Both the position numbers and the translations under genes were made by a program. The notes beneath the pieces are model-generated. The model had not been told where the DNA came from, did no database searches, and saw only the letters and a list, made by a program, of their open reading frames with translations. A DNA stretch of 64,000 bases from an uncultured Desulfomonile sp. (GTDB taxonomy: Bacteria > Desulfobacterota > Desulfomonilia > Desulfomonilales > Desulfomonilaceae): positions 1-64,000 of the forward strand of contig CAJBEZ010000071.1 of the NCBI GenBank assembly GCA_903952205.1, read 5' to 3'. Shown here piece after piece: positions 1 through 64,000 of the stretch. Each line of letters begins with the position of its first letter. Positions within the stretch are counted from its first letter, which is position 1.

Positions 1-90
1 CATGATATTGTCTTTCTCAGCTTCACTGGCGTCTCCTGTGATAAAGAGTCTTTTTGCAAAAACACTATACCATGGGTCTGTCCGTGAAGC
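1..90 (-). pseudogene. Left-edge coding remnant, REC-like
   Basis: A 30-codon open stretch on the minus strand runs off the left edge. Upstream it is closed by TGA (91-93) and it has no obvious start. It contains the string RLFITGDAS, which resembles the central strand of response-regulator receiver domains. It abuts the relict transposon end at 128-188, so it may be the downstream part of a gene broken by an old insertion. The receiver reading is a weak inference from a few residues. Confidence 0.2.
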
Positions 91-127
91 TCATTTATTA
101 CAAACTCTTAGCCTCTGAAAAAACACT

Positions 128-188
128 TTTGCAAGAGACTCCTCCATAATGTAGATAACCAATATGTTTCCTGGAGATGTCTGAAACA
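128..188 (+). mobile_element. Relict right end of an IS3-family element
   Basis: This stretch aligns by eye with the right end of the intact element at 3320-3380. It shares GCAAGAG, ATAAT, AGA, AACCAA and the terminal ATGTCTGAAACA, with scattered substitutions and a 3-base gap between. No transposase reading frame survives. It is probably the last piece of a related copy that was deleted or eroded. Confidence 0.6.
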
Positions 189-244
189 GCAAATAATTTC
201 ATATCTGCTAAATCAGGACAAACGCAAATAAGGAATCTCAATAA

Positions 245-1177
245 ATGACCACAGTTCTGGCGAAATTGAATAAAGTGGATTTGAGACAAGCTTGGAAACA
301 CGAAGCCCTTGATTTTACTAATTGGCTCTCAAAGCAAGAGAATCTTGACCTGTTGGGCGAGGAAATGGAGATTGAAATCAGACCTATCCAATTGGAAGCA
401 CAAGTAGGAAAGTTCAGGGTTGATATTCTGGCGGAAGAAGAAGGCACTGGCAGGAAAATTGTCATTGAAAATCAGATGGAGAATACCAATCACGACCATC
501 TTGGCAAAATAATCACTTACGCCGCCGGTTATGACGCTGAAATAATTATTTGGATAGTGAAGGATTTCAGAGAAGAACATCGAAGTGCAATTGACTGGCT
601 TAATGAACATACACTGGAAAAGATAGGATTCTTCTTGATTAAGATTGAGCTATGGCAGATTGAAGGGTCAAAACCTGCCCCCAAGTTTGCAATAATTGCT
701 AGTCCCAACGAATGGACTAAAGTCGGAATAGTTCCAACCCCGACAAAACTTAAGCAGCTTGATTTCTGGACAAAGTTTAAAGACTTTGTTTCAGCAAAAG
801 ACCGTGGGATTAAATTACAAAAGCCGCTCCCCCAGCATTGGTATAATGTGACTTTAGGAACCGTAGATGCGCTTGTGTCACTAACAATCAACTCAAAAGA
901 AAATCGGATTCGTTGTTCATTGTTTATCCCTAAAAATAGAGAGTTATTTAATTTTCTAAAAAGCAAGAAAGACGAAATAGAAGGTAAAATTGGCGAAGCA
1001 CAATGGCACGCCGCACCCGTAGAATCTAGTATAAGAATAACTAGAGAAGTTACTGATGTGTTCGCACCGAACCATGAAGAAAACTATTTTAGTTGGTTAT
1101 ACGAAAAGACGGTTTTATTCAGGAACGTGTTTGGAAAACATCTGAAGGAATTCAAGGAACAGCCATCCCAAGTGTAA
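245..1177 (+). CDS. DUF4268 / PD-(D/E)XK nuclease-like protein
   Basis: This 310-residue cytoplasmic protein has no signal peptide. Its N-terminal half has the layout of a PD-(D/E)XK nuclease fold, with Asp60 in a VDIL strand followed by an IENQ strand (Glu75, Gln77), which could form the metal site. The C-terminal part, from about residue 165, matches what I recall of DUF4268, ending in a Trp/Phe-rich strand-helix unit. Such proteins often sit in accessory regions beside mobile elements, and a defence or DNA-repair role is possible but unproven. The ATG at 245 follows AAGGA at a suitable distance. The gene lies between a relict and an intact IS3 end. Confidence 0.75.
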   Translation: MTTVLAKLNKVDLRQAWKHEALDFTNWLSKQENLDLLGEEMEIEIRPIQLEAQVGKFRVDILAEEEGTGRKIVIENQMENTNHDHLGKIITYAAGYDAEIIIWIVKDFREEHRSAIDWLNEHTLEKIGFFLIKIELWQIEGSKPAPKFAIIASPNEWTKVGIVPTPTKLKQLDFWTKFKDFVSAKDRGIKLQKPLPQHWYNVTLGTVDALVSLTINSKENRIRCSLFIPKNRELFNFLKSKKDEIEGKIGEAQWHAAPVESSIRITREVTDVFAPNHEENYFSWLYEKTVLFRNVFGKHLKEFKEQPSQV

Positions 1178-1206
1178 TCATGGTGTCACACATTGGGGAG
1201 ATGATC

Positions 1207-1338
1207 ATGCGCCGCACACTACTTCTCACTGTAATTATCCTAGTGGCCCAGTCTACCGCTGCAATAAACGGTTCAGGTTTCGATGTTTTGGCTCTGGCTG
1301 ATAATGGGCCTGTCCGCTTAAAGGAGAAGCAACAATGA
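1207..1338 (+). CDS. Small secreted peptide, 43 aa
   Basis: The ATG at 1207 follows GGGGAG (1195-1200) at good spacing. The product begins with two Arg and a hydrophobic run (LLLTVIILVA), then a small-residue stretch, as in a Sec signal peptide. The mature part would be only about 20 residues. The stop overlaps the next start as ATGA (1335-1338), so the two genes are probably translationally coupled. No family is recognised. An in-frame extension back to 1093 has no ribosome site and overlaps the previous gene. Confidence 0.5.
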   Translation: MRRTLLLTVIILVAQSTAAINGSGFDVLALADNGPVRLKEKQQ

Positions 1339-1577
1339 TTAAGATAATGTGCGTCATAATCTGTATGGTAATATCAATTACAACAACTCCATCAGAAGCC
1401 AAGAAAGATTACTACGAACGTGATGGTCGTCGTGTCGGGACCAGTGACGACAACCGATACTATGACAGGGACGGTCGCCTTGAATATACTAGAGACAGAA
1501 ACAGGAATAGGACTGATTACTACGATAGGGATGGACGTAGGTCATGGACCGAACAGGACGAAGAGGACGATGATTAA
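1335..1577 (+). CDS. Small secreted protein with YDRDGR repeats
   Basis: This 80-residue protein has a signal peptide ending near residue 22 (PSEA-KK). The mature part consists almost entirely of a degenerate repeat around YY(E/D)RDGR, seen three times, separated by Arg/Asp-rich spacers and ending in an acidic tail. The motif recalls YD/RHS-type beta-strand repeats, but three copies are too few for that fold. It overlaps the preceding small gene by four bases. A G8 run lies just after the stop. Function is unknown; an envelope protein is likely. A similar repeat concept (DRYGN) recurs at 5421-5663. Confidence 0.65.
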   Translation: MIKIMCVIICMVISITTTPSEAKKDYYERDGRRVGTSDDNRYYDRDGRLEYTRDRNRNRTDYYDRDGRRSWTEQDEEDDD

Positions 1578-1661
1578 ATTAATAATCGGCAAAAAGGGGG
1601 GGGCCTGATGATAAGCCGAACATAGCTAGGCGGTGTGACACCTCCATTCTTGGGAGTTTTG

Positions 1662-1913
1662 TCAATCCCAGCAAGTCATCAATTCACCTTGCTCCATCAT
1701 CACACCACATTGCGGACAGGGTCCGGGGAATGTCCACCTCTCAACCTTATGACGAGGAGATTTCTTACACCTTATCGTTGGCTGAAAATCTGGTCTTAAA
1801 GACAGCCCTGGTTCATTAAGGGTCACTGCCCAAGGCTCTTCAGAAATAACCACGTCAAGCAATTTCTTGCAGGCCTTGCAGGCTATTGTGGTAGTCACAG
1901 CGTTCATTCCCAC
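1662..1913 (-). CDS. Small zinc-ribbon-like protein
   Basis: This 83-residue protein carries a CKAC pair near the N-terminus and a CPQC pair near the C-terminus, plus two lone Cys. The arrangement fits a single zinc ribbon. The start is GTG at 1913 (an ATG follows two codons later) behind a GGTGG-rich stretch. It converges on the YDRDGR gene and is read toward it. It is close to the left inverted repeat of the IS (1963), so its upstream region may have been altered by the insertion. Function is unknown. Confidence 0.5.
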   Translation of the reverse strand: MGMNAVTTTIACKACKKLLDVVISEEPWAVTLNEPGLSLRPDFQPTIRCKKSPRHKVERWTFPGPCPQCGVMMEQGELMTCWD

Positions 1914-2057
1914 GTCATCACCACCAGAAACTTGCGCTGAATAGCCGCATGTCGTACTATAATGTTTCAGCTCCAGTTGGACAAAAGTGAGAGAAAAAGT
2001 TGTTGGTTGCCCGAAGGGATCTTAATATAGATCCTGGAACCTGGAGGAGGGATATGC

Positions 2058-2375
2058 ATGAGCATCCAACTGACAACGATCGAAGGAAAGCAGCGCAAGA
2101 AGTTCACGGCCCGTCAAAGGCTGGACATTTTGAGGGAATGGGATTCAACGGGAAACGGGGTGGAGGTATCCCGGCGCTATGGGATTCATCCGATGACCCT
2201 GTATCGTTGGAGGAAGCGATTGGAGCAGGGGGCCGTGGAGTTTCTGAAGGGAACGCGATCCAAGCCGAACCCACAAGTCAGAGAGTTACAGAGAGAGAAT
2301 CAAAATCTCAAGGACACTGTGACTTTGCTATCGCAGGAACTGATGCTTTTGAAAAAAAAGATGAACTTGGTTTAA
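2058..2375 (+). CDS. IS3-family transposase OrfA
   Basis: The 105-residue protein has an N-terminal helix-turn-helix (about residues 14-55, with RYGIHPMTLYRW as recognition helix) and a C-terminal leucine-zipper-like coiled coil (about 65-105), the normal OrfA layout. It binds the IS ends and represses or assists transposition. Its last codons lie on AAA AAA AAG, and the stop at 2373-2375 comes five codons later, so a fraction of ribosomes should slip into orfB. The ATG at 2058 follows GGAGGG (2044-2049). Confidence 0.9.
   Translation: MSIQLTTIEGKQRKKFTARQRLDILREWDSTGNGVEVSRRYGIHPMTLYRWRKRLEQGAVEFLKGTRSKPNPQVRELQRENQNLKDTVTLLSQELMLLKKKMNLV
2354..2360 (+). promoter_or_regulatory. Programmed -1 frameshift site A AAA AAG
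   Basis: Inside a run of eight A (2352-2359) followed by G, the orfA frame reads AAA AAA AAG, which contains the heptamer A AAA AAG in the correct phase. A one-base backward slip continues from 2360 in the orfB frame. This is the usual way IS3 elements make the OrfAB transposase. Confidence 0.85.
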
Positions 2376-3376
2376 CGGGTAGAAAACCCGGTCAGTCGTA
2401 CAGTAAGGAGCAGCGGCAACGTATTCTTGACGCAGTTAAGGAGACAAATTCCAAAGGAGTTGCAATTATCAACATCTTGAGCGGAATAAAGGTTCCACGT
2501 TCCACTTTTTATTCCTGGAAAAGCCAGAAGGCCAACAAGACTCGTCCGATTTCATCCAACGCTTTGTTGGAAAGTGAGACCAACAGCGTTATTTCGATGA
2601 AAGAGAAACAAACCCATTTGTGTCATCGTCAAATCAGTGGATTATTAAGACATGCAAATGTCTGGGTGAGCCCATCGAGTTGTTACAGGATACTGAAATC
2701 TGAGGGACTGATATGGGAATGGATTCTAAGAGAGGCCCCATGGAAAACAGCTCACTATGAGCCATTTAGGCCAAATCAAATCTGGGGCGAAGACTGGAGC
2801 AGTATTGTTATCGATGGCCAGCGTCACTATATATTGACCGTACTGGATCTTTTTTCCAGGTATTTAGTGGCTTGGGGTATCGTTAAAACAGTCACCAAAA
2901 CAGAGATCAAGAACCTGGTGGCCCTTGCCATCATGAGCCAGAGGATTGGTGAGAGTGACCTAAAACCCATACTAAGGACAGACCCGGGATCTCCTAACAT
3001 GGCGGCTGATGTGCGAATTTTCCTTCGAGAAGTGGGAGTTGTTTTTTCACCTGGACGGGTCGCCAGACCAACCGATAACGCCCGTCAGGAACGATTTTAC
3101 CGTACATTGAAACAAGAAGAGGTTTACTGTCACGATGGTTATGTATCTTTGGACAGCGCAAGAACCAGCATAGGTTACTATATCGATTATTACAATGAGA
3201 TCAGGCCACATCAGTCATTGTTCGGATATCCACCAGCCGTTGTTCATAGCTGCGGTAACAAGACTAGGCTTCTGGAACAGTACCGGCACAATGTCGAAAA
3301 GGCCAAACAGAACAGAAGGCAAGAGTGGTTACTCAATAATCAGAAACCAACAACCTTTTTCTCTGGAAATGTCTGA
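2360..3376 (+). CDS. IS3-family transposase OrfB (DDE integrase domain)
   Basis: This is the catalytic part of the transposase, made as an OrfAB fusion by -1 slippage. It has an N-terminal HTH_21-like region followed by an rve integrase core. The first Asp lies in WGEDWS, the second in RTDPGSPN, and the Glu in NARQERFYRTLK, with the usual spacing. The C-terminal YNEIRPHQSL block is typical of the family. Its TGA stop (3374-3376) lies within the right inverted repeat. The frame stays open upstream to 2000 but has no ribosome site there and overlaps orfA, so I do not extend it. Confidence 0.9.
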   Translation, partial: DELGLTGRKPGQSYSKEQRQRILDAVKETNSKGVAIINILSGIKVPRSTFYSWKSQKANKTRPISSNALLESETNSVISMKEKQTHLCHRQISGLLRHANVWVSPSSCYRILKSEGLIWEWILREAPWKTAHYEPFRPNQIWGEDWSSIVIDGQRHYILTVLDLFSRYLVAWGIVKTVTKTEIKNLVALAIMSQRIGESDLKPILRTDPGSPNMAADVRIFLREVGVVFSPGRVARPTDNARQERFYRTLKQEEVYCHDGYVSLDSARTSIGYYIDYYNEIRPHQSLFGYPPAVVHSCGNKTRLLEQYRHNVEKAKQNRRQEWLLNNQKPTTFFSGNV

Positions 3377-3674
3377 AACAGTACATACATTTGAACTCGA
3401 ACCATGTTCCCATCGTTTGTCTCCCAAACCACAACATGACTTTATCAGACAAGAGCCAGGCAAGTGAAGAGGAATCATTCCACTCACGACTATTGCCCTC
3501 CACCCTTTCTCAGGTTTTTGTATCACCTCGCTATTAATTTTCCGCATCATACGGTTTTATGAACATTACATCATTATAGTTCGTGAATTAACACATCTAT
3601 TGGAACACCATCATAATGAGTATTCTAGGGGTTTAATGGATGGATTTATGCCCCAATGGCGATTATTTAAAGAA

Positions 3675-3806
3675 GAATACCAGAATTAATCCGATAATAA
3701 GACCGCCCAGAGGCTTCATTGCCAATCTCCCCCATCAATCAACATCTTCTGTTCCAATAATATTCCCGTTACGATCGCGGATAATCTTTTGTCGGCCTTC
3801 ACGTTG
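3675..3806 (-). pseudogene. Degenerate copy of a two-gene junction (DRYGN gene end plus Sel1 gene start)
   Basis: This 132-bp block aligns without gaps to 5361-5492, with 13 differences by my count (about 90 percent identity). On the minus strand it encodes an intact 22-residue C-terminus of a DRYGN protein ending TEDVD, its stop, a GGGGGAGATT ribosome site, and the first 15 residues of a Sel1 protein signal peptide (MKPLGGLIIGLILVF), after which it reads FFK and stops. Both flanks diverge sharply. The rest of 3381-3868 shows no gene. Confidence 0.8.
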
Positions 3807-3868
3807 TTATGGCGCCACTTCAATCAAAATTATGAGTGACACAGGAGTAGAGTTTAGTTTGTAACAAT

Positions 3869-4495
3869 TTACTTAACTCGCCTTATGCGTAATCCATAAA
3901 TGATATAAATTCGCTCATATTTAGAACCCAGGTTTTGTTTTTGCACGTTTTCACACACTTTTTCATGGAGACCACGATCCTTTAAAAAATTGAGGTCTGG
4001 GTCTTCGATGATAAGTAATGTATCGGTTCCATGATAAAACTTTTTATCTTTGGCCTCGATAGCTTTTATAATCCTATCAAGTCTGGTTTTGACTTCTAAA
4101 TCGGCACCGTGTTCGGTGTACATTTTAGACACGACTTTTTGGGGATTATTTGCCAACTCCCTTCGCAACAAATACCGTTCACCTATTTCGTTCGCACAGG
4201 TGATTTGAATCATAGATGAAGGATGCGCCAAAAACTGAATTTCAGCATCTGGTCCTTGATTAAACTCGGGGAAAAGGCGAACAGTCCTAACAGACCAGTG
4301 TTGCTCCTCATGTTCTTGGGCTAGTTTCACAAGACCCGAATATTCTTCTGCGATATCTTTGTTTATCCCTTTCCTTAGACGTAATTCTTTGCTCGGGTAT
4401 GTGTCTTGGTCATAATAGAAAATCTCTGTTATTTCTATCGCTTCTGTCAGCGACTTTGGTTCCTCAATATCCTTACGTTTAACTTGTTTTGTCAT
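3869..4495 (-). CDS. Hypothetical cytoplasmic protein, 208 aa
   Basis: No family is recognised. The protein is charged, has no signal peptide or membrane segment, and mixes helices and strands. Recognisable points are a SVRTVRLFPEF strand near the middle and a TLLIIEDPDLNFL segment near the C-terminus, the latter reminiscent of a nuclease or nucleotide-binding core strand, but no catalytic set can be assigned. The start is ATG at 4495; upstream there is AAGAGTAATTA, a weak ribosome site. It is read away from the Sel1 gene with a 130-base gap. Confidence 0.6.
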   Translation of the reverse strand: MTKQVKRKDIEEPKSLTEAIEITEIFYYDQDTYPSKELRLRKGINKDIAEEYSGLVKLAQEHEEQHWSVRTVRLFPEFNQGPDAEIQFLAHPSSMIQITCANEIGERYLLRRELANNPQKVVSKMYTEHGADLEVKTRLDRIIKAIEAKDKKFYHGTDTLLIIEDPDLNFLKDRGLHEKVCENVQKQNLGSKYERIYIIYGLRIRRVK

Positions 4496-4625
4496 TAATT
4501 ACTCTTCTTACCAATCCAGGTCTTGTTCAAAATACTCTTAGGTGTCAATTTGGGAGGTGAACACCTATTGCTGCCATGTCATATTTACCTCTCTTTGGTG
4601 TCTAATTTTAAGAGGGCTAAGATAC

Positions 4626-5405
4626 CTATTTGAGTGCTTTAAGAGCATCCTCCGCTTTTTGATGGCCCTCTTCGGCGGCCTTTTGAAACCATTTAATAGC
4701 CTCAGCACTATCTTTGACCACACCCTCACCCTTTTCATACATCACACCGATATTGTATTCGGCTTCGGCATTTCCCTGATCAGCGGCTTTTCGAAACCAC
4801 TTCATAGCCTCGATATAATCTCGCTTGACGCCTTGACCAAGGTAATATGCCTCTCCGACCGTGTAAAAGGCACTGAAAGCATTACCTTGATCTGCGAGCT
4901 TCCGAATCCACTTAAAAGCCTCTGCAGAATCTGGAGTGACACCGTCACCGTTCCTATACATCAAATAAAGGTTAAATTGAGCATTGTCATCACCTTGCTC
5001 AGCCGCTTTTTCATACCATTTAAGAGCCTCTGCATAATTTTGTTTGACACCTTTGCCGTTTTCATACATCTCACCGACATAGTATTGAGCATCTGCGTAC
5101 CCTTGATAAGCGCCTAAACGAGACCATTTAAAGGCTTCTTCGTAATTTTTATCAGTGATATCGTCACCGTAATAATAAATCTGATAAAGCCTGTCTATTG
5201 CACGTTCATTGCCTTGCTCAGCAGCTTTACGAAGCCATTTCATACCCTCAATGGGATTTGGTTTGATGCCTTCCAAGCTGTCACCATAGTAATATTTTAG
5301 CCCAGTTTTGTATGCCTCATCGGCTTGATCAGCGCTGACATCTTGCAAGCCAGTGAAAGCGAATACCAGAATTAATCCAATAATCAGAACGCCCACAGTC
5401 TTCAT
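4626..5405 (-). CDS. Secreted Sel1-repeat protein
   Basis: The 259-residue protein begins with a Sec signal peptide (residues 1 to about 25, LIIGLILVFAFTG core). The rest is about six Sel1-like repeats of 36-40 residues, each with the pattern EA..W..KAA.QG...A....G..Y..G.GV. These alpha-solenoid repeats bind other proteins and are common in envelope or signalling complexes. The ATG at 5405 follows a GGGGGAGATT site. It lies 15 bases downstream of the DRYGN gene in the same direction, so they are probably one operon. The start of a second copy of this gene survives at 3675-3719. Confidence 0.85.
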   Translation of the reverse strand: MKTVGVLIIGLILVFAFTGLQDVSADQADEAYKTGLKYYYGDSLEGIKPNPIEGMKWLRKAAEQGNERAIDRLYQIYYYGDDITDKNYEEAFKWSRLGAYQGYADAQYYVGEMYENGKGVKQNYAEALKWYEKAAEQGDDNAQFNLYLMYRNGDGVTPDSAEAFKWIRKLADQGNAFSAFYTVGEAYYLGQGVKRDYIEAMKWFRKAADQGNAEAEYNIGVMYEKGEGVVKDSAEAIKWFQKAAEEGHQKAEDALKALK

Positions 5406-5420
5406 TGTAAATCTCCCCCA

Positions 5421-5663
5421 TTAATCAACATCTTCTGTTCCGATAATATTCCCATAGCGATCGCGGATAATCTTCTGTCGGCCTTCACGTTGCTCTGTTC
5501 GAGTGATGTTCCCGTAGCGATCCCGGACGGTCGTGTCATCCCCTTGTCTTTCTTTTGTTTCAACAAGATTTCCGTATCGGTCCCGAACTTGAGTGTCTCT
5601 GTCCGATGAGAAGCTGACTACTGGCAATAGACTGAAAATAATTGCGGCGAGTATAACTTTCAT
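5421..5663 (-). CDS. Small secreted protein with three DRYGN repeats
   Basis: This 80-residue protein has a signal peptide (about residues 1-20) followed by three copies of a unit of about 21 residues built on (V/I)RDRYGN(L/I) plus a Glu/Arg-rich spacer. Each unit could form a short beta-hairpin. It precedes the Sel1 gene by 15 bases and is probably cotranscribed. The last 22 codons also exist as a degenerate duplicate at 3675-3806. Function is unknown; the protein should be periplasmic or exported. Confidence 0.7.
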   Translation of the reverse strand: MKVILAAIIFSLLPVVSFSSDRDTQVRDRYGNLVETKERQGDDTTVRDRYGNITRTEQREGRQKIIRDRYGNIIGTEDVD

Positions 5664-5789
5664 TTCTTACCCCCATAGTTTCTGTAATATTGATCCGGAG
5701 ATGTTTTCCCTTGTGCGATATTGTTACTCCTGTAAATGGAGAGGCGCAAGTTATATTTCTGGCCCCCCTATACCAGCATTATATGGAGT

Positions 5790-6533
5790 TTATTTAATGC
5801 AATTTCCCAAATTACTAAATTTTTCTGGCAACTCAAAACTATTGTCGTGGTCGGGCTCGGCTAGGGTATATGACAGCATCTCATTTATGGGCGGGGTAAG
5901 GAGTGAGGTAAAAATCGACAGGTGGGCAATGGGGAAGATTGAATAAAGTTCAACCTTAATCCCGTATGGAACGTATAAGACAATTCTGGCGGGCTTTTTA
6001 GTCTGAGGCAATATTAGGCGGGGTTGAAAAAACATCGGTATGAATTCAATTCTTGGGCTCATTATGGGGCCAGCGTATAGCGGGTGTGTAAAGTATTTCT
6101 GAGTGTCCAGGGTGTTAATGGTTTCCAGAGTATAAATGAAAAAAACTCCCGGACCAATTAGATGCCAGTCATGACATTCAGGGGCGACAAGTGAAGGTTC
6201 AATGCTTTGAAGATCACGGCTTTCGTAAGGGTATTGTTTTGAATAGCCGTCTGAGTAGTCTTCAATCTCAAGTGATTCGTCATAATTAATAGGTTTTATT
6301 CTGGTATGGGCGAAGGTTGCGAAACTGGTTTGTCGATGTCTATTCTCGGCCCCTGGGTGATTTGTAAAGAAATGGGTTACTTTTCTTGTGGGGGTATGGA
6401 CTGATCCAATATGAAGGGGAGGCCCTGGGGAATTGAAGTAATTTGTAAACCTGGTATGATTTTCCCCGACCGCAACAGGGGCTCCAAATGGTATTTCAAT
6501 GAGCCTGGGAGTTTGGGTTAGAAGTTTTTTCAA
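5790..6533 (-). CDS. Orphan ORF, 247 aa, doubtful
   Basis: This is a long open frame on the minus strand. The only start near the 5' end is TTG (6531-6533), with no convincing ribosome site. The translation is rich in Pro, His, Tyr and Phe, shows no signal peptide and no recognised domain. A plus-strand frame of 117 codons overlaps it but looks no better. It may be a fast-evolving orphan, a decayed gene, or chance. It is listed because nothing else explains these 740 bases. Confidence 0.3.
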   Translation of the reverse strand: MKKLLTQTPRLIEIPFGAPVAVGENHTRFTNYFNSPGPPLHIGSVHTPTRKVTHFFTNHPGAENRHRQTSFATFAHTRIKPINYDESLEIEDYSDGYSKQYPYESRDLQSIEPSLVAPECHDWHLIGPGVFFIYTLETINTLDTQKYFTHPLYAGPIMSPRIEFIPMFFQPRLILPQTKKPARIVLYVPYGIKVELYSIFPIAHLSIFTSLLTPPINEMLSYTLAEPDHDNSFELPEKFSNLGNCIK

Positions 6534-6924
6534 CTGTCTTGTAGTGAGAGAGGTTATGAAATTGGCTCTGAGACATTAGGATTAATAAGAAATGGGCGAT
6601 TGGTTAGGAACCTTTTTGAAAGTGTCAAAAAGAATCAAGCTGTTCGAATATCTAAGACATTAAAAACGCCCACTAACAATGATCTCTGTGCTATTTTACC
6701 AGAGGCCATCCAGCCTTTACTGAAAGGTCAGGTAAAGGCTCCCAGAACCCAAACAAAGCAAATTGCGCTCGGTCAAGTAGGTTTTTTGTGCTGGTACAAT
6801 TATCCCAAGGAGCCTGTTATGCAATCTTAAATTAAATGGACTGATTTTTCTAATTATTTGGAACATGCGATGAGGTCGATCTCGATTAGTCCCGTCTTCT
6901 TCCCGATGCAACCGGAGGGATATC
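6534..6924. other. No convincing gene
   Basis: About 390 bases upstream of the phospholipase-D-like gene. A 76-codon plus-strand frame (6600-6830) has a poor start and no domain. The last 20 bases supply the CCGGAGGGATATC ribosome site of the next gene. Confidence 0.5.
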
Positions 6925-7476
6925 ATGAGAGTGAAGTGGATCTATGCAGCCATAATTGTAGCTGTTTTGCTCATACTGATACCCTGGTGGGTATGCCATA
7001 GCACCCATGTCCCTCTGGGCGACAACTCTGTTCGTGTGTTTTTCAGTCCGGATGGTGGATGCGCAAAGGCTATCGTCGGCGAAATTACCGATGGCAAATC
7101 ACAAATACTGGTTCAGGCGTATTCGTTTACGTCCTCTCCAATTGCGAAAGCCCTCTTAGGAGCCTATAAACGGGGCGTGAAGGTGGCGGTTATTCTTGAT
7201 AAGAGCCAGAGGATGGAGAAATACAGCGCGGCTACATTCCTAGCCAATTCAAGAATCCCGACTTTCATTGATGACGAACACGGGATCGCACACGACAAAA
7301 TCATGATTATTGATGGACAAACAGTTATTACGGGGAGCTTCAACTTTACTAAGGCGGCGGAAGAGAGAAACGCAGAGAATCTGCTAATTATCAAATCGGA
7401 GGAACTTGCGAAATTGTATATTGCCAATTGGCGGCATCACAGGAATCACTCGAAACCATATTTTCCCCGTGATTGA
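6925..7476 (+). CDS. Phospholipase-D-family nuclease, secreted or membrane-anchored
   Basis: The 183-residue protein has an N-terminal hydrophobic segment (about residues 5-22) acting as signal or anchor, then one PLD domain. The HKD signature is His123, Lys125, Asp130 (AHDKIMIID), followed by GSFNF and a Glu/Asn (EERNAEN). Single-HKD proteins of this size resemble the Nuc/EndA endonuclease group, which dimerises to form one active site. It probably degrades nucleic acid (or lipid) outside the cytoplasm. GGAGGG sits eight bases before the ATG. The frame remains coding-like for another 53 codons beyond the TGA at 7474-7476. Confidence 0.85.
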   Translation: MRVKWIYAAIIVAVLLILIPWWVCHSTHVPLGDNSVRVFFSPDGGCAKAIVGEITDGKSQILVQAYSFTSSPIAKALLGAYKRGVKVAVILDKSQRMEKYSAATFLANSRIPTFIDDEHGIAHDKIMIIDGQTVITGSFNFTKAAEERNAENLLIIKSEELAKLYIANWRHHRNHSKPYFPRD

Positions 7477-7638
7477 TCGGAGAAAATAAAAGCCTTGGCG
7501 ACAGATGATGGAGACACGGTCAGGTTCTTCGACAAATCCTTCAACCCGAAGGGATGGTACGACCGGGATACAAACACTACCTTCGATAAGAATAATAGGC
7601 CTACCGGAACGATCTATGATTTTTACAGAGATGAATAA
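7477..7638 (+). pseudogene. Coding-like in-frame extension after the nuclease stop
   Basis: Directly after the nuclease TGA, the same frame stays open for 53 codons and ends with TAA. The translation (for example DTVRFFDKSF, GWYDRDTN, TFDKNNRPTG) looks like a real extracellular YD-type tail rather than noise. It may be the former C-terminus cut off by a nonsense change, a readthrough extension, or a separate small gene starting at TTG 7495 behind CGGAG. I cannot decide between these. Confidence 0.4.
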
Positions 7639-7937
7639 TGGGATTTCAATTAGTTTTTGCAGGTAGGATTGTTCGTGTTCAAAGCCCTTGTCCTGACTGG
7701 GGCGGGCTGAAACAGGCGCCGCAGTTGATCGCTTAGTGCAATTGATGCAAACGGCGCAGGAATCTGTCGACTGATGGTTTGATAATTAACCTGACTCATC
7801 GGTTCTTCGGCGCGAGGATCCGTGCAAAAAACGCCAAATCGGACAGGTCTTCCAAAAGTCTTTCATACTGTATAATTCGTATGACGACACGAGGTCTTTT
7901 CCCCTTAGAGTCTAATTACAAGCATGTCAGAGATCTT
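7639..7937. other. No gene seen
   Basis: About 300 bases between the nuclease extension and the convergent inhibitor gene. A 66-codon plus-strand frame (7779-7979) has no ribosome site and no recognisable protein character. No strong hairpin was found. Confidence 0.5.
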
Positions 7938-8327
7938 CTACTTGGGCAATATCGAGATTTCGTAAACTTCAGTTTTTAGCTCGGAAGATTCCCACGGTCT
8001 TTTCAATAGCATTTCTATTTTGGCGTTTCCATGTTTCAATGGAACGAATACGAAGACTTGTTTGCCGGGCGCTCCCACGAGTTTGGACTCCGGCTTCTCA
8101 TACCAGGATTTCTCGAGTTTGAGAAAACCCTCATCAAACCGGGCGGACCAGCTATATCCGGTGCTTCCGATTGCAGCGGCAAGCACTATGCGGAAAGGTT
8201 GCTTTAATATTGCCCTGATTTCATGCTCTGCGGGGTAACTGCTTTGCCGGCTTCCTAATACCAGTACAATGACGAGAAACAGGCTTGCCAATGTCCTGGT
8301 ACCGTTAATCAAAAATAACCGTGTCAT
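7938..8327 (-). CDS. Chagasin-type (MEROPS I42) cysteine protease inhibitor
   Basis: The protein is 129 residues from ATG 8327, chosen over ATG 8342 because GGGAGCAGC precedes it. An N-terminal hydrophobic segment (about residues 8-26) should export it. The mature part has the three chagasin loops: GSTGYSW (in place of NPTTGYxW), a GAPGKQVFVFVP strand with the conserved Gly and aromatics, and RPWE. These loops plug the active site of papain-like proteases. In bacteria such proteins are thought to protect against foreign or own cysteine proteases. It is divergently arranged with the lipoprotein gene. Confidence 0.8.
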   Translation of the reverse strand: MTRLFLINGTRTLASLFLVIVLVLGSRQSSYPAEHEIRAILKQPFRIVLAAAIGSTGYSWSARFDEGFLKLEKSWYEKPESKLVGAPGKQVFVFVPLKHGNAKIEMLLKRPWESSELKTEVYEISILPK

Positions 8328-8625
8328 GCTGCTCCCAAACATGTATTGTAGAAATTACGACATTTATATTCATAAAATGTTACAGGACCATATTATAAGA
8401 AAGAAATCAACCCCGCCCGAGGACGCTTACAGTGAGGGATAACGCAATGCGACTTCTTGTCTCCCAATGCTCTTCCAAATGATGACCCGAAAAGCAGGAT
8501 TGACAAAACCGGCGGATTGGCTCAGATTCAGGAGTCAGTATGAGCCAATACGGCAAAGATTTTATTGAAATGACATAATTATTTCATCACAGGAATTTGG
8601 TTCCGCTCATGAGCACGGAGGAAAG
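8328..8625. promoter_or_regulatory. Divergent intergenic region with inverted repeats
   Basis: This spacer should hold the promoters of the inhibitor and lipoprotein genes. It contains GGCTCA...TGAGCC (8519-8546) and GAAAT...ATTTC shortly after, both possible operators or hairpins. No clear -35/-10 pair was identified. Confidence 0.3.
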
Positions 8626-9462
8626 ATGAGACAGACAGACTCTACAGAGGTGTGTAATCATCCCGTTAAATTAATGGGACAACGTTGTGGCGCATCCGAA
8701 TGTTGGCGTAATCGTATTGCGGGTTTTATATTTTCCTGGTGGTGCGTTGTCTTTTTTCTGATCCCCGGGTTGCTTACGTCGGGATGCGTTTCCAAAGAAG
8801 ATTTGGAGAAAGCCGAAAGTAAACTCTCTAAAGTCACTACGGAGAACAAGGAACTCTCGGATCAGATAGCAGGACTCCAGCAAGAGAAAACAAGGCTGAC
8901 CGATGAAAGCGCCCAGGGGAAAAAAGAAATCGAAGATTTTAAGGTCGAAATTGACAAGCTAAAACTTATGAATACCGCAATTGAAAAAAGGTCACAAAAG
9001 TTAGGCGAAGATTTCGAGACATCCAAACAGGAAAATGTCAAATTAATGACAGACCTGAAGAGCGCAACAAAAGAGATCGAGGAACTTAAGAAACGAATTG
9101 CGGACTTTCCGGCCAAGGGACCCGAACAACCCTTCCAACAGGGTTCAGCGCAACCTGTTGTGAAACCTAATGAGAACTTGACTCCCTGCGACGCTGTGCT
9201 CGAATTTATGCGGGCAAGCGCACAGGTAGTCCGTTCATCCAAGGGGGATGAACGTAACAAGGCTCTGAACAAACTTAAAACCGATTACGCTGAAAAGTGG
9301 AGCGGCGCTCCCAAAAAAGCAATAGATTCGGCGCAGGCCTGGGTGAAAGAGTTGTCCAGGTCGTGGGACAAGCATCACGAAGACACTGTCCTCCAGTTAC
9401 TGAAACATAAAAAATCGGTGCTCAAAGCTTGCGGAAAAGACGACTCCGAGGCTGGTTTCTAA
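8626..9462 (+). CDS. Coiled-coil lipoprotein
   Basis: The 278-residue protein has a long charged N-region, a hydrophobic segment (about 31-50) and a lipobox LTSGC with Cys54 as the lipidated residue. Residues about 57-160 are a continuous Lys/Glu heptad coiled coil. After a Pro/Gln linker comes a helical C-terminal domain (about 180-278) with two Cys. The layout suggests a periplasmic rod anchored in a membrane, as in structural or scaffold lipoproteins. A shorter start at Met17 would shorten the unusual N-region. It converges on the next small gene with overlapping stop codons. Confidence 0.7.
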   Translation: MRQTDSTEVCNHPVKLMGQRCGASECWRNRIAGFIFSWWCVVFFLIPGLLTSGCVSKEDLEKAESKLSKVTTENKELSDQIAGLQQEKTRLTDESAQGKKEIEDFKVEIDKLKLMNTAIEKRSQKLGEDFETSKQENVKLMTDLKSATKEIEELKKRIADFPAKGPEQPFQQGSAQPVVKPNENLTPCDAVLEFMRASAQVVRSSKGDERNKALNKLKTDYAEKWSGAPKKAIDSAQAWVKELSRSWDKHHEDTVLQLLKHKKSVLKACGKDDSEAGF

Positions 9463-9683
9463 GCCACTTTATCAATGCTCATGACAAACTCTGGCTGACG
9501 AATTTTGGCGTAAACTTTAACCATCTGGCTGTAATACTCGCAATATCTGGATGAATCCGAGCTACTATTGCATGGACAATCTTCCATGTCATAAAGGCAA
9601 TATTTACTCATACATACCTTAAGTATATTATGTTCGGCTATAGTCAGGTTGGTCACTTTAGCGTTTCGTGGCAATCGTTTCAT
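9459..9683 (-). CDS. Cys-rich microprotein, 74 aa
   Basis: The ATG at 9683 has a strong GGAGG ribosome site seven bases upstream. The product is cytoplasmic-looking, with five Cys spaced as C-x4-C-x7-CPC and a later C, plus many Tyr/Ser. This could be a small metal-binding or disulfide-bonded domain. Its first 26 bases overlap the end of the upstream small gene, so the three genes 9917 to 9459 form one translationally linked set. Function is unknown. Confidence 0.6.
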   Translation of the reverse strand: MKRLPRNAKVTNLTIAEHNILKVCMSKYCLYDMEDCPCNSSSDSSRYCEYYSQMVKVYAKIRQPEFVMSIDKVA

Positions 9684-9828
9684 TATAATTCCTCCATTTT
9701 TGTAATGTTTGGTTCATTCGATGATGATGCTCACAATTAATGTTCCCGCACTTGGGGAAGTCACTACCGCAATTTGACTCACAATCGAATAAAAACTTTT
9801 TCTCTAAATCCGTTAACTGACTTTTCAT
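9658..9828 (-). CDS. Cys/His microprotein, 56 aa
   Basis: The ATG at 9828 follows AAGGACAAT. The product has four Cys and three consecutive His in the order CESNC, CGNINC, EHHH, a plausible zinc-binding arrangement. It overlaps both neighbours: its start lies in the ATGA shared with the 30-residue frame upstream, and its end overlaps the start of the 74-residue gene by 26 bases. Chained overlaps and good ribosome sites support real translation. Function is unknown. Confidence 0.5.
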   Translation of the reverse strand: MKSQLTDLEKKFLFDCESNCGSDFPKCGNINCEHHHRMNQTLQKWRNYNETIATKR

Positions 9829-9917
9829 ATTGTCCTTGTTGTCTTCAAAACGTTTATTATAGGCTTACACGCATCCTTGCACTCCACAAGAACGGATAGA
9901 GTGAACATTGTTCTCAC
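9825..9917 (-). CDS. Possible leader or microprotein, 30 aa
   Basis: The GTG at 9917 follows AGGAGGG with five or six bases between, the strongest ribosome site in this stretch. The 30-residue product has two Cys (ECKDAC). Its TGA overlaps the ATG of the next gene (ATGA), so it could be a coupled leader peptide. It is too short to classify. Confidence 0.4.
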   Translation of the reverse strand: MRTMFTLSVLVECKDACKPIINVLKTTRTI

Positions 9918-9934
9918 AAATTCCCTCCTATGTT

Positions 9935-10314
9935 TCTCATTTTTACATTGGATTGTTAGGAATAGATGAAGTTTCTATTTAAAAATTATTAATCTGATTT
10001 CATGAATAGTTTAATTATGTTTCGCTTGTTATGCAAAAAATTCATTGTTCATCAATAATTTTCTTATGGTTCTTGATCGCTTGTATTTATTATTGTTTAT
10101 ATTTTCCCAATCTATATTTCTCTCCTCGCTCGTTCCGCAGTTAATTCGTTACTAAACCGTTGAGTGTATACTAGTAACAGGAAACTATTACAAGTAAAAT
10201 AAAAACGCATAGCGCTCAAATACGTTGCATAAGCCAGTGACAGCCCCGGCACAACCACCATCAGGTCTAGATTAACGTCTTTAATTTCTACATCGATCCA
10301 AGTCTAATAAGAAT
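9935..10314. other. AT-rich gene-free stretch
   Basis: About 380 AT-rich bases upstream of the microprotein set. It probably contains their promoter, but no convincing box pair stands out. No RNA gene was recognised. Confidence 0.4.
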
Positions 10315-10345
10315 AGAGGCCGGACCTTTGTGAGATCCGACCTCT
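10315..10345 (-). terminator. Second hairpin, probable terminator back-up
   Basis: AGAGGCCGGA (10315-10324) pairs with TCCGACCTCT (10336-10345). On the minus strand the only irregular pair becomes G-U, giving a 10-bp stem, so it favours minus-strand transcripts. It lies just beyond the first terminator. The trailing sequence is AT-rich rather than a pure T run. Confidence 0.45.
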
Positions 10346-10353
10346 AAACCGCA

Positions 10354-10383
10354 CAAAAAAACGGGCAGTTTTTTAACGTGCCC
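10354..10383 (-). terminator. Rho-independent terminator of the twin-CX3C gene
   Basis: On the minus strand GGGCA (10383-10379) pairs with TGCCC (10367-10363) and is followed by G and seven T. It lies 78 bases beyond the stop of the gene at 10461-10721. Confidence 0.6.
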
Positions 10384-10460
10384 TCTGAATATAACCCCTG
10401 ATCTGATCAAGTCAACAACAGACACATCACTTCATAAAGTTGCAGGCAAACCACATAGGA

Positions 10461-10721
10461 TCATTTTGTCTCGAGTTCTTTCATGTCCTTGTTCCACTGT
10501 TTCCAGTAAGTCTTTTCACAGTCGTCAATGCACTTGTAGTAAGATCTCCAGGCTTCTATGCCCTGTGGCCAATAGGTCCGTTTGCACTCTTCGATGCACA
10601 GAGTACGCTCCTGCTGGATGCTTTCTTCAGAGTCCGCCCGCCCGGTTGATGGCGCAAAATTGATCAGCGTGATGGCCACAAATACAAAAATTACAAGAAA
10701 AGGGACTCGTACGATTTTCAT
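10461..10721 (-). CDS. Secreted twin-CX3C protein, 86 aa
   Basis: The start is ATG 10721, behind GGAGGAACCGCA; a longer frame to 10826 lacks such a site. A signal peptide (about 1-29, ending near STGRADS) precedes a small helical domain containing CIEEC and CIDDC separated by 17 residues. Each is followed by a near-identical (K/E)(R/K)TYW.Q string, so the domain is an internal duplication. Twin CX3C helical hairpins, as in small Tim proteins, are closed by two disulfides; that comparison is by pattern only. It is followed by two hairpin terminators. Function is unknown. Confidence 0.7.
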   Translation of the reverse strand: MKIVRVPFLVIFVFVAITLINFAPSTGRADSEESIQQERTLCIEECKRTYWPQGIEAWRSYYKCIDDCEKTYWKQWNKDMKELETK

Positions 10722-10861
10722 TGCGGTTCCTCCCTTTGGGAAATCGGTTGGATCTCCCGGAGAAGTTTGGTTAGAAAAGAAAATCGCGCTCACAACCACC
10801 ATAGAATGACTTGACGACCCGTTCATAGCAGCGAAAACCTACGGACGGATTCGGATAGTTT

Positions 10862-13369
10862 CTAATCGCTCCAGTCGATGGGGCCCGCTCCCCATATCAG
10901 ATTGCAGTATTCTTCAACTGCCCTGTCCGACGAAAATTTTCCCATACGGGCTGCATTGAGGACCGACATTTTCGTCCAGCGGTTCTTATCAAGATATATC
11001 CGGGATATTCTTTCCTGGCAGTCCACATAAGACTGGTAGTCTGCAAATACCATATATTCGTCATGGTAAAGCAGTGAATCTATAAAGGGTCTGAATAGAC
11101 TCGTGTCTCCATCCGAAAAATAACCTGAACCTATCAAGCCAATAGCGCTTCTGAGATTTTCATTTCTATCGTAATAGTCTCTTGGGTTGTAGCCCTCGGA
11201 CTTCAGCTTTTGCACCTCGGTCTCAGTCAGGCCAAACAGGAAAAAATTCGATTCCCCTACTTCTTCCATAATCTCTATGTTGGCTCCATCCAATGTGCCA
11301 ATTGTTAGAGCTCCATTCATTGCGAACTTCATGTTCCCGGTACCGGAGGCTTCCTTGCCTGCGGTGGAAATCTGTTCCGACAGTTCCGCCGCTGGATATA
11401 TCTGGTGGCCATTTTTTACATTGAAGTTGGGAATGAAGGCTACTTTGATCTTGTCGGCCACATCCGGATCGTTATTGACGACCGACGCCACGTTGTTGAT
11501 AAGTTTTATGATCAGTTTTGCCATAAAGTAAGACGGAGCGGCTTTACCTCCAAAGATGAATGTCCTTGGAACCAGATCAAGACCCGGATTCTTTTTAAGC
11601 CTGTCATATAAAGTCACTATGTTAAGGACATTGAGGTCCTGTCGTTTATATTCATGGATGCGTTTTACCTGAACATCGAACATAGATTCCGGGTTGAGCG
11701 TTATTCCTATTCGCTCCTTCACAAAAGCGGCCATTCTTGTCTTGTTTTGGAGCTTGACTTCCCTCCATGCGTTTAGGAAAACCGGGTCATCGGCATGCTC
11801 CTCCAGTTTCTTCAAGTTGCGGTCAGTTCGTCTGACCCAATCGTCGCCTATCCGGCTTGAGATCAGTGAAGCCAGGGAAGGATTGCTCAGCGCCACCCAA
11901 CGTCTTGGCGTGACCCCATTTGTGATGTTGTGGAATTTCTCGGGCCACAACTCGTAGAAGTCGCGGAGGGTATCCTGTTTCAGCAGTTCGGTGTGAAGGG
12001 CGGCGACCCCGTTTATGGCATGCCCACCTAGACAGGCCAGATTAGCCATTCTCACATACTTTTCGCCGGTTTCATCAATCAATGATAGCCTTGCCAACCT
12101 GGAATCGTCACCAGGATATCTTTTCCTTACTTCACGCAGGAACCGATGATTCATTTCATAAATTATTTCAAGATGCCGGGGCAAAAGACTCTTAAAAAGT
12201 GGGAGGGGCCATTTTTCAAGAGCTTCGGGCAACAATGTGTGGTTTGTGTAGGCAAAAGTTTTCTGTACGATTTCCCAGGATGTGTCCCAATCCATATTGT
12301 GGTCATCCACAAATATCCTCATAAGCTCAGCCACGGCGATTGATGGGTGGGTATCGTTAAGCTGGATTGCAAAATTTCTGTGAAATTCTTCCAGAGGTGT
12401 GTCAAGAGAATGACACAGACTAACGAGATTCTGAAGTGTGCAAGATACGAAAAAATACTGTTGAGATAAGCGAAGCTGCTTACCCTGATAAGGCTCGTCA
12501 TTTGGGTATAGAACTTTGGTTATGGTTTCAGAGAGTACCTTTTCATCCACGGCCCGGTAGTAATCGCCAACATTAAAGGCCTGGAAATCGAATGATTCGC
12601 AGGCTTCGGCCTTCCATAAACGCAAGAGGTTTACAGTGTTGGCAAGGTATCCCGGGACCGGCGTATCGCAGGCAACGCCTTTCACCACCAAAGCGGGTTT
12701 CCAGTTTACCCTGTAATGTCCTTCCGCGTCATAGTACGTTTCTGTGTGACCTCCGATTTTGACGTCAAATTCCAGTTCCGGTCTGCTGATCTCCCATGGG
12801 TTTCCATGCCTGAGCCATTTGTCGGTTCTCTCTCTCTGCCATCCGTCCTTGATCTCCTGATCAAAGATTCCAAATTCGTACCTGATCCCAAATCCAAACG
12901 CCGGAATATCCAAGGTTGCAAGGGAATCCATGTAACAGGCGGCGAGGCGACCCAGACCGCCATTGCCCAACCCGGGTTCGAGTTCTTTGTCCAGAACTTC
13001 GTCAAGGTCCTGCCCAAGAGTGAACATCGCTTCGCGAGCTTCATCCGTAATGCCCAGACTCAGAATTGCGTTGCCCAGTTGCGGACCCATTAGGAACTCG
13101 GCCGACAGATAACAGACAACTTTCAAATTTGGTTGTACAATTATGGCCCTGTCCGTGTTTATGCAGCGCTCAGCCAATCGGTCACGCACCGCATGCGCCA
13201 GGGACATGTACCAGTCATTTGTCGTAGCCGATTCAGGCAGCCTTACCTGCTGACAATGGAGATGGTCCAGGACCCCTTGAGCCAATCCAAATTTCGTAAA
13301 GCTGGATCGAGCGTTTTCTGAGCAAGTTCTCTCGCCCCCTGTTTTTTCCCTGTTTTTTCCTTCATCCAT
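10862..13369 (-). CDS. glgP: Glycogen/starch phosphorylase
   Basis: This 835-residue GT35 enzyme releases glucose-1-phosphate from alpha-1,4-glucan by phosphorolysis in the cytoplasm. It has the family's normal length. Conserved blocks include YLSAEFL, LGNGGLGRLAACY, NDTHPSIAV and RIHEYKRQ, and the PLP-binding lysine lies in TGNMKFAMNG (about Lys681). ATG 13369 follows AAGGGATGG. It is transcribed away from the polysaccharide locus, with about 255 bases between. Its product, glucose-1-phosphate, is the substrate of the pyrophosphorylase at 54007-55392. Confidence 0.97.
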   Translation of the reverse strand: MDEGKNREKTGGERTCSENARSSFTKFGLAQGVLDHLHCQQVRLPESATTNDWYMSLAHAVRDRLAERCINTDRAIIVQPNLKVVCYLSAEFLMGPQLGNAILSLGITDEAREAMFTLGQDLDEVLDKELEPGLGNGGLGRLAACYMDSLATLDIPAFGFGIRYEFGIFDQEIKDGWQRERTDKWLRHGNPWEISRPELEFDVKIGGHTETYYDAEGHYRVNWKPALVVKGVACDTPVPGYLANTVNLLRLWKAEACESFDFQAFNVGDYYRAVDEKVLSETITKVLYPNDEPYQGKQLRLSQQYFFVSCTLQNLVSLCHSLDTPLEEFHRNFAIQLNDTHPSIAVAELMRIFVDDHNMDWDTSWEIVQKTFAYTNHTLLPEALEKWPLPLFKSLLPRHLEIIYEMNHRFLREVRKRYPGDDSRLARLSLIDETGEKYVRMANLACLGGHAINGVAALHTELLKQDTLRDFYELWPEKFHNITNGVTPRRWVALSNPSLASLISSRIGDDWVRRTDRNLKKLEEHADDPVFLNAWREVKLQNKTRMAAFVKERIGITLNPESMFDVQVKRIHEYKRQDLNVLNIVTLYDRLKKNPGLDLVPRTFIFGGKAAPSYFMAKLIIKLINNVASVVNNDPDVADKIKVAFIPNFNVKNGHQIYPAAELSEQISTAGKEASGTGNMKFAMNGALTIGTLDGANIEIMEEVGESNFFLFGLTETEVQKLKSEGYNPRDYYDRNENLRSAIGLIGSGYFSDGDTSLFRPFIDSLLYHDEYMVFADYQSYVDCQERISRIYLDKNRWTKMSVLNAARMGKFSSDRAVEEYCNLIWGAGPIDWSD

Positions 13370-13540
13370 ATTAGGCCATCCCTTCTATTTTTTTGAAGAT
13401 ACCAGCGTCTTGGGGAATCCATTGTACAGGATTGGACTATAGTAGGCAAACATTTAGCTGGAGATTATTGACAACAGTTTCGTCTACCTGTAAAACATGA
13501 ACGCAATGTAGTTTTTTCTAGTGTTTATTAACCGGTAATT

Positions 13541-13568
13541 TATAATCGCTTCAAGCACATGATGCTTG
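13541..13568 (+). promoter_or_regulatory. Putative promoter -10 and operator of the polysaccharide locus
   Basis: TATAAT (13541-13546) is followed by a perfect inverted repeat CAAGCA-N5-TGCTTG (13552-13568) that would overlap the transcription start. No good -35 is seen. A repressor site at +1 is a reasonable guess. Confidence 0.4.
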
Positions 13569-13624
13569 CTTATTACGAATCAATTTGATTGGATTTTTTG
13601 CGCACTGAGAGGTTTTAGGAAACC

Positions 13625-14374
13625 ATGACCAGGGACGGGCAGAAGTTTGACCTGGATGAAGAGCTACTGGAAAAACTGTACGCAAAGTACGCCAAAGGAG
13701 GGCTTCGCGTCTCCGGGTGGAGGCAGTGGGCATATTTCTTCGCCAAGAAAAGCCTGTGGATCTTCGTTGTGGAAAGCGCCAGGGCTCTTAAACGCGTTAT
13801 GGACATTGTTGGATCCGCCGCTGGACTGTTGCTTCTCTCACCAGTATTTCTCGTAACCGCATTACTCATAAAGATAGAAGACCGTGGATCCATTTTTTAC
13901 GGTCAGGACCGAGTTGGAAAGTGGGGCAAAATCTTTCGAATGTACAAGTTCCGTTCAATGATAGTCAACGCCGACAAGATGAAGGATACACTTCTGGATC
14001 AGAACGAGTCAGGTGGCGTGATATTCAAAATGAAGAGGGACCCCAGAATTACTCGAGTAGGTAGGGTAATAAGAAAGCTGAGTATAGACGAACTGCCTCA
14101 ACTCCTGAATGTTCTCAAGGGCGACATGTCGCTGGTAGGCCCCAGGCCGCCGGTGCCGCGCGAAGTCGCGGAATATGAACTGTCGGATCGTCGTAGGCTA
14201 GACATGGTGCCTGGGCTTACCTGCCTGTGGCAGGTTGCCGGGCGCAGCGACATTGACTTCGAAGGTCAGGTGCGCCTGGACGTTCAATACCTTGAAAGCC
14301 AATCATTAAAAGGGGATATCATCTTGCTCCTCAAGACCATCCCTGCAGTGCTTTCCGGTAGAGGAGCATACTGA
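13625..14374 (+). CDS. Polyprenyl-phosphate sugar-1-phosphate transferase (PGT initiator)
   Basis: This 249-residue bacterial sugar transferase starts the repeat unit by moving a sugar-1-phosphate from its nucleotide to undecaprenyl phosphate at the inner membrane. It has one hydrophobic re-entrant segment (about 58-82), the YKFRSM block, the catalytic Asp-Glu pair in SIDELPQL (Asp155, Glu156), SLVGPRPP, and the C-terminal W-x-V-x-GRS region. It lacks the N-terminal membrane module of WcaJ/WbaP, so it is the short PglC-like form. AGGAAACC precedes the ATG. The next gene begins 17 bases later. Confidence 0.93.
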   Translation: MTRDGQKFDLDEELLEKLYAKYAKGGLRVSGWRQWAYFFAKKSLWIFVVESARALKRVMDIVGSAAGLLLLSPVFLVTALLIKIEDRGSIFYGQDRVGKWGKIFRMYKFRSMIVNADKMKDTLLDQNESGGVIFKMKRDPRITRVGRVIRKLSIDELPQLLNVLKGDMSLVGPRPPVPREVAEYELSDRRRLDMVPGLTCLWQVAGRSDIDFEGQVRLDVQYLESQSLKGDIILLLKTIPAVLSGRGAY

Positions 14375-14391
14375 GTCGTGGATGGCGCCAG

Positions 14392-15864
14392 ATGAAAGTC
14401 ATTCTCACCTGCTTTGAATCCGGGACACCGTTCGGTCCGTTGACTCAGTTTCAACCTGTCGCGCTGCTGCCGGTACTAAATATTCCGTTACTTCAACGCC
14501 AAATTGAAATGTGCGTCTCCGCCGGTTTCAAAGATATCGACATAGCTGTTGTCGATCACCCCTTGGCCATAAAGGGCTTTGTCGGTGATGGCAAGCGTTG
14601 GGGCGCGTCAATCAGGGTTTGGACGTTTAAGGACGCATGCTCGAGCCTGGAAACCGTTTCCCGGCTGTCAGACAAGCTTGAAGGCCGGATTATGGTTCTG
14701 CCGGTAGAGCATTGTATCGATTTCAATATCGCTGATTTGCTGAGTTTTCATCAATCTCATGAAATGAAGATCACCCGGCTGTTCTGCGCCAGCCGATTGA
14801 GAGCTGTGTTACAGTTGGAGCAAGGAGCGGCTCCGGTTGCATCTCACACTCTTCAGGAGCCTATAGATTCAGGCATTGTCATAATTGACTCGCCCTCTGA
14901 TACCGACGCCACGGATAATCGGATGATATTCTCGGGTTCGTGGATACCCATCAATTCCGCCCGTCGTCTTTGGTCTGCCAACATGGCCTGTTTGGATGGG
15001 CTGTTCCCACTCCTCATGAACGGAATTAATGTCCAGGGCAACAAAGATGTCTTGGTCGGTCATCATTCTGTGGTGGACGCAACTACCCTGACCGTTGGTC
15101 CCGTGCTTCTCGGTGATTTTGTTTCCGTCAGATCCAAAGCCCGGGTCGGTCCCTATGCAGTTATTGGGAAAGGCTCAATTATAGACAAGGAAGCTCATGT
15201 TAGCCACTCCCTAATTCTGAATCATGTCTACGTGGGAACGCAGACGACCATGAATTTTGTCATCGTAGCGGATAACAATGTAATGAACATGAGGCTGGGG
15301 ACTTGGGTGGCGGTCACCGATCCATTCCTTGTTTCAAGCGTAAGAGAAAAGATCCTGGCGCCTTGGACTGTTCAACTTTTCAACAAGGGCATCGCAATCT
15401 TTTTGCTTCTGCTAACTTGCCCAATCTGGTTGATCAAGGGCATTTTTCGCATGATTTCCGGTAAGCCCTTCTTCGACCGGAGTAGTTTTTTTCAATGGGA
15501 TTCTTCGTCTGGAGCGGCGGGCCTAGCCAGGGGCAGGAACGTGGAACATCTCACATTCAATGATTCAAATGGCCTCGTTTCAAGATTACCGGGACTAATA
15601 GACGTGGCTAGAGGAAGGCTTGCGTTGGTGGGAGTGCGTCCACTAGAGGAAAGTATCGTATTGACGTACACTGACGATTGGACTATACCTAGGTTTAGCT
15701 CACCCGCGGGTCTCTTTACCCCGGTAGACGCCGAGCTAATTAACGACGGTCTGGATGAGGAAAAGATTGTAGCCGAAACTTTTTTTGCCACCCAACAGTC
15801 CTTCAGACAAGATTTGCAAGTGTTGTTGAAATCGCTGAGAAATCTTGTTTTTCACAGAGGGTAG
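14392..15864 (+). CDS. Tri-domain protein: nucleotidyltransferase-like, beta-helix, inactive PGT-like
   Basis: The 490-residue protein begins like an NDP-sugar pyrophosphorylase (ALLPVLNIPLL), but the GxGTRL loop is replaced by SGTPFGP and the lysine of the usual PKALLP is Val. Residues about 220-310 are left-handed beta-helix hexapeptides (VGPVLLGDFVSV, VGPYAVIGKGSI). After a membrane segment (about 330-352) comes a PGT-like domain with SRLPGLIDVARGRLALVGVRP, where the catalytic Asp-Glu is Ser397-Arg398. Both enzyme sites therefore look dead. It follows the active PGT by 17 bases and has a paralogue at 45662. A scaffold or regulator of the initiating complex is my inference. Confidence 0.8.
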   Translation: MKVILTCFESGTPFGPLTQFQPVALLPVLNIPLLQRQIEMCVSAGFKDIDIAVVDHPLAIKGFVGDGKRWGASIRVWTFKDACSSLETVSRLSDKLEGRIMVLPVEHCIDFNIADLLSFHQSHEMKITRLFCASRLRAVLQLEQGAAPVASHTLQEPIDSGIVIIDSPSDTDATDNRMIFSGSWIPINSARRLWSANMACLDGLFPLLMNGINVQGNKDVLVGHHSVVDATTLTVGPVLLGDFVSVRSKARVGPYAVIGKGSIIDKEAHVSHSLILNHVYVGTQTTMNFVIVADNNVMNMRLGTWVAVTDPFLVSSVREKILAPWTVQLFNKGIAIFLLLLTCPIWLIKGIFRMISGKPFFDRSSFFQWDSSSGAAGLARGRNVEHLTFNDSNGLVSRLPGLIDVARGRLALVGVRPLEESIVLTYTDDWTIPRFSSPAGLFTPVDAELINDGLDEEKIVAETFFATQQSFRQDLQVLLKSLRNLVFHRG

Positions 15865-15991
15865 CCGGTAGGCTGTATTGTTCCTTTTCGACCAGTCTTG
15901 ACTAAAGAAAAATATTCCCTAGAGTTAACTCATAAATATCGTAACTTGCTTGTAGATTCTAATCCTTTTTTTGCAATTGGGAGCGGTTGTC

Positions 15992-16321
15992 ATGACCATT
16001 GAAGAAAAAGACGGAATATGGGTTGTTGTGACGGAGGAAAGACTTGACGCATTGGAAGCGCCCAAGGTTAAGGATGCAGTCAAGAAACTTGCCGAAGAAG
16101 GCAAACTTAAGATTCTCATCGATATGGGTAAGACCCGATTCATAGATAGCGCTGGGTGTGGCTCTCTTGTGGCCTCACTTAGGACTATCGCCAAAAACAA
16201 AGGCGACATGAAAATCTCTCGTCCCTCGGCTCAGGTCCAGACTCTATTCGAACTCACTAGGCTCCATCGAATTTTTGAGATATTTGACGATGTTGAAGGG
16301 GCAGTGAACTCTTTCTCTTAG
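15992..16321 (+). CDS. STAS-domain anti-sigma-factor antagonist 1
   Basis: This 109-residue single STAS domain is of the SpoIIAA/RsbV type. ATG 15992 follows GGGAGCGG; a TTG upstream is unlikely. The phosphorylatable serine lies in the conserved strand-helix turn FIDSAGCGSL. Such proteins bind an HATPase anti-sigma kinase when unphosphorylated. The matching HATPase gene follows 220 bases later, and a second STAS paralogue lies at 30964 in the same locus. No sigma factor or PP2C phosphatase is encoded nearby. Confidence 0.9.
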   Translation: MTIEEKDGIWVVVTEERLDALEAPKVKDAVKKLAEEGKLKILIDMGKTRFIDSAGCGSLVASLRTIAKNKGDMKISRPSAQVQTLFELTRLHRIFEIFDDVEGAVNSFS

Positions 16322-16541
16322 GAAAGCGTTTTCAGGGACTGTTTCGTTTTATATCTTCGCAACCCACTAGAGGGATGTCTGCGATTTTTACAGACGAAGG
16401 CACGTTTCCAGGCGCAAAGGGAGGGAACTTACATGCTGTTGACATATTCGTTTTGGGGAAATGATCTGGGTTCGTTTATAATTGTTGGTTTATGTGTGGG
16501 GGGTTTTCGTCTATCGTGGGTCGAATGTGGAGTCACATAAA

Positions 16542-16982
16542 ATGGAAACACTATACATCGCCATCCAAACAGAAGCAAATGAACTCATAATACGGCCATC
16601 TGTGCAGTTTGTTCGTACACTGCTCGGGCAGTTGTGGCCTTTCGCTGAGAATGAGCGCCTGCTTTACTCCGCCGAATTAATTTTTAATGAAGCTCTTGTC
16701 AATATTGTAGAACATACCTACCAGTCTACAAACACAGGAAGTTTGCGCATAATCGTCGAGATTGCCGAGGAGACGTTAAAGTTTCGTTTCGAAGATTGGG
16801 GACAGAGTTTCGATCCAGACTCAGTTCCCCCTCCCGACCTCGAAACCCCGCCGGAAGGGGGCATGGGATTGTGGTTCATCCGGCAGTTTGTGGATGAACT
16901 TCACTATCGAACTGAACCGGATGGAAAAAACGTGCTTGAACTTACAAAAAAGATCCCTGGGCTTAGTGTTAAACTGGATTAA
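16542..16982 (+). CDS. RsbW-type HATPase anti-sigma / serine kinase
   Basis: The protein is 146 residues from ATG 16542 (GGAG nine bases before); the frame is open back to 16482. It is a single GHKL ATPase domain with N-box NEALVNIVEH, G1-like EDWGQSFDP and G2 GGMGLWFIRQ. Members phosphorylate the STAS serine and sequester a sigma factor or another partner. With the two STAS proteins it makes a partner-switching module inside a polysaccharide locus, comparable in concept to SypA/SypE of Vibrio fischeri. Its output partner is not identifiable here. Confidence 0.88.
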   Translation: METLYIAIQTEANELIIRPSVQFVRTLLGQLWPFAENERLLYSAELIFNEALVNIVEHTYQSTNTGSLRIIVEIAEETLKFRFEDWGQSFDPDSVPPPDLETPPEGGMGLWFIRQFVDELHYRTEPDGKNVLELTKKIPGLSVKLD

Positions 16983-17044
16983 CCTTTAAACATCTAATTG
17001 GATTACAATTCTCGTAAAATTAAGCCAACCCAACAAGGCCAAAC

Positions 17045-18199
17045 TTATTTCCGGAGCCAGTCCATTTTCTCTCTCATTAAGCGGAAATAATCATCCACGC
17101 AACCAAGTTGAGTGTCAACAGGATCGGAACTCAAGAGAGCGGCGTATGAATCCTCATGCTCTGGAGCGAAACCGTGCATGCCGGGAAGAGCTTTCAAGCC
17201 CATGTCGCATGGAGCAATCTGCCATCCTGGGTCCATCAGCAGGATCGTATCTCCATACATGTGATCATGGAAATCGATGCTGTATTTCTTGAGTTCCATG
17301 TCATCCAGAATGTGGGAGTGCGGCGCTTTACTAAGGGTCTCAAGTATAATGTCTCTTGCCGAATCATTCAGGAACCATAGTCTCACCATGGTGGAATCGT
17401 ACACTGCGGCATAGTCCTTTCCAAAAATCAACCCCAGTTTTTCTACCTCCCGTTTCATATCTACCACACCGGCCAAAGTGGTCATGCCGTGGTCCGAAAA
17501 AACTGTAAAGTACACATCCTGATAATTCGACTGCGCTTCTTTCATCAGCTTGCGAATATTATCCTCATACCATTTCATCTTGACATCAATTTCCTCCCCG
17601 TCCTTGGTCACTCTATGAAGGAGGCCGTCCATGGCTGCGGTATAAAGAAAAGCAAAGTTTATTTCACCTTTCTGAAGATCTTTTGTAAGCGCCTCAATAT
17701 TTTGACTCTCCTGAAGCCTCCAGTTGGAAATGTGATACGAAATCCGGTTTGCTTCTAGCGTGTCCGCAAGGTTCTTCACCGGACTCAGTCCTCCTGGAAC
17801 AAATATGTCGGTCTTTTCTATGTAATCGAATAAATGAATCCTGGAGAAGGGCATAGCGTACATCTCAAAATAACCGGTGAACCCGTAATACCTGGCAACC
17901 ACCTTGGAGAGGATATGCCGCACTCTCCAGCGATCGGCGATTGAGGAAGGCAGCATGCCAAGTCCGAGGTATTTCATCATCTTGAAGGGGGATTTTTCAG
18001 GGGCATAGTAGTAGAAACTTAGATGTTTATGAACCGTAGGTTTTTCTCCGGTCAAAATAGTCGGGATCGCCGTGGAAGAATATCCGAACTGCATTCCTAC
18101 CCTGTATCTGTGCGGCAGCAGGTCCTTGAGAAAGCTTCTGTCCTTGATAATTTCCCAACCCATAGCGTCTATAAACATGAATATCGCAATTTTTTTCAC
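17045..18199 (-). CDS. Alkaline-phosphatase-superfamily phosphodiesterase-like protein
   Basis: The 384-residue cytoplasmic-looking protein has the type I phosphodiesterase/nucleotide pyrophosphatase metal-site pattern: Asp in MFIDAMGW, a Thr/Ser nucleophile region SSTAIPTILTG, Asp/His in AAMDGLLH, Asp-His in FSDHGM, and His in PGMHGF. It would hydrolyse a phosphodiester or sulfate/phosphonate ester with two metals. No signal peptide is present, unusual for the superfamily. It is antisense to the surrounding locus and followed (on its strand) by the HATPase gene end. The substrate is unknown; release of a phospho-linked group from a polymer intermediate is only a guess. Confidence 0.8.
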   Translation of the reverse strand: MKKIAIFMFIDAMGWEIIKDRSFLKDLLPHRYRVGMQFGYSSTAIPTILTGEKPTVHKHLSFYYYAPEKSPFKMMKYLGLGMLPSSIADRWRVRHILSKVVARYYGFTGYFEMYAMPFSRIHLFDYIEKTDIFVPGGLSPVKNLADTLEANRISYHISNWRLQESQNIEALTKDLQKGEINFAFLYTAAMDGLLHRVTKDGEEIDVKMKWYEDNIRKLMKEAQSNYQDVYFTVFSDHGMTTLAGVVDMKREVEKLGLIFGKDYAAVYDSTMVRLWFLNDSARDIILETLSKAPHSHILDDMELKKYSIDFHDHMYGDTILLMDPGWQIAPCDMGLKALPGMHGFAPEHEDSYAALLSSDPVDTQLGCVDDYFRLMREKMDWLRK

Positions 18200-18336
18200 T
18201 ACCCACCTCGATTCATTCGTCGTTTCCGTATCACCTGAAATCCCCGTTATATGAAATAATTATCTCTACAGTTTAGCATTTTATCATAGAATTCGCCTAT
18301 TTCTTGTCGAATACTCTGAATTCAGGCTACTCGCCG

Positions 18337-20007
18337 CTACTTTGCCACAGGGAGATAACCAATTCCTCGTCGCGCAAGCAAGGATCCTTCAGCCACATAG
18401 AACTGCGTCAATCCCTTAAGATACTCTATACGCGCCTGCAGAGCTGATATCTGGCTCGAAACGATGTCTCTCTGGGCTTGGGCCACCTGGAAAGCGCTTC
18501 CAACTCCGAGCCGGTATTTCTCAGTTTGGGCCTCCAGTTTCTCAAATTGAAACTTCAGGGCACGTGAGGCTGCCGCCATCTGATCCTTAGCCCTGTGAAT
18601 TTCTACATACGCTAGGAGAACGTCCTGCTGTGCAAGTTGTAAGAGGTTATCCACCGCCTCGCTTTGTTGCGCCAACTGTATCACAGATTTTGTGTGTTCA
18701 GCTTCCGCCCTTCGATTGAATACGGGAATTTCCAGCTTCAGACGACCAATAACATCCGCTCCTCCGTAGCCGGCCGAGTAATCATATATGGAACCGGCAA
18801 AGGTTTCGGAGTACCCTGTTCGGCCAAGCATTATAAATAGGTCCAGCTTGGGAAGCAAACCATTCTTGGTCTTGACGATTTCGAGCTGTCCTTTTTGCTG
18901 TTCGAGTCTGGCCTGGTTGATGTCAGGCCTATAACTCATAGCAACCTGGACATGCTCCTGGAGTTCTTCCACTGAATCTTCAGGAATCTTGGGCTTGGTC
19001 AGCAACCTCAAGTGACGGTTCCACAAATCCATGCTGGGAGGGCTCATAAGTCTGAGTAGAGTAATTCGGGTCTTTTCCTGTGCGCTCTTGGCGTCTATCA
19101 GCGATTGTTCCTGAGTTGCGGCCTCGGCCTGCAGGAAAAAGATCTCACTCTCCGCCTTCTGACCCGCAGTTATCCTTTCCCTGGTCTCTTTGACCATTTT
19201 TTTGGCAAGCCCGACGGCTTTCCCGTAAATGTGGACTTTCCCCAGAGCCAGAAAATAATCCCAATAGGATTTTTCAATTTCCGCAGTAAGTGTCTGCGCT
19301 ATGCCCATGAGTTCATATTGGGATATCGCCGTATCGATACGAGTCTTTCTCAAGCCGGCGAGATTCGCCTCCAATCCGCCGCCACGCAGCAATGCCTGAG
19401 TTATGCTGAGTTTGCTATAGGCGCTCCAGTCACTCTTTACCGGGTCTTTACCTTCAGATCCAGCGGTCAAAGGAAAATTGGGGTTCCATTCCGTGCCTGT
19501 TTCAAAATCCACAGTGGTTCCAGTAGGAAGAAACTGCGCAACCCCGGCCGAAGCCTTGAATTCCTTTGTAACAGTATAATAGTCGGACCTTTGCCGAGAC
19601 TTTTCCAAAGTGGACCTGATCGTAGGGTCGAAAGCCGATCTCTCCAGTTGTTCAGATGTGCTCGTGATCGAAGGCTTTAGCCTTTGAACCTGGAATGATT
19701 TGTTGTTCGACAGTCCAACAAGGACCGCCTGTGTCAGTGTAACTTCTATGAGGCTGTTTGGAGGGGCGTTGGCAAGAGATATATCGCTGTTTGGACTAGC
19801 GCCGACTGGAGGGGGCCCATTAACTCCCTTCTGCTGAACCGTCCCCGGCTTAGGAGGAAAAGCGAAGTCCAGCGCAGGCTTCCAGAAAGTTGTCTTGCAG
19901 GAAGACAGAACGGCCGGGATCACAAGAATGAGCCCAAGAGCCGCGAGGCGTTTGATTATACGCAAGCCCAATATTTTCTCCGCAAACCAACCTACAGCTA
20001 AAACCAT
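18337..20007 (-). CDS. TolC-family outer-membrane lipoprotein
   Basis: The 556-residue protein has a signal peptide with lipobox LSSC, so it is lipid-anchored, and the OEP repeats of long helices (Gln/Ala-rich, residues about 240-330 and 440-540) flanking strand-rich segments. It forms a trimeric outer-membrane and periplasmic channel for secretion or efflux. No membrane-fusion protein or inner-membrane pump is adjacent. It lies next to the phosphopantetheinyl transferase and NRPS, so export of the peptide or polymer is possible. It is on the minus strand, with a 440-base upstream spacer. Confidence 0.9.
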   Translation of the reverse strand: MVLAVGWFAEKILGLRIIKRLAALGLILVIPAVLSSCKTTFWKPALDFAFPPKPGTVQQKGVNGPPPVGASPNSDISLANAPPNSLIEVTLTQAVLVGLSNNKSFQVQRLKPSITSTSEQLERSAFDPTIRSTLEKSRQRSDYYTVTKEFKASAGVAQFLPTGTTVDFETGTEWNPNFPLTAGSEGKDPVKSDWSAYSKLSITQALLRGGGLEANLAGLRKTRIDTAISQYELMGIAQTLTAEIEKSYWDYFLALGKVHIYGKAVGLAKKMVKETRERITAGQKAESEIFFLQAEAATQEQSLIDAKSAQEKTRITLLRLMSPPSMDLWNRHLRLLTKPKIPEDSVEELQEHVQVAMSYRPDINQARLEQQKGQLEIVKTKNGLLPKLDLFIMLGRTGYSETFAGSIYDYSAGYGGADVIGRLKLEIPVFNRRAEAEHTKSVIQLAQQSEAVDNLLQLAQQDVLLAYVEIHRAKDQMAAASRALKFQFEKLEAQTEKYRLGVGSAFQVAQAQRDIVSSQISALQARIEYLKGLTQFYVAEGSLLARRGIGYLPVAK

Positions 20008-20448
20008 TTGGTAAAAGCAGATTCCGCTATATTATTCAGACGATTACCCGGTTAACACCACTACACTTTTTACAAGCTAGTTACAGATAATCGCCTAACC
20101 TTCCTGAACACATCGGCTATTACATGGAGATTCCTCAATGATTAAATGGTTTATTCTCTAACATCGTGTTAATATAAATAGTTGTATTGAAAAACCGTCA
20201 CCTCACTCGAAGTGATAGTTTTAAAAACACAATAACTTTTGATCACATAGACATAGTTTAATTACTATTATAGGTTATTTATTCATGTGAGGTCAAGTTG
20301 TTTATCGGGTTGACGTTTGGGCGTAACTTTGCAGCTAGGCAAATATTTTTATCGTAATCAGGAGAGTAAAATATACCTTCTAGCGAATTAAATAGCAGAT
20401 CAACGGTAATTCAATGGATTTCATGACTATGCCACAATTCTTGGATAT
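20008..20448. promoter_or_regulatory. 440-base spacer upstream of the TolC-family gene
   Basis: The stretch is AT-rich and holds no credible gene. An inverted repeat TCACT-CGA-AGTGA lies at 20203-20215 and could be an operator. A plus-strand frame starting at 20414 is a shadow of the transferase gene. Confidence 0.35.
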
Positions 20449-21210
20449 CTATTTGGAAGGCCCAAAGATGCGAATAGCTGACGGAGGGGGAGAGGTAGCC
20501 AGACAAGCCTTATATAACGTGCTGAAAGTTATGTCGGAGAAAAACCATAAATTTCCATCCTTTTCCATGGTGGCGCTCCTTATTGGAGGTTCTTCGGCAC
20601 AAGCGCCGGCAGTATTGAGGGGTACTTCGAAACTGTCGAGGGGTAAAGACAAGCCTCGTCCTATGGCTTTAAGAAACGCCTCTTTTCGTACCCATATCTC
20701 GAAGAATAGGCTAACAAGTCTATGCGATTCGGCCTCTCGAAGGGTCGCTGATTCTTGGGGCGTAAAGAATCTCGTGGCGACTTTTATGACCGGGTAATTT
20801 TTGTCTACGTATTCAAGATCAACCCCCACACTCAAATCTTTGCCGAATGCCAATATCATGCTGTCCCTGGAATGAGCCGTGTTGAATTGAAGGCAGCCAA
20901 CTTCCTTGCTTCCAAGTAGTTCGGGTTTGCCCCAGGCTGAATGACAAAATTCTACCCTGTCGGCTCTAATTTCTGTGTAGTTCTGAATAAGAGTCCGCAG
21001 GAAACCCCTTCGTAATATGAACGATGACCTGATGTCCGGTAATCGAAATCTTTGCGCCCATGCCCTTTCTTCATCGGAAATAACAGATTCCAACTGGTCT
21101 TTGTATGGTTCAAGTTTTGGAAGAAAGACTCGCCAGACGTGTACAACGAAATTCTCCAGGCGGAAATCAGGGCAACACATGTCTCCAAAATATCTGGACA
21201 AATTTTCCAT
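20449..21210 (-). CDS. Sfp-type 4'-phosphopantetheinyl transferase
   Basis: The protein is 253 residues from ATG 21210, chosen because AAGGATGATCAA precedes it; the frame is open to 21369 but that would overlap the NRPS start. It attaches the phosphopantetheine arm of CoA to carrier-protein serines. The signature motifs are GVDLEYV (Mg-binding Asp and Glu) and FFEIWVRKEAFLKAIGRGL (W-x-x-KEA-x-x-K), plus an N-terminal Arg-rich region. It is divergent from the NRPS with about 65 bases between and should activate the two PCP domains. Confidence 0.95.
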   Translation of the reverse strand: MENLSRYFGDMCCPDFRLENFVVHVWRVFLPKLEPYKDQLESVISDEERAWAQRFRLPDIRSSFILRRGFLRTLIQNYTEIRADRVEFCHSAWGKPELLGSKEVGCLQFNTAHSRDSMILAFGKDLSVGVDLEYVDKNYPVIKVATRFFTPQESATLREAESHRLVSLFFEIWVRKEAFLKAIGRGLSLPLDSFEVPLNTAGACAEEPPIRSATMEKDGNLWFFSDITFSTLYKACLATSPPPSAIRIFGPSK

Positions 21211-21274
21211 TTGATGATCATCCTTACATGCTGGATCGCATTGTGGGAAGAAAGAACTGGACGTGGAGAGGCTG

Positions 21275-24200
21275 ATGGACAAAATCCTAAACCAGGCGCT
21301 GCATGGCCCGGCGTTAACGTCCGGCGCATCCGTCTTCATCCACAAACGAATTGCTGAACAAACCAGCAAAAATCCAAAAGCGCCCGCATTTGTCAGTGAT
21401 CATGAAAATCTCACCTATGAAGAGCTGGACGTCAGATCAGCATACATCTCCAACCTTATCAAAGAAAAGATCGTTCAGCAAAACTCATTCATAGGTGTCT
21501 CGATGAACCGTTCACCGAGAGTGATCGAGGCGCTGCTGGGAATCATGAAGGCAGGATGCGCCTACGTACCGCTTGATCCGGCCTATCCTGAAGAACGACT
21601 AATGGATATTCTGGACGATACTGGCGCTCCGGTGGTCTGCGTAGATTCAAACTTCGCGAGACTATTCGGTTCTTCGAAGGCCAAAATAATCGATCTCGAT
21701 AACGAAAAAGAGATCGTCAACCCACTTTCTAATGCTTCAGATATCAGCGCCGAGAATCCCGTCGCCTATGTCATTTACACCTCTGGTTCTACAGGAAAAC
21801 CAAAGGGAGTTTGTTGTCTCCACAACGGAGTGACTAACCTTCTGTCTGATTTTCAGAATCGTCAACCATTGGGACCGGGGGACATTTGTAGCTGGTGGAC
21901 CAGTCTTAACTTCGACGTCTCTGTTTACGAAATATTTGCGCCCCTTGTATGCGGCGCCTGCTTGATCGTAGCCCCCGATTCAGTAAGATCATCCGGACCG
22001 GACCTCATGGACTGGTTATATGAAAAACGGGTGACAAGCGCGTATATACCGCCTTTTATGGTCACAGACCTCGCCCAGTGGGTTCAAAGGAATCCTGGAA
22101 GAAGTAAACTAAAAAGACTTCTCGTGGGAGTTGAACCCATTCGTGAGAGAACACTGCTGTCAATCCATGACATGGTTCCAGGATTGGTGATAATAAATGG
22201 ATACGGGCCGACAGAGACAACAATTTGCGCCACATTGTACTCCATAAGTCCAGACAATGTCATACATGAAAACACTCCTATTGGTCGCCCAGTTCAAAAT
22301 ACCTATGTCCGAGTCCTGAATGAACAAGGAACAGAGGTCGGGCCGGGGACTCAAGGGGAATTATTCATTGGAGGCGCAGGACTGGCGGCAGGATATTTGA
22401 ACCGACCAGAACTTACGGCTGAGCGTTTTGTCAGGGATCCGTTCAGCGACAAATCCGACGCTAGAATGTACAAGACAGGTGACACCGTTTCGATTCTTGA
22501 TGACGGCAATCTGGAATTTCTCGGCCGAACGGATCAACAGGTAAAACTAAGAGGATTTAGAATTGAACTCGGTGAAATCGAGACTCAACTCAGAAAAATC
22601 AGGGGTGTTAGGGAAGCCGTAGTCGTTTTGAGGGAGGATGTACCGGGGAGCAGTGTGATCGCAGCGTATCTGGTCATTAATGAAGGACATTCTTTGTCGC
22701 TTGAGTTGATCCGGAATCATCTCAAGAAATATCTGCCTGATTACATGATTCCCTCGGCTTTTGTGAAGCTTGATCGCGTCCCTGCCACGCAGAATGGCAA
22801 AACCGACAAAAATGCCCTTCCAAAACCGGACATGGAAAACCTGATTCGCGGTAGCCAATCAGTATTCCTGGGTCCACTCACCCCGATTGAATCCGATTTG
22901 GTCAGCATTTTTCAAGATGTTCTAAAAATCGATTCAGTTGGCGTTGGCGACAACTTCTTTGCGCTGGGTGGTCATTCGCTATTGGCCGTACAGCTAGTGT
23001 CAAGGATCAGGGACACTTATGGCGTAAATATTACCTTGGCTGACGTCTTTCAGACCCCTACGGCGGAGGACCTGGCGACACTTATTCAAACTACTGCGAC
23101 TGAGACTGATCACCCCGATCTTGGCAACGTCATGAGTGGAATAGGAGGCGAAGAAACTGGATTATCCTTTTCCCAGATGAGGCTTTGGTATTTGGACCAA
23201 CTGGAACCAGGAACGCCCGCCTACAACATCTGCCTGGCATATAAACTCGTTGGTTCTTTGGACGTTTTCTCTCTGGAAGAAAGTCTGGCTGAAATAGTCA
23301 ACCGCCATCAAAGTTTGAGAACCGTTTTCGAAAAACGTGGATTGGAACCAGCGCAAGTCGCCTCCGAAGACAGATCATTTTCTCTTCGATTTGAGGACCT
23401 CCACCACATTCCTGCGTCAGGCAGGGAGACTGAGGCTCGCATGCTATGTCTTCAAGAGTCTCAAAAAGGATTTGACCTCTTTAAGGGCCCTCTTTTTCGG
23501 TGCATGCTTCTTAGGCTTGATCATGAACAACATGTCATCATGTTTACAACGAACCATATTATATCTGATGGCTGGTCCACTGGCATAATTATCAGGGAAT
23601 TGATGGACCTTTATTCAGGTTTTGCGTCCGGAGCGCCAGTTCAGCTTGCTCCTCCGCAGACGCGATATACAGATTATGTAAAAGCTCAAAAGGAGTGGAT
23701 GCTAAGTAACTCCATAAAGTGTCAACTGAATTACTGGAGGCAACGATTCCTAACAATACCGAAACCACTCAACCTTCCCACCGACAAACCGAGGCCTCCG
23801 ATTCAGAGTTATAGGGGAGCCTCTGAATCGATGGTAATTGACGAAAACCTTTCCGACAAAATGAGGGCATTGGCCGCAAAAAATGGAGCGACATTGTTCA
23901 TGATCCTGCTCGCAGGTTTCAAAGCCCTCCTTTACCGCTACACCCAGCAGGACGATGTTTGCGTAGGAACGTTCGTCGCCAATCGAAGCCGCAAGGAATT
24001 GGAATCTGTAGTAGGTTTTTTCATAAACACGGTGGCTATAAGGACTCGTTTGGACAGAGACACAAGTTTTGAGGCTCTGCTGGGGAAAGTCCGGGAAAAT
24101 ACGCTGGGGGCTTACGCCAATCAAGACGTTCCTTTTGAAAAGATACTGGAGGAAATAAACCCTGAACGAAGCCTTGCTCGAACCCCTGTGTTTCAGGTCA

Positions 24201-27178
24201 TGATGGTTCTGCAAAACATGCCTCTACCTTTGTTGGAGCTACCTGGAATAGATTGTCAGCCCATTGAACTGGAAACCTTCAGATCAAATTTCGATATTAC
24301 CTGCTGGGTTTATGAAGATGGACGCCGAATAAAAATAGTCCTGGAATACAGTACTGACCTTTTTGAAGGGGACACCATAAATAGACTTCTGGAGCATCTC
24401 AGGAATGTGCTCTCAGCAGCATGCGCCAATCCTGAATTGAAGATATCTGAACTTGAGTTACTCGGCAATCAGGAAACTATGCTTATTCTGAACGACTTCA
24501 GTGGGAAGAACAATCGCTTCATTCCACCTGCGCACGCTGTTTCTCACATGTTTGAAAGCCAGGTTCGAGCGGCCCCTGAAGAAATCGCATTGATCGAATG
24601 GGATGGTGATTCCAGTCGCCGGAAGGAAACGACGTATCTGGAGCTTAACCGCCACGCCAACTTGATAGCCCGGGCCGTTCGGGAACGATGTGAAGGCCCC
24701 GAGACCAATGTGGCCATAATGGTCGAGCGTGGCCGCTTCCTGATATTCGGAATCATGGGTATCATGAAGGCCGGAGCCGCCTACCTGCCAATCGACCCAA
24801 ACCAACCTCTTAACAGGGTCTCTTTCATGCTGAATGACGCGTCTTCACGATTAGTTCTCACCGATTCGGCAAATCTTTCGAAAATAAAAACCCTCGTTGA
24901 GGAAAAACTACTACTGCACTCTCCGGAAGTGATATGTCTGGATACTGACCTGGGCGAGACTCAATTGGCGGACCATGCCAATCCACCTGGACCTCATCTG
25001 GGACAGGCGGCGTACGCAATATATACATCCGGCTCCTCTGGCCGACCTAAAGGTGTAATAGTCGAACATGGCGCCCTAGCCGCCTTCACGCAATCAGCCG
25101 TAGATTTGTATGGACTTGGTTCTGATGACAGGGTATTGCAGTTCGCGTCCCCAGGTTTTGACGCCAGCCTGGAAGAAATCTTTCCTTCGCTCACCAGTGG
25201 AGCCTCTCTTACGCTTCGCTCGGAATCCATGATTCGATCTTTACCCGCTTTTTCAAAAGCTTGCGGTGACTTAGGAATTACCGTTCTGGATCTCCCTACT
25301 GCTTTTTGGAGTCAACTTGTAGCGTCGGTTCAACGCGGGGAAACATCTCTACCGGCATCGCTCCGACTTGTTATCATTGGAGGCGAACAGGCTTCGTACG
25401 AGACGGTAATGACCTGGAGCAAAATCGTCGGCGAAGACATCAGGCTTTTTAATACTTATGGCCCGACTGAGGCCACAGTAGTGGCGACTGCCGTTGAACT
25501 TGGCGGACAAACCGCTCTTTTGTCAGTCAAGAGACACGTCCCAATTGGAAAGCCTCTGCCTCATGTTAGAACGTATGTCCTCGATCACAATTTCAAACCA
25601 ACACCCATAGGAATCCAGGGGGAACTGTTTATAGGTGGCGCAGCGCTGGCTCGTGGCTATATAAATTTGCCGGAACGGACCCATGAAAGTTTTATTCCCG
25701 ACCCCTATGGGGAAAGGGTTCATGACAGGCTTTACAAGACTGGTGACAGGGCGAGGTACAATAAGGACGGGATACTGGAGTTTCTTGGAAGAGTTGATCG
25801 GCAGATCAAAATCAGAGGATTCAGAGTCGAATTGGAGGAGATAGAGTCAGCCCTCTCAGGTTTTGATGAAATACAACAGGCCATAGTCGTTCCATGGGAA
25901 GACGCCTTTAATTCGTGGCGCCTAACCGCTTTCTTGGTCCCCAATCCGTCAGTAAGAATCGAATCAGACGAATTGCGCGGGAAACTGACCTTGGAACTTC
26001 CTGATTTCATGATCCCTTCGACTTTTGTAATTCTTGAAAAACTTCCTTTAACTTCAACGGGCAAGATTGATTCACAGGCTCTCATTGCATCAGCGTCTTC
26101 ATTTGCTGAAGCCCCGGTGTCTATGGTTCCACCGCGCAATCCGGTTGAAAAGATATTGACGGAGATTTGGGGCGAGGTTTTCGGAAGGGACTCTGTTGGG
26201 GTTCGGGACAATTTTTTTGATCTCGGGGGACATTCCCTCCTCAGTCTTCAAATCATTGACCGGGTTAACAGGGCGGGCCTCTACCTTACGCCGGCGCAGT
26301 TTATACAAAACCCAACCATCGAGAAACAGGCTCAGGTGATGACAACCGCTCGACCGTCATCCATGGATGGGACATGGTCATCCCTGGTGGAACTGCAACC
26401 TTACGGTTCACAACCGCCATTATATTTTGTCCATTCAACCCCGGGTGATGTCCTGGGGTATGTAAACGTCATCAACATGCTGGGCGCTGATCAGCCGTGT
26501 TTTGGTTTCCAGTCATTGGGATTGAGGGATGCGACAAGAACACACCAAACCGTCGAGGAAATGGCTTCTTTCTATGTTGACGAAATGTTCAGGTTTCAAC
26601 CTGATCCGCCGTATGTTCTCGTGGGGTGGTGCTATGGTGGGATCCTGGCGGCGGAGATGGCGGTTCAAATGAGCGCCATGGGTCGTGATGCGGCTCTTCT
26701 TGTTTTAATAGAGACCCCGTTCCCACGAATGAAAAGAGGAAGGGCTCGTTACTTCCTGAGTCGAGCCTTGAATCTAATTCGTATGGGTCCCACGGGTTGG
26801 GTTCTCTACATCAGGAACAAGATAGAGTATCGTAAGAAAGTCGAAAAAGGCGCCTTTGACAAACTTTTTTCCCTGGGACTGGATCACGGACCTTTGGCCA
26901 ATCGCTCAAATGTTTACAGAACAAACATGGGAGCAGTTTCGTTGTATAGAATGAAGGATGTTCCATCCTGTCCCGTCAGAATGTTTCGAGGGGAAGAACT
27001 TAAGGAAGGATACATTCCTGATGTGGAAGAACTTTGGCTCAAGATGTGCCCTGACGTTCGATTATACTCTGCTCCGGGAAATCATCTAACCATTCTGAAG
27101 GAACCGGGATCAACCATAGTGGTCCAAAAACTCAGGGAATGTCTGAAGGAAATCCCTGCAAGACAGCCTCTAGGGTGA
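21275..27178 (+). CDS. Bimodular NRPS, A-PCP-C-A-PCP-TE, with Cys-type thioesterase
   Basis: This 1967-residue cytoplasmic megasynthase should condense two amino acids and release the product. A1 (about 15-500) has YTSGSTGKPKGV and NGYGPTETT; PCP1 Ser is in GGHSL near 567. The LCL-like C domain (625-1065) has NHIISDGWS, the first His of HHxxxDG being Asn but the second intact. A2 (1080-1590) has YTSGSSGRPKGV and NTYGPTEAT. PCP2 Ser is near 1654. The TE (about 1710-1967) has GWCYGG, so Cys1786 replaces the usual Ser; ETP follows at the usual acid position and GNH near the end. By eye the A codes read DVYYLGGIC(K) and DAEDIGTVV(K). ATG 21275 (GAGAGG) or GTG 21263 is the start. Confidence 0.95.
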   Translation: MDKILNQALHGPALTSGASVFIHKRIAEQTSKNPKAPAFVSDHENLTYEELDVRSAYISNLIKEKIVQQNSFIGVSMNRSPRVIEALLGIMKAGCAYVPLDPAYPEERLMDILDDTGAPVVCVDSNFARLFGSSKAKIIDLDNEKEIVNPLSNASDISAENPVAYVIYTSGSTGKPKGVCCLHNGVTNLLSDFQNRQPLGPGDICSWWTSLNFDVSVYEIFAPLVCGACLIVAPDSVRSSGPDLMDWLYEKRVTSAYIPPFMVTDLAQWVQRNPGRSKLKRLLVGVEPIRERTLLSIHDMVPGLVIINGYGPTETTICATLYSISPDNVIHENTPIGRPVQNTYVRVLNEQGTEVGPGTQGELFIGGAGLAAGYLNRPELTAERFVRDPFSDKSDARMYKTGDTVSILDDGNLEFLGRTDQQVKLRGFRIELGEIETQLRKIRGVREAVVVLREDVPGSSVIAAYLVINEGHSLSLELIRNHLKKYLPDYMIPSAFVKLDRVPATQNGKTDKNALPKPDMENLIRGSQSVFLGPLTPIESDLVSIFQDVLKIDSVGVGDNFFALGGHSLLAVQLVSRIRDTYGVNITLADVFQTPTAEDLATLIQTTATETDHPDLGNVMSGIGGEETGLSFSQMRLWYLDQLEPGTPAYNICLAYKLVGSLDVFSLEESLAEIVNRHQSLRTVFEKRGLEPAQVASEDRSFSLRFEDLHHIPASGRETEARMLCLQESQKGFDLFKGPLFRCMLLRLDHEQHVIMFTTNHIISDGWSTGIIIRELMDLYSGFASGAPVQLAPPQTRYTDYVKAQKEWMLSNSIKCQLNYWRQRFLTIPKPLNLPTDKPRPPIQSYRGASESMVIDENLSDKMRALAAKNGATLFMILLAGFKALLYRYTQQDDVCVGTFVANRSRKELESVVGFFINTVAIRTRLDRDTSFEALLGKVRENTLGAYANQDVPFEKILEEINPERSLARTPVFQVMMVLQNMPLPLLELPGIDCQPIELETFRSNFDITCWVYEDGRRIKIVLEYSTDLFEGDTINRLLEHLRNVLSAACANPELKISELELLGNQETMLILNDFSGKNNRFIPPAHAVSHMFESQVRAAPEEIALIEWDGDSSRRKETTYLELNRHANLIARAVRERCEGPETNVAIMVERGRFLIFGIMGIMKAGAAYLPIDPNQPLNRVSFMLNDASSRLVLTDSANLSKIKTLVEEKLLLHSPEVICLDTDLGETQLADHANPPGPHLGQAAYAIYTSGSSGRPKGVIVEHGALAAFTQSAVDLYGLGSDDRVLQFASPGFDASLEEIFPSLTSGASLTLRSESMIRSLPAFSKACGDLGITVLDLPTAFWSQLVASVQRGETSLPASLRLVIIGGEQASYETVMTWSKIVGEDIRLFNTYGPTEATVVATAVELGGQTALLSVKRHVPIGKPLPHVRTYVLDHNFKPTPIGIQGELFIGGAALARGYINLPERTHESFIPDPYGERVHDRLYKTGDRARYNKDGILEFLGRVDRQIKIRGFRVELEEIESALSGFDEIQQAIVVPWEDAFNSWRLTAFLVPNPSVRIESDELRGKLTLELPDFMIPSTFVILEKLPLTSTGKIDSQALIASASSFAEAPVSMVPPRNPVEKILTEIWGEVFGRDSVGVRDNFFDLGGHSLLSLQIIDRVNRAGLYLTPAQFIQNPTIEKQAQVMTTARPSSMDGTWSSLVELQPYGSQPPLYFVHSTPGDVLGYVNVINMLGADQPCFGFQSLGLRDATRTHQTVEEMASFYVDEMFRFQPDPPYVLVGWCYGGILAAEMAVQMSAMGRDAALLVLIETPFPRMKRGRARYFLSRALNLIRMGPTGWVLYIRNKIEYRKKVEKGAFDKLFSLGLDHGPLANRSNVYRTNMGAVSLYRMKDVPSCPVRMFRGEELKEGYIPDVEELWLKMCPDVRLYSAPGNHLTILKEPGSTIVVQKLRECLKEIPARQPLG

Positions 27179-27279
27179 AAGTATTTTTAGCGGAGTGTAG
27201 TTTTTTTCCAATCGCAACGGTGTTTTCTCCCTTTTACATAAGGGCACGTAACAGCTCAGGATTGATAGGATTGATTTGC

Positions 27280-30200
27280 ATGAGAGCTTTGATATCGGCC
27301 CTCTTTATTATGACTTTGTGTCTTGGAATCCCTATCACAGACGTAGCCGGCGCATCTGAAAAGGGAGAGATAGTTTATTCAGGTAAATATCCCGACAAAT
27401 GCCTCAAGAACATAGTTCAGGAAAACTTACAGGGTGTTGAGAAGGGTTACGCTCTAAAACTGACACCCGACCAATGGCATGCGCCAATATTAAAACTCTT
27501 CTGTGACGCTAAAAACCGCAAGGACTTCACACCTTACTCAACTATCGAGTTCTATTTCCGGAGCCCCAGTTCCAATCCTGGAAACCCCACATTTGAGCTA
27601 AGGACATGGGACAAAACTTCGCTGAAGGTACCCATCCTAAAATATATCTCAGGTGGAACTATCGATAATACTTTCAGACAGGTAACGATTCCGCTTGCAC
27701 AACTTGTGTCAAAAGAATGGGATCTTGGAAACGTTGAAAGCCTGGCCTGGAATCCGGATAGTGAGAACCGCGTCTACTACGTCGACAAAATAACACTTAG
27801 ACAGACACAACTGCCAAGCCTTATAACCGAAGGGCAATTCCGGCCCTTTCCCGAAAGCAATACTGTTTTCAGGCTGACCTTCAGCAAGTGGTGTCAGGAA
27901 AAAACAGCGAAGGACCTTAACAACTATTCAATATCCAGCGCAAATGACCCCCTTTATTCTATCCCTACGCATCCTGTGGACGCCGGTGTCACACACAGGG
28001 TTCATTCATTCACTTCGAGCGGAGTCGCTCAAAAACGGTTTTTTGTATATATCCGCCTACCGAATCCGCTCCGAAATAACTCAACTTATTCAGTTAGCGT
28101 TAAGGGCTTGTCCGACGAATTTGGGAATATCATGTCTCCGAATGAATTCGTTCTGGATTACTCAGACAGGCGGATTCATAACCCCAATATCAAGGTTAAC
28201 CAGGAAGGTTATTTACCCGAAGGGCCCAAAATTGGTTATGTAGGTGGATACTTAGGAGACATGGGGGGAGGAACCTGGGCGGTGGGAGACAAAGGCGCCG
28301 CACTTTACTGGGATGGACGGACTGCTCCAAAAAAAGCCGTTGTTCCTGTCGAAAGCGCTTTAAGGGGGGTTTCAGGATTGAGGGATGACGATATTTTCGC
28401 CGTTGGAGATTTGGGTGTCATCCTTCACTGGAATGGATCCGATTGGAGACGCGTTGATTCACCAACTCGCAACGACCTGATGGCCGTTTGTTTTGGCCCC
28501 ACGGGAACAGGCTGGGCAGTCGGCTCAGGTGGGACGATTCTCCGTCACAAAAATGGAGAATGGCTTGAGATAACCTCTCCTACCAAGGACACTTTGAGGA
28601 GCGTCTGGGCAGGTCCGCAAGACGTTGCCTGGGCGGTTGGGGACCACGGTAAGATCCTGAAGTGGGATGGTGGGCAATGGACGGTAGAACCGAGTTCTAC
28701 AGAATTGAATCTCCGGTCAATCAACGGCAGCCACAAAAATATGCTTTGGGCCGTCGGAGATAACGGCATAGCGCTGTCCCGCGATTCCAACCAGTGGAAA
28801 CCTTGCTCCTCAGTTCCACAAACCTCGGTTACATTACGTTCAGTTGTTACCGACCCGAGTGGCGGGGTCTGGATCTCCGGGGACAGTGGACTGCTTTGGA
28901 ACAAAGCCGACGCAGGGGAATGTAAATTCGCGGCATTGCAAAGTGGAACTACCTTGCCACTCTATGGAATAACACGCAGGCATGGACGCGAACTATGGGC
29001 AGTGGGTGGGCAGGGATACATTGTTTCCCTCTCAGGGGAAAACAAACCTAAAAAAGAACTCTTCTCATCGAATGACGATCTCTTCGCAGTTTTCTCAATG
29101 TCTCACGGCGCAATGAGATTGCCCGACCCGCCGCCTCAAGCCACGATTGAGGAATTACCGGCCAATAAGCCTACAATAACCGTCCCTCTCAAACTCGAAG
29201 CAGCCAACTGGTATCTTTCCGGTGAAGACGTTTATTCCTTCAACTTCTCAGAAATTGAGACACCCGGGACATACAGGGCGTATATACCCGGATTGGGAGT
29301 TTCAGACTCCTTTCGAATTGGAGACGACGCTCTAAATCACGCCGCCTATACAACCGCTCACGCATTCTATTATCAACGCTGCGGGACAGCTCTGGTTGAA
29401 CCCTATTCTGAAAAGCGGTTCACCAGGCCCATAGACCATGAGTATGATCTCAACGGGCGTAAAATTGACGCGGCTTTTCATCCATCACTACCTGGAACGC
29501 CCCTTTACAGTGGAGAAGGACCAGGAACGACGGCTGATGCGCACGGGGGCTGGCATGACGCGGGGGATTACGGTAAGTACTTGCCGACAGCCGCAGCGGC
29601 TTTATGGTATCTGTTCACCGGGTACGACATGGAACCAGCAAAATTCTCCGACGGGACCTGGAATATCCCGGAGAGTGGAAACGGCGCCCCTGATCTGCTT
29701 GACGAAACCAGATGGGAAGTCGATTGGATGGCACGTATGCAGGGACCAGATGGGGGAGTCTACCACAAACTGACTTCGCAGAAATGGGTAAAGGGCATGC
29801 CTCAAGATGAAGAAGTACCTCGAAATTTCTTTGAAAAAACTACTCATGACACAGCTTTAGCCGCCGCTGTGTTCGCCTGCGCATCACGGCTCTGGAAACC
29901 GTATGACCGGGAAGCGTCTGACTTTTACATGGAGAGGGCCCTTAAAGCCTGGGACTTTCTGAAACAGCATCCGGAAGAAACACCCAAAGGAGGATTTCGT
30001 AACCCGCCGGGTAACACCACAGGTGAATATCGCGACACGGAAGATATTGACAACAGACTGTGGGCCGCGGCCGAACTTTACCGGGCAACGGGGAAAGATG
30101 ATTACAGGGACTATTTTGAAAACTGGTGGAAAAACACACAGGAACATTCATGGGGATGGAACGCATGGAGGCATTTCTATCGTAGCGCCTACTGGGCATA

Positions 30201-30810
30201 TTTGAGGGCGCCATGGCCCAGCGCCAACACTGAAATAAAAAGGAAAATCCGTGAGGGCCTCATAGCTAAAGCCGACAGCACACTAAAATTAACTTACTCT
30301 AATCCTTACAGGAATGGAGCTAGACTCGATGTGCCGGAATGGATTGGTTGGGGGGAATTCACCCAGAGTTCGCAGTACGCTTTCCTTTCTCTCCAGGCAT
30401 GGACACTGGAAAAAGAGCCCAAATACTGGGTGGCCGCTCTGGCCAATCTGGACGCCCAACTGGGCGCCAATCCTCTCTCCATGTCCTTCATAACCGGACT
30501 CGGATACCGCTATCCGAGAGACCCTCTCCATCTTCCATCTTTGTATGACGGAGAAGAAGACCCCGTGCCCGGGTTGCCAATATTCGGAGCGTCGGCGCAC
30601 CTGCCAAATAATCAACCCTACTACATTGCGAGCCAGGAAGATAAAAACAGCCATCCTCCGTCGAAGGCGACAAAGGATCCCTATCCCATATTAAGACGCT
30701 ATATTGACGCTCATGAGCTAGTTCCCATGTCGGAGTTCACCATCGTTGATATGGCGGTAGCGGCCGCAGTATTCAATCTTGTCGCTCAGAGTCCGGTCAG
30801 AAAATGGTAG
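27280..30810 (+). CDS. Secreted GH9 glycoside hydrolase with inserted beta-propeller
   Basis: The protein is 1176 residues from ATG 27280; an earlier ATG at 27139 overlaps the NRPS. Order: signal peptide (1 to about 24), a beta-sandwich carbohydrate-binding-like domain (28-175), an Ig-like segment (to about 290), the first strand of a CelD_N Ig domain (KVNQEGYLP, about 300), about 280 residues of propeller blades with AVGD.G.IL.W repeats, the rest of CelD_N (TPGTYRAYIPG, about 660), then GH9. The catalytic base motif is HDAGDYGKY (about 757) and the acid is Glu in MSEFTIVD (about 1150). It likely cleaves beta-1,4-glucan-type chains outside the cell, perhaps trimming the locus product as BcsZ does for cellulose. 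Confidence 0.9.
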   Translation: MRALISALFIMTLCLGIPITDVAGASEKGEIVYSGKYPDKCLKNIVQENLQGVEKGYALKLTPDQWHAPILKLFCDAKNRKDFTPYSTIEFYFRSPSSNPGNPTFELRTWDKTSLKVPILKYISGGTIDNTFRQVTIPLAQLVSKEWDLGNVESLAWNPDSENRVYYVDKITLRQTQLPSLITEGQFRPFPESNTVFRLTFSKWCQEKTAKDLNNYSISSANDPLYSIPTHPVDAGVTHRVHSFTSSGVAQKRFFVYIRLPNPLRNNSTYSVSVKGLSDEFGNIMSPNEFVLDYSDRRIHNPNIKVNQEGYLPEGPKIGYVGGYLGDMGGGTWAVGDKGAALYWDGRTAPKKAVVPVESALRGVSGLRDDDIFAVGDLGVILHWNGSDWRRVDSPTRNDLMAVCFGPTGTGWAVGSGGTILRHKNGEWLEITSPTKDTLRSVWAGPQDVAWAVGDHGKILKWDGGQWTVEPSSTELNLRSINGSHKNMLWAVGDNGIALSRDSNQWKPCSSVPQTSVTLRSVVTDPSGGVWISGDSGLLWNKADAGECKFAALQSGTTLPLYGITRRHGRELWAVGGQGYIVSLSGENKPKKELFSSNDDLFAVFSMSHGAMRLPDPPPQATIEELPANKPTITVPLKLEAANWYLSGEDVYSFNFSEIETPGTYRAYIPGLGVSDSFRIGDDALNHAAYTTAHAFYYQRCGTALVEPYSEKRFTRPIDHEYDLNGRKIDAAFHPSLPGTPLYSGEGPGTTADAHGGWHDAGDYGKYLPTAAAALWYLFTGYDMEPAKFSDGTWNIPESGNGAPDLLDETRWEVDWMARMQGPDGGVYHKLTSQKWVKGMPQDEEVPRNFFEKTTHDTALAAAVFACASRLWKPYDREASDFYMERALKAWDFLKQHPEETPKGGFRNPPGNTTGEYRDTEDIDNRLWAAAELYRATGKDDYRDYFENWWKNTQEHSWGWNAWRHFYRSAYWAYLRAPWPSANTEIKRKIREGLIAKADSTLKLTYSNPYRNGARLDVPEWIGWGEFTQSSQYAFLSLQAWTLEKEPKYWVAALANLDAQLGANPLSMSFITGLGYRYPRDPLHLPSLYDGEEDPVPGLPIFGASAHLPNNQPYYIASQEDKNSHPPSKATKDPYPILRRYIDAHELVPMSEFTIVDMAVAAAVFNLVAQSPVRKW

Positions 30811-30963
30811 ACAGAAAACTTTCATAACTTCTTGCCAACAATAAGAATTTGATTTCCGCTCCACTCGTGATAAGATGGAAAATTGAAACAGCTTTTGAAA
30901 CCAACCGCTTGCACTGATTGTTGAGTAAGGCGCATCGTTGGAAGGCAGCGTTCAGAGCATGAA

Positions 30964-31296
30964 ATGGAACTTAAATTAGAGCAAGTCGGAGACGTTACAG
31001 TCGCTCAGGTCTGCGAGGAGACGCTGAGCGCCAACAACGTTCAGGATTTTAAATCTGAAATGGCAAAGATCTTAAAACCTGGCTCAAAAGTTGTTCTTGA
31101 CATGGGTAAAATCAAATTTGTCGACAGTTCTGGAATCGGAGGTCTCCTTTCTTGCGTGAACAATCTCAGTTCTTCTGATAGTCAGTTGAAGCTTTCCAAC
31201 GTCACGATTCAGGTTAGAAACCTGTTTGAACTGGTCAGGGTCCATCGGTTCCTCAACGTTTTCAACACATCCGAGGAGGCTGTGCGTTCTTTCTGA
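30964..31296 (+). CDS. STAS-domain anti-sigma-factor antagonist 2
   Basis: The 110-residue single STAS domain is paralogous to the one at 15992 (shared LDMGK..F.DS.G.G.L and QV..LFEL.R.HR pattern). The serine pair in FVDSSGIGG includes the expected phosphorylation site. It could compete with STAS 1 for the single HATPase at 16542. It opens the block of transferase, polymerase and flippase genes; the next gene follows within 115 bases. The ribosome site is weak. Confidence 0.9.
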   Translation: MELKLEQVGDVTVAQVCEETLSANNVQDFKSEMAKILKPGSKVVLDMGKIKFVDSSGIGGLLSCVNNLSSSDSQLKLSNVTIQVRNLFELVRVHRFLNVFNTSEEAVRSF

Positions 31297-31409
31297 TTAG
31301 AGTGGATGGGCTTTTTTCAATACCGTTCACGTTTATTTGTGAGTCCATGCGCCTGTTAACTTTGGGGGTCAAAAACGCAGCCGATTCCAGAAAACAAGGT
31401 ATCAGAGTC

Positions 31410-32267
31410 ATGACGACACCCTGCGTGGTAATGCGTTCACATAATGACATGCCCCTAATTGCCGAGACACTGGAGAAACTGTACCAACAGGATCTTCCGT
31501 TCGAACTTATCTGTCTGGACAATGAATCCGAAGATGGCACGCTCGAAGAACTTAAGAAATATTCGGGTCGAATCATTAATATTCCCAAGGGGACCTATGT
31601 GCCGGGTAAGGTCCTTAATTTGGGGATGGAGTTATCCCAGGGTGATTTCGTGGCATTTCTTAATTCAGATTGTACTCCACAGGACAAAAACTGGCTCGCG
31701 AAACTTTTAGCGGGCTTCAATCAGGAAGCTGGTATCGCTGCGGTTTTCGGTAGACAGATACCACGTCCAGATTGCCTCCCTCTCTTTGCTAAAGATACGG
31801 AAGACACTTATGGGGATGGATCGAGACAAAAATACTGGCGACACTGTTTTTCCATGGCGTCATCGGCAATATCACGAGCGGCGTGGGAATCTCAGCGATT
31901 CAGCGAAACACTCAAATATTCGGAAGATATTGACTGGACATGGAAGGCAAGGCAAAGAGGTTACACTATCAAATATGCGTCTGAATCCGTTGTAATGCAT
32001 TCCCACAATTATTCACTGACGCAGTTCTACCGGCGACATTACGGAGAGGGACAAGCGGAAGCCATTATATTTGACTGGACAAAATGGGAGATGTCATTAT
32101 TGCGGTATTCCATGCTCCCCTATGTCAGACAGATTATTAACGACTGGAAATATTGCGCTTCCAAGGGAATCCCGGCCACGGCCATGTTTTCTCCGATATT
32201 ACGTTTTTCCCAGATGATTGGAAGACGAAACGGCTTCAAGGCAGGTATGAAGGAGAAAAAGCCATGA
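31410..32267 (+). CDS. Family 2 glycosyltransferase
   Basis: This GT-A fold enzyme of 285 residues starts at ATG 31410; the frame is open to GTG 31302. The N-terminal nucleotide-sugar region has RSHNDMPLIAETL, the next Asp in LDNESEDGT, the DxD-like LNSDCTPQ and the base-type region YSEDIDWTWKARQRG. It adds one sugar to the lipid-linked repeat at the cytoplasmic face. It ends in ATGA overlap with the next gene. Start choice is uncertain. Confidence 0.85.
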   Translation: MTTPCVVMRSHNDMPLIAETLEKLYQQDLPFELICLDNESEDGTLEELKKYSGRIINIPKGTYVPGKVLNLGMELSQGDFVAFLNSDCTPQDKNWLAKLLAGFNQEAGIAAVFGRQIPRPDCLPLFAKDTEDTYGDGSRQKYWRHCFSMASSAISRAAWESQRFSETLKYSEDIDWTWKARQRGYTIKYASESVVMHSHNYSLTQFYRRHYGEGQAEAIIFDWTKWEMSLLRYSMLPYVRQIINDWKYCASKGIPATAMFSPILRFSQMIGRRNGFKAGMKEKKP

Positions 32268-33337
32268 TTCCATCTTACTCCCCGGAAGGGTCCCCTGAAT
32301 TCAACGGGTGGATGCATGAAACTATGCTCCGGATAGGAACCGAAGTTCAGAGGGTCTTGGGCGATAACCTGGTAGCTCTTATTCTTGGCGGTGGATACGG
32401 ACGTGGAGAAGGAGGCATGATTGTCAAGGACGGCCGCCAAATGCCGTACAACGATATTGACTTCACGCTTGTGGTAAACAGCAAGTCAAAAGTCCCCTGG
32501 GATGGCCTCAATGCCATCTCAAGCTCTTTTGCTTCAGAATTGACAATTCATGTGGATTTCAGTCGTCCCCTTACCATTTGCGATATAGAAAACTGGCCTT
32601 GCTGGCTGATGTGGTACGATCTTCTAAATGGTCATATAGTTATTAACGGTCCTTCGGACATACTCACAAAGCATGCTCCGATGTCACTTCGCAATCCTCT
32701 TCCCGCTATCGAAGGGACCCGACTTCTTCTAAACCGCGGGGCGGGACTTCTGTGGGCGTTGAGAGTAGTTCGAGAAATAGAAAATTCCCCGGATGCCGAC
32801 TTTGTGCGGAGGAATTATTATAAGTGCGCTTTAGCCCTGGGGGACTCCCTTCTGATCGCTTACAAAAGATTCACCACGGCTTATCGAGGAAGAGATATTC
32901 TGCTGGAAAAACTTGAACAGGACGAACCACGAGTTGCGGCTTTCGGATTGGACTCTCTATACAAACAGGCGCTTAAATTCAAGTTTAGGCCCGACCAGAT
33001 CCCTTCTGGAGATATGAAAGAAGATGACATAAAGGTTATAGCCAAGCAGTGGGGTGTCGTATTCCTGAACGTCGAATCGGTTCGCACAGGACGCGTCTGG
33101 TCTTCTTTGGACGAATATGCCGCATGGCCTGGGATAAGAGAGAAAGACCAGCATACGATCCGTTTGCTTCCCCGGAACGTGGCAAGAAACCTTCAGTTGC
33201 GGCGTTTGAGTCTCCAATATCCCAGAGAGGCCCTGTATCGAGAGTTGCCGGCTCTTCTAGGTCTTATGGGCAAATATGACACATTTTGGCCACGAAAAAC
33301 GGAGAGTTTCCTTCGAGTATGGGACAGGTTCAACTAA
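32264..33337 (+). CDS. Pol-beta-type nucleotidyltransferase-like protein
   Basis: The 357-residue protein starts at ATG 32264 (AAGGAG site, ATGA overlap with the GT2 gene). Near the N-terminus it has the minimal nucleotidyltransferase signature GGGYGRGEGG (about 43-52) followed by YNDIDFTLV, supplying two metal-binding Asp, then a further Asp in HVDFSR. The C-terminal two thirds is helical and unrecognised. Such folds transfer NMP groups to small molecules or proteins. The kinase-like gene follows immediately after the stop. The substrate is unknown, and modification of a sugar or a carrier is an inference. Confidence 0.7.
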   Translation: MIPSYSPEGSPEFNGWMHETMLRIGTEVQRVLGDNLVALILGGGYGRGEGGMIVKDGRQMPYNDIDFTLVVNSKSKVPWDGLNAISSSFASELTIHVDFSRPLTICDIENWPCWLMWYDLLNGHIVINGPSDILTKHAPMSLRNPLPAIEGTRLLLNRGAGLLWALRVVREIENSPDADFVRRNYYKCALALGDSLLIAYKRFTTAYRGRDILLEKLEQDEPRVAAFGLDSLYKQALKFKFRPDQIPSGDMKEDDIKVIAKQWGVVFLNVESVRTGRVWSSLDEYAAWPGIREKDQHTIRLLPRNVARNLQLRRLSLQYPREALYRELPALLGLMGKYDTFWPRKTESFLRVWDRFN

Positions 33338-34264
33338 ATGAACGATAACGATCGTCATCAGTATTCAATTGATCTGGACATTGACCTGAAGTCTCTGGAT
33401 CTCATAAAAGAAAACAAGTACTGCATTATCTATGTGGCAGATACTCCCCACGGACGTCGTATAGTTAAGAAGTACAAAGGTGAGGACTCCAGTCTTGTAA
33501 AGATTGAGGCTGACGCCCTGACTTTTTATCACGAACTGGCTCAAAATGATTCTGATCTCATGGATTCCGGTGAACCTCTTTTGAGAGAGGACAGAAACCT
33601 TCTTTGCATAGGCTTCATAGAAGGGGACGCATTCAGTGATGTTTTGTATAAGGCGAGAAAAGATAATGTTATCCGAGACAGGTCTGTCCGGTTGATGCGG
33701 ATACTGGGCAGAGTAATAAGCGCCATATATGACAAAACACGAAAACCTTCTGAAAAGACTTCGCCGTTCATTTTCGAATATTTTGACTATTGTTCGAACC
33801 GACTCCACGAGATGCCAATTTTGGGGGCCACGTTTTTCAAACGGATGTCAGAAGATGCCATTGAAATTGCTAAAGAATTTGAGAAAAGCAATGTTGAGCC
33901 CTCGTTCATCCACGGAGATCTGGTTTTCAAAAACATTCATGTCAAGGACGAACGTTTGGGTCTGATCGATTTTGCAAACGCCAATTCACTGAGTCATCCA
34001 CTGAATGACATTTATAACTTACGTTTTGCTCTGGCGAACATGATACTGCCTAAAAGCTTCAAGACCGAGCTTTTTGAAGGCTTCAATCTGGGCATGGGTA
34101 AATTGGATTTTTCACCGCCAGTCAAAAGCTTTTACTACGAATATCACCGTCGACGCTGGCTCATGCTCAAACTCACGTCGAGGAACCCGGTTGATTTTAT
34201 GCAGGGTGTTCGAGGGCTTTTGACCTTTGCAAGGCATTCTGCGCCAGAGACCATGATGCCATGA
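33338..34264 (+). CDS. APH/LPS-kinase-like small-molecule kinase
   Basis: This 308-residue protein-kinase-like fold protein has an N-lobe Lys in RRIVKKYKG, a Glu in KIEADAL, the catalytic loop FIHGDLVFKN (about 189-198) and the metal-binding Asp in LIDFAN. The loop is of the aminoglycoside-phosphotransferase/WaaP style rather than eukaryotic Ser/Thr kinases. ATG 33338 abuts the stop of the nucleotidyltransferase and its own end overlaps the next gene by ATGA, so coupling is tight. It may phosphorylate a sugar or aglycone before transfer. Confidence 0.75.
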   Translation: MNDNDRHQYSIDLDIDLKSLDLIKENKYCIIYVADTPHGRRIVKKYKGEDSSLVKIEADALTFYHELAQNDSDLMDSGEPLLREDRNLLCIGFIEGDAFSDVLYKARKDNVIRDRSVRLMRILGRVISAIYDKTRKPSEKTSPFIFEYFDYCSNRLHEMPILGATFFKRMSEDAIEIAKEFEKSNVEPSFIHGDLVFKNIHVKDERLGLIDFANANSLSHPLNDIYNLRFALANMILPKSFKTELFEGFNLGMGKLDFSPPVKSFYYEYHRRRWLMLKLTSRNPVDFMQGVRGLLTFARHSAPETMMP

Positions 34265-35628
34265 CCGTAGCGTCCCTATTGGGCATTCTAACATTCCTGA
34301 TAGGGGTCCCCTCTGTCCTCGCATTGCTCTATTCCAAACCCAACCTTCGCAGGCCCCTACTCTCTATCATGGCTTTCGCCACCTGTTACGTCAAGAAACC
34401 CCTGTATATGGAGATCTTCTTTGTGCCGTACCGGGGAGTTGATCGCGGATTCGGCGTCACCATTACGGACCTACTGCTTTTCGGCTTTTTTCTGTGGATT
34501 GTTTTTGGAGGTTCGAAAGATAAAATCATCTGGTGGCCGTATAACACCACTCTCTGGCTACTCCTTATATTGGTCTCACTCGTTTCCTTGATGGGTTCCC
34601 CTGTTGCCTACTATGGTTTGTTCACGATACACAAACTTATTCGAGGTTACCTACTGTTCTGGGTTGTTGTAAACCTCGTGCGCGACAGAAAGGATGTTGA
34701 GGCCGTTGTTTACGGTGTAATGGCCGCAGTGATTCTTCAGACATGGATTGTCCTGTTCGACAAATACGTTACCAAGAAAGTGGTCAACAGATCATTGGGA
34801 GCGTTTCCTCATCCTAATAGTCTTGCAATGTATATCGATTTAATAACTCCCATGACTTTGGCCATTCTGCTTGCCGGTGAATTCCCAAAAAGCAAAACCA
34901 AATGGGCGGCGATTGCAATACTGGGGGGCCTGTTATGTATAGTTTTTACAAAATCAAGGGCGGCCCTTATAATAGCCGGCGCCGCTCTAGGCGGGGTGAC
35001 TTTCTTTTCCATCATCCTTAAACCTACCGGTAAAAAAATTGGCATAGCTCTCGTCGGATTGATGATGGTGGCCATAATGGGTGTTTTTGCCGCGCCCAAA
35101 ATCATAGAAAGATTCCAGAAGGCCCCTGAGGCCTCAGAGATGACTCGGGTATATTTCAACAATGCGGCGCGCGCCATGGCTGCCGACAAATTGTTCGGAA
35201 TGGGTTTGAACTCCTATTCATGGACTTTGGCCAACACGGATTACTATTGGTATGTCTACGCAGAAGAACGGGATGAGGTAAAAGACGAAGACGAGTTCAG
35301 GGAAAGCAAGAAGGGAGAGAGTCGCCTGGGGACAGCTCATCATATCTACTACCTTTTCGCTGCTGAAACAGGCTGGCCTGGAATGATAATCTTCATTATG
35401 TTTCTGGCCAGATACTATCTTCATAATCTGGTTCTCCTCCTTCGAACTCGGGATGATTATTATCAGGCTGTTTTACTTGGCCTGTTCGTTGGTTTTTCGA
35501 CATTGCACCTTCAGGGTTTGCTGGAATGGATTTTCCGTCAGACGCAGGTTTTTTTCCTTTTTTGCGTTTTGACGGGCCTCATGGTCGGCGCCGGGAATGT
35601 CGCGAAACAGGCCCCAAAAGTCAAATAA
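34261..35628 (+). CDS. O-antigen ligase / Wzy-type polymerase
   Basis: The 455-residue integral membrane protein has about 11-12 hydrophobic segments and a large periplasmic loop in the second half (about 295-370) with the family-typical AHHIYYLFAAETGWPG. It resembles Wzy_C/WaaL proteins that join lipid-linked repeats in the periplasm. Position between a kinase-like gene and the flippase fits a Wzx/Wzy pathway. The start overlaps the preceding stop (ATGA). Confidence 0.9.
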   Translation: MTVASLLGILTFLIGVPSVLALLYSKPNLRRPLLSIMAFATCYVKKPLYMEIFFVPYRGVDRGFGVTITDLLLFGFFLWIVFGGSKDKIIWWPYNTTLWLLLILVSLVSLMGSPVAYYGLFTIHKLIRGYLLFWVVVNLVRDRKDVEAVVYGVMAAVILQTWIVLFDKYVTKKVVNRSLGAFPHPNSLAMYIDLITPMTLAILLAGEFPKSKTKWAAIAILGGLLCIVFTKSRAALIIAGAALGGVTFFSIILKPTGKKIGIALVGLMMVAIMGVFAAPKIIERFQKAPEASEMTRVYFNNAARAMAADKLFGMGLNSYSWTLANTDYYWYVYAEERDEVKDEDEFRESKKGESRLGTAHHIYYLFAAETGWPGMIIFIMFLARYYLHNLVLLLRTRDDYYQAVLLGLFVGFSTLHLQGLLEWIFRQTQVFFLFCVLTGLMVGAGNVAKQAPKVK

Positions 35629-35638
35629 GGAGCCGACA

Positions 35639-37240
35639 TTGGCAAAACAAAACCCGACGGAGCGTCAAAACTCGGGCGGCGCCGACCCAGCGAAGAAGAA
35701 CAGATCCCGCTATATCCTTATGAATACAGTTTCCAGTTATGGCAGGGATATTGTCGACACTGTGGCTTTTCTTGTTCTCATCCCCTTCATCATTCACGTA
35801 TTGGGGAAAGAGAGTTTCGGGTTGTGGTCACTGATCTGGGCGTTTCTGGCCATATTTGAACTTGCTGATCTCGGTTTTGCGGCTTCGGTTATAAAATATG
35901 TCGCTGACGCTAGAGGCAAGGATGACTACAAGAGTCTGAAGAATATAGTCTGCACTCTTTTCTGGATCTATGCGTTCCTGGGGGGAGTGGTCGGCACAGG
36001 AGTTTTGGTAAGCCTTCTGTTCTTTAACAAGCTTTTTCAAATCCCGGCCGATCAACTCGAAATGGCCAATGCTGTTCTGGTAATTTTGGGCATACGGTCG
36101 GCATTCTATCTTCCTCTCGGTATGTTCAGGGGGGTTCTTGTCGGTTTTCAGAAATTGAACGTGGCCAACGGATACAAGGTTTTTTCAAGCTTGCTTTATC
36201 TGGTTTCCGTCCTGATCTTTCTCCCTTTGATCCCAGACATTCGCGTCCTGGCTCTGCTGAACGCAATCACCGGACTCGCCCCAATGTTTGCGATGATGAT
36301 TCACGTGAGAAAGGTCATGCCCGAGTTCACTCTCAACCCCAAACATTTTCAGCAATCATTAATGAGAAAACTATCCTCGTTTTCAATATATTTTTCTCTG
36401 ACCCAAATAGCCGGGATGATAGCAACCCGATCCGACACCATGGTAATTAAGCTTTTTCTTCCACTGGAAATGGTTGCAATCTATTCCATCGGGATGAGAC
36501 TATCAGAAAAAGCATCCATGTTTTGTTCACATTTGACTAGGGCATTATCTCCTGTATTTGCCGAACTTCACGGAGCCAATGACCAGTCAAATGTAAAAGC
36601 GGCTCTCTACAGGGGTAGTAAGCTTACAATCGCATTCGCCACACCCCTGCTCCTTGGGTTGGCCATTCTTGCCGAACCTTTAATCGTTGCATGGACAGGA
36701 CCGAGTTTCAATTTGGCGGTCCCTGTTTGCCGATGGCTGGTGGCGGCAGCGATGGTCGCAATAATCCATGGCAATACCGTAAACCTTCTCGCCATGGGCG
36801 GGCATCAGAAGTATACGGCAATTTGCATTGTGGCCGGTCAGATCGTCAACCTTGTTCTTTCTGTTATCCTGATTGGCCCTTTAGGAATCGCGGGCGTTTC
36901 CATGGCCACTTTCATCGCGTCAGTACCGATCTACATCGGTTTTATTCAGGTATACGCATCCAGAATGCATGGCAAGTCCCTTTGGGATTTTTACAGGGCT
37001 ACGTTGTTCCCGAGTGTAATACCGGCTTTGGCCATGACAGGACTGTTTGTTGGAGTGCTGAATTTCGTTAACTTGACCAACCTCGTGGAGGTGGCTATTC
37101 TCCAAACCATTGGGATGGTCTTTTTCGGCTCTATTTACTGGTTGATAGGCTTTGATGGGGAAGAACGGGCCTACTTCATGGACAAGATACGACGTGCAGT
37201 GACACGCCGTAAACCAAAGGGCCGGACAACAAAGCCCTAA
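35639..37240 (+). CDS. Wzx-type oligosaccharide flippase
   Basis: The 533-residue MOP-superfamily membrane protein has about 14 hydrophobic segments beginning after a basic N-terminus. It should move the lipid-linked repeat across the inner membrane. I choose TTG 35639 because AAGGAG (35627-35632) precedes it at six bases; the ATG at 35597 would overlap the polymerase gene by 32 bases without a site. It ends with a basic tail. Neighbours are the polymerase and the Wzc-like co-polymerase. Confidence 0.9.
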   Translation: MAKQNPTERQNSGGADPAKKNRSRYILMNTVSSYGRDIVDTVAFLVLIPFIIHVLGKESFGLWSLIWAFLAIFELADLGFAASVIKYVADARGKDDYKSLKNIVCTLFWIYAFLGGVVGTGVLVSLLFFNKLFQIPADQLEMANAVLVILGIRSAFYLPLGMFRGVLVGFQKLNVANGYKVFSSLLYLVSVLIFLPLIPDIRVLALLNAITGLAPMFAMMIHVRKVMPEFTLNPKHFQQSLMRKLSSFSIYFSLTQIAGMIATRSDTMVIKLFLPLEMVAIYSIGMRLSEKASMFCSHLTRALSPVFAELHGANDQSNVKAALYRGSKLTIAFATPLLLGLAILAEPLIVAWTGPSFNLAVPVCRWLVAAAMVAIIHGNTVNLLAMGGHQKYTAICIVAGQIVNLVLSVILIGPLGIAGVSMATFIASVPIYIGFIQVYASRMHGKSLWDFYRATLFPSVIPALAMTGLFVGVLNFVNLTNLVEVAILQTIGMVFFGSIYWLIGFDGEERAYFMDKIRRAVTRRKPKGRTTKP

Positions 37241-37265
37241 CCTTGATCACAACATCGGGATTGCA

Positions 37266-39431
37266 GTGACAACTCCAACTGAACAAACACCTTCATCTTC
37301 CGGGCTTCCGTTTGATCCTCTGACTTTACTCGTTGGACTCATCCTGAGATGGAAGATTGTTGTCATCGCCCTGGTGTTTTCTTTGATTCTCGGCGCAGTA
37401 GCGGCCAAGCTATTGGGCAAAGAGACTTTTGAGACGGAAACAATAATTTTCTACAAGGAACCTGATAAAAAAGATGACGCTGGAGGCCGAAATCCATCGG
37501 TAAGCAACAGGGCGACAATGCTCAAGATTCCATCCAACCTCAGAGCAGTCAGCGAAAAACTCAAACTTGGCCTTGCTCCTCAGAAACTGGCCGGGCTCAT
37601 CCAGGTAAAAGTCGAAAAGAGGACCTCTCTCATAATCATTACGGCCCAGTGGTCAACGGCAAAAGAGGTCGCGAAAATTGCCAACACCATGCGTGAAGTA
37701 TTCATCGCCAACCAGGTCGCGATGATGAGAGCAGACGTAAAAAATGAAATTGACGGTATTGAAACTAAGCTTGAAGTGGTAAACCGCCATCTCAAGGATG
37801 CTGATCAAAAACTTCAGACGTTTATATTGGATAACAAAATAGTGGATTTGAACAAGGAGATTCAATGGAACGTGGACCAGATAGCCTCGATGGAGTCGCT
37901 GCTTTCCAATTCCAAAAACGAGGAGGACACGATTGAAACCCAGAAGCTCAATATACAGGAAAGGATCACAAATTTAAAGGCCAAAGTCGTCGAAGAGCAG
38001 TCAGTCTCAAAAGCGGGAAAGAGTCTGGCGGATCTCAATATTCGAATAGAGAGGCTTCGCAGGGCAATACACGATGATAAAGTGAAGCGTAAGAACACGG
38101 TCGAGATGAGCAAAGATGAACTTGCCTATTTGAGAGCTAAAGAACTTCTGGACAAGGGATTGATAGCCAAGCAGGACTTCGAAAAAGCCAAGGCTGAGTT
38201 TGAGGCCAAGGAAGTTGACGCTGTCGACACCGAAGAAATTGAGGAATGGAGAAGACAGTTGAAGGTCCTGGAGGGAGAGGTAATTCCGGAGAAGGAGAAT
38301 TTCAAAAGCCCTACTCAGGAAATGTTGAGCAGTCTTCAAGTCAAACTCCTGGATATGGAACTTCAACAGGTTTCTCTATCGAAGAAAGTGGACTTTGTGA
38401 ACAACCAGATCATACGGGTCAAGGCCAGGTTGGAGGTCCTATCAGGACTTCAGCGACAACACACAGCCCTTTCCAAGGAAGTGTCGACATGGGATGCGCA
38501 AAAGTCAGAGCTTGAATCAGCTCTGGGAAAATTACGCAAGGATTATGAGTCCAATGATTCGGGTTTTGTATTGGTATCCGAGGCGCCGGTTCCTTTGCAG
38601 AGCATTAAGTCCAACAAAAAGATTTTCTTTGGGGCTATAGCTTTTCTCGGTACCGTAATTGGTTTTGTTGTTATAGTGATTTCAGAACTCAACGATAAAA
38701 CTATCAAATCGGGAAGTGAAGTCCAAAGCAAATTTTCGAGACCGGTTTTGGGAACTATACCGGACATGAAAGATCAGGCAGGGGTTTTCCCAGATATGGA
38801 CGACTTCCCTTTAATAGAAACTTTCCGATTGATATCACTAAATGTTCGTCGACATTATCCCAAGCGCGGGGTCCGCATAATGATTACAAGCGCCGAAAGA
38901 TGGGAAGGCAAAACAATGGTTGCCGCCAACCTGGCCGCCTGCATGGGACGTCAGGACGAACGTGTTCTGGTAATGGACGCTCAGATCCGCTCCATGGAAA
39001 GCGAAGTGGATCTCAGATACATGATCGCCGAGCATGACAAGCCTCTCAAAGGATTGGGAGAATGGTTGTCTTATGACGTCCTAAGTCCTGAGGAAATGAT
39101 ATGGCCTACCGTCCTTGCGGGGGTTGAATGTATTCCAAGGCTGGAGGCCGCAGTGTCTCCTGATCTCCTGAGTTCCATGCGAATGAAAGAGCTTATGGAG
39201 ACCCTTTCGGAAAATTTCAGCTTTATAATCGTAGATGGGCCTCCAGTTGGAACCTTAGTAGACGCCGAACTGATAGCTCAGTGTTGCGACGCAATGATCT
39301 TTGTCGTAAGAAGTCGATCATGCGTTTCTTCAGTTTTGAAGAAGTCTGTGGAACGTATGCGGGGTACTGGGACGCCTGTGGCGGGTTTTGTCGTCAATTA
39401 TATCGATCCACTTTACTTGAAGTGGACATGA
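37266..39431 (+). CDS. Wzc-like polysaccharide co-polymerase with BY-kinase-type domain
   Basis: This 721-residue protein has a Wzz chain-length domain with a membrane segment near 27-45, long periplasmic coiled coil (about 150-440), a second membrane segment (about 455-475) and a cytoplasmic P-loop domain. Walker A is AERWEGKTM, A' is VLVMDAQIR and B is FIIVDGPP, each somewhat off consensus. The C-terminus (IDPLYLKWT) lacks the usual Tyr cluster, so autophosphorylation may be lost or differ. It sets chain length and couples to export. The start is GTG 37266. Confidence 0.88.
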   Translation: MTTPTEQTPSSSGLPFDPLTLLVGLILRWKIVVIALVFSLILGAVAAKLLGKETFETETIIFYKEPDKKDDAGGRNPSVSNRATMLKIPSNLRAVSEKLKLGLAPQKLAGLIQVKVEKRTSLIIITAQWSTAKEVAKIANTMREVFIANQVAMMRADVKNEIDGIETKLEVVNRHLKDADQKLQTFILDNKIVDLNKEIQWNVDQIASMESLLSNSKNEEDTIETQKLNIQERITNLKAKVVEEQSVSKAGKSLADLNIRIERLRRAIHDDKVKRKNTVEMSKDELAYLRAKELLDKGLIAKQDFEKAKAEFEAKEVDAVDTEEIEEWRRQLKVLEGEVIPEKENFKSPTQEMLSSLQVKLLDMELQQVSLSKKVDFVNNQIIRVKARLEVLSGLQRQHTALSKEVSTWDAQKSELESALGKLRKDYESNDSGFVLVSEAPVPLQSIKSNKKIFFGAIAFLGTVIGFVVIVISELNDKTIKSGSEVQSKFSRPVLGTIPDMKDQAGVFPDMDDFPLIETFRLISLNVRRHYPKRGVRIMITSAERWEGKTMVAANLAACMGRQDERVLVMDAQIRSMESEVDLRYMIAEHDKPLKGLGEWLSYDVLSPEEMIWPTVLAGVECIPRLEAAVSPDLLSSMRMKELMETLSENFSFIIVDGPPVGTLVDAELIAQCCDAMIFVVRSRSCVSSVLKKSVERMRGTGTPVAGFVVNYIDPLYLKWT

Positions 39432-39474
39432 AAAGATTAGCTGTCAAAATCGTAGGGAACTGGATCTGCAAATC

Positions 39475-40719
39475 ATGAACATTACACACGTGCCTAGACG
39501 TTTCGTTAAAAGCCACTGGGGAGGAACAGAAACCGTAATCCTGGAGACCTGTAAGCGCCTAATGAGGATGGGACACACACCCCATATACTTTGCCCCAAC
39601 GCATTGGCAAAAGAGAGTCAGGAAGTAATCGAAGGTGTGCAGATATTAAGGGAACCTTATTTTTACCCATATTTCGGACTTAGCAAGGAATCCAAAAGAC
39701 TACTCGACCTTAAAGGCGGAAATCTTTTTTCTTTTTCAATCATGAAAGCGCTCATGAAAGAACCGAAACTGGATCTAATCCATTTGCACACAGCGAAGAG
39801 ACTCGGAGGAATTGGAAGATACGTTGCGCAAAAGCGTAAGATACCCTATGTGCTTTCTTTGCATGGGGGGCTATTTGATGTCCCGGCGGAGGAGGCGGCG
39901 ACCTGGACCGAACCTACCCGCAATGCTATTGAATGGGGAAAGTTATTAGGTTGGTGGGTTGGGTCGAGGAGTGTGCCGGACGATGCGGCTGCGATAATCT
40001 GTGTTGGTGAAGAAGAAAAAGTTCAAACACAGTCCCGTTACCCAAACAAGAAAGTCGTTCATCTTCCAAATGGCGTCGACCCAGAACGTTTCTCGCAAGG
40101 CGATGGAAAAGCATTCCGACACAAGTTCGGCATCCCCTCCGACGCCTGTGTTATTTTAACCATGGGCCGTATCGATCCCCAGAAAAATCAGCTTTTTCTT
40201 TTGCAGGCTCTTCCGGAATTGATGAATATCAATCCCAAAACGCATTGTCTCATCATAGGCCCGGTAACCAATCAAGAGTATAATGATCGCATTTTAGATT
40301 TCATCGAGAAACGCGGACTGAAAAAGGTCGTAACGGTAATTGCTGGGTTGGACGCCGGTAGCCGGGCTTTGACCGACGCCTTTCACTCCGCCGATATTTT
40401 TGCGCTTCCGTCCGTTCACGAGCCTTTTGGAATAGTTATACTGGAAGCTTGGGCGTCAGGTCTCCCTGTAATAGCCAGCCGAGTGGGAGGCATTCCTTCT
40501 TTTGTAGTTCCTGGGCAAGACGGCCTATTGTTCGAGTCAAACAAGGAGGAATCTTTTGTTGAAGCTTTCAGAATAATGATTGATCACCCTGAAACAGCGA
40601 CGAAAATGGCCGAGGCCGGACGGAAAAAAGCTGCGTCCCAATATAGTTGGGACTCTGTTACATCCCGTCTTGTAAAAATTTATGAGGAGGCCCTCAGTGA
40701 GAATCCTTTTCGTAAATGA
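39475..40719 (+). CDS. Family 4 glycosyltransferase A
   Basis: The 414-residue GT-B enzyme begins NITHVPRRF.KSHWGGTE, the usual N-terminal Gly-rich loop. The donor-site C-domain contains MGRIDPQKNQ, and the E-x7-E motif falls in EPFGIVILEA. It adds a hexose-type sugar to the growing repeat. A long insertion around residues 130-180 is Trp/Pro-rich. It is followed by a second GT4 whose start overlaps its end. Confidence 0.9.
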   Translation: MNITHVPRRFVKSHWGGTETVILETCKRLMRMGHTPHILCPNALAKESQEVIEGVQILREPYFYPYFGLSKESKRLLDLKGGNLFSFSIMKALMKEPKLDLIHLHTAKRLGGIGRYVAQKRKIPYVLSLHGGLFDVPAEEAATWTEPTRNAIEWGKLLGWWVGSRSVPDDAAAIICVGEEEKVQTQSRYPNKKVVHLPNGVDPERFSQGDGKAFRHKFGIPSDACVILTMGRIDPQKNQLFLLQALPELMNINPKTHCLIIGPVTNQEYNDRILDFIEKRGLKKVVTVIAGLDAGSRALTDAFHSADIFALPSVHEPFGIVILEAWASGLPVIASRVGGIPSFVVPGQDGLLFESNKEESFVEAFRIMIDHPETATKMAEAGRKKAASQYSWDSVTSRLVKIYEEALSENPFRK

Positions 40720-41881
40720 AAAGTGCGGTTATTTTGGGGGCGTTGAGCAAAACATCGCCGTAACGGCCAGGGGACTCCGATTGAAAGGCCATCAATGTTT
40801 TCTGGCTCACGGAGACAGTTTAGGCTCCGATCTTTCGACCTATGAGAGTTTTTTCGATGGGGCCTCGAAATGTGATGAGCTTTGCGTTGAAAAAGGTAAA
40901 CAAGGCGCTCACGCCTTTGAGAAGGCAGTGGAAAAATTCTCCCCGGATGTCCTCTACCTGCACAAGTTTCCACATGTAGATTTCTGCCTGCCTTACCTAA
41001 ACAAATTGAGAACGGTCAGAATGATCCATGATCACGACCTTTGCTGTCCCAGAAGACATAAATATTTCTTTCACAACAGCAGAATCTGCCAGAAAAAAGC
41101 GGGCTGGCGCTGTTATTTGGACCTGGCCTTCCTGTCCAGAGACTCCCACTTGGGACCAATACCGAAATTCGACAGTATTTCCAGGAAACTTCGTGAGATG
41201 CGAGTCAATTACAAGCTTGACCGCCTTCTAGTCGGTAGCCGTTTTATGAGAGATGAGCTTCTTCAAAATGGCTTTCCCCAGGAAAAGGTTCACATTGTCC
41301 CTCCTAATGTGGACATGAAATACTCTACGCCTTCTCAGGTTCCCCAAGAGCCGGTAATCCTCTTTGTGGGTCAGTTGATCAAAGGCAAAGGCGTTGATCT
41401 GTTGCTTCAGGCGTTAGCACGGGTATCCTTGGACTTCAAAGCCCTGGTCATAGGCGTCGGCAATTCTGAACCACATCTCAGAGAACTCTGTCGAAATTTG
41501 AATCTTGAAGGGCGTGTTCACTTTAAGGGTTGGATAGCTAACGAGTCCCTTGGTGAATTTTACGCCAAGGCCAGGATTGTTGCGGTTCCTTCCCGGTGGC
41601 CCGAACCCTTCGGCATGATAGGACTCGAGGCCATGAGTCATGGGCGGCCGGTTGTCGCCTTTGATGTTGGAGGAATCCCGGATTGGTTGGAACATGAAGT
41701 CACGGGCTTACTGGCGCCTGAACAGGACATAGACGCCCTGGCGAAGGCGCTGACCAGGCTTCTCAGCGATCTGGAATCCTGCCGGCGGATGGGACGGACG
41801 GCCTTTGCCAATTTTAAAAACAAATTTTCGTTTCAAGATTATTTAGCTCAAATAACATCACATTTGATGGGTCAGTCGTAA
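40697..41881 (+). CDS. Family 4 glycosyltransferase B
   Basis: The protein is 394 residues from GTG 40697, chosen for GAGGAGG six bases before; an ATG at 40682 lies within that site. It has the N-terminal CGYFGGVEQ loop, C-domain VGQLIKGKGVD and the EPFGMIGLEA donor motif. A cluster of Cys and His (about 105-140, DHDLCCPRRHKYFFHN) recurs in some GT4 members and may bind metal. It overlaps GT4 A by 23 bases. Confidence 0.9.
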   Translation: MRILFVNEKCGYFGGVEQNIAVTARGLRLKGHQCFLAHGDSLGSDLSTYESFFDGASKCDELCVEKGKQGAHAFEKAVEKFSPDVLYLHKFPHVDFCLPYLNKLRTVRMIHDHDLCCPRRHKYFFHNSRICQKKAGWRCYLDLAFLSRDSHLGPIPKFDSISRKLREMRVNYKLDRLLVGSRFMRDELLQNGFPQEKVHIVPPNVDMKYSTPSQVPQEPVILFVGQLIKGKGVDLLLQALARVSLDFKALVIGVGNSEPHLRELCRNLNLEGRVHFKGWIANESLGEFYAKARIVAVPSRWPEPFGMIGLEAMSHGRPVVAFDVGGIPDWLEHEVTGLLAPEQDIDALAKALTRLLSDLESCRRMGRTAFANFKNKFSFQDYLAQITSHLMGQS

Positions 41882-41922
41882 TCATGGTCGAGAAACTCTG
41901 TTCATAGAATGGGTTGAAATAT

Positions 41923-42318
41923 ATGAAACCAAGAATTGAAGTTGATCCGTTTACCGACAACATAATTCGTCGTATAGACCCCAAGATAAGAGACACTCTT
42001 ACCACAACTCAGGTCACAGCAATAATTGCGGCGATCAGAAATCCAGAAAAGATTCGTCCCATCGACATACGGGGAATTATTCCTCTGTACTTCGCGAGAT
42101 ATTTCTTTGTTCTCCTTATTGGGCGTGACAAGAGAGCGGTAATGGAACGCGAGGAACACATGAGGCGAAAAAAAGCTTCCTGGCTCGGAGGAATACTTTT
42201 TGCCCTACTCGTATCGTTGCCCTTCCTGTTGTTGTTGTTTGTTTTTCTTTATCTGTTAAAGTATTTTGCGGGGGTGGACATTGTGCCGGATTTCCATCTT
42301 TGGGAGATCTTTGAATGA
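41923..42318 (+). CDS. Small membrane protein of the polysaccharide locus
   Basis: The 131-residue protein has a soluble N-terminal part (about 1-70) with IDIRGIIPLYFARYFFVLLIGRDKR, then a basic linker and one long hydrophobic hairpin or segment (about 90-117). I recall similar small proteins beside other polysaccharide or outer-membrane loci but cannot name the family. ATG 41923 is preferred over TTG 41914; the ribosome site is weak. It lies between two GT4 genes on the same strand. Confidence 0.65.
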   Translation: MKPRIEVDPFTDNIIRRIDPKIRDTLTTTQVTAIIAAIRNPEKIRPIDIRGIIPLYFARYFFVLLIGRDKRAVMEREEHMRRKKASWLGGILFALLVSLPFLLLLFVFLYLLKYFAGVDIVPDFHLWEIFE

Positions 42319-42352
42319 AACGTCCCAAACCAGAAAAGGAAAGGAACATCTC

Positions 42353-43501
42353 ATGCGGGTAGGGATAGACACATTCGGCGCAGACGGTGGAAAGTCCGGG
42401 TTAAGCCAGTATATCATCAAGCTTCTTCAGCAGTTGGCCTTGATTCCAAATGGGCCGGAATTCGAAGTCATAGTGTACGATGATGAGAAATCGTTATTTA
42501 TTCCGCCCGGCGATAAAATGGCGCCTATCTGTTTCAGTAAAAGATTACATAATCCACTAATCAATCTCGCATGGCATCTGGTTGGCCTACCCCGTCTTTG
42601 CCAAAAGCGGGGCTACGATGTGTTGTTTCTACCGGCGGCGAACAGAAGGGCCCCATTCTGGCTTCCATGTCCATCAGTCGGAACAGTGCACGACTTCTCG
42701 AGCACTCATGTTGAAGACAAATACGACAAAGCGAGAATGTTTTTTATAAAGCGATATACCCCGGTTTTGATTCGTAGGCTCAACATGGTGCTTACCGTCA
42801 GCGAGAACAGCAAGAGAGATATTGTGAGCTTTTGCGGCATCCCTGAGGAAAAAGTCGTGGTGACTCCTAATGGAGTGGACCTGGAAGTTTATTTCCCGCA
42901 ACCGGGGAATTCGGCTCTTGAGAGACTTCAGGCCAAGTACGCCATTCGGTCCCCATATATTCTTTATGTGTCGAGAATAGAACATCCGGGCAAGAATCAT
43001 GTTCGCCTAATCAACGCATTCAGTCAGTTGAAGGCCAAAACCAAGATTCCTCATCAACTAGTTATTGCCGGCACTCCGTGGGGACGAGCGGAAGAAGTTT
43101 ATGACACGGCGGCCCGATCCCAATACACTGAAGACATTTCATTTATTGGATTTGTGGATGGATCAGACCTTCCTTCACTTTACGGCGCTGCGGATCTTTT
43201 TGTCTTCCCATCTCTATATGAGGGTTTCGGAATGCCGATTCTCGAAGCGATGGCGTGCGGGACACCGGTGGTTTGTTCCAATGTGTCTTCTATGCCGGAA
43301 GTGGCTGGAGACGCGGCGCTCCTATTTGATCCTTACGATGAGGATGATATTTGTAGAGTTATGGAAGAAACACTTGAGAATGATGAACTTCGTGGGAAAT
43401 TAGTTCAGAAAGGTATTGAAAGAAGCGGTCTATTCAGTTGGGCCAATGCAGCCCACAAGACCCTCGAAGTCATATACCAGGTTCACAAGGATAACACTTG
43501 A
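42353..43501 (+). CDS. Family 4 glycosyltransferase C
   Basis: The protein is 382 residues from ATG 42353 (AAGGAACATCTC site); the frame is open back to 42266 inside the previous gene. It is a mannosyltransferase-like GT4 with GKSGLSQY at the N-terminus, YILYVSRIEHPGKNH, and YEGFGMPILEAMACG at the donor site. It overlaps the uridine kinase gene by four bases (TTGA). Confidence 0.9.
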   Translation: MRVGIDTFGADGGKSGLSQYIIKLLQQLALIPNGPEFEVIVYDDEKSLFIPPGDKMAPICFSKRLHNPLINLAWHLVGLPRLCQKRGYDVLFLPAANRRAPFWLPCPSVGTVHDFSSTHVEDKYDKARMFFIKRYTPVLIRRLNMVLTVSENSKRDIVSFCGIPEEKVVVTPNGVDLEVYFPQPGNSALERLQAKYAIRSPYILYVSRIEHPGKNHVRLINAFSQLKAKTKIPHQLVIAGTPWGRAEEVYDTAARSQYTEDISFIGFVDGSDLPSLYGAADLFVFPSLYEGFGMPILEAMACGTPVVCSNVSSMPEVAGDAALLFDPYDEDDICRVMEETLENDELRGKLVQKGIERSGLFSWANAAHKTLEVIYQVHKDNT

Positions 43502-44130
43502 ACAGTAAGAGCCCGCACATCATCGGCATATCAGGCGCCACTTGCTCTGGAAAATCCAGCCTGGCAAAGAGGATTAGGGACAGGCTAACGGGCAAAAGCA
43601 TTTCTATAATATCTTGTGATTGGTACTACCGCGACCTCTCAGCATTAACGCCTTCCGAAAGAGAGAACTGTAATTTCGATGTGCCGGAAGCATTGGAAAT
43701 GGACTTGCTCCGCCGTGACCTCGAATCACTTGCTGTGGGAAACGACATTTTTAGACCGGTATACGATTATTCCACGCACACCAGAGCCTCTCATTCAATC
43801 CAGGTCACTCCAGGCCACATCATCATAGTCGAAGGGCTTTTCGTATTATATTGGGAGGAAATTCGTCAATTATTAAATACCAAGGTGTTTGTCTTCCTTA
43901 CAGACGATGAATCACTGGCCAGAAGACTTGACAGAGATGTAAGGGAAAGAGGACGGACGCGGCAATCGGTTATAGATCAATATCAAACAACGGTCGAACC
44001 CATGACCCGTAAATTTGTGCTTCCCACAAGGCGCTTTGCCGACATCCTGGTTCGTGGAACAGACCCTATTGAAGATTCAGCGGAATCCGTAATAAGCCGC
44101 CTCCCTTGTGTCCGGAAGAATTCGACTTGA
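43498..44130 (+). CDS. udk: Uridine kinase
   Basis: This 210-residue P-loop kinase of the uridine/phosphoribulokinase family phosphorylates uridine or cytidine. It has Walker A GATCSGKSS, the substrate-site DWYYRDLS, the FDVPEAL block, a DYSTHTR loop and RRLDRDVRERGR lid. It starts at TTG 43498, overlapping the stop of the upstream GT4. Its place inside the transferase operon suggests a role in supplying UTP for UDP-sugars or a relaxed specificity for another nucleoside-like substrate. Confidence 0.88.
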   Translation: MNSKSPHIIGISGATCSGKSSLAKRIRDRLTGKSISIISCDWYYRDLSALTPSERENCNFDVPEALEMDLLRRDLESLAVGNDIFRPVYDYSTHTRASHSIQVTPGHIIIVEGLFVLYWEEIRQLLNTKVFVFLTDDESLARRLDRDVRERGRTRQSVIDQYQTTVEPMTRKFVLPTRRFADILVRGTDPIEDSAESVISRLPCVRKNST

Positions 44131-44265
44131 AACAGCGGATTTGTATAATGAGCATGAATCAGGTGTTTCTCGTTGAGTATGAATTTGCAATATTTTTCCT
44201 TTCAACGAACTGTCCAGACTGGTAGATCGGACCCGTAAGTTATTGGTCGGAAGAGTATAAGGTCT

Positions 44266-45657
44266 ATGACAGATGATAGCCGACAAAACCGAGTCAGAGA
44301 AAAAGAAATAGAGACATTTAACAGTCACTATTCTCGTCTTGGAGCCGCTCGAAGAAAACTGAGAAGATATTTTCGCTCAATATCATGGTTCATTAAAATG
44401 AAACTTAAACCCCTTCCAAAACGATGCTTTGACTTACTATTATCATTATCCGCCGTTGTGATTCTCTCCCCTATCCTGATGCTGGGGTTCATATTTTCGC
44501 GGTTTTCATTTTATCGTATCCCGAGATATGGAAAAGGGCTCTTAATTTATGACGAACTCTCCTTCAGAATCGAAAATGGACGGGGGGGGGATCTTGTCAA
44601 GAAACTTCATTTGACCAACCTGCCCATTTTAATTAACGTCATCAGTGGAGACATGTCCTTCGTGGGGCCTCGCCCGATGTCCCCCGAAGATGTGAATCTT
44701 CTCGATAGGGGGATGCGCAGGCGTCATGACGTCAGGCCTGGACTCGTTTCTCTCTGGTGGATACGCCGGCGGGCTAACATCAATTATGGGACAGAGATCG
44801 CTGTTGATCTGGAGTACATCGATAATCAGGGATTATTCAGCGACATTGGAATTCTCCTAAGAGCCATCCCAGCGATATTACTTGGCGACGCAGTCGGTTC
44901 CTCTGATAAAGAGTTAAGAATCCTGGGCATCCCAATAGATAACCTTACTATGGAACAGGCCGTAGACACCATCCTGAAATGGCTCAGCGAGCCAGGGGCT
45001 AAACAGGTCTGCTTCGTCAACGCTGATTGCGCAAACATTGCGTATAAAGATAACGACTACCTTAAAGTCCTTACCGGCGCCGATCTTTGCCTGGCGGATG
45101 GAGTCGGTCTTAAACTGGCGGGCAAAATCCTGTCTCAGGATATAGCTCAAAATGTCAATGGCACTGATATGTTCCCCATCCTCTGTGAGCGTCTTTCCGG
45201 CACTCACGTAAAATTATTCTTGTTGGGGGCGAGGGCTGAGGTAGTTCAAGGACTAGTGGACTGGATTAGCAGGCATCACCCGGGAGTTCAGTTAGCGGGA
45301 TATCACCACGGATATTTCGATCCGAATGACGAAAATAAAGTTATTGAAAGCATAAGAGACTCCGGGGCTCATTTGCTTCTGGTAGCCTTCGGAGCGCCCA
45401 GGCAGGACGTTTGGATCAACCGGCGTCTTGGAGAAACAGGAACCAGGGTCGCCATAGGTGTTGGTGGACTTTTTGATTTCTATTCCGGCCGACTTCCCCG
45501 CGCTCCATTGTGGATGAGAGAAATTGGTATTGAATGGCTTTACAGGATGCTTCAGGAACCAGGTCGTCTATGGAAGCGTTATCTGATAGGAAATTGCGTT
45601 TTCCTTTTTAGGGTCTTGAAGGAAAAACTTTTTCCGGGAAGGCGAAGAAACGCTTAA
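44266..45657 (+). CDS. Fusion of inactive PGT-like domain and WecG/TagA/CpsF glycosyltransferase
   Basis: Residues about 50-212 are a shortened PGT domain with a membrane segment (about 58-80) and SGDMSFVGPRP, but the Asp-Glu of the active motif is Thr117-Asn118 in LHLTNLPILI and the KFRSM loop is missing. Residues about 225-463 are a GT26 WecG/TagA/CpsF domain with VNADCANI, LADGVG, VNGTDMF and VAFGAPRQDVWI, all intact. GT26 enzymes add the second sugar to an undecaprenyl-PP-sugar. A G9 tract (44582-44590) lies in the coding sequence. The tri-domain paralogue follows after four bases. Confidence 0.88.
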   Translation: MTDDSRQNRVREKEIETFNSHYSRLGAARRKLRRYFRSISWFIKMKLKPLPKRCFDLLLSLSAVVILSPILMLGFIFSRFSFYRIPRYGKGLLIYDELSFRIENGRGGDLVKKLHLTNLPILINVISGDMSFVGPRPMSPEDVNLLDRGMRRRHDVRPGLVSLWWIRRRANINYGTEIAVDLEYIDNQGLFSDIGILLRAIPAILLGDAVGSSDKELRILGIPIDNLTMEQAVDTILKWLSEPGAKQVCFVNADCANIAYKDNDYLKVLTGADLCLADGVGLKLAGKILSQDIAQNVNGTDMFPILCERLSGTHVKLFLLGARAEVVQGLVDWISRHHPGVQLAGYHHGYFDPNDENKVIESIRDSGAHLLLVAFGAPRQDVWINRRLGETGTRVAIGVGGLFDFYSGRLPRAPLWMREIGIEWLYRMLQEPGRLWKRYLIGNCVFLFRVLKEKLFPGRRRNA

Positions 45658-45661
45658 TAAA

Positions 45662-47200
45662 ATGCTCTCAGTAATTATTTCACACGGGATCTCCGTCGCC
45701 AAGAGGGGTATCAACGAAAGATGGCCCACCCCAATGCTGCCTCTGGTAGACAAACCATTCATACAGCACGTGATGGAGTTCATACTCGATCAGGGCGGAG
45801 ACGAATCAGAAATAGTCCTCAGCCATCTTCCTGAAGAAATAGAAAGACTTCTTGGAGACGGTTCGAAATTTGGTAGTCGCTTTACGTTTCATCTTGCCAA
45901 AGATCCATCCCAACCCTATGACACTCTCAAGTCTGTTTCTTTTGAACATAAATCAAGTCCAATTCTACTGGCCCACGCTGACCGCCTACCAGATGTTGAT
46001 CTAAAGGCTTTTGTCTCAGAATTTAGGGAAAGTGACGCGGTTATGTTTCGCCTCGCAGAAACAAACGTCATTACAGAAAAATCCTTGCATTCGTCCAAGT
46101 GGTCAGGTTGGGCTTTGGTCTCCCCGACGTTTCTTGCGCAACTGCCACTGGGGATAAATGAACAGGACCTGGAGTCGCTCCTTTTTTCCTCTACCCATCA
46201 CCGTATTCGTATAGTTGAAATTGACAAATTACTTGATATTAGAACATATCAGGGTCTCCTTGATTCTAATCGGACTTTTCTCTCAGGACAATTCAGGGAC
46301 TTTGCTCCGGAAACGAGAGAGAGAAGCCATGGAGTATGGATTTCCCGTAACGCAACAGCGCACCTGTCAGCTAAGCTGTCGGCGCCGGTTTTTGTTGGAG
46401 AAAACAGTCACTTGGGAGCTGGCGCAAGGGTCGGTCCATTTGCGGTAATAAGCGAAAATTGCATCGTGGATGAGGACTCCACAGTAAGTGACGCCGTAAT
46501 CTGTCCCAACACGTACGTAGGGGTGAAAATAGATCTGAAAAATGTAGTAGTAGAGAAAAACTGGATGTTCAATGTTCGCATTGGAACCGAAGTTACAGTA
46601 ACTGATTCATTCATCCTCGGAGGCCTCACAGGAAGGTACGAAAAACGCCGGATCGAGGGTCTTGCTTCAAGGACTGTCGGCATCGCTCTGCTCTTGTTTC
46701 TTTCTCCGTTCTTGCTGGTAATTGTCCTCTTTCTCAAATTATTTAGAAACGGACCGGTTTTTTTCACAAAAGAAGTGGTAAGACTGCCCGCTCCTTCAGA
46801 TGAGTTTCTTTGGAAGACGTTTCAACTCATAAGTTTTAGACCATTTCCCGACACGTCTCGGCAAAACTCTGCAGAGAGGCATTGTGTTGAGCTTTTCTAT
46901 CGATTCCTGCCAGCCCTGATAAATGTTGCCAGAGGAGAAATGCGATTTGTTGGAATATCTCCTAGAAGTAGTCAAGATATCATGAACCTGGAAGAAGACT
47001 GGAAAACTCTCTACCTGAGATCAAAGGCGGGGATCATCACAGAAGCCTTTGTCCGTTACGGTCCGCAGCCAGCCAAAGAAGAACTCTACTCCGCTGAAGC
47101 GGTTTATTCGATAATGGGTTGCCCGAGCTACGACATGAGACTCGTCGGCAATTACATCAAGAGGGTTATCTTCGGAAAGCTTCGACGAAGAAGCGAATAA
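45662..47200 (+). CDS. Tri-domain protein 2: nucleotidyltransferase-like, beta-helix, inactive PGT-like
   Basis: The 512-residue paralogue of the protein at 14392 has the same order. The N-terminal pyrophosphorylase-like domain has PTPMLPLVDKPF but neither the GxGTRL loop nor the lysine. Hexapeptide repeats (APVFVGENSHLG, VGPFAVISEN) span about 235-310. A membrane segment (about 340-362) leads to a PGT-like domain with FLPALINVARGEMRFVGISP, where the Asp-Glu pair is Arg414-Phe415. It sits four bases behind the PGT-WecG fusion, as the first paralogue sits behind the active PGT. Likely a pseudoenzyme partner of the initiating transferases. Confidence 0.8.
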   Translation: MLSVIISHGISVAKRGINERWPTPMLPLVDKPFIQHVMEFILDQGGDESEIVLSHLPEEIERLLGDGSKFGSRFTFHLAKDPSQPYDTLKSVSFEHKSSPILLAHADRLPDVDLKAFVSEFRESDAVMFRLAETNVITEKSLHSSKWSGWALVSPTFLAQLPLGINEQDLESLLFSSTHHRIRIVEIDKLLDIRTYQGLLDSNRTFLSGQFRDFAPETRERSHGVWISRNATAHLSAKLSAPVFVGENSHLGAGARVGPFAVISENCIVDEDSTVSDAVICPNTYVGVKIDLKNVVVEKNWMFNVRIGTEVTVTDSFILGGLTGRYEKRRIEGLASRTVGIALLLFLSPFLLVIVLFLKLFRNGPVFFTKEVVRLPAPSDEFLWKTFQLISFRPFPDTSRQNSAERHCVELFYRFLPALINVARGEMRFVGISPRSSQDIMNLEEDWKTLYLRSKAGIITEAFVRYGPQPAKEELYSAEAVYSIMGCPSYDMRLVGNYIKRVIFGKLRRRSE

Positions 47201-47273
47201 GTCTATCTGCGTTCCTACAACTTTCCGAACACCGGTATGCGGCAATTTTACTTAACCCGGGAGCGAAATGGAG

Positions 47274-48221
47274 TTAGTCGCCGCTCACCATGTAATGAAC
47301 CACGATTTCCGGCGGACAGTTGAACCTTAGTGGAAGCCCCGAACTTCCGGTTCCGAGTGAGGTGTAGCCCGGCATTCCCTTGTATTCCCAAGGTCCCCTG
47401 CAATATTTTTTCTTGCAACTCGCATTGAGCCATAACGCTTTCCCTCCCGGCAAACACATTTGACCGCCGTGAGTGTGACCGGTGACTACAAAGTCCACGC
47501 CATGGCTATAAGCTTGTTCAAGGGTTTCAGGGGAATGAATCATGAGTATCTTCACAGCGCCGTCAGGGACCTCAGCAAATCCCTTCTCATAGTCATGAAG
47601 TCCATAAAAGTGCGCATCATCCAGTCCTACGATAAAGACTTTCTCTCCATCCTTTTCTATACATGACGATTCGTTCAAGAGCATGCGAACTCCATGGGCT
47701 TCCAATTTGGGAACAAACTCCAGGAAATCGTGATTCCCGAGGATTCCATAGCATCCGTGTTCACAGTTCAGATTTTTGGTAAGGGTCTCGATCTCCCTGA
47801 ATACAGGATAATAATTTCCGTGGGTGTGGAATCTGTAGTCCCCGGTGATCAAGGCCACGTCGCAATTCAAAGTCGAACAAAGCCTGCCGATATGAGCGCC
47901 CATGCCCTCGAAAACATCTAGATGCAAATCGGACAAATGCAGGATCTTAAACCCATTGAGAGCTTCGGGAAGATCTTTTGCAACGACTCGGTTGAAAACT
48001 ATTTTTTGGTCTTTAATATTCGAAAAACCCTTATCCCATCCTCTGAAGAGTTTGACAAACCAACCAAAGGCATCTAAAGCCCATTCGAGGTTCTCAAAGT
48101 GAAATCTTCCTAGACCGGGTCCCAAAGCTCGGGCCGAATGTTCGACTTGAATCTGGAGCCTTTTGGAGACGTAGTCTTTACCACATCGATCGATAACCTG
48201 CTGAAGATCATGTTTTTCCAT
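47274..48221 (-). CDS. Calcineurin-like metallophosphoesterase
   Basis: The 315-residue protein has the full two-metal phosphoesterase set: LSDLHLD, ITGDYR, LGNHDF, and GHTHGGQ. An N-terminal helical region (about 1-80) precedes the catalytic domain. It resembles YkuE/YaeI-type enzymes, some of which act on UDP-sugar lipids or cell-wall precursors. No signal peptide is visible. The gene is convergent with the polysaccharide locus and may act on nucleotide-lipid intermediates, which is a guess. Confidence 0.9.
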   Translation of the reverse strand: MEKHDLQQVIDRCGKDYVSKRLQIQVEHSARALGPGLGRFHFENLEWALDAFGWFVKLFRGWDKGFSNIKDQKIVFNRVVAKDLPEALNGFKILHLSDLHLDVFEGMGAHIGRLCSTLNCDVALITGDYRFHTHGNYYPVFREIETLTKNLNCEHGCYGILGNHDFLEFVPKLEAHGVRMLLNESSCIEKDGEKVFIVGLDDAHFYGLHDYEKGFAEVPDGAVKILMIHSPETLEQAYSHGVDFVVTGHTHGGQMCLPGGKALWLNASCKKKYCRGPWEYKGMPGYTSLGTGSSGLPLRFNCPPEIVVHYMVSGD

Positions 48222-48295
48222 ATTATTTCCTGGAATGACCTCATCTGGATTTGTTCCGATTAGGTCTTCAATTTAAAAAAAGCTCTCTTAATTCG

Positions 48296-51200
48296 CTAGG
48301 AATCTTCTTCCTTTTCGCAGGCCAAACTTCCCTTGTAATCTGCCACGGAATTAATGATTCTCAATAGTTCTCCGGATTGTATCGGCTTGGTGATGTAATC
48401 ATCCATCCCCGCTGATATGCACTTTTCCCTGTCCCCTTTTAGAGCGTGAGCGGTTAGCGCTACTATGGGCGTGAACGTTCCTGTGATTTTCTGGTGTCCC
48501 CTGATCATCGCAGTTGCTTCAAAACCATCCATTTCCGGCATTTGAACATCCATCAGGATTAGATCAAATTCCTCCATCTTTGCGGCGTCCACAGCTTTCC
48601 TCCCGTTGGAGACAGGGACGATTGAGTGTCCCATTTTCTTTAGCATTAGAATCATGAGTTTCTGATTGACCGGGTTATCCTCGGCTAAGAGAATTCTCAG
48701 ACTGCGTTCGGGTTCGGAGTCCACAACGGACGCCTCCGTCCTCACAAAACGCGATTTCACAGCATCCTGGTCTCCCAGCGCCACAATTATTTCATGCAGC
48801 AATTGCGAGTGCTTAACTGGTTTTGTCAGGTAACCGGCCACATTCAACTCCTTACACCGGTCTCCATCATCGGAAGCGTGGGATGAAGTCATAATTATTG
48901 TAGGCCCCTGATAAAGACCAGGGTTTTGACAGAGGTGATCCAGAAACTGGTATCCGTCCATTCCAGGCATTTGCACGTCTAACAGTATTATATCAAATGA
49001 AGCTTTTTCATCCCTGGATCTCTCCAAAATTGCAATGGCCTCATGTGCGTCTTTGGCTTCGAAGGGAATCATCTCCCAGTGGCAAAGGGTTTCGGTCAGG
49101 ATGAGTCTGTTGGTTGGGTTATCATCAACAATCAGAACACGTAGATTCTTAAGTCCCGCCAATTGATCGGCTGATTTTTTCACCGTCTTTTTCTTGGATG
49201 GACTAAACATGGCTGTGAAATGAAAAATGCTTCCCTTACCCAGTTCACTTTCGACCCAGACTTCTCCATTCATCAGTTCGATGAGGCGTGAAACTATGGC
49301 CAGTCCAAGCCCGGTCCCCCCGTACCGGCGAGTCGTTGAAGCGTCAACCTGTTCAAATGGCAGGAATATTTTGTCTATTTTCTCATCAGGAATCCCAATG
49401 CCCGTGTCTGCAATGGAGAATTTCAGGATCACCTCATCCTGTAACCGGCTGATGGCGCTCACAGTCAAAGTGACAAATCCCTTTGGCGTGAACTTGATCG
49501 CATTGCCGATCAAATTGGTAAGAATTTGCCTCAGTCTGGCGGGGTCTCCTACCAGCATGTGAGGAACCTCAGGCCTCACATGACACGAAACTTCGAGATC
49601 CTTTTCCCTCTGAGGACGAACGGCAAGAGCGTTCACGACATCTTCGAGCTGCTCACGAATGTTGAAGTCCAGGAAATTAAGTTCAAATTTCCCAGCCTCG
49701 ATCTTTGAAAAGTCTAAGATATCATTGATAATCATCATCATGGAATCAGCCGAAGACATAACAGCCTGGAGATATTCCCGCTGTTCATTAGTAACAGGAG
49801 TGTTCAAGACCACCTCAGTCATTCCGATGATCCCATTCATCGGTGTTCTGATTTCGTGGCTCATGTTCGCCAGGAATTCGCTCTTGGCGACACTTGCAGC
49901 CTCAGCTTTTTCCATTGCGCTTATCAGTTCAGTGATATCTATGAATGACTCGATACCCCCGGTCACATTTCCCCTGTCATCTCGAATTAAATCGGCATTC
50001 TTGAGTACGGTTAATATCCTTTGATCTTTTGATCGAATTTTACACTGCCTTCTCAATATGGGTTCCGTCGGATAATCCTCGAAAAGCCCGCACATCGTAA
50101 GGCATGGCTCATCACAGAACATAGAGCACGCCTTCCGCACCACCTCATCTTCACTTAGCCCTGTGATTCGGGAGAATTCATCGTTGACACTAATGATTTT
50201 TTTATCGACATCAGTTACAAAAATAGCTGTAGCCGCAGTTTTCAATATTTTTCTTTGAAACGCGTTAGAGTTTTGCAGCTTGTCCATCGCCATCTTTAAG
50301 TCGGAGATATCCCTGGCTATGGCCTGGAAGCCGACTATTTTCTCCCCATCGAGAAGTAACTGGACATTTTGACCTATCCAGACTATCTTTCCTCGGGCCG
50401 TTCTGATTGGCGCCTCAAAATATGTGTTAGGTATTCTTTTCCTGGCCTGATCTTCGTAAGTACGCTTTGCCATCTCCCGATATTCGGGAAGAATTGGACT
50501 GAGATAATCTCTACCCAGGATCTCATTCTCCGAAAAACCGGTTACCCTGGTTCCAACGGCGTTAATGTATGTAAAAACACCGGCCATGTCAGTTCGATAA
50601 ATAATGTCTGAGGCTTTTTCCACAAACTGCCTGTAACGTTCTTCACTCTGACTCAATGATTCTTCGGCCCTCTTGCGCTCAACCACTTCATCGTAAAGTT
50701 CTTTGTTCTTTGCCGCCAGTTCTTCCGTTCTCTCCTGAACCCGCGTTTCAAGAGTATTGTGAGCTTCATGGAGTTTCCTGAACATGGTCTGCCTGTCACT
50801 GAATCCCTTCAGAATCAGAACCACCATCAGAGCCAGACTACCCATGAGACTTATTACAACAATAATCCAAAGGAACGGGGAATGCCCCGCAAAGTAATGG
50901 GACCTGGGGACAGCGGTGACCAGGTAGAGATTGCCCGCGGAAATCTTTCTCAAAGCGACAATTAGGCTCGGCATCGAATTGTCTGTAGGTTTCACGGATT
51001 CATACAAACCATGATCAGGCAATGCGGTCGGCAACCCAAGTAAAGACTTTACATCGGTTTTGAGAAGAGAGTCTGGACCTACCAAAGCTTTTCCAGCCGG
51101 ACTTATAATGGCTGAAAAATCATCCAGCCCCTCATGAGCGTTAGCGAGTTTTTTCCGGAGAGGCTGACCCGCCAGTTTCATAATCACATATCCCTTGACC

Positions 51201-51772
51201 ACCCCCCTGTACCGGACAGGCCCATAAAGGAGAAGCGAACACTCGCCTTTGTCGCCTGAACCTTTGACAGCTATCAGCGATCCGGAATGAGCGTCGTCGA
51301 ATGTGGAAACCAGGCTGGGAAAATCGCCTACGCCCGCCAAATGTCCGGTCTTCACGATGATGTCATTGGCGTCCCGATCAAAGTAGGCTATCCAGGAAAA
51401 AGCCAGTTGACCATCTTCAACAGTTGCTTCCTGCAGTCTCCTGAACTGATCAAGCATGTCGTTCAGGGACACATTGAGGCCGTATTCTCTCGACATCCCC
51501 AGCGCCTGATTATGATAATAAGTAGATATCACCAGGTTATTTGTAAGCGTGTTAAGGTTAGCCATTCGTTGGCTGAGATATTCGTCCAAAACATCGGCGG
51601 TACCTTTGAACTCCTTGACAAAGGTATCTTTTCGAGCGTCAACCAGGGACTGAGAAGTTATGAAAAGTCGGTATAAAACATATCCATTGGCTGCAAAGAG
51701 AAGCGCAAGGACCACAACAAAAGCTATGATCCTTCCTTTGAAGCCGTTTTCCTCGCCTATTGTCTCCCTCAA
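48296..51772 (-). CDS. Hybrid sensor histidine kinase, PAS-PAS, two receivers
   Basis: The 1158-residue inner-membrane protein has TM1 (about 15-36), a periplasmic sensor of about 260 residues, TM2 (about 302-325), a coiled coil, two PAS domains (about 385-505 and 515-625), HisKA with His639 in MSHEIRTPMNG, and HATPase with NAIKFTPKG, DTGIGIP and GGTGLGLA. Two receivers follow, with phospho-Asp in LLDVQMPGMDG and LMDVQMPEMDG. No HPt domain follows. The second PAS has a Cys cluster (CSMFCDEPCLTMCG), possibly for a cofactor. It lies 21 bases downstream of the binding-protein gene, probably in one operon. Confidence 0.95.
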   Translation of the reverse strand: MRETIGEENGFKGRIIAFVVVLALLFAANGYVLYRLFITSQSLVDARKDTFVKEFKGTADVLDEYLSQRMANLNTLTNNLVISTYYHNQALGMSREYGLNVSLNDMLDQFRRLQEATVEDGQLAFSWIAYFDRDANDIIVKTGHLAGVGDFPSLVSTFDDAHSGSLIAVKGSGDKGECSLLLYGPVRYRGVVKGYVIMKLAGQPLRKKLANAHEGLDDFSAIISPAGKALVGPDSLLKTDVKSLLGLPTALPDHGLYESVKPTDNSMPSLIVALRKISAGNLYLVTAVPRSHYFAGHSPFLWIIVVISLMGSLALMVVLILKGFSDRQTMFRKLHEAHNTLETRVQERTEELAAKNKELYDEVVERKRAEESLSQSEERYRQFVEKASDIIYRTDMAGVFTYINAVGTRVTGFSENEILGRDYLSPILPEYREMAKRTYEDQARKRIPNTYFEAPIRTARGKIVWIGQNVQLLLDGEKIVGFQAIARDISDLKMAMDKLQNSNAFQRKILKTAATAIFVTDVDKKIISVNDEFSRITGLSEDEVVRKACSMFCDEPCLTMCGLFEDYPTEPILRRQCKIRSKDQRILTVLKNADLIRDDRGNVTGGIESFIDITELISAMEKAEAASVAKSEFLANMSHEIRTPMNGIIGMTEVVLNTPVTNEQREYLQAVMSSADSMMMIINDILDFSKIEAGKFELNFLDFNIREQLEDVVNALAVRPQREKDLEVSCHVRPEVPHMLVGDPARLRQILTNLIGNAIKFTPKGFVTLTVSAISRLQDEVILKFSIADTGIGIPDEKIDKIFLPFEQVDASTTRRYGGTGLGLAIVSRLIELMNGEVWVESELGKGSIFHFTAMFSPSKKKTVKKSADQLAGLKNLRVLIVDDNPTNRLILTETLCHWEMIPFEAKDAHEAIAILERSRDEKASFDIILLDVQMPGMDGYQFLDHLCQNPGLYQGPTIIMTSSHASDDGDRCKELNVAGYLTKPVKHSQLLHEIIVALGDQDAVKSRFVRTEASVVDSEPERSLRILLAEDNPVNQKLMILMLKKMGHSIVPVSNGRKAVDAAKMEEFDLILMDVQMPEMDGFEATAMIRGHQKITGTFTPIVALTAHALKGDREKCISAGMDDYITKPIQSGELLRIINSVADYKGSLACEKEEDS

Positions 51773-51793
51773 GAGATTACCTCAATTTATCGC

Positions 51794-52663
51794 TCAACGC
51801 GCTGTCACTTCTGGAAAATAATTTTCTATTCCTGGATAGTAGGTTAAAAGTAACTCGCTTAACTTCCCGCTGCTTTTTAATTCCGCCAGGAATTGGTTAA
51901 ACGACTCTCTAAGTTTCGGCGAATCCTTGGAAATGCCGAATCCCATGTCCTGCTTTTCAGTAATGGCGCCAAGAATTTTTATCCTTCCAGGGAATTTGCT
52001 CAGTGCAACCAGAGAATCAGGAACGTCCAAAATGGATATCTCAGCGGCGCCTTTGACTAAAACGGCGGCCAGATCATTCAAAGTAACGCCTTCCTTGTAA
52101 ACAGGCCGCACGTCTTGGAGATTGTAAAGGCTCAGATCCACACAGGTATTCTTTATACCAAGAACATCTCTGTCCTTCAAAAGCAACCGGGTCTCTTCCA
52201 CATCCTTTTTCAGATCCTTGGTGGGTTTGATCGGGTGAAGCGGAGAATCGGCTCTGGCGACAACCCAAATCACATTAGGAAAATACGGGGTTGAATAGTC
52301 AATGATCTCCTGACGCCACGGAATGACTGTCAGTCCATTTCCTATAATGTCCCCTTTGATGGGAACATTTGCAATCACCTCAGGCTTGCCACCTTTTACG
52401 GTAACCTTTTTGCCGGACAGATCACCTATGACATTGTCCCAGTCCGTCTTCACATACTGGTATTTCACTCCGATACTATTGGCGTATAGCTTGAGGATCT
52501 CGGTGTCCAGTCCCTCACCGTCACCAGTGACAAAATTCGCGTATGGGACGCCAAGGTGTCTCAAATTTCCGCTTGCTTTGATCTCATCGAGATCGGCCAG
52601 GCACAGCGAAGCCATAAGCAATCCCATGACGAAGCATAGAATCAGCCTCAGTGTCCATCTCAT
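51794..52663 (-). CDS. Periplasmic solute-binding protein (SBP family 3)
   Basis: The protein is 289 residues from ATG 52663 (GAGGAGG site upstream; the frame extends to 52747). A signal peptide (about 1-23) precedes a type II periplasmic binding fold of the polar-amino-acid kind, with LRHLGVPYANF, LDTEILKLYA and DYSTPYF blocks. No ABC permease or ATPase is nearby. The hybrid kinase follows on the same strand, so this protein may act as its ligand-sensing partner rather than in transport. Confidence 0.88.
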   Translation of the reverse strand: MRWTLRLILCFVMGLLMASLCLADLDEIKASGNLRHLGVPYANFVTGDGEGLDTEILKLYANSIGVKYQYVKTDWDNVIGDLSGKKVTVKGGKPEVIANVPIKGDIIGNGLTVIPWRQEIIDYSTPYFPNVIWVVARADSPLHPIKPTKDLKKDVEETRLLLKDRDVLGIKNTCVDLSLYNLQDVRPVYKEGVTLNDLAAVLVKGAAEISILDVPDSLVALSKFPGRIKILGAITEKQDMGFGISKDSPKLRESFNQFLAELKSSGKLSELLLTYYPGIENYFPEVTAR

Positions 52664-52856
52664 AACGGAGCGCCTCCTCATAACTGATTTAGAGATACTA
52701 GATAGGTTAGTCTTGAACCGGCCCCCTGTCAACATTGAAACACACAAGACAGAGGCATCTTGAAATCATCTTCTTTCTGGATAAATATTTTACCCTGGCG
52801 TATCTTGTCGGTAGTATACTGAAAATATTTTAAGTCTCAATTGTTAGGAATTTAAG

Positions 52857-53966
52857 ATGGAAACCCAATATAAACTGTATCCTCTTCTATTAAGCAGAAT
52901 TTTCCTGATGAAAGTCTGGGGCAGCAATTCAATCCGTTGGGCCATGAAAAGGGAAATTGATGACCTTCCCAGGATTGGAGAATTGTGGGAAACCTACGAC
53001 GGTGATAATGGAAGTGTCATAACAAACGGAAAATACCGGCTGCGATCTCTGTCCGAAATGGTTCAGGAATTTCAGCAGGCCCTATTGGGTGACCGCCTAA
53101 AGGAGTATGTCAATCGACCATTCCCCCTGCTCATCAAGTATCTATTCCCGTCTCAGGCGCTTTCGGTACAGGTACACCCTGACGATGAGTATGCTATGAA
53201 GCACGAGAATTCAAACGGGAAAGAAGAAATGTGGGTTGTTCTGGAGGCCAAACCTGAATCCTTCATCATCGTGGGTTGGAAAGAAGGCCTGACGAAACAG
53301 GACATAACAGCCAGTATCGCAGATCGTAAATTCAACGACATAATGAACGTGGTTCACCCCGAACCCGGCCAGGTCTTTTATATACCCCCGGGGTCCATTC
53401 ACGCTCTGGGACCAGGTCTCACCATATTGGAAATACAACAGAATTCTGACATAACATATAGAATTTATGATTGGGACCGTCCGGACGAGTCCGGGAAATT
53501 CCGGGACCTTCACATTGAAAAGGCGCTTCAAGTGCTCGACTTCACCCATACTCCCCAGTATCATATTTCGCCCCTGGTGGTAAATCATGGTGGAGGCGAT
53601 TGTCGCTTCCTTTGCGCCTGTAGTCACTTTGCGGCGTGCATGTGGGATATTAGAGCAAAAATCGAAATGGAGTCCGATCGCGGGGCGTTTTGGATATTCA
53701 ACGTAATATCGGGATCAGGAAAGATCGTCAGGGGTGATTCTTGGGACGACCAACCCCTGGAGCAGGGGGACACTGTTGTTATCCCCGCTCACATGGGCCC
53801 CTTCACTGTTGAACCATCAGACTTCTCGATGAGAATAGTGAAATCATGGGTCCCCGACCTATTCAACGACATCATAAGCCCTCTTAGGAAAGCTGGTTTT
53901 TGTGACTCGGACATCATTGGTCTGGGCGGCTATAAAATCAAAAATGATATAAAAAGCGCTCTATAA
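52857..53966 (+). CDS. manA: Type I mannose-6-phosphate isomerase
   Basis: This 369-residue cupin-fold zinc enzyme interconverts fructose-6-P and mannose-6-P. Zinc ligands are visible in SVQVHPDDEYA and KEEMWVVL, and the third His in IPPGSIHALG. The arginine in TYRIYDWDR is also conserved. It supplies the mannose branch (GDP-mannose) for the polysaccharide locus. AGGAATTTAAG precedes the ATG. It is divergent from the binding-protein gene and convergent with the pyrophosphorylase. Confidence 0.9.
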   Translation: METQYKLYPLLLSRIFLMKVWGSNSIRWAMKREIDDLPRIGELWETYDGDNGSVITNGKYRLRSLSEMVQEFQQALLGDRLKEYVNRPFPLLIKYLFPSQALSVQVHPDDEYAMKHENSNGKEEMWVVLEAKPESFIIVGWKEGLTKQDITASIADRKFNDIMNVVHPEPGQVFYIPPGSIHALGPGLTILEIQQNSDITYRIYDWDRPDESGKFRDLHIEKALQVLDFTHTPQYHISPLVVNHGGGDCRFLCACSHFAACMWDIRAKIEMESDRGAFWIFNVISGSGKIVRGDSWDDQPLEQGDTVVIPAHMGPFTVEPSDFSMRIVKSWVPDLFNDIISPLRKAGFCDSDIIGLGGYKIKNDIKSAL

Positions 53967-54006
53967 GTTTAGTTTATGCGCCGATTCGTTTTGAAAGGGT
54001 AACGGG

Positions 54007-55392
54007 TTAGGAATACTTGCCTGTTTTGAGTTTGGCGCCCCTCTCAATCTTTAAAGTCTTACCAGGTGGGACCTCAATCGAGACATTGCCCTCTATTTTC
54101 ACGTCACGTTCGAAGAATACCGGTCCAGATACTTTTAGGGATTCAGCGTTCAGCAGAGAAATAGTCGTGGAATCTTCAAACCTTTCAGGCATTTTAAGAG
54201 GAGTGTCGAGAAAATCAGGACCAAAAGAAACCGCCGGAACATGAGAAAGCGAAGCGGGCCGAGACGAATTTCTCTTTAGCCTGTACATTGAGTCAAGCAA
54301 ACACACGTCCGATTGCAACACAAACAAATCTTCCACCTTTTTAGTCGGGAAAAAACGATCTCGGTTGACTTTCAGGCCCCTGGCCCTTGGGAAAGAACCT
54401 ATAGCGCTTCCCATAGCGGTCTCAAGCTGTACTATGTCGGCGCCTCGGATTTTTTTGTGATTCTGAATTATCGGAAGCTTCAGCAACCCTTGATCAAGAA
54501 TCGCTCTCAAGGCTATCAAATCTATCCATACGTTGTTTGTGTTAAAGACCCTAAAACGGTCTATATCCATGAACTCGAGGCTGGACGCCGGGTCTACCTG
54601 CGCTATTTCCAATAGCTCGAGCCTTCCTTTTCTAACTACGAGTGTCCCACCCTTGCGATCTTCATTGGTTCGATCAGTGACCTCCATCAGGAAACCCGCG
54701 TCATGCTTTCGGATAAGCCCCAGAATCCAGGGTTCGAGGTTTGCCGCCAAGTTATCGACATTTGATATGAAAGCCCATTGATATCCTTCAGACAGAAGTT
54801 CATCGAGCAGTCCCGATTCAGCCAGGCTTTCATATACATCACCGTGCCCGGGCGGCGCCCAATCATCGTCCGTTCCGGTCTCAAGAGGGGCCAGGGAGTC
54901 TCTCAGCAGCCGTGGAACCTGCTTCTGTTCGATAGTCCTGACACTTGATCCAAGCTGATTTATTACTTCCATGGTCGGCGCTTGAGTGAAGAAGCTGTTC
55001 ATCAGCACAAGTGGAATGTCTATGGCCCATTTATTCCTAATGGCCTTCATTTGCCCCAGTATTATCTCGAGATAGGACATTCCGTCTTTGGCGACCAGGA
55101 TTCCCTTTGGTACCTCGCCACCCATCGTGGTGCTTCTTCCACCGTTAAGCTTTATTACTACCGCCTTCTTCAACAGCGCCTCACCTGCCTCCTCCAGTTG
55201 TGAAAAGGCCTCGGAATTCTCCGGAATCTGAAGAAGCAGTTCTTCTGAAGGAGCGCAGACCTCGTCAAGAGGAATATATGGAGACTTGCGACCAGCCTGG
55301 TGTACCATGCGAAGGAACGATTCAATCCCTGCTTCCGAAATCCCCCGAGTTCGCATTTTAAGTCTTACTGATTCTTCCAACGGCAGAGGCAT
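54007..55392 (-). CDS. UDP-sugar pyrophosphorylase (UDPGP family, eukaryotic type)
   Basis: The protein is 461 residues from ATG 55392 (GGAG nine bases before). It belongs to the UDPGP family, which makes UDP-glucose from UTP and glucose-1-P. The nucleotide loop is KLNGGRSTTMGG, where the family usually has KLNGGLGTTMG, so two positions differ; EVPKG follows with the conserved Lys. NVDNL and TNNVWIDL blocks are present, and a short beta-helix ends the protein. It could use the glucose-1-P made by glgP to feed the transferases. A GalU-type enzyme is not encoded here. Confidence 0.85.
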   Translation of the reverse strand: MPLPLEESVRLKMRTRGISEAGIESFLRMVHQAGRKSPYIPLDEVCAPSEELLLQIPENSEAFSQLEEAGEALLKKAVVIKLNGGRSTTMGGEVPKGILVAKDGMSYLEIILGQMKAIRNKWAIDIPLVLMNSFFTQAPTMEVINQLGSSVRTIEQKQVPRLLRDSLAPLETGTDDDWAPPGHGDVYESLAESGLLDELLSEGYQWAFISNVDNLAANLEPWILGLIRKHDAGFLMEVTDRTNEDRKGGTLVVRKGRLELLEIAQVDPASSLEFMDIDRFRVFNTNNVWIDLIALRAILDQGLLKLPIIQNHKKIRGADIVQLETAMGSAIGSFPRARGLKVNRDRFFPTKKVEDLFVLQSDVCLLDSMYRLKRNSSRPASLSHVPAVSFGPDFLDTPLKMPERFEDSTTISLLNAESLKVSGPVFFERDVKIEGNVSIEVPPGKTLKIERGAKLKTGKYS

Positions 55393-55417
55393 GTTGTTTT
55401 CTCCGTCATCCTGGGAA

Positions 55418-55540
55418 TTAAAACGGCCAAGAATGGCCCAATTCATTCCAATAATTGGATGCCGTTGTTAATACGGCTCCAATAATCTTTAAGCGTTCAA
55501 TTATTTCCGCCCTGAGATAGGTCTTCCCCACTCTGTTCAT
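55418..55540 (-). CDS. Possible 40-aa ORF between kinase and pyrophosphorylase genes
   Basis: ATG 55540 lies eight bases after the stop of the upstream kinase gene, on the same strand, and the frame runs 40 codons, overlapping the region before the next gene. The ribosome site is weak (TTAGGG). The translation is neutral and mildly amphipathic. It may be chance. Confidence 0.2.
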   Translation of the reverse strand: MNRVGKTYLRAEIIERLKIIGAVLTTASNYWNELGHSWPF

Positions 55541-55548
55541 ATATAACC

Positions 55549-58500
55549 CTAATTTTTGTCCTTGGAAATCACTTTTCGAATCGTTTCGAAAAGCTGCGAC
55601 CGAGATATCGGCTTTGAAACGTATCCGTCCATGCCTGCGTCTAGGCACATCTCCTCGTCTCCTTTGACGGCGTGCGCTGTCATGGCCACAATCGGTATTC
55701 GCTTTCCGGAGACTTTCTCTCTCTCGCGAATGGCTCTCGTCGCTTCCAGCCCATCGACTTCCGGCATTTGGACATCCATAAGAATTATATCAAATTCCTC
55801 GGTTCCCGATTTTTCCATAGCCTGCCGACCATTCTCGGCAATCGTAACAATGTGTCCTTTTTTCTCAAGAGTCAGCTTCGCCATTTTCTGATTGACCGGA
55901 TTATCTTCCGCCAAAAGCACCTTTAGTGGCGCCAGGGGTTTCAGAGTCTGAGCGCCGGATTGATCATCCTTCATGGGCAAGCTCAATTTTTCCGGATACA
56001 AGGCCATGGTGTGAAAAAGATCAGCCTGACTGATCGGCTTTCTCAGGTAGGCCTCAACGCCTAATTCAATACACCGTTCGGACCCGCCTTCAGACATGGT
56101 CGAGGTCATCATGATTATCCTCAGCCCGGACAAATCCGGATCATTACGGATCTTCTCGGCTAGTCCAAATCCATCCATTCCAGGCATCATTACGTCAATC
56201 AGCGCAATAGATATTTTTTTCCCGGACGCGTGTGCGAAACCAAGGATTTCAATGGCCTCGTGTCCGTCACTAGCCACTATGCATTTCATCGACCATTTCT
56301 CCAGGATCTTCTGGAATATTTTCCTGTTGGTGGCGTTGTCGTCAACGACCAACACCGTCAGCCCGTTAAGTAGGTCCGGATCGTGGGCGCCGCCATCCTC
56401 ACCGACGACTCTTCCAGCGCCGAACCGACAGGTGAAGTGAAAGGAACTGCCCTTCCCCAGCTCGCTAGTCACCCATATCCTGCCCATCATGAGGTCGACC
56501 AGTTGACTGACAATAGCTAGACCGAGCCCTGTGCCGCCATATTTTCTTGTGCTGGAGGAATCCACCTGAGTGAACGGATTAAAAATTAAGTCCAGTTTCT
56601 CACGTGGCATACCTATTCCCGTGTCGGTAACATCGAACCTTAGTTCGACTCGATCCTTGTCCTCAGATTCAAGCCTAACTTCCAGAGTTATGTTTCCTTC
56701 TTCAGTAAACTTGATTGAGTTTCCAATCAAATTCACTATGATTTGCCGAATTCGCCCGAGATCTCCTACTACCACTTCAGGAACATCCGGCGCAACCCGC
56801 AGAATTAGTTCCAAATTCTTCTGCGACGCTCTTGCGTTAAGCGACTGAACTACTTCCTTCAGGCGTTCCCTGATTCGAAAGTCGCTATAATCCAAATCGA
56901 GTTTGCCGGCCTCTATCTTTGAGAAATCGAGGATGTCATTGATTAACGAAAGTAGGGATTCCGCTGAATAGTTAACCAACTCAAGGTTGTCACGTTGCTC
57001 CTGTGTGAGTTCACTGTCCATTACGACCTGAGTCATCCCTAGAATGCCGTTCATGGGCGTACGTATCTCATGACTCATTACAGCCAGGAAGTCACTCTTG
57101 GACCGATTGGCTTTTTCCGCTGTTTCACGAGCCTGAATAAGCTCTTGCTCAATCTGTTTCCTTTGGGAAATATCTCTGACGATCCCTATGAAGGAGATTT
57201 GATTTTCCAGTTTCATCTCGCTGACTGAAATTTCCACGGGAAATGTTGAGCCATCTTTTCTTTGCCCGGTAACTTCGCGAGTCCTTCCGATTACGCTGCC
57301 TTCGCCTGTCGCAAGGAACTTCTGAATGTATTGGTCATGAAGTTCCCTGTGTGGCTCGGGCATGAGTACATTTATTTTGTTGCCTACAATTTCGTCGGGC
57401 CCGAATCCGAATATTCGTTCAGCTCCAGGGTTGAAGGTTTGGATAATTCCAGTTTCATTTATGGTAATGATTCCATCTACGACATTTTCGACGATGGATC
57501 TGGTCCTTTGCTCAGTCTCCCGAAGGACTGAAGTCATATCACGAGCCAGTGAGACCGCTTTTTCCCTGGTTACCTCCTGGGATCTTGTAAAGAGGAACAA
57601 GAGTAGACTGATCGCCAGCCCGAATCCCAGGATTGCCATCGGTTGATAGTGTTCATCAATTCTCTCGAAAGAAGAACGGGAAGAAATGACAAGAGTCCAC
57701 TGTTGGCCGTATATTGATATGATTTCTGTTTTGGAAAACAATCTATCCCTGTTTAAGGCCAATCCATAAGGGTCTGAGTCGCTGTCGTACATAAGACCGT
57801 TTCTGGACGGCCCAAATCCATCATATATTTCAAGATCTATATCCGGTGGTGTTTTTCCGAAAATCCCTTCAATCAGATCTCCAATCCTGAATGGACTATA
57901 AACATACCCCAACAGGGCGGATTTTCTCTCCTCAACTGTGATTATCGGCCTATGCCGGTTGTAAACCGGCACATACATCAAAAAACCCGCCTGAATATTT
58001 TGATCTGTTTCCTGGAGCAGTATAACCTTTCCAGACACGGCCACATCGCCCGTGTCTCTTGCCCTTTTCATAGCAGTCCGCCTCACGGGCTCGGAAAACA
58101 TGTCATATCCAAACGCACGCTGGTTCCTGAAATCAAAAGGTTCCAGATAGATAATGGACGTGTATTCCTCACGGGCGCCTTCAGGTCGAACGGTATAGTC
58201 CGGGAATCCTTCGGCCCTGACACCAAGAATATGGTCCTGCTTTTCCTGAGGACCGATACGCTTTGAAAAACCGACACCCTGTATCCCTGGAAAATTGTCG
58301 CCCAGTCGAAGACTGTTAACATAAGTGCGCCATTGCTCCCTGTTCACGTCACCTGAAACAGCGAACAAGCCAACTCCACCAGCAAGTATTATCCTGTAAT
58401 CATCCAACCTTTGAACTATCGCTTTGGTAATGTCGCTAACCCGAAAAAGAAACCTTTGATGGGTCTGGCTCTTGATGAAGTTATCGCTGAGGCGCCAAAC

Positions 58501-58596
58501 ACAAGCTGTGAGAAGCAACGAGAGCATTAAAATGATAAAAGGCTGGATCTTGCGGTATGTCCAAATGTTTTGACCGGCGCCAATTGATCGATTCAT
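55549..58596 (-). CDS. CHASE-domain hybrid sensor histidine kinase, two receivers
   Basis: The protein is 1015 residues from ATG 58596 (GGGAAGG site; an ATG 30 bases earlier is alternative). TM1 (about 18-38) is followed by a periplasmic CHASE domain (about 75-260, with FPGIQGVGFSKRI and FGYDMFSEP), TM2 (about 318-338), one PAS domain, HisKA with His509, HATPase (NSIKFTEEG, DTGIGMP, GGTGLGLA) and two receivers (IDVMMPGMDG, LMDVQMPEVDG). CHASE domains bind small ligands such as cytokinin-like or peptide molecules. No HPt or output regulator lies nearby. Architecture parallels the other kinase. Confidence 0.95.
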   Translation of the reverse strand: MNRSIGAGQNIWTYRKIQPFIILMLSLLLTACVWRLSDNFIKSQTHQRFLFRVSDITKAIVQRLDDYRIILAGGVGLFAVSGDVNREQWRTYVNSLRLGDNFPGIQGVGFSKRIGPQEKQDHILGVRAEGFPDYTVRPEGAREEYTSIIYLEPFDFRNQRAFGYDMFSEPVRRTAMKRARDTGDVAVSGKVILLQETDQNIQAGFLMYVPVYNRHRPIITVEERKSALLGYVYSPFRIGDLIEGIFGKTPPDIDLEIYDGFGPSRNGLMYDSDSDPYGLALNRDRLFSKTEIISIYGQQWTLVISSRSSFERIDEHYQPMAILGFGLAISLLLFLFTRSQEVTREKAVSLARDMTSVLRETEQRTRSIVENVVDGIITINETGIIQTFNPGAERIFGFGPDEIVGNKINVLMPEPHRELHDQYIQKFLATGEGSVIGRTREVTGQRKDGSTFPVEISVSEMKLENQISFIGIVRDISQRKQIEQELIQARETAEKANRSKSDFLAVMSHEIRTPMNGILGMTQVVMDSELTQEQRDNLELVNYSAESLLSLINDILDFSKIEAGKLDLDYSDFRIRERLKEVVQSLNARASQKNLELILRVAPDVPEVVVGDLGRIRQIIVNLIGNSIKFTEEGNITLEVRLESEDKDRVELRFDVTDTGIGMPREKLDLIFNPFTQVDSSSTRKYGGTGLGLAIVSQLVDLMMGRIWVTSELGKGSSFHFTCRFGAGRVVGEDGGAHDPDLLNGLTVLVVDDNATNRKIFQKILEKWSMKCIVASDGHEAIEILGFAHASGKKISIALIDVMMPGMDGFGLAEKIRNDPDLSGLRIIMMTSTMSEGGSERCIELGVEAYLRKPISQADLFHTMALYPEKLSLPMKDDQSGAQTLKPLAPLKVLLAEDNPVNQKMAKLTLEKKGHIVTIAENGRQAMEKSGTEEFDIILMDVQMPEVDGLEATRAIREREKVSGKRIPIVAMTAHAVKGDEEMCLDAGMDGYVSKPISRSQLFETIRKVISKDKN

Positions 58597-58804
58597 CTGT
58601 AAAACCTTCCCGCTCAGGGATCCCATCTATTAAAACCAAAACAGTTTAAACAATTGCGAAATTTTATCATTTTGGCAAGAGCTATCTATGGAGTTTCGGT
58701 ACCAATGGGCAGTGTGATCCAATCTCAGAAATGAACGCCTTTATTCATGTCTGACCCAGCCATTCACTGGGGACTGGGCGGGTAAACGTATTTGCAGGAT
58801 TTGC

Positions 58805-58832
58805 TTGACAACGGAGGGAAGTCTGCTAGGAT
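58805..58832 (+). promoter_or_regulatory. Sigma-70-type promoter of the PadR-mod operon
   Basis: TTGACA (58805-58810), a 16-base spacer, then TAGGAT (58827-58832). The predicted start of transcription (about 58838-58840) is only a few bases before GTG 58843, which suggests a nearly leaderless message. Confidence 0.45.
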
Positions 58833-58842
58833 TGATCATATT

Positions 58843-58854
58843 GTGACTAGTCAC
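58843..58854 (+). promoter_or_regulatory. Perfect palindrome GTGACTAGTCAC at the start of padR
   Basis: A 12-base perfect palindrome lies just after the predicted transcription start and includes the proposed GTG codon. It could be an operator for autoregulation by the PadR protein. Confidence 0.35.
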
Positions 58855-59418
58855 CCCCTCCAGTCAGAATCCTGTCCCGAACGGAACCCGGCCGAACTCG
58901 CTATCCTAGGCGCCCTTGCGCTCGGAAAAGCGCACGGATACAAGCTCATACCATTCCTTCAAGAGAACCTCTTCGGCGTCTGCTCGCTCGGAAAGAGCCA
59001 GATTTACGCGCTTCTGGCCAGGCTTGAATCCGAAGGACTTGTGTACCATGAAAACGAGCAACACGGGAATTTCCCATCGAGAAAAGTTTTTGATTTAACC
59101 CCGGATGGAAGAAAAACCTTTGAAGCCTGGTCGTTGGAACCGGTTCATCATATCAGGGATTTCAGAATAGTTTTTTTTATCAAACTTTTCTTTGCGGGAC
59201 AAAGATCCGCTCGAGACAAATTGGAATTGCTCCAGGCTCAACTCAAAGTTTGCGAAGCCAAGGAGCAAAGGCTCAAAGAACTCATGCGTTCAGCGTCGAA
59301 TGATTTACTCAAACAGGCCACGGATTACCGTGTCAAAGTGATAAGGAACACCTGTTCCTGGCTGGAATCAGCGATTCTGGAATGTGAAAATGGATTTACT
59401 CCCTCGATCCGTGATTAA
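58843..59418 (+). CDS. PadR-family transcriptional regulator
   Basis: The protein is 191 residues if started at GTG 58843; the frame is open to TTG 58792, but the predicted promoter lies between. The N-terminal winged helix begins at ELAILGALALGKAHGYKL with SLGKSQIYALLARLESEGLV as recognition helix and a wing of Asn/Ser/Lys. The C-terminal helical dimerisation part (about 100-185) is the Vir_act_alpha_C type. It is followed 16 bases later by modA, so it probably controls molybdate uptake genes in place of ModE. Confidence 0.85.
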   Translation: MTSHPLQSESCPERNPAELAILGALALGKAHGYKLIPFLQENLFGVCSLGKSQIYALLARLESEGLVYHENEQHGNFPSRKVFDLTPDGRKTFEAWSLEPVHHIRDFRIVFFIKLFFAGQRSARDKLELLQAQLKVCEAKEQRLKELMRSASNDLLKQATDYRVKVIRNTCSWLESAILECENGFTPSIRD

Positions 59419-59434
59419 CAGGAGGATTGCAATC

Positions 59435-60223
59435 ATGTGGCAATATTTCGCCAAACATATCAAATTGGCATTAATTGTCGCCCTATTAGTTGTTTTGTTC
59501 ATCGCTCCCATTACTCAGGCTGAAGAAGCCACCCCGGTGATGGTGTTTGCCGCCGCTTCTACAACCAACGCCGTCAACGAGATTGGAACCCTCTTCAAAG
59601 AAAAGGGAGGAGCTGGGATTACTTCATCCTTCGCTTCGTCATCTACTTTGGCTAAACAGATAGAACAAGGAGCGCCGGCGTCGGTTTTTATTTCGGCGGA
59701 TGAGGACTGGATGAACTACCTATCTCAGCGCAAGCTTATCGCAGAGAACAGCCGCGTTAATCTGCTCGGAAACTCTCTGGTTCTTATTGCTCCGGCGTCA
59801 GGCGCCGCTCAAGAGAACATCACTGTGGGAAAAGAACTTGTCGGTTTGGTCGGAAACGGCCGGATTGCTGTCGGCGATCCGGATCACGTCCCCGCCGGCA
59901 AGTACGCAAAGGCGGCGTTAGTCAAACTTAATATCTGGAAGGACATTGAACCCAGACTGGCTCGCGCTAGTGATGTCAGGGGGGCATTGGCTCTAGTCGA
60001 GAGAGGTGAGGCCGCTTACGGAATCGTGTACTCCACTGACGCCGCAATCACAAAAAAAGTCAAGATTGTTGGGCAATTCCCTCCCGACTCGTATTCTCCA
60101 GTTGTTTATCCGATAGCCTTGATAGCCGCCAACGTCCATCCGGCCGCCCGCAGCTTCCTTGATTTTATTAAAGGAGATGAAGCCAGGAAGGTCTTCACAA
60201 AATATGGGTTCACTGTGAAGTGA
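59435..60223 (+). CDS. modA: Molybdate ABC transporter, periplasmic binding protein
   Basis: The protein is 262 residues from ATG 59435 (AGGAGG nine bases before). A signal peptide (about 1-30, ending ITQA-EE) is followed by a type II binding fold with VMVFAAAST, SSFASSSTLAKQIEQGAP, VFISADEDWM and VGDPDHVPAGKYA, the anion-binding blocks of ModA. Its end overlaps modB by GTGA. It captures molybdate or tungstate for molybdopterin enzymes. Confidence 0.95.
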   Translation: MWQYFAKHIKLALIVALLVVLFIAPITQAEEATPVMVFAAASTTNAVNEIGTLFKEKGGAGITSSFASSSTLAKQIEQGAPASVFISADEDWMNYLSQRKLIAENSRVNLLGNSLVLIAPASGAAQENITVGKELVGLVGNGRIAVGDPDHVPAGKYAKAALVKLNIWKDIEPRLARASDVRGALALVERGEAAYGIVYSTDAAITKKVKIVGQFPPDSYSPVVYPIALIAANVHPAARSFLDFIKGDEARKVFTKYGFTVK

Positions 60224-60921
60224 TTGATCTGATCACACTAACATCCATCGAGAAGGAGGCTGTCAGGTTAAGTCTTTGGGTAGCCTTTTGGGCTGTCTTG
60301 TGCAGTCTCCCTCCCGGAATCTTTTTGGCATGGATTTTGGCTCGAAAAAAATTCATCGGCAAAGCGCTTCTGGATGGCCTCACTCATCTGCCCCTGGTCT
60401 TGCCGCCCGTTGTGACCGGTTATTTGCTGCTTTTACTCCTGGGGAGAAAAGGGCTCATAGGGGCGTGGCTTTATCAAAATCTGGGTGTCAGTTTTGCGTT
60501 CAACTGGAAAGGAGCGGCTGTGGCTTCCGCTGTAGTAGCGTTTCCTCTGCTTGTGAGGGCCATAAGGCTTTCCATTGAACACGTCGACGCGGGATTGGAA
60601 GAAGCCGCAAGAACTCTTGGCGCCGGCCCCGTCCGGACCTTTTTCACAATCACGATCCCACTGATCACGCCAGGTATTATAACTGGCGTAATATTAGCTT
60701 TTGCCAGGAGTTTGAGTGAATTTGGAGCCACCATAACCTTTGTTTCGAACATCCCTGGCCAGACCAGGACGCTTCCTCTTGCTCTTTACACTCTGACTCA
60801 GGTCCCCGATGGCGAAGCCGGGGCGCTGAGATTATGCGTAATCTCCATAATGATTGCCTTCATAGCGCTCATAATGTCTGAATTCAGTTCGAGGTACGTA
60901 TTGGGAAGGATTCGCGGCTAA
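60220..60921 (+). CDS. modB: Molybdate ABC transporter, permease
   Basis: The 233-residue inner-membrane permease has about five to six hydrophobic segments and the coupling-helix EAARTLGAGPVRTF motif that contacts ModC. LPLVLPPVVTGYLLL is typical of ModB. It starts at GTG 60220, overlapping the modA stop, and modC begins three bases after its stop. Confidence 0.96.
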   Translation: MIDLITLTSIEKEAVRLSLWVAFWAVLCSLPPGIFLAWILARKKFIGKALLDGLTHLPLVLPPVVTGYLLLLLLGRKGLIGAWLYQNLGVSFAFNWKGAAVASAVVAFPLLVRAIRLSIEHVDAGLEEAARTLGAGPVRTFFTITIPLITPGIITGVILAFARSLSEFGATITFVSNIPGQTRTLPLALYTLTQVPDGEAGALRLCVISIMIAFIALIMSEFSSRYVLGRIRG

Positions 60922-60924
60922 GAC

Positions 60925-61599
60925 ATGCTCGAAGTCAATGTTCAGAAAAAATTGGGCTCGTTTTCAATTAATGTGGTTTTTTTGGTCAAGGCCCCGGGAA
61001 TCACGGCTCTTTTTGGCCCATCAGGGTCGGGTAAGACTTCGGTTATAAACATGGTGGCAGGACTGTTGAAACCGGACCAGGGGCAAATCTCAGTCAACGG
61101 CAATACGGTTTTTGATTCTCGGCGGGGGATTGACGTTCCTCCTAACCGGAGGCGCCTGGGGTACGTGTTTCAGGACGGACGGCTTTTTCCACACCTGTCA
61201 GTAAAGTCCAATCTGACTTATGGTATGAAACTTACACGTAAAGACGAACAAGGGGTCAGCTTTGATAAGGCGGTCGATGTGCTGGACCTGGGGACACTGC
61301 TACACAGGAGACCGGCAAAGTTGTCGGGCGGTGAAAAGCAACGGGTTGCCATAGGCAGGGCGCTTCTGACAAATCCTTCCGTCCTGTTGATGGATGAACC
61401 GCTTTCATCATTGGATGAAGCTCGTAAGTCTGAAATTATCCCTTTTGTCTTACGAATGCAGAAGGAATTTCTTATACCGACTCTCTATGTCAGTCATTCT
61501 ACAGATGAGATATCTTCTCTGGCAGACCACGTGGTCGTAATACAATCTGGAGAAGTTGCGTCCAACGGCAAACCTGATTGGCTTTCAAGTGAAACTTGA
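60925..61599 (+). CDS. modC: Molybdate ABC transporter, ATPase, short form
   Basis: The 224-residue ABC ATPase has Walker A GPSGSGKTS, Q-loop FQDGRLFPHLS, signature LSGGEKQRVAIGRAL and Walker B LLMDEPLSSLD. It drives molybdate import. Typical ModC proteins are about 350 residues with a C-terminal Mop/TOBE molybdate-sensing domain, which is absent here, so feedback by that domain is lost. The frame ends cleanly after GLS-SET. Confidence 0.93.
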   Translation: MLEVNVQKKLGSFSINVVFLVKAPGITALFGPSGSGKTSVINMVAGLLKPDQGQISVNGNTVFDSRRGIDVPPNRRRLGYVFQDGRLFPHLSVKSNLTYGMKLTRKDEQGVSFDKAVDVLDLGTLLHRRPAKLSGGEKQRVAIGRALLTNPSVLLMDEPLSSLDEARKSEIIPFVLRMQKEFLIPTLYVSHSTDEISSLADHVVVIQSGEVASNGKPDWLSSET

Positions 61600-61796
61600 G
61601 AATCGGGGGCTTGTGCGGTTCCAGTCATATCCTATTCCAGTTATTTCCTGACACTTACCTAGACAACCTAGAACGTTATCCGTGCCATAGGACGTGAAAA
61701 ACTACTCTCAAACTACATGCGGTTGTTCAGGACCTGTTCCCGTTCAGCCAAAAGCAAATTCCACCAACTCTTCCCATCTGATAATGATATCCCCCA

Positions 61797-61922
61797 TTAG
61801 ACCGGAAATCTTTTCATACTGTTAACATTGTTGACATCTTCTTCGGTGAAGATTTCGAGGAAATTGCCGTCTTCGGTTATTTTTGCCGTGCGCCCACAGC
61901 ATCCATGCTCATATAAATCGGT
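61797..61922 (-). pseudogene. Short coding-like remnant between modC and the PiT gene
   Basis: A 41-codon open stretch on the minus strand (stop at 61797-61799) translates to a protein-like sequence with HGCCGRTAKIT and FLEIFTEEDVN. It has no usable start, being closed by TAA upstream. Its stop overlaps an ATG (TAATG) of a 17-codon frame that then ends. It looks like two decayed coupled genes. The remainder of 61600-62075 shows no gene. Confidence 0.3.
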
Positions 61923-61990
61923 TTATCGATAGTTATCAGCGCGGCAATAGGCCGTGGCACGATTAATGCTATCCATACGTGAGTCCATTG

Positions 61991-62013
61991 AAAGGCCGAT
62001 AATCGGCCTTTTT
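61991..62013 (+). terminator. Rho-independent terminator
   Basis: AAAGGCCGA-TAA-TCGGCCTTT forms a 9-bp stem with a 3-base loop, ending in five T. It separates the modABC transcript from the PiT gene. Confidence 0.65.
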
Positions 62014-62075
62014 CGAATGAGCCTCAAAGCAATTTGTTGACCAGCGCATGGCCATCCGTTTAACATGTCAAATGA

Positions 62076-63125
62076 TTGCGGATTCGTGTGGTCGAAGTGC
62101 CAGAACCTTTCTTAAACATAGCGATAAGTCTTACCCTTTGTTTTGCTTTCGTCAACGGGTTCCACGACGGAGGGAACGTTGTCGCAGCAACAATATGTTC
62201 GCGCTCCATGAACCCGTGGAGGGCGCTATTCTATGCGGCGGCGGCTGAATTTATCGGCCCGCTTCTACTTGGAACCGCTGTGGCCCGGACAATGTCCTCA
62301 TGTGTGCTGAAACCCGACATGGTTGAAGCGATAGACCCGCATCTTCTCAACATCATTGTCTCCAGCGCCATGGTCGGGGCTATGACATGGAAGCTTCCTA
62401 CATGGTATTTCGGTCTCCCCTCAAGTGGCTCACATGCGCTCATAGGTGGTCTCGTAGGCTCTGGGATAGTGGGCATGGGTGTTCAGTCCATAGTAATCGA
62501 CAAGGTTGTTTCGAGCGTTCTGCTGCCGCTCCTCATATCGCCCATCCTCGGAATCTTCCTTGGATACTTTATTTTTTCTGTAATAAGAACGATCTTCAGG
62601 GCCGCTCACCGGAGATCCGGCTTTTTTTTCGCCATTCTTCAGAGACCTGTAATGGTAACGCTGGCCGCCGCCCATGGATCCAACGACGCCCAGAAATCCA
62701 TGGGAGTGATCGCAATCCTGCTGTCAGCCAGGATCCACGAGGTTGAAAATGGACTGATACTGCCGCAATGGGTCGTCTACAGTTGCGCTGCGGCTATTGC
62801 GCTAGGGTTGCTCGCTGGTGGATGGCGCATTGTCAAGACGGTTGGTTTCGGGATATCCAAGATGGAACCGGTCCACTCTTTTGCGGCTCAGTTATCGTCT
62901 GGTATTATAATCCTGGGAGCTTCCGTGTTCGGTGGGCCTGTAAGCACAACCCAGGTAGTAGGTTCATCAGTGCTGGGAGTCGGCGCTTCCCGAAGGGCCA
63001 GTGGTGTCCGCTGGTCTTCCGCCGCGAACATTGCGTACGCGTGGGTCTTCACCTTCCCTGCTTCCATGCTGGTCGGAGCTTTTTTCTGCCGTCTCCTGAC
63101 CTGGCTGTTTTATCCTATAGGCTGA
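62076..63125 (+). CDS. PiT-family inorganic phosphate transporter
   Basis: The 349-residue inner-membrane protein has about 10 segments. Family signatures are FVNGFHDGGN at the first membrane segment and AHGSNDAQKSMG in the second half, with SSGSHALIGG between. It takes up phosphate (or metal phosphate) using an ion gradient. The start is uncertain: TTG 62076 gives this frame, while GTG 62088 or 62097 would also keep the first segment. No clear ribosome site is seen. Its DUF47 partner follows ten bases later. Confidence 0.92.
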   Translation: MRIRVVEVPEPFLNIAISLTLCFAFVNGFHDGGNVVAATICSRSMNPWRALFYAAAAEFIGPLLLGTAVARTMSSCVLKPDMVEAIDPHLLNIIVSSAMVGAMTWKLPTWYFGLPSSGSHALIGGLVGSGIVGMGVQSIVIDKVVSSVLLPLLISPILGIFLGYFIFSVIRTIFRAAHRRSGFFFAILQRPVMVTLAAAHGSNDAQKSMGVIAILLSARIHEVENGLILPQWVVYSCAAAIALGLLAGGWRIVKTVGFGISKMEPVHSFAAQLSSGIIILGASVFGGPVSTTQVVGSSVLGVGASRRASGVRWSSAANIAYAWVFTFPASMLVGAFFCRLLTWLFYPIG

Positions 63126-63135
63126 GGTTTCAATC

Positions 63136-63747
63136 ATGGCCCTCTGGAAGATATTCGGCAATAAGCGTGAGGTCGATTTTTATGAACTCCTGGTGGAGCA
63201 ATCCGAGAAGACGCTGCTTGGTTGTAAAGCGCTGGTGAAGTATCTTGACAATACCGCCGACCATGACGAAATGTCGAGACTGGAGCAGGAAGCGGATGAC
63301 ATAAGACGAATACTGATCGATGAAATCAACCAGACCTTCCTGACTCCAATGGATCGTGAAGATATTTTTACGCTGTCGCGAGCCATCGACGACGTCATTG
63401 ATCACGCTTACAACACCGTCAAGGAAATGGAAGTCTTCGAGGTCAGCGCCAACGAATTCCTTATCAAGATGGCTGAACTGCTGGTTAAGGGCGCTGAAGA
63501 ACTCACCAACGCCATAAAACACCTCAAGAAAAACCCGAATGTCGCCATTGAATATGTTGTGCGGGCCAAGCGACTGGAAAATAAAATGAATGACACCTTC
63601 CTGGCTGCCCTTAACCAGCTATTCGCCGGGAATAACATAAGGCAGATGCTTATCTATCGGGAGATATATCGCCACTTTAACCGCAGCGCCGACAGGGTTG
63701 ACGAGGCGGCGAACATCATTAGCGACATAGTTGTAAAGATGGGATAG
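63136..63747 (+). CDS. DUF47 (PhoU-like) partner of the PiT transporter
   Basis: The 203-residue all-helical protein has PhoU-like metal-binding E/D patterns, including EADDIRR and the EDIFTLSRAIDDVIDHAY block. DUF47 proteins occur next to PiT genes and are thought to regulate them in the cytoplasm. ATG 63136 follows GAGG. The gene ends just before a convergent gene. Confidence 0.9.
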   Translation: MALWKIFGNKREVDFYELLVEQSEKTLLGCKALVKYLDNTADHDEMSRLEQEADDIRRILIDEINQTFLTPMDREDIFTLSRAIDDVIDHAYNTVKEMEVFEVSANEFLIKMAELLVKGAEELTNAIKHLKKNPNVAIEYVVRAKRLENKMNDTFLAALNQLFAGNNIRQMLIYREIYRHFNRSADRVDEAANIISDIVVKMG

Positions 63748-63784
63748 TTCAGGATAGTGATGTAAGTTCCGTAGTCTTGGGCAT

Positions 63785-64000
63785 TTAATTATCCATTCCC
63801 GCCTGAATAGATATCTCGCTGTCTTCATTTCTCGTGGCGCCCAATTTATCCAGGATAGACACGGCAATTTTCTTGTCGGTCTCTTTTCCTTGAACCTTCA
63901 ACAAGGACACCTTCCTCCTTTTGGCCTCCGAGATGGTGTGGCTTGTCACGATACGCCTGTTTCCCGCAGATTCTTCGAGGCGGGTCTGTCCAAACGACAT
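63785..64000 (-). CDS. Unrecognised protein at the right edge, possibly partial
   Basis: A minus-strand frame of 71 codons begins with ATG exactly at the window edge, so it may continue upstream outside the window. It is charged and Ser/Lys-rich with no signal peptide or recognised domain. It converges on the DUF47 gene. Confidence 0.4.
   Translation of the reverse strand: MSFGQTRLEESAGNRRIVTSHTISEAKRRKVSLLKVQGKETDKKIAVSILDKLGATRNEDSEISIQAGMDN

Follow-up and report, generated by a model that had tools for sequence, protein, structure and literature searches.

Thioesterases (TEs) with a cysteine nucleophile have been described in several NRPSs. The TE of AB3403, an Acinetobacter baumannii NRPS (PDB 4zxh), is a terminal Cys TE with an Asp at position I, described in a paper that leaves its product uncharacterised (PMC11298585). 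BulbE, the characterised Cys TE of bulbiferamide synthesis, forms a 15-atom macrolactam, and a thioester intermediate has been argued to favour aminolysis in comparison with an oxoester (PMC11536411). Cys TEs also act in the synthesis of obafluorin, a beta-lactone (ObiF1; PMC6668435), and sulfazecin, a beta-lactam (SulM; PMC11298585), as the first-pass annotation of the DNA analyzed here had stated. Replacing the Cys by Ser in BulbE, ObiF1 and SulM either abolished cyclisation or turned it to hydrolysis (PMC11536411, PMC6668435, PMC11298585).

We analyzed a 64,000-nucleotide stretch (the window) at the start of a 236-kb contig from a 4.78-Mb genome, in which a single open reading frame encodes an NRPS ending in a TE with a Cys nucleophile and a Glu at the usual acid position:

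21263–27178, + strand: NRPS gene, 1971 aa, order A-T-C-A-T-TE (profile matches, ORF listing)
21353–22822, + strand: adenylation domain 1 (PF00501; pocket letters D-V-Y-Y-L-G-G-I-C by motif)
22895–23086, + strand: carrier domain 1, GGHSL (profile match, motif)
23159–24487, + strand: condensation domain, NHIISDG (profile match, motif)
24536–26089, + strand: adenylation domain 2 (profile match; pocket letters D-A-E-D-I-G-T-V-V)
26150–26350, + strand: carrier domain 2, GGHSL (profile match, motif)
about 26378–27175, + strand: type I thioesterase domain, last ~266 residues (PF00975 and PDB alignment)
26630–26632, + strand: Cys1790, nucleophile, codon TGC (alignment with the other TE copies and AB3403)
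26711–26713, + strand: Glu1817, acid position I, codon GAG, 27 residues past Cys1790 (alignment)
26993–26995, + strand: Glu1911, candidate acid close to position II (E, E and D across the copies), 30 residues before His1941
27083–27085, + strand: His1941, catalytic histidine, codon CAT, motif GNHLTIL (alignment)

The reading frame opens at GTG 21263, and the likelier start, judged from the GGAGAGG just upstream, would be ATG 21275. The domain profiles confirm the two-module organization proposed in the first-pass annotation, which had placed the TE at 26600–27178; that start does lie inside the domain, whose extent is about 26378 to 27175. The TE is C-terminal, 3' of carrier domain 2, as in type I NRPS and PKS enzymes, and the NRPS C-terminus matches PF00975 above the curated cut-off (E 1.9e-13, and 5.5e-14 in the genome search, where it is the sole match). 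The genome search likewise returned the NRPS as the sole protein with a condensation domain above the Pfam cut-off, and domain annotation of the NRPS found neither an epimerase domain nor an MLP domain like that of ObiF1. The TE is present in 3 of the 18 genomes of the family, several of the remaining genomes being incomplete.

The nucleophile elbow GWCYGG begins at residue 1788 (base 26624) and the LIETP motif at residue 1815 (base 26705). The Cys in the former and the Glu in the latter, both noticed in the first-pass annotation, are upheld by the ORF translation, the codons and the alignment, in which the Glu falls on the position-I Asp of AB3403. The TE thus has the nucleophile (C1790) and His (H1941) of a type I TE, with Glu1817 in place of the Asp. 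None of these residues differs among the full TE copies, which are those of the window, of G005 (same genus, 77% identity to the window copy) and of G012 (another genus of the family, 61%); their retention in the two further copies makes a sequencing error unlikely. We note that G012 carries two versions of the NRPS (G012:C44 and G012:C236; 597 of 666 residues, or 90%, identical), both at contig ends, one of which stops before the Glu; these are either two copies or a strain mixture. AlphaFold2, run on the three-copy TE alignment only, gave a model too poor to interpret (pLDDT 35.6, pTM 0.38), and the viral contigs searched held no further TE homologues for a deeper alignment; the geometry of a Cys1790-His1941-Glu1817 triad is accordingly a prediction from the alignment.

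Solved structures were searched with phmmer and with a profile built from the three TE sequences, and the top matches by both searches were the Cys TE of AB3403 and the Ser TE of 7crn/7dxo. In AB3403 (E 1.7e-16 over 116 residues), the Cys lies in GWCFGG, GWC falls on GWC, and the position-I Asp falls on Glu1817, all free of gaps; AB3403 differs in that its acid is Asp and in having a single C-A-T-TE module. BulbE-TE, compared by its published residue numbers, shares the Cys nucleophile and an acid 27 residues on (Cys961/Asp988), but this acid is again Asp and the product is a 15-atom indolylamide macrocycle (PMC11536411). The arrangement of AB3403 and BulbE, a Cys elbow with the acid about 27 residues further on, is therefore the one found at residues 1790 and 1817. 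ObiF1 and SulM share the Cys nucleophile, but both carry their Asp at position II, after strand beta7; ObiF1 has Gly1173, and thus no side chain, at position I, where the window TE has Glu1817, and a C-terminal MLP domain (PMC6668435), and SulM has a QCN elbow and a diaminopropionate substrate (PMC11298585). Neither matched the TE profile among the solved structures even at E ≤ 10; the library did contain the ObiF1 chain 6n8e, which was matched via its A domain. Glu at position I was also seen in the TE of the PKS chain 7r0x (LLEPPFPH), for which a literature search found no paper, and which differs in having a Ser nucleophile and in belonging to a PKS.

To place the TE among its relatives, we surveyed 49 further TEs, gathered by similarity to the window TE and thus not a random sample. 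They come from genomes within the phylum and, for the wider phyla, from plasmids only (those of cyanobacteria, proteobacteria, one actinobacterium and one planctomycete); 14 have Cys and 35 have Ser as nucleophile. All 35 Ser TEs keep both Asp and His. The Cys TEs are more varied: nine have Asp and His, L024 has Glu and His, L027 has Ser in the acid column, L017 and L030 have Glu without the His, and L019 and L021 have Asp without it (the row of L070, a remote relative, is loosely aligned). Glu at the acid position has thus arisen more than once and the C-E-H combination is not unique; with L017, L024, L030 and 7r0x also carrying it, Glu is a tolerated variation. A non-Asp acid occurs in 5/15 Cys and 1/38 Ser TEs (Fisher p 0.005), a test that ignores kinship and whose kinship-aware pairwise counterpart is without power.

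The phylogeny that the first-pass annotation had suggested as a check gave an ambiguous result on clustering with ordinary hydrolytic TEs. In an IQ-TREE analysis of 55 rows, the three Desulfomonilaceae TEs group together with full support, alone on a long stem and without an evident closest relative, and the tree places the window TE with neither strained-ring TEs nor any named hydrolytic group. Eight changes (8) account for the Cys rows, against a mean of 14.7 after shuffling, and the AU test (p 0.219) does not reject a single Cys clade.

Four of the surveyed Cys TEs (L017, L019, L021 and L030, from G318:C1, G360:C124 and G324:C124) form a supported clade (100/94) in which the His column is Pro, gap-free, as in PIYPKAMLVEP. 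A B12 radical SAM protein (L093) accompanies two TEs of this clade in a single PKS/NRPS cluster, and another TE of the clade is part of a hexapeptide acyltransferase-carrier-TE fusion that has a formyltransferase and a radical SAM protein as neighbors (L094). Elsewhere, on a plasmid of Nostoc sp. C052, the Cys TE NRPS gene of L033 lies immediately 3' of ectB (diaminobutyrate transaminase), and this TE may act on a diamino acid substrate.

The pocket codes of the two A domains were assigned manually from motifs, and neither is identical to a listed code; a literature search for the exact codes brought up only the ApnA table (PMC5311044). The A1 code, DVYYLGGIC, is the same in the orthologues. 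The A2 code, DAEDIGTVV, is the same in all three copies and has two acids, E239 and D278, which match the ApnA A1 series DVEDIG..EK and its relatives; these take Arg, and some of them Lys or Tyr as well (PMC5311044). The resemblance suggests that the A2 substrate is a basic amino acid and not Ser or Thr.

For the substrates, the release chemistry and the product we infer the following. The stand-alone dimodular NRPS would join two amino acids, of which the second is probably a basic one (Lys, Orn, Arg or the like). As expected of the TE family, the TE would move the dipeptide from the last carrier to Cys1790 as an S-acyl enzyme, with Cys1790 activated by His1941 and Glu1817 standing in for the usual position-I Asp. 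The thioester would then be opened, more probably by an amine than by water. The attacking amine could belong to the dipeptide itself (its side chain or its N-terminus), which would yield a lactam or a cyclic dipeptide, or it could come from outside. The preference for aminolysis is a weak one, drawn by analogy from the reactivity of thioesters towards amines (PMC11536411) and from the amine that a basic last residue would supply; the TE sequence itself fits aminolysis and hydrolysis equally. We hold the proposal as a whole tentatively, at somewhat less than an even chance.

Nearly as serious a possibility, though one we would not call probable, is that the same NRPS has a TE that merely hydrolyses the dipeptide, the Cys and Glu having drifted neutrally into an ordinary hydrolytic enzyme. 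The scatter of the common Cys TEs among Ser TEs (the 8 changes above) suggests that a switch of nucleophile matters little for the type of product, and 7r0x shows that the Glu can accompany a Ser; on the other hand, both Cys and Glu have been retained in all three TE copies, and the Cys-to-Ser exchanges in BulbE, ObiF1 and SulM did affect cyclisation.

It is also possible, if unlikely, that the acid of the triad is Glu1911 (or Glu1912 or Glu1915) near position II, with a triad like those of ObiF1 and SulM and with Glu1817 in some other role. The 30-residue gap between Glu1911 and His1941 equals the Asp–His spacing in ObiF1 (1254/1284; PMC6668435) and SulM (2926/2956; PMC11298585), and the Glu1911 column, acidic in all three copies, is acidic in no other aligned TE. 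Against this, ObiF1 has Gly at position I, and side chains added there impaired it (PMC6668435), whereas here the position holds an invariant Glu; moreover, the assignment of columns in the Glu1911 loop is uncertain, and the ObiF1 and SulM TEs were not recovered as relatives. The usual pattern of position II is G-x-x-D, the Asp of which would presumably land on residue 1913, which is Leu, Ile and Leu in the three copies. We consider position I the likelier seat of the acid because in so many TEs the catalytic Asp falls, free of gaps, on Glu1817.

The NRPS gene has conserved neighbors:

17045–18199, − strand: type I phosphodiesterase family protein (conserved neighbor)
18337–20007, − strand: TolC-like outer membrane protein (conserved neighbor)
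20449–21369, − strand: 4'-phosphopantetheinyl transferase (PF01648; neighbor in both relatives), its true start probably inside this ORF
27280–30810, + strand: large protein with a signal-like N-terminus, a BNR-like region and a GH9 domain (directly 3' of the NRPS in three contigs)

The transferase would arm the carrier domains of the NRPS. These genes stand in the same order (phosphodiesterase, TolC-like protein, transferase, NRPS, BNR/GH9 protein) in the window and in G005; G012 has the first four again, interrupted by a metallophosphatase gene, and its BNR/GH9 gene comes after the NRPS on the other of its two contigs. The secreted-looking BNR/GH9 protein always adjoins the NRPS. On either side of these genes the window encodes glycosyltransferases, Wzx- and Wzy-like proteins, a chain-length ATPase and sugar transferases; the G012 flanks encode an ATPase, a glycosyltransferase and an asparagine synthase-like protein. 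Two genera thus have the NRPS within a surface-polysaccharide locus. More widely, NRPSs with such TEs recurrently adjoin exopolysaccharide genes (L091, L092, L085 and positions 13625–47200 of the window), for example on a Phaeobacter polysaccharide/rhamnose plasmid, on a Pseudanabaena plasmid where the NRPS is followed by a flippase, Wzy and glycosyltransferases, and in Aquisphaera, with an adjoining glycosyltransferase.

A dedicated exopolysaccharide-decorating NRPS, serving the polysaccharide locus through a Cys TE that by aminolysis would put the dipeptide on an amine carried by a surface-glycan precursor or by another cell-surface acceptor, strikes us as improbable. Least credible of all is a strained four-membered lactone or lactam, for which the Cys nucleophile and the small size of the product speak, both shared with obafluorin and sulfazecin, and against which stand the differently placed acids of ObiF1 and SulM and their lack of detectable kinship, the absence of an MLP domain of the ObiF1 kind, an A2 code unlike those for Ser or Thr, a genome search that found no match to the SbnB family (the 2,3-diaminopropionate enzyme), which speaks against a diaminopropionate route without excluding it, and annotated neighbors that include neither a sulfotransferase nor a transaldolase.

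The first-pass annotation had read the Cys as a sign of strained-ring or otherwise unusual release chemistry, a step left unsupported in view of a survey with 14 Cys TEs among 49, the macrolactam of BulbE, the acid placement of ObiF1 and SulM, the failure to recognize those two as relatives and a terminal A domain that does not resemble the Ser/Thr type. Cys TEs are widespread, and a Cys nucleophile alone does not point to a strained-ring product, of which it is a poor predictor; the window TE, an enzyme of a common kind, is a variant that is uncommon without being unique. Among Cys TEs not only the acid but also the His can differ, whereas S-D-H is constant in the surveyed Ser TEs. A conserved C-E-H TE in a small genome with a single NRPS is a handy case for asking how much of the triad a Cys TE can do without, and the conservation of its place among surface-polysaccharide genes offers a lead.

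Follow-up and report, generated by a model that had tools for sequence, protein, structure and literature searches.

A conserved pseudo-PGT domain fused to a GT26 transferase, and its linkage to intact PGTs in exopolysaccharide loci

It is an open question how polysaccharide assembly couples step one with step two on undecaprenyl phosphate, a scarce carrier, and one gene of an uncultured Desulfomonile sp. bears on it: what is a PGT-like domain without its catalytic dyad doing at the N-terminus of a WecG-type transferase? The gene lies at 44266..45657 (+ strand) of the 64,000-nucleotide stretch of contig CAJBEZ010000071.1 (assembly GCA_903952205.1) that was analysed here and is called the window below. 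It starts with ATG and encodes 463 aa, as delimited by the ORF call, Pfam matches and an AlphaFold2 model. An earlier note on this DNA had proposed that the dead domain docks the second-sugar transferase at the membrane site of the first-sugar enzyme, and we compared the fusion, its neighbours and its homologues in other genomes with that proposal in mind.

The N-terminal domain, residues about 1-212 (44266..44901, + strand), matches Bac_transf PF02397 over residues 52-205 (E 3.5e-27) and matches PglC both structurally and by sequence. The hallmarks of monotopic PGTs are an Asp-Glu dyad and a PRP motif (PMC10653937). When the domain is aligned with the 249-aa small PGT encoded at 13625..14374 (+ strand), Thr117-Asn118 (44614..44619, + strand) falls on Asp155-Glu156 of that enzyme, and the dyad is therefore absent. 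The stretch SGDMSFVGPRP is present, and the spacing from KFRSM to the SIDELP equivalent is 16 residues in the fusion versus 45 in the PGT at 13625. Also kept, as Asp56 and Pro69 (44431..44472, + strand), is D-x12-P, the re-entrant membrane helix motif (PMC12802240). The alignment thus agrees with the earlier note, which had read Thr-Asn in place of Asp-Glu, a preserved SGDMSFVGPRP and a shortened substrate loop. The enzyme at 13625, which it had named as adding the first sugar, is catalytically intact as judged by SIDELPQL and its PF02397 match (E 6.2e-66).

The remainder of the fusion, residues about 216-455 (44911..45630, + strand), is a GT26 (WecG/TagA/CpsF) domain with a C-terminal appendage; Glyco_tran_WecG PF03808 covers residues 272-439 (E 1.5e-58), and the sequence match to TagA (PDB 7mpk) reaches E 1.3e-51 with 38% identity. 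Using the residue roles described for TagA (PMC6493773), Asp65 corresponds to Asp278 of the fusion and Arg214/221/224 to Arg427/434/438; all are kept in the fusion, and the catalytic Asp and the three Arg are kept in 41/41 aligned homologues. To this extent the domain is intact, as had been claimed from the sequence, but the claim does not extend to Thr37, a residue that orients the donor in TagA and is not required across the GT26 family: its equivalent is Phe250, and the aligned homologues have Phe in 40/41 and Tyr in 1/41. The donor sugar may therefore differ from that of TagA. Judged by its residues, the GT26 half appears to be a transferase of the kind that extends an Und-PP-sugar.

An AlphaFold2 model of the fusion built from 12 alignment rows had a mean pLDDT of 80.8, and a model built from four rows gave a poor N-terminal domain (pLDDT about 30-40). 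In the former, residues 44-208 matched PglC 8e37 with Z 19.3 at 2.5 Å over 164 residues and WbaP 8t53 with Z 19.3 at 3.0 Å, a fold match that leans on active PGTs because 8 of the 12 rows were active PGTs. The sequence-only match to PglC (E 7e-18) is independent of those rows. The C-terminal half of the model matched TagA 7mpk with Z 28.3 at 1.2 Å.

Homologous fusions were searched for among the window's relatives and across its phylum. The search also took in the order and the phylum to which Methylovulum psychrotolerans (L010) belongs, and the phylum that includes the Chlorobiaceae locus L011. Including the window's own, the set comprises 43 fusions, with 4 from the window's family, 1 from another family of its phylum, 24 from Methylococcales, 12 from Chlorobiota and 2 from other Pseudomonadota. 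None of the 43 retains Asp-Glu; about 25 different residue pairs occupy the dyad position, including TN, AR, KN, RN, AN, KQ, RD, AT and SG. The loss first seen in one gene is thus conserved in other genomes, and the outcome named in the earlier note as its refutation, a dyad retained by most homologues, does not occur. This rules out a local mutation or sequencing error and marks the domain as a conserved pseudo-PGT. Viral contigs were also searched, and the pseudo-PGT-GT26 fusion was not found in them.

Residue conservation was scored after aligning 40 pseudo-PGT domains with 32 active PGTs. Lost from the pseudo-PGTs are Asp155 (0/40) and Glu156 (kept in 4/40), Lys108 of the KFRSM active-site Lys/Arg motif (0/40), Arg110 and Ser111 (1/40 each), and Thr199 and Gly206 (0/40 each), and the substrate loop, at about 112-150, is missing from nearly all 40. 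Retained are Arg57 (39/40), Gly98 (38/40), Asp60 as Asp or Glu (40/40), and, without exception, Phe109, Gly166, Gly172, Pro196 and Gly197; within D-x12-P, the first position is Asp or Glu in 40/40 and the last is Pro in 28/40. For pairs with unsaturated dS, pairwise dN/dS was 0.05-0.32 in the pseudo-PGT part, slightly higher than the 0.04-0.20 of the GT26 part. The pseudo-PGT is under purifying selection, and we read it as dead as a PGT and retained for another purpose. A relic of a once bifunctional PGT-GT26 enzyme, with no present role, would also show the loss of loop and dyad, and an apparently decaying stand-alone pseudo-PGT without GT26 does occur at one Chlorobiota locus (L219 11537-12091, G835), just upstream of a PGT, a STAS gene and the gene for the third component described below. 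Such a relic is disfavoured by the dN/dS values and by the persistence of the domain across phyla with invariant fold residues, single-chain fusions included, and we give it very little credence.

For what purpose, then, would a dead PGT be kept? The fusions are linked to live ones: in 30/43 cases the locus of roughly 4 kb also encodes, on the fusion's strand, an intact PGT with a SIDELPQL-type motif, either as a neighbour or on the same chain. Four of those 30 are single chains of the order pseudo-PGT-GT26-PGT, namely L044 (693 aa, from the window's own phylum), L095 (690 aa, Methylococcales), and L159 and L160 (670 and 681 aa, other Pseudomonadota). Three features, namely this linkage, the existence of single-chain versions and the attachment of the pseudo-PGT to the step-two enzyme, make it the best explanation that the pseudo-PGT places GT26 beside the active PGT in a priming complex, where sugar two would follow sugar one, and we consider this explanation somewhat better than an even bet. 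The active PGT (13625 in the window) would make the Und-PP-sugar, the pseudo-PGT would act as a pseudo-subunit, located next to that enzyme in the membrane and presenting GT26, and GT26 would add the second sugar before the lipid diffuses away. The pattern suggests that the dead copies help to keep step one and step two close to each other at the membrane.

The docking role put forward in the earlier note is therefore favoured by the fixed loss of the dyad, by the selection acting on the domain and by its linkage to intact PGTs, but not in its simplest form. That form is weakened by the presence of the pseudo-PGT in single chains, where the tether between GT26 and PGT would make docking redundant, and by six Methylococcus-like loci (L100, L102, L104, L106, L107 and L112) in which the fusion has no adjacent PGT. 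The genomes of these six encode full-length large PGTs elsewhere (two were checked for the dyad), and in the Methylococcus-like loci read, a GT87-type gene lies between the fusion and the third component. Also counting against docking are the window itself, where the module is split and the PGT lies 30 kb from the fusion in a separate gene run; L161-L165 (Alphaproteobacteria-like), where the PGT joined C-terminally to GT26 has an intact DELPQ and the chain does without a pseudo-PGT; and the description of small monotopic PGTs as monomeric (PMC12802240).

Some Methylococcales, with the fusion and only a distant large PGT, leave room for an anchor or lipid-binding role. The PglC fold, the parent fold of the pseudo-PGT, binds Und-P. 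As the main rival to docking, the domain could be a membrane anchor or a polyprenyl-pyrophosphate-sugar binder for GT26 that makes no contact with the PGT, the linkage then reflecting shared operon function. The kept fold and re-entrant helix motif would be expected of such a domain, as would its persistence both in loci without an adjacent PGT and in chains that already link GT26 to one. Nevertheless, the C-terminal appendage already confers membrane association in TagA (PMC6493773), and its Arg residues are kept in all aligned homologues; together with the many GT26 proteins that stand alone at about 250 aa and lack a pseudo-PGT, this argues that an anchor is not generally needed. This rival also leaves the second pseudo-PGT, on the third component, unexplained, and we regard it as rather unlikely.

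The third component is encoded twice in the window, by paralogous genes at 14392..15864 (+ strand, 490 aa) and at 45662..47200 (+ strand, 512 aa), the former following the PGT and the latter being the next gene after the fusion; a third copy is found at G000:C37:355250. Per Pfam and alignment, each window copy consists of a degenerate nucleotidyltransferase-like domain, a left-handed beta-helix and a PGT-like domain, in that order. The window thus pairs the PGT at 13625 with one copy and the fusion with the other, and an additional pair of PGT and third component is located at C37:353365-355519. Across the loci whose wide flanks were read, the third component follows in 20/24. The GxGxR signature and the PKP lysine are absent from 22 aligned third components (one partial), and in the same set the Asp-Glu dyad of the PGT-like domain is absent wherever that region is covered; the third protein is, as far as its residues indicate, wholly non-catalytic. 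Oligomers may form through its beta-helix, which would bring several copies together. In a PGT-domain tree built by a quick method and having some long branches, the third-component pseudo-PGTs, the cassette PGTs and the large PGTs each fall on one side of a branch, and the fusion pseudo-PGTs need two changes and stand apart from every active PGT.

After the window's pair of PGT and third component come a STAS protein of the anti-anti-sigma type (15971..16321, + strand; PF01740 E 5.4e-17) and an RsbW-like HATPase_c_2 protein (16482..16982, + strand; PF13581 E 1.3e-21), and the window thereby holds all five parts of the module: the pseudo-PGT-GT26 fusion, the intact PGT, the third component, STAS and the RsbW-like protein. 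A second STAS-like ORF, recognised by phmmer only, heads the exopolysaccharide gene run (30925..31293, + strand). STAS and RsbW-like genes recur by the cassettes in three phyla (in Chlorobiota, Methylococcales and at the C37 locus), and GT26-STAS fusions with one or two STAS domains occur in the window's phylum (L021, L028 and L047, the first two in the window's class) and tie GT26 to partner-switch proteins in a second way. Long GT26 proteins of that class, taken by their length as candidates for further pseudo-PGT fusions, proved to be GT26-STAS proteins instead. The recurring genes and the GT26-STAS fusions point to possible control of the priming module by partner switching, and STAS/RsbW-like proteins may regulate its assembly.

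The same genes could mean that the pseudo-PGT is a regulatory subunit that switches the catalytic PGT, with STAS/RsbW-like partners as signal input and without channelling. A precedent is available in Myxococcus xanthus, where the PGT EpsZ is activated through direct interaction with a response regulator (PMC12802240). No regulatory site was identified, however, and step coupling accounts better for the fusion of the pseudo-PGT with the enzyme of the second step; we find a purely regulatory role improbable. Returning to the placement of GT26 beside the active PGT, we infer the contact itself, the order of the sugars, channelling, the handover of the Und-PP-sugar, and the scaffold and regulatory roles. 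Taken at its fullest, this would be a widespread exopolysaccharide priming complex of one catalytic PGT and two kinds of pseudo-PGT, of which one bears GT26 and the other a dead nucleotidyltransferase and a beta-helix that acts as an oligomerising scaffold. A partner switch of the STAS/RsbW type would gate it, and the whole would form a membrane metabolon with substrate handover from step one to step two; we offer this full picture tentatively and hold it to be doubtful as a whole.

Known systems resemble the module in part. The pseudo-PGT shares the PF02397 fold and the D-x12-P helix with PglC of Campylobacter concisus (PDB 8e37, 8g1n), and the window copy also has the PRP uridine motif; unlike PglC, it lacks the Asp-Glu dyad, the active-site Lys/Arg and the substrate loop, and is fused to GT26. 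The catalytic-domain fold of large PGTs (WbaP, PDB 8t53; Myxococcus EpsZ) is likewise shared, whereas the pseudo-PGT has no four-helix bundle or DUF and is predicted to be non-catalytic. The WbaP dimer, with active sites 77 Å apart (PMC10942596), provides a precedent for dimeric PGT proteins. The fusion keeps the catalytic Asp and the appendage Arg residues of WecG and of TagA/TarA of wall teichoic acid (PDB 5wb4, 7mpk), and differs from TagA in the Phe for Thr37 and in its N-terminal pseudo-PGT. The bifunctional GT26-PGT proteins of some Pseudomonadota (L161-L165) also place steps one and two on a single chain, but their PGT half is catalytic (DELPQ) and they have no pseudo-PGT. In the exopolysaccharide synthesis of Myxococcus xanthus, the pseudokinase EcpK and the regulator EpsW (PMC12004946, PMC12802240) are likewise non-catalytic or signalling partners of an assembly enzyme, but the proteins of the present module come from unrelated families.

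In the literature searched, neither a pseudo-PGT nor the pseudo-PGT-GT26 fusion was described; the 2021 monoPGT network paper (10.1073/pnas.2018289118), which may mention them, lay outside that scope. The parts of the module belong to known families; that dead PGTs are conserved in a partner role is, as far as could be checked, new. With a conserved dead PGT joined to the enzyme of step two, and often encoded beside a live PGT or fused with it, these natural proteins lend themselves to a direct test of coupling, and the single-chain pseudo-PGT-GT26-PGT versions suit structure work. We would also like to note that the label of sugar transferase, when given to PF02397 matches, misdescribes two whole subfamilies.

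Several smaller observations concern the surroundings of these genes. Some Chlorobiota fusions carry an N-terminal extension (L011 5608-5997, L012) that looks receiver-like by eye and has no convincing Pfam or PDB match; at L220 3912-4601 (G674), the extension is a separate gene upstream of a PGT and third component, with no pseudo-PGT-GT26. A GT87-like gene takes the PGT's place between the fusion and the third component at L150, L151 and L156, and in G601 two frames share the coding sequence of the cassette PGT (L152 7343-7976), through a frameshift or an assembly error. In the window, a uridine kinase/PRK-like gene (43498-44130) immediately precedes the fusion, as it does in G012 (L140). 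The exopolysaccharide context is given by a Wzy_C protein, a Wzx-type flippase and a tyrosine-autokinase/chain-length protein (34261..39431, + strand; Pfam), and inside the exopolysaccharide region, at 21263-30810, are an NRPS-like protein of 1971 aa, with two A domains, a C domain and a thioesterase, and a 1223-aa GH9 protein.
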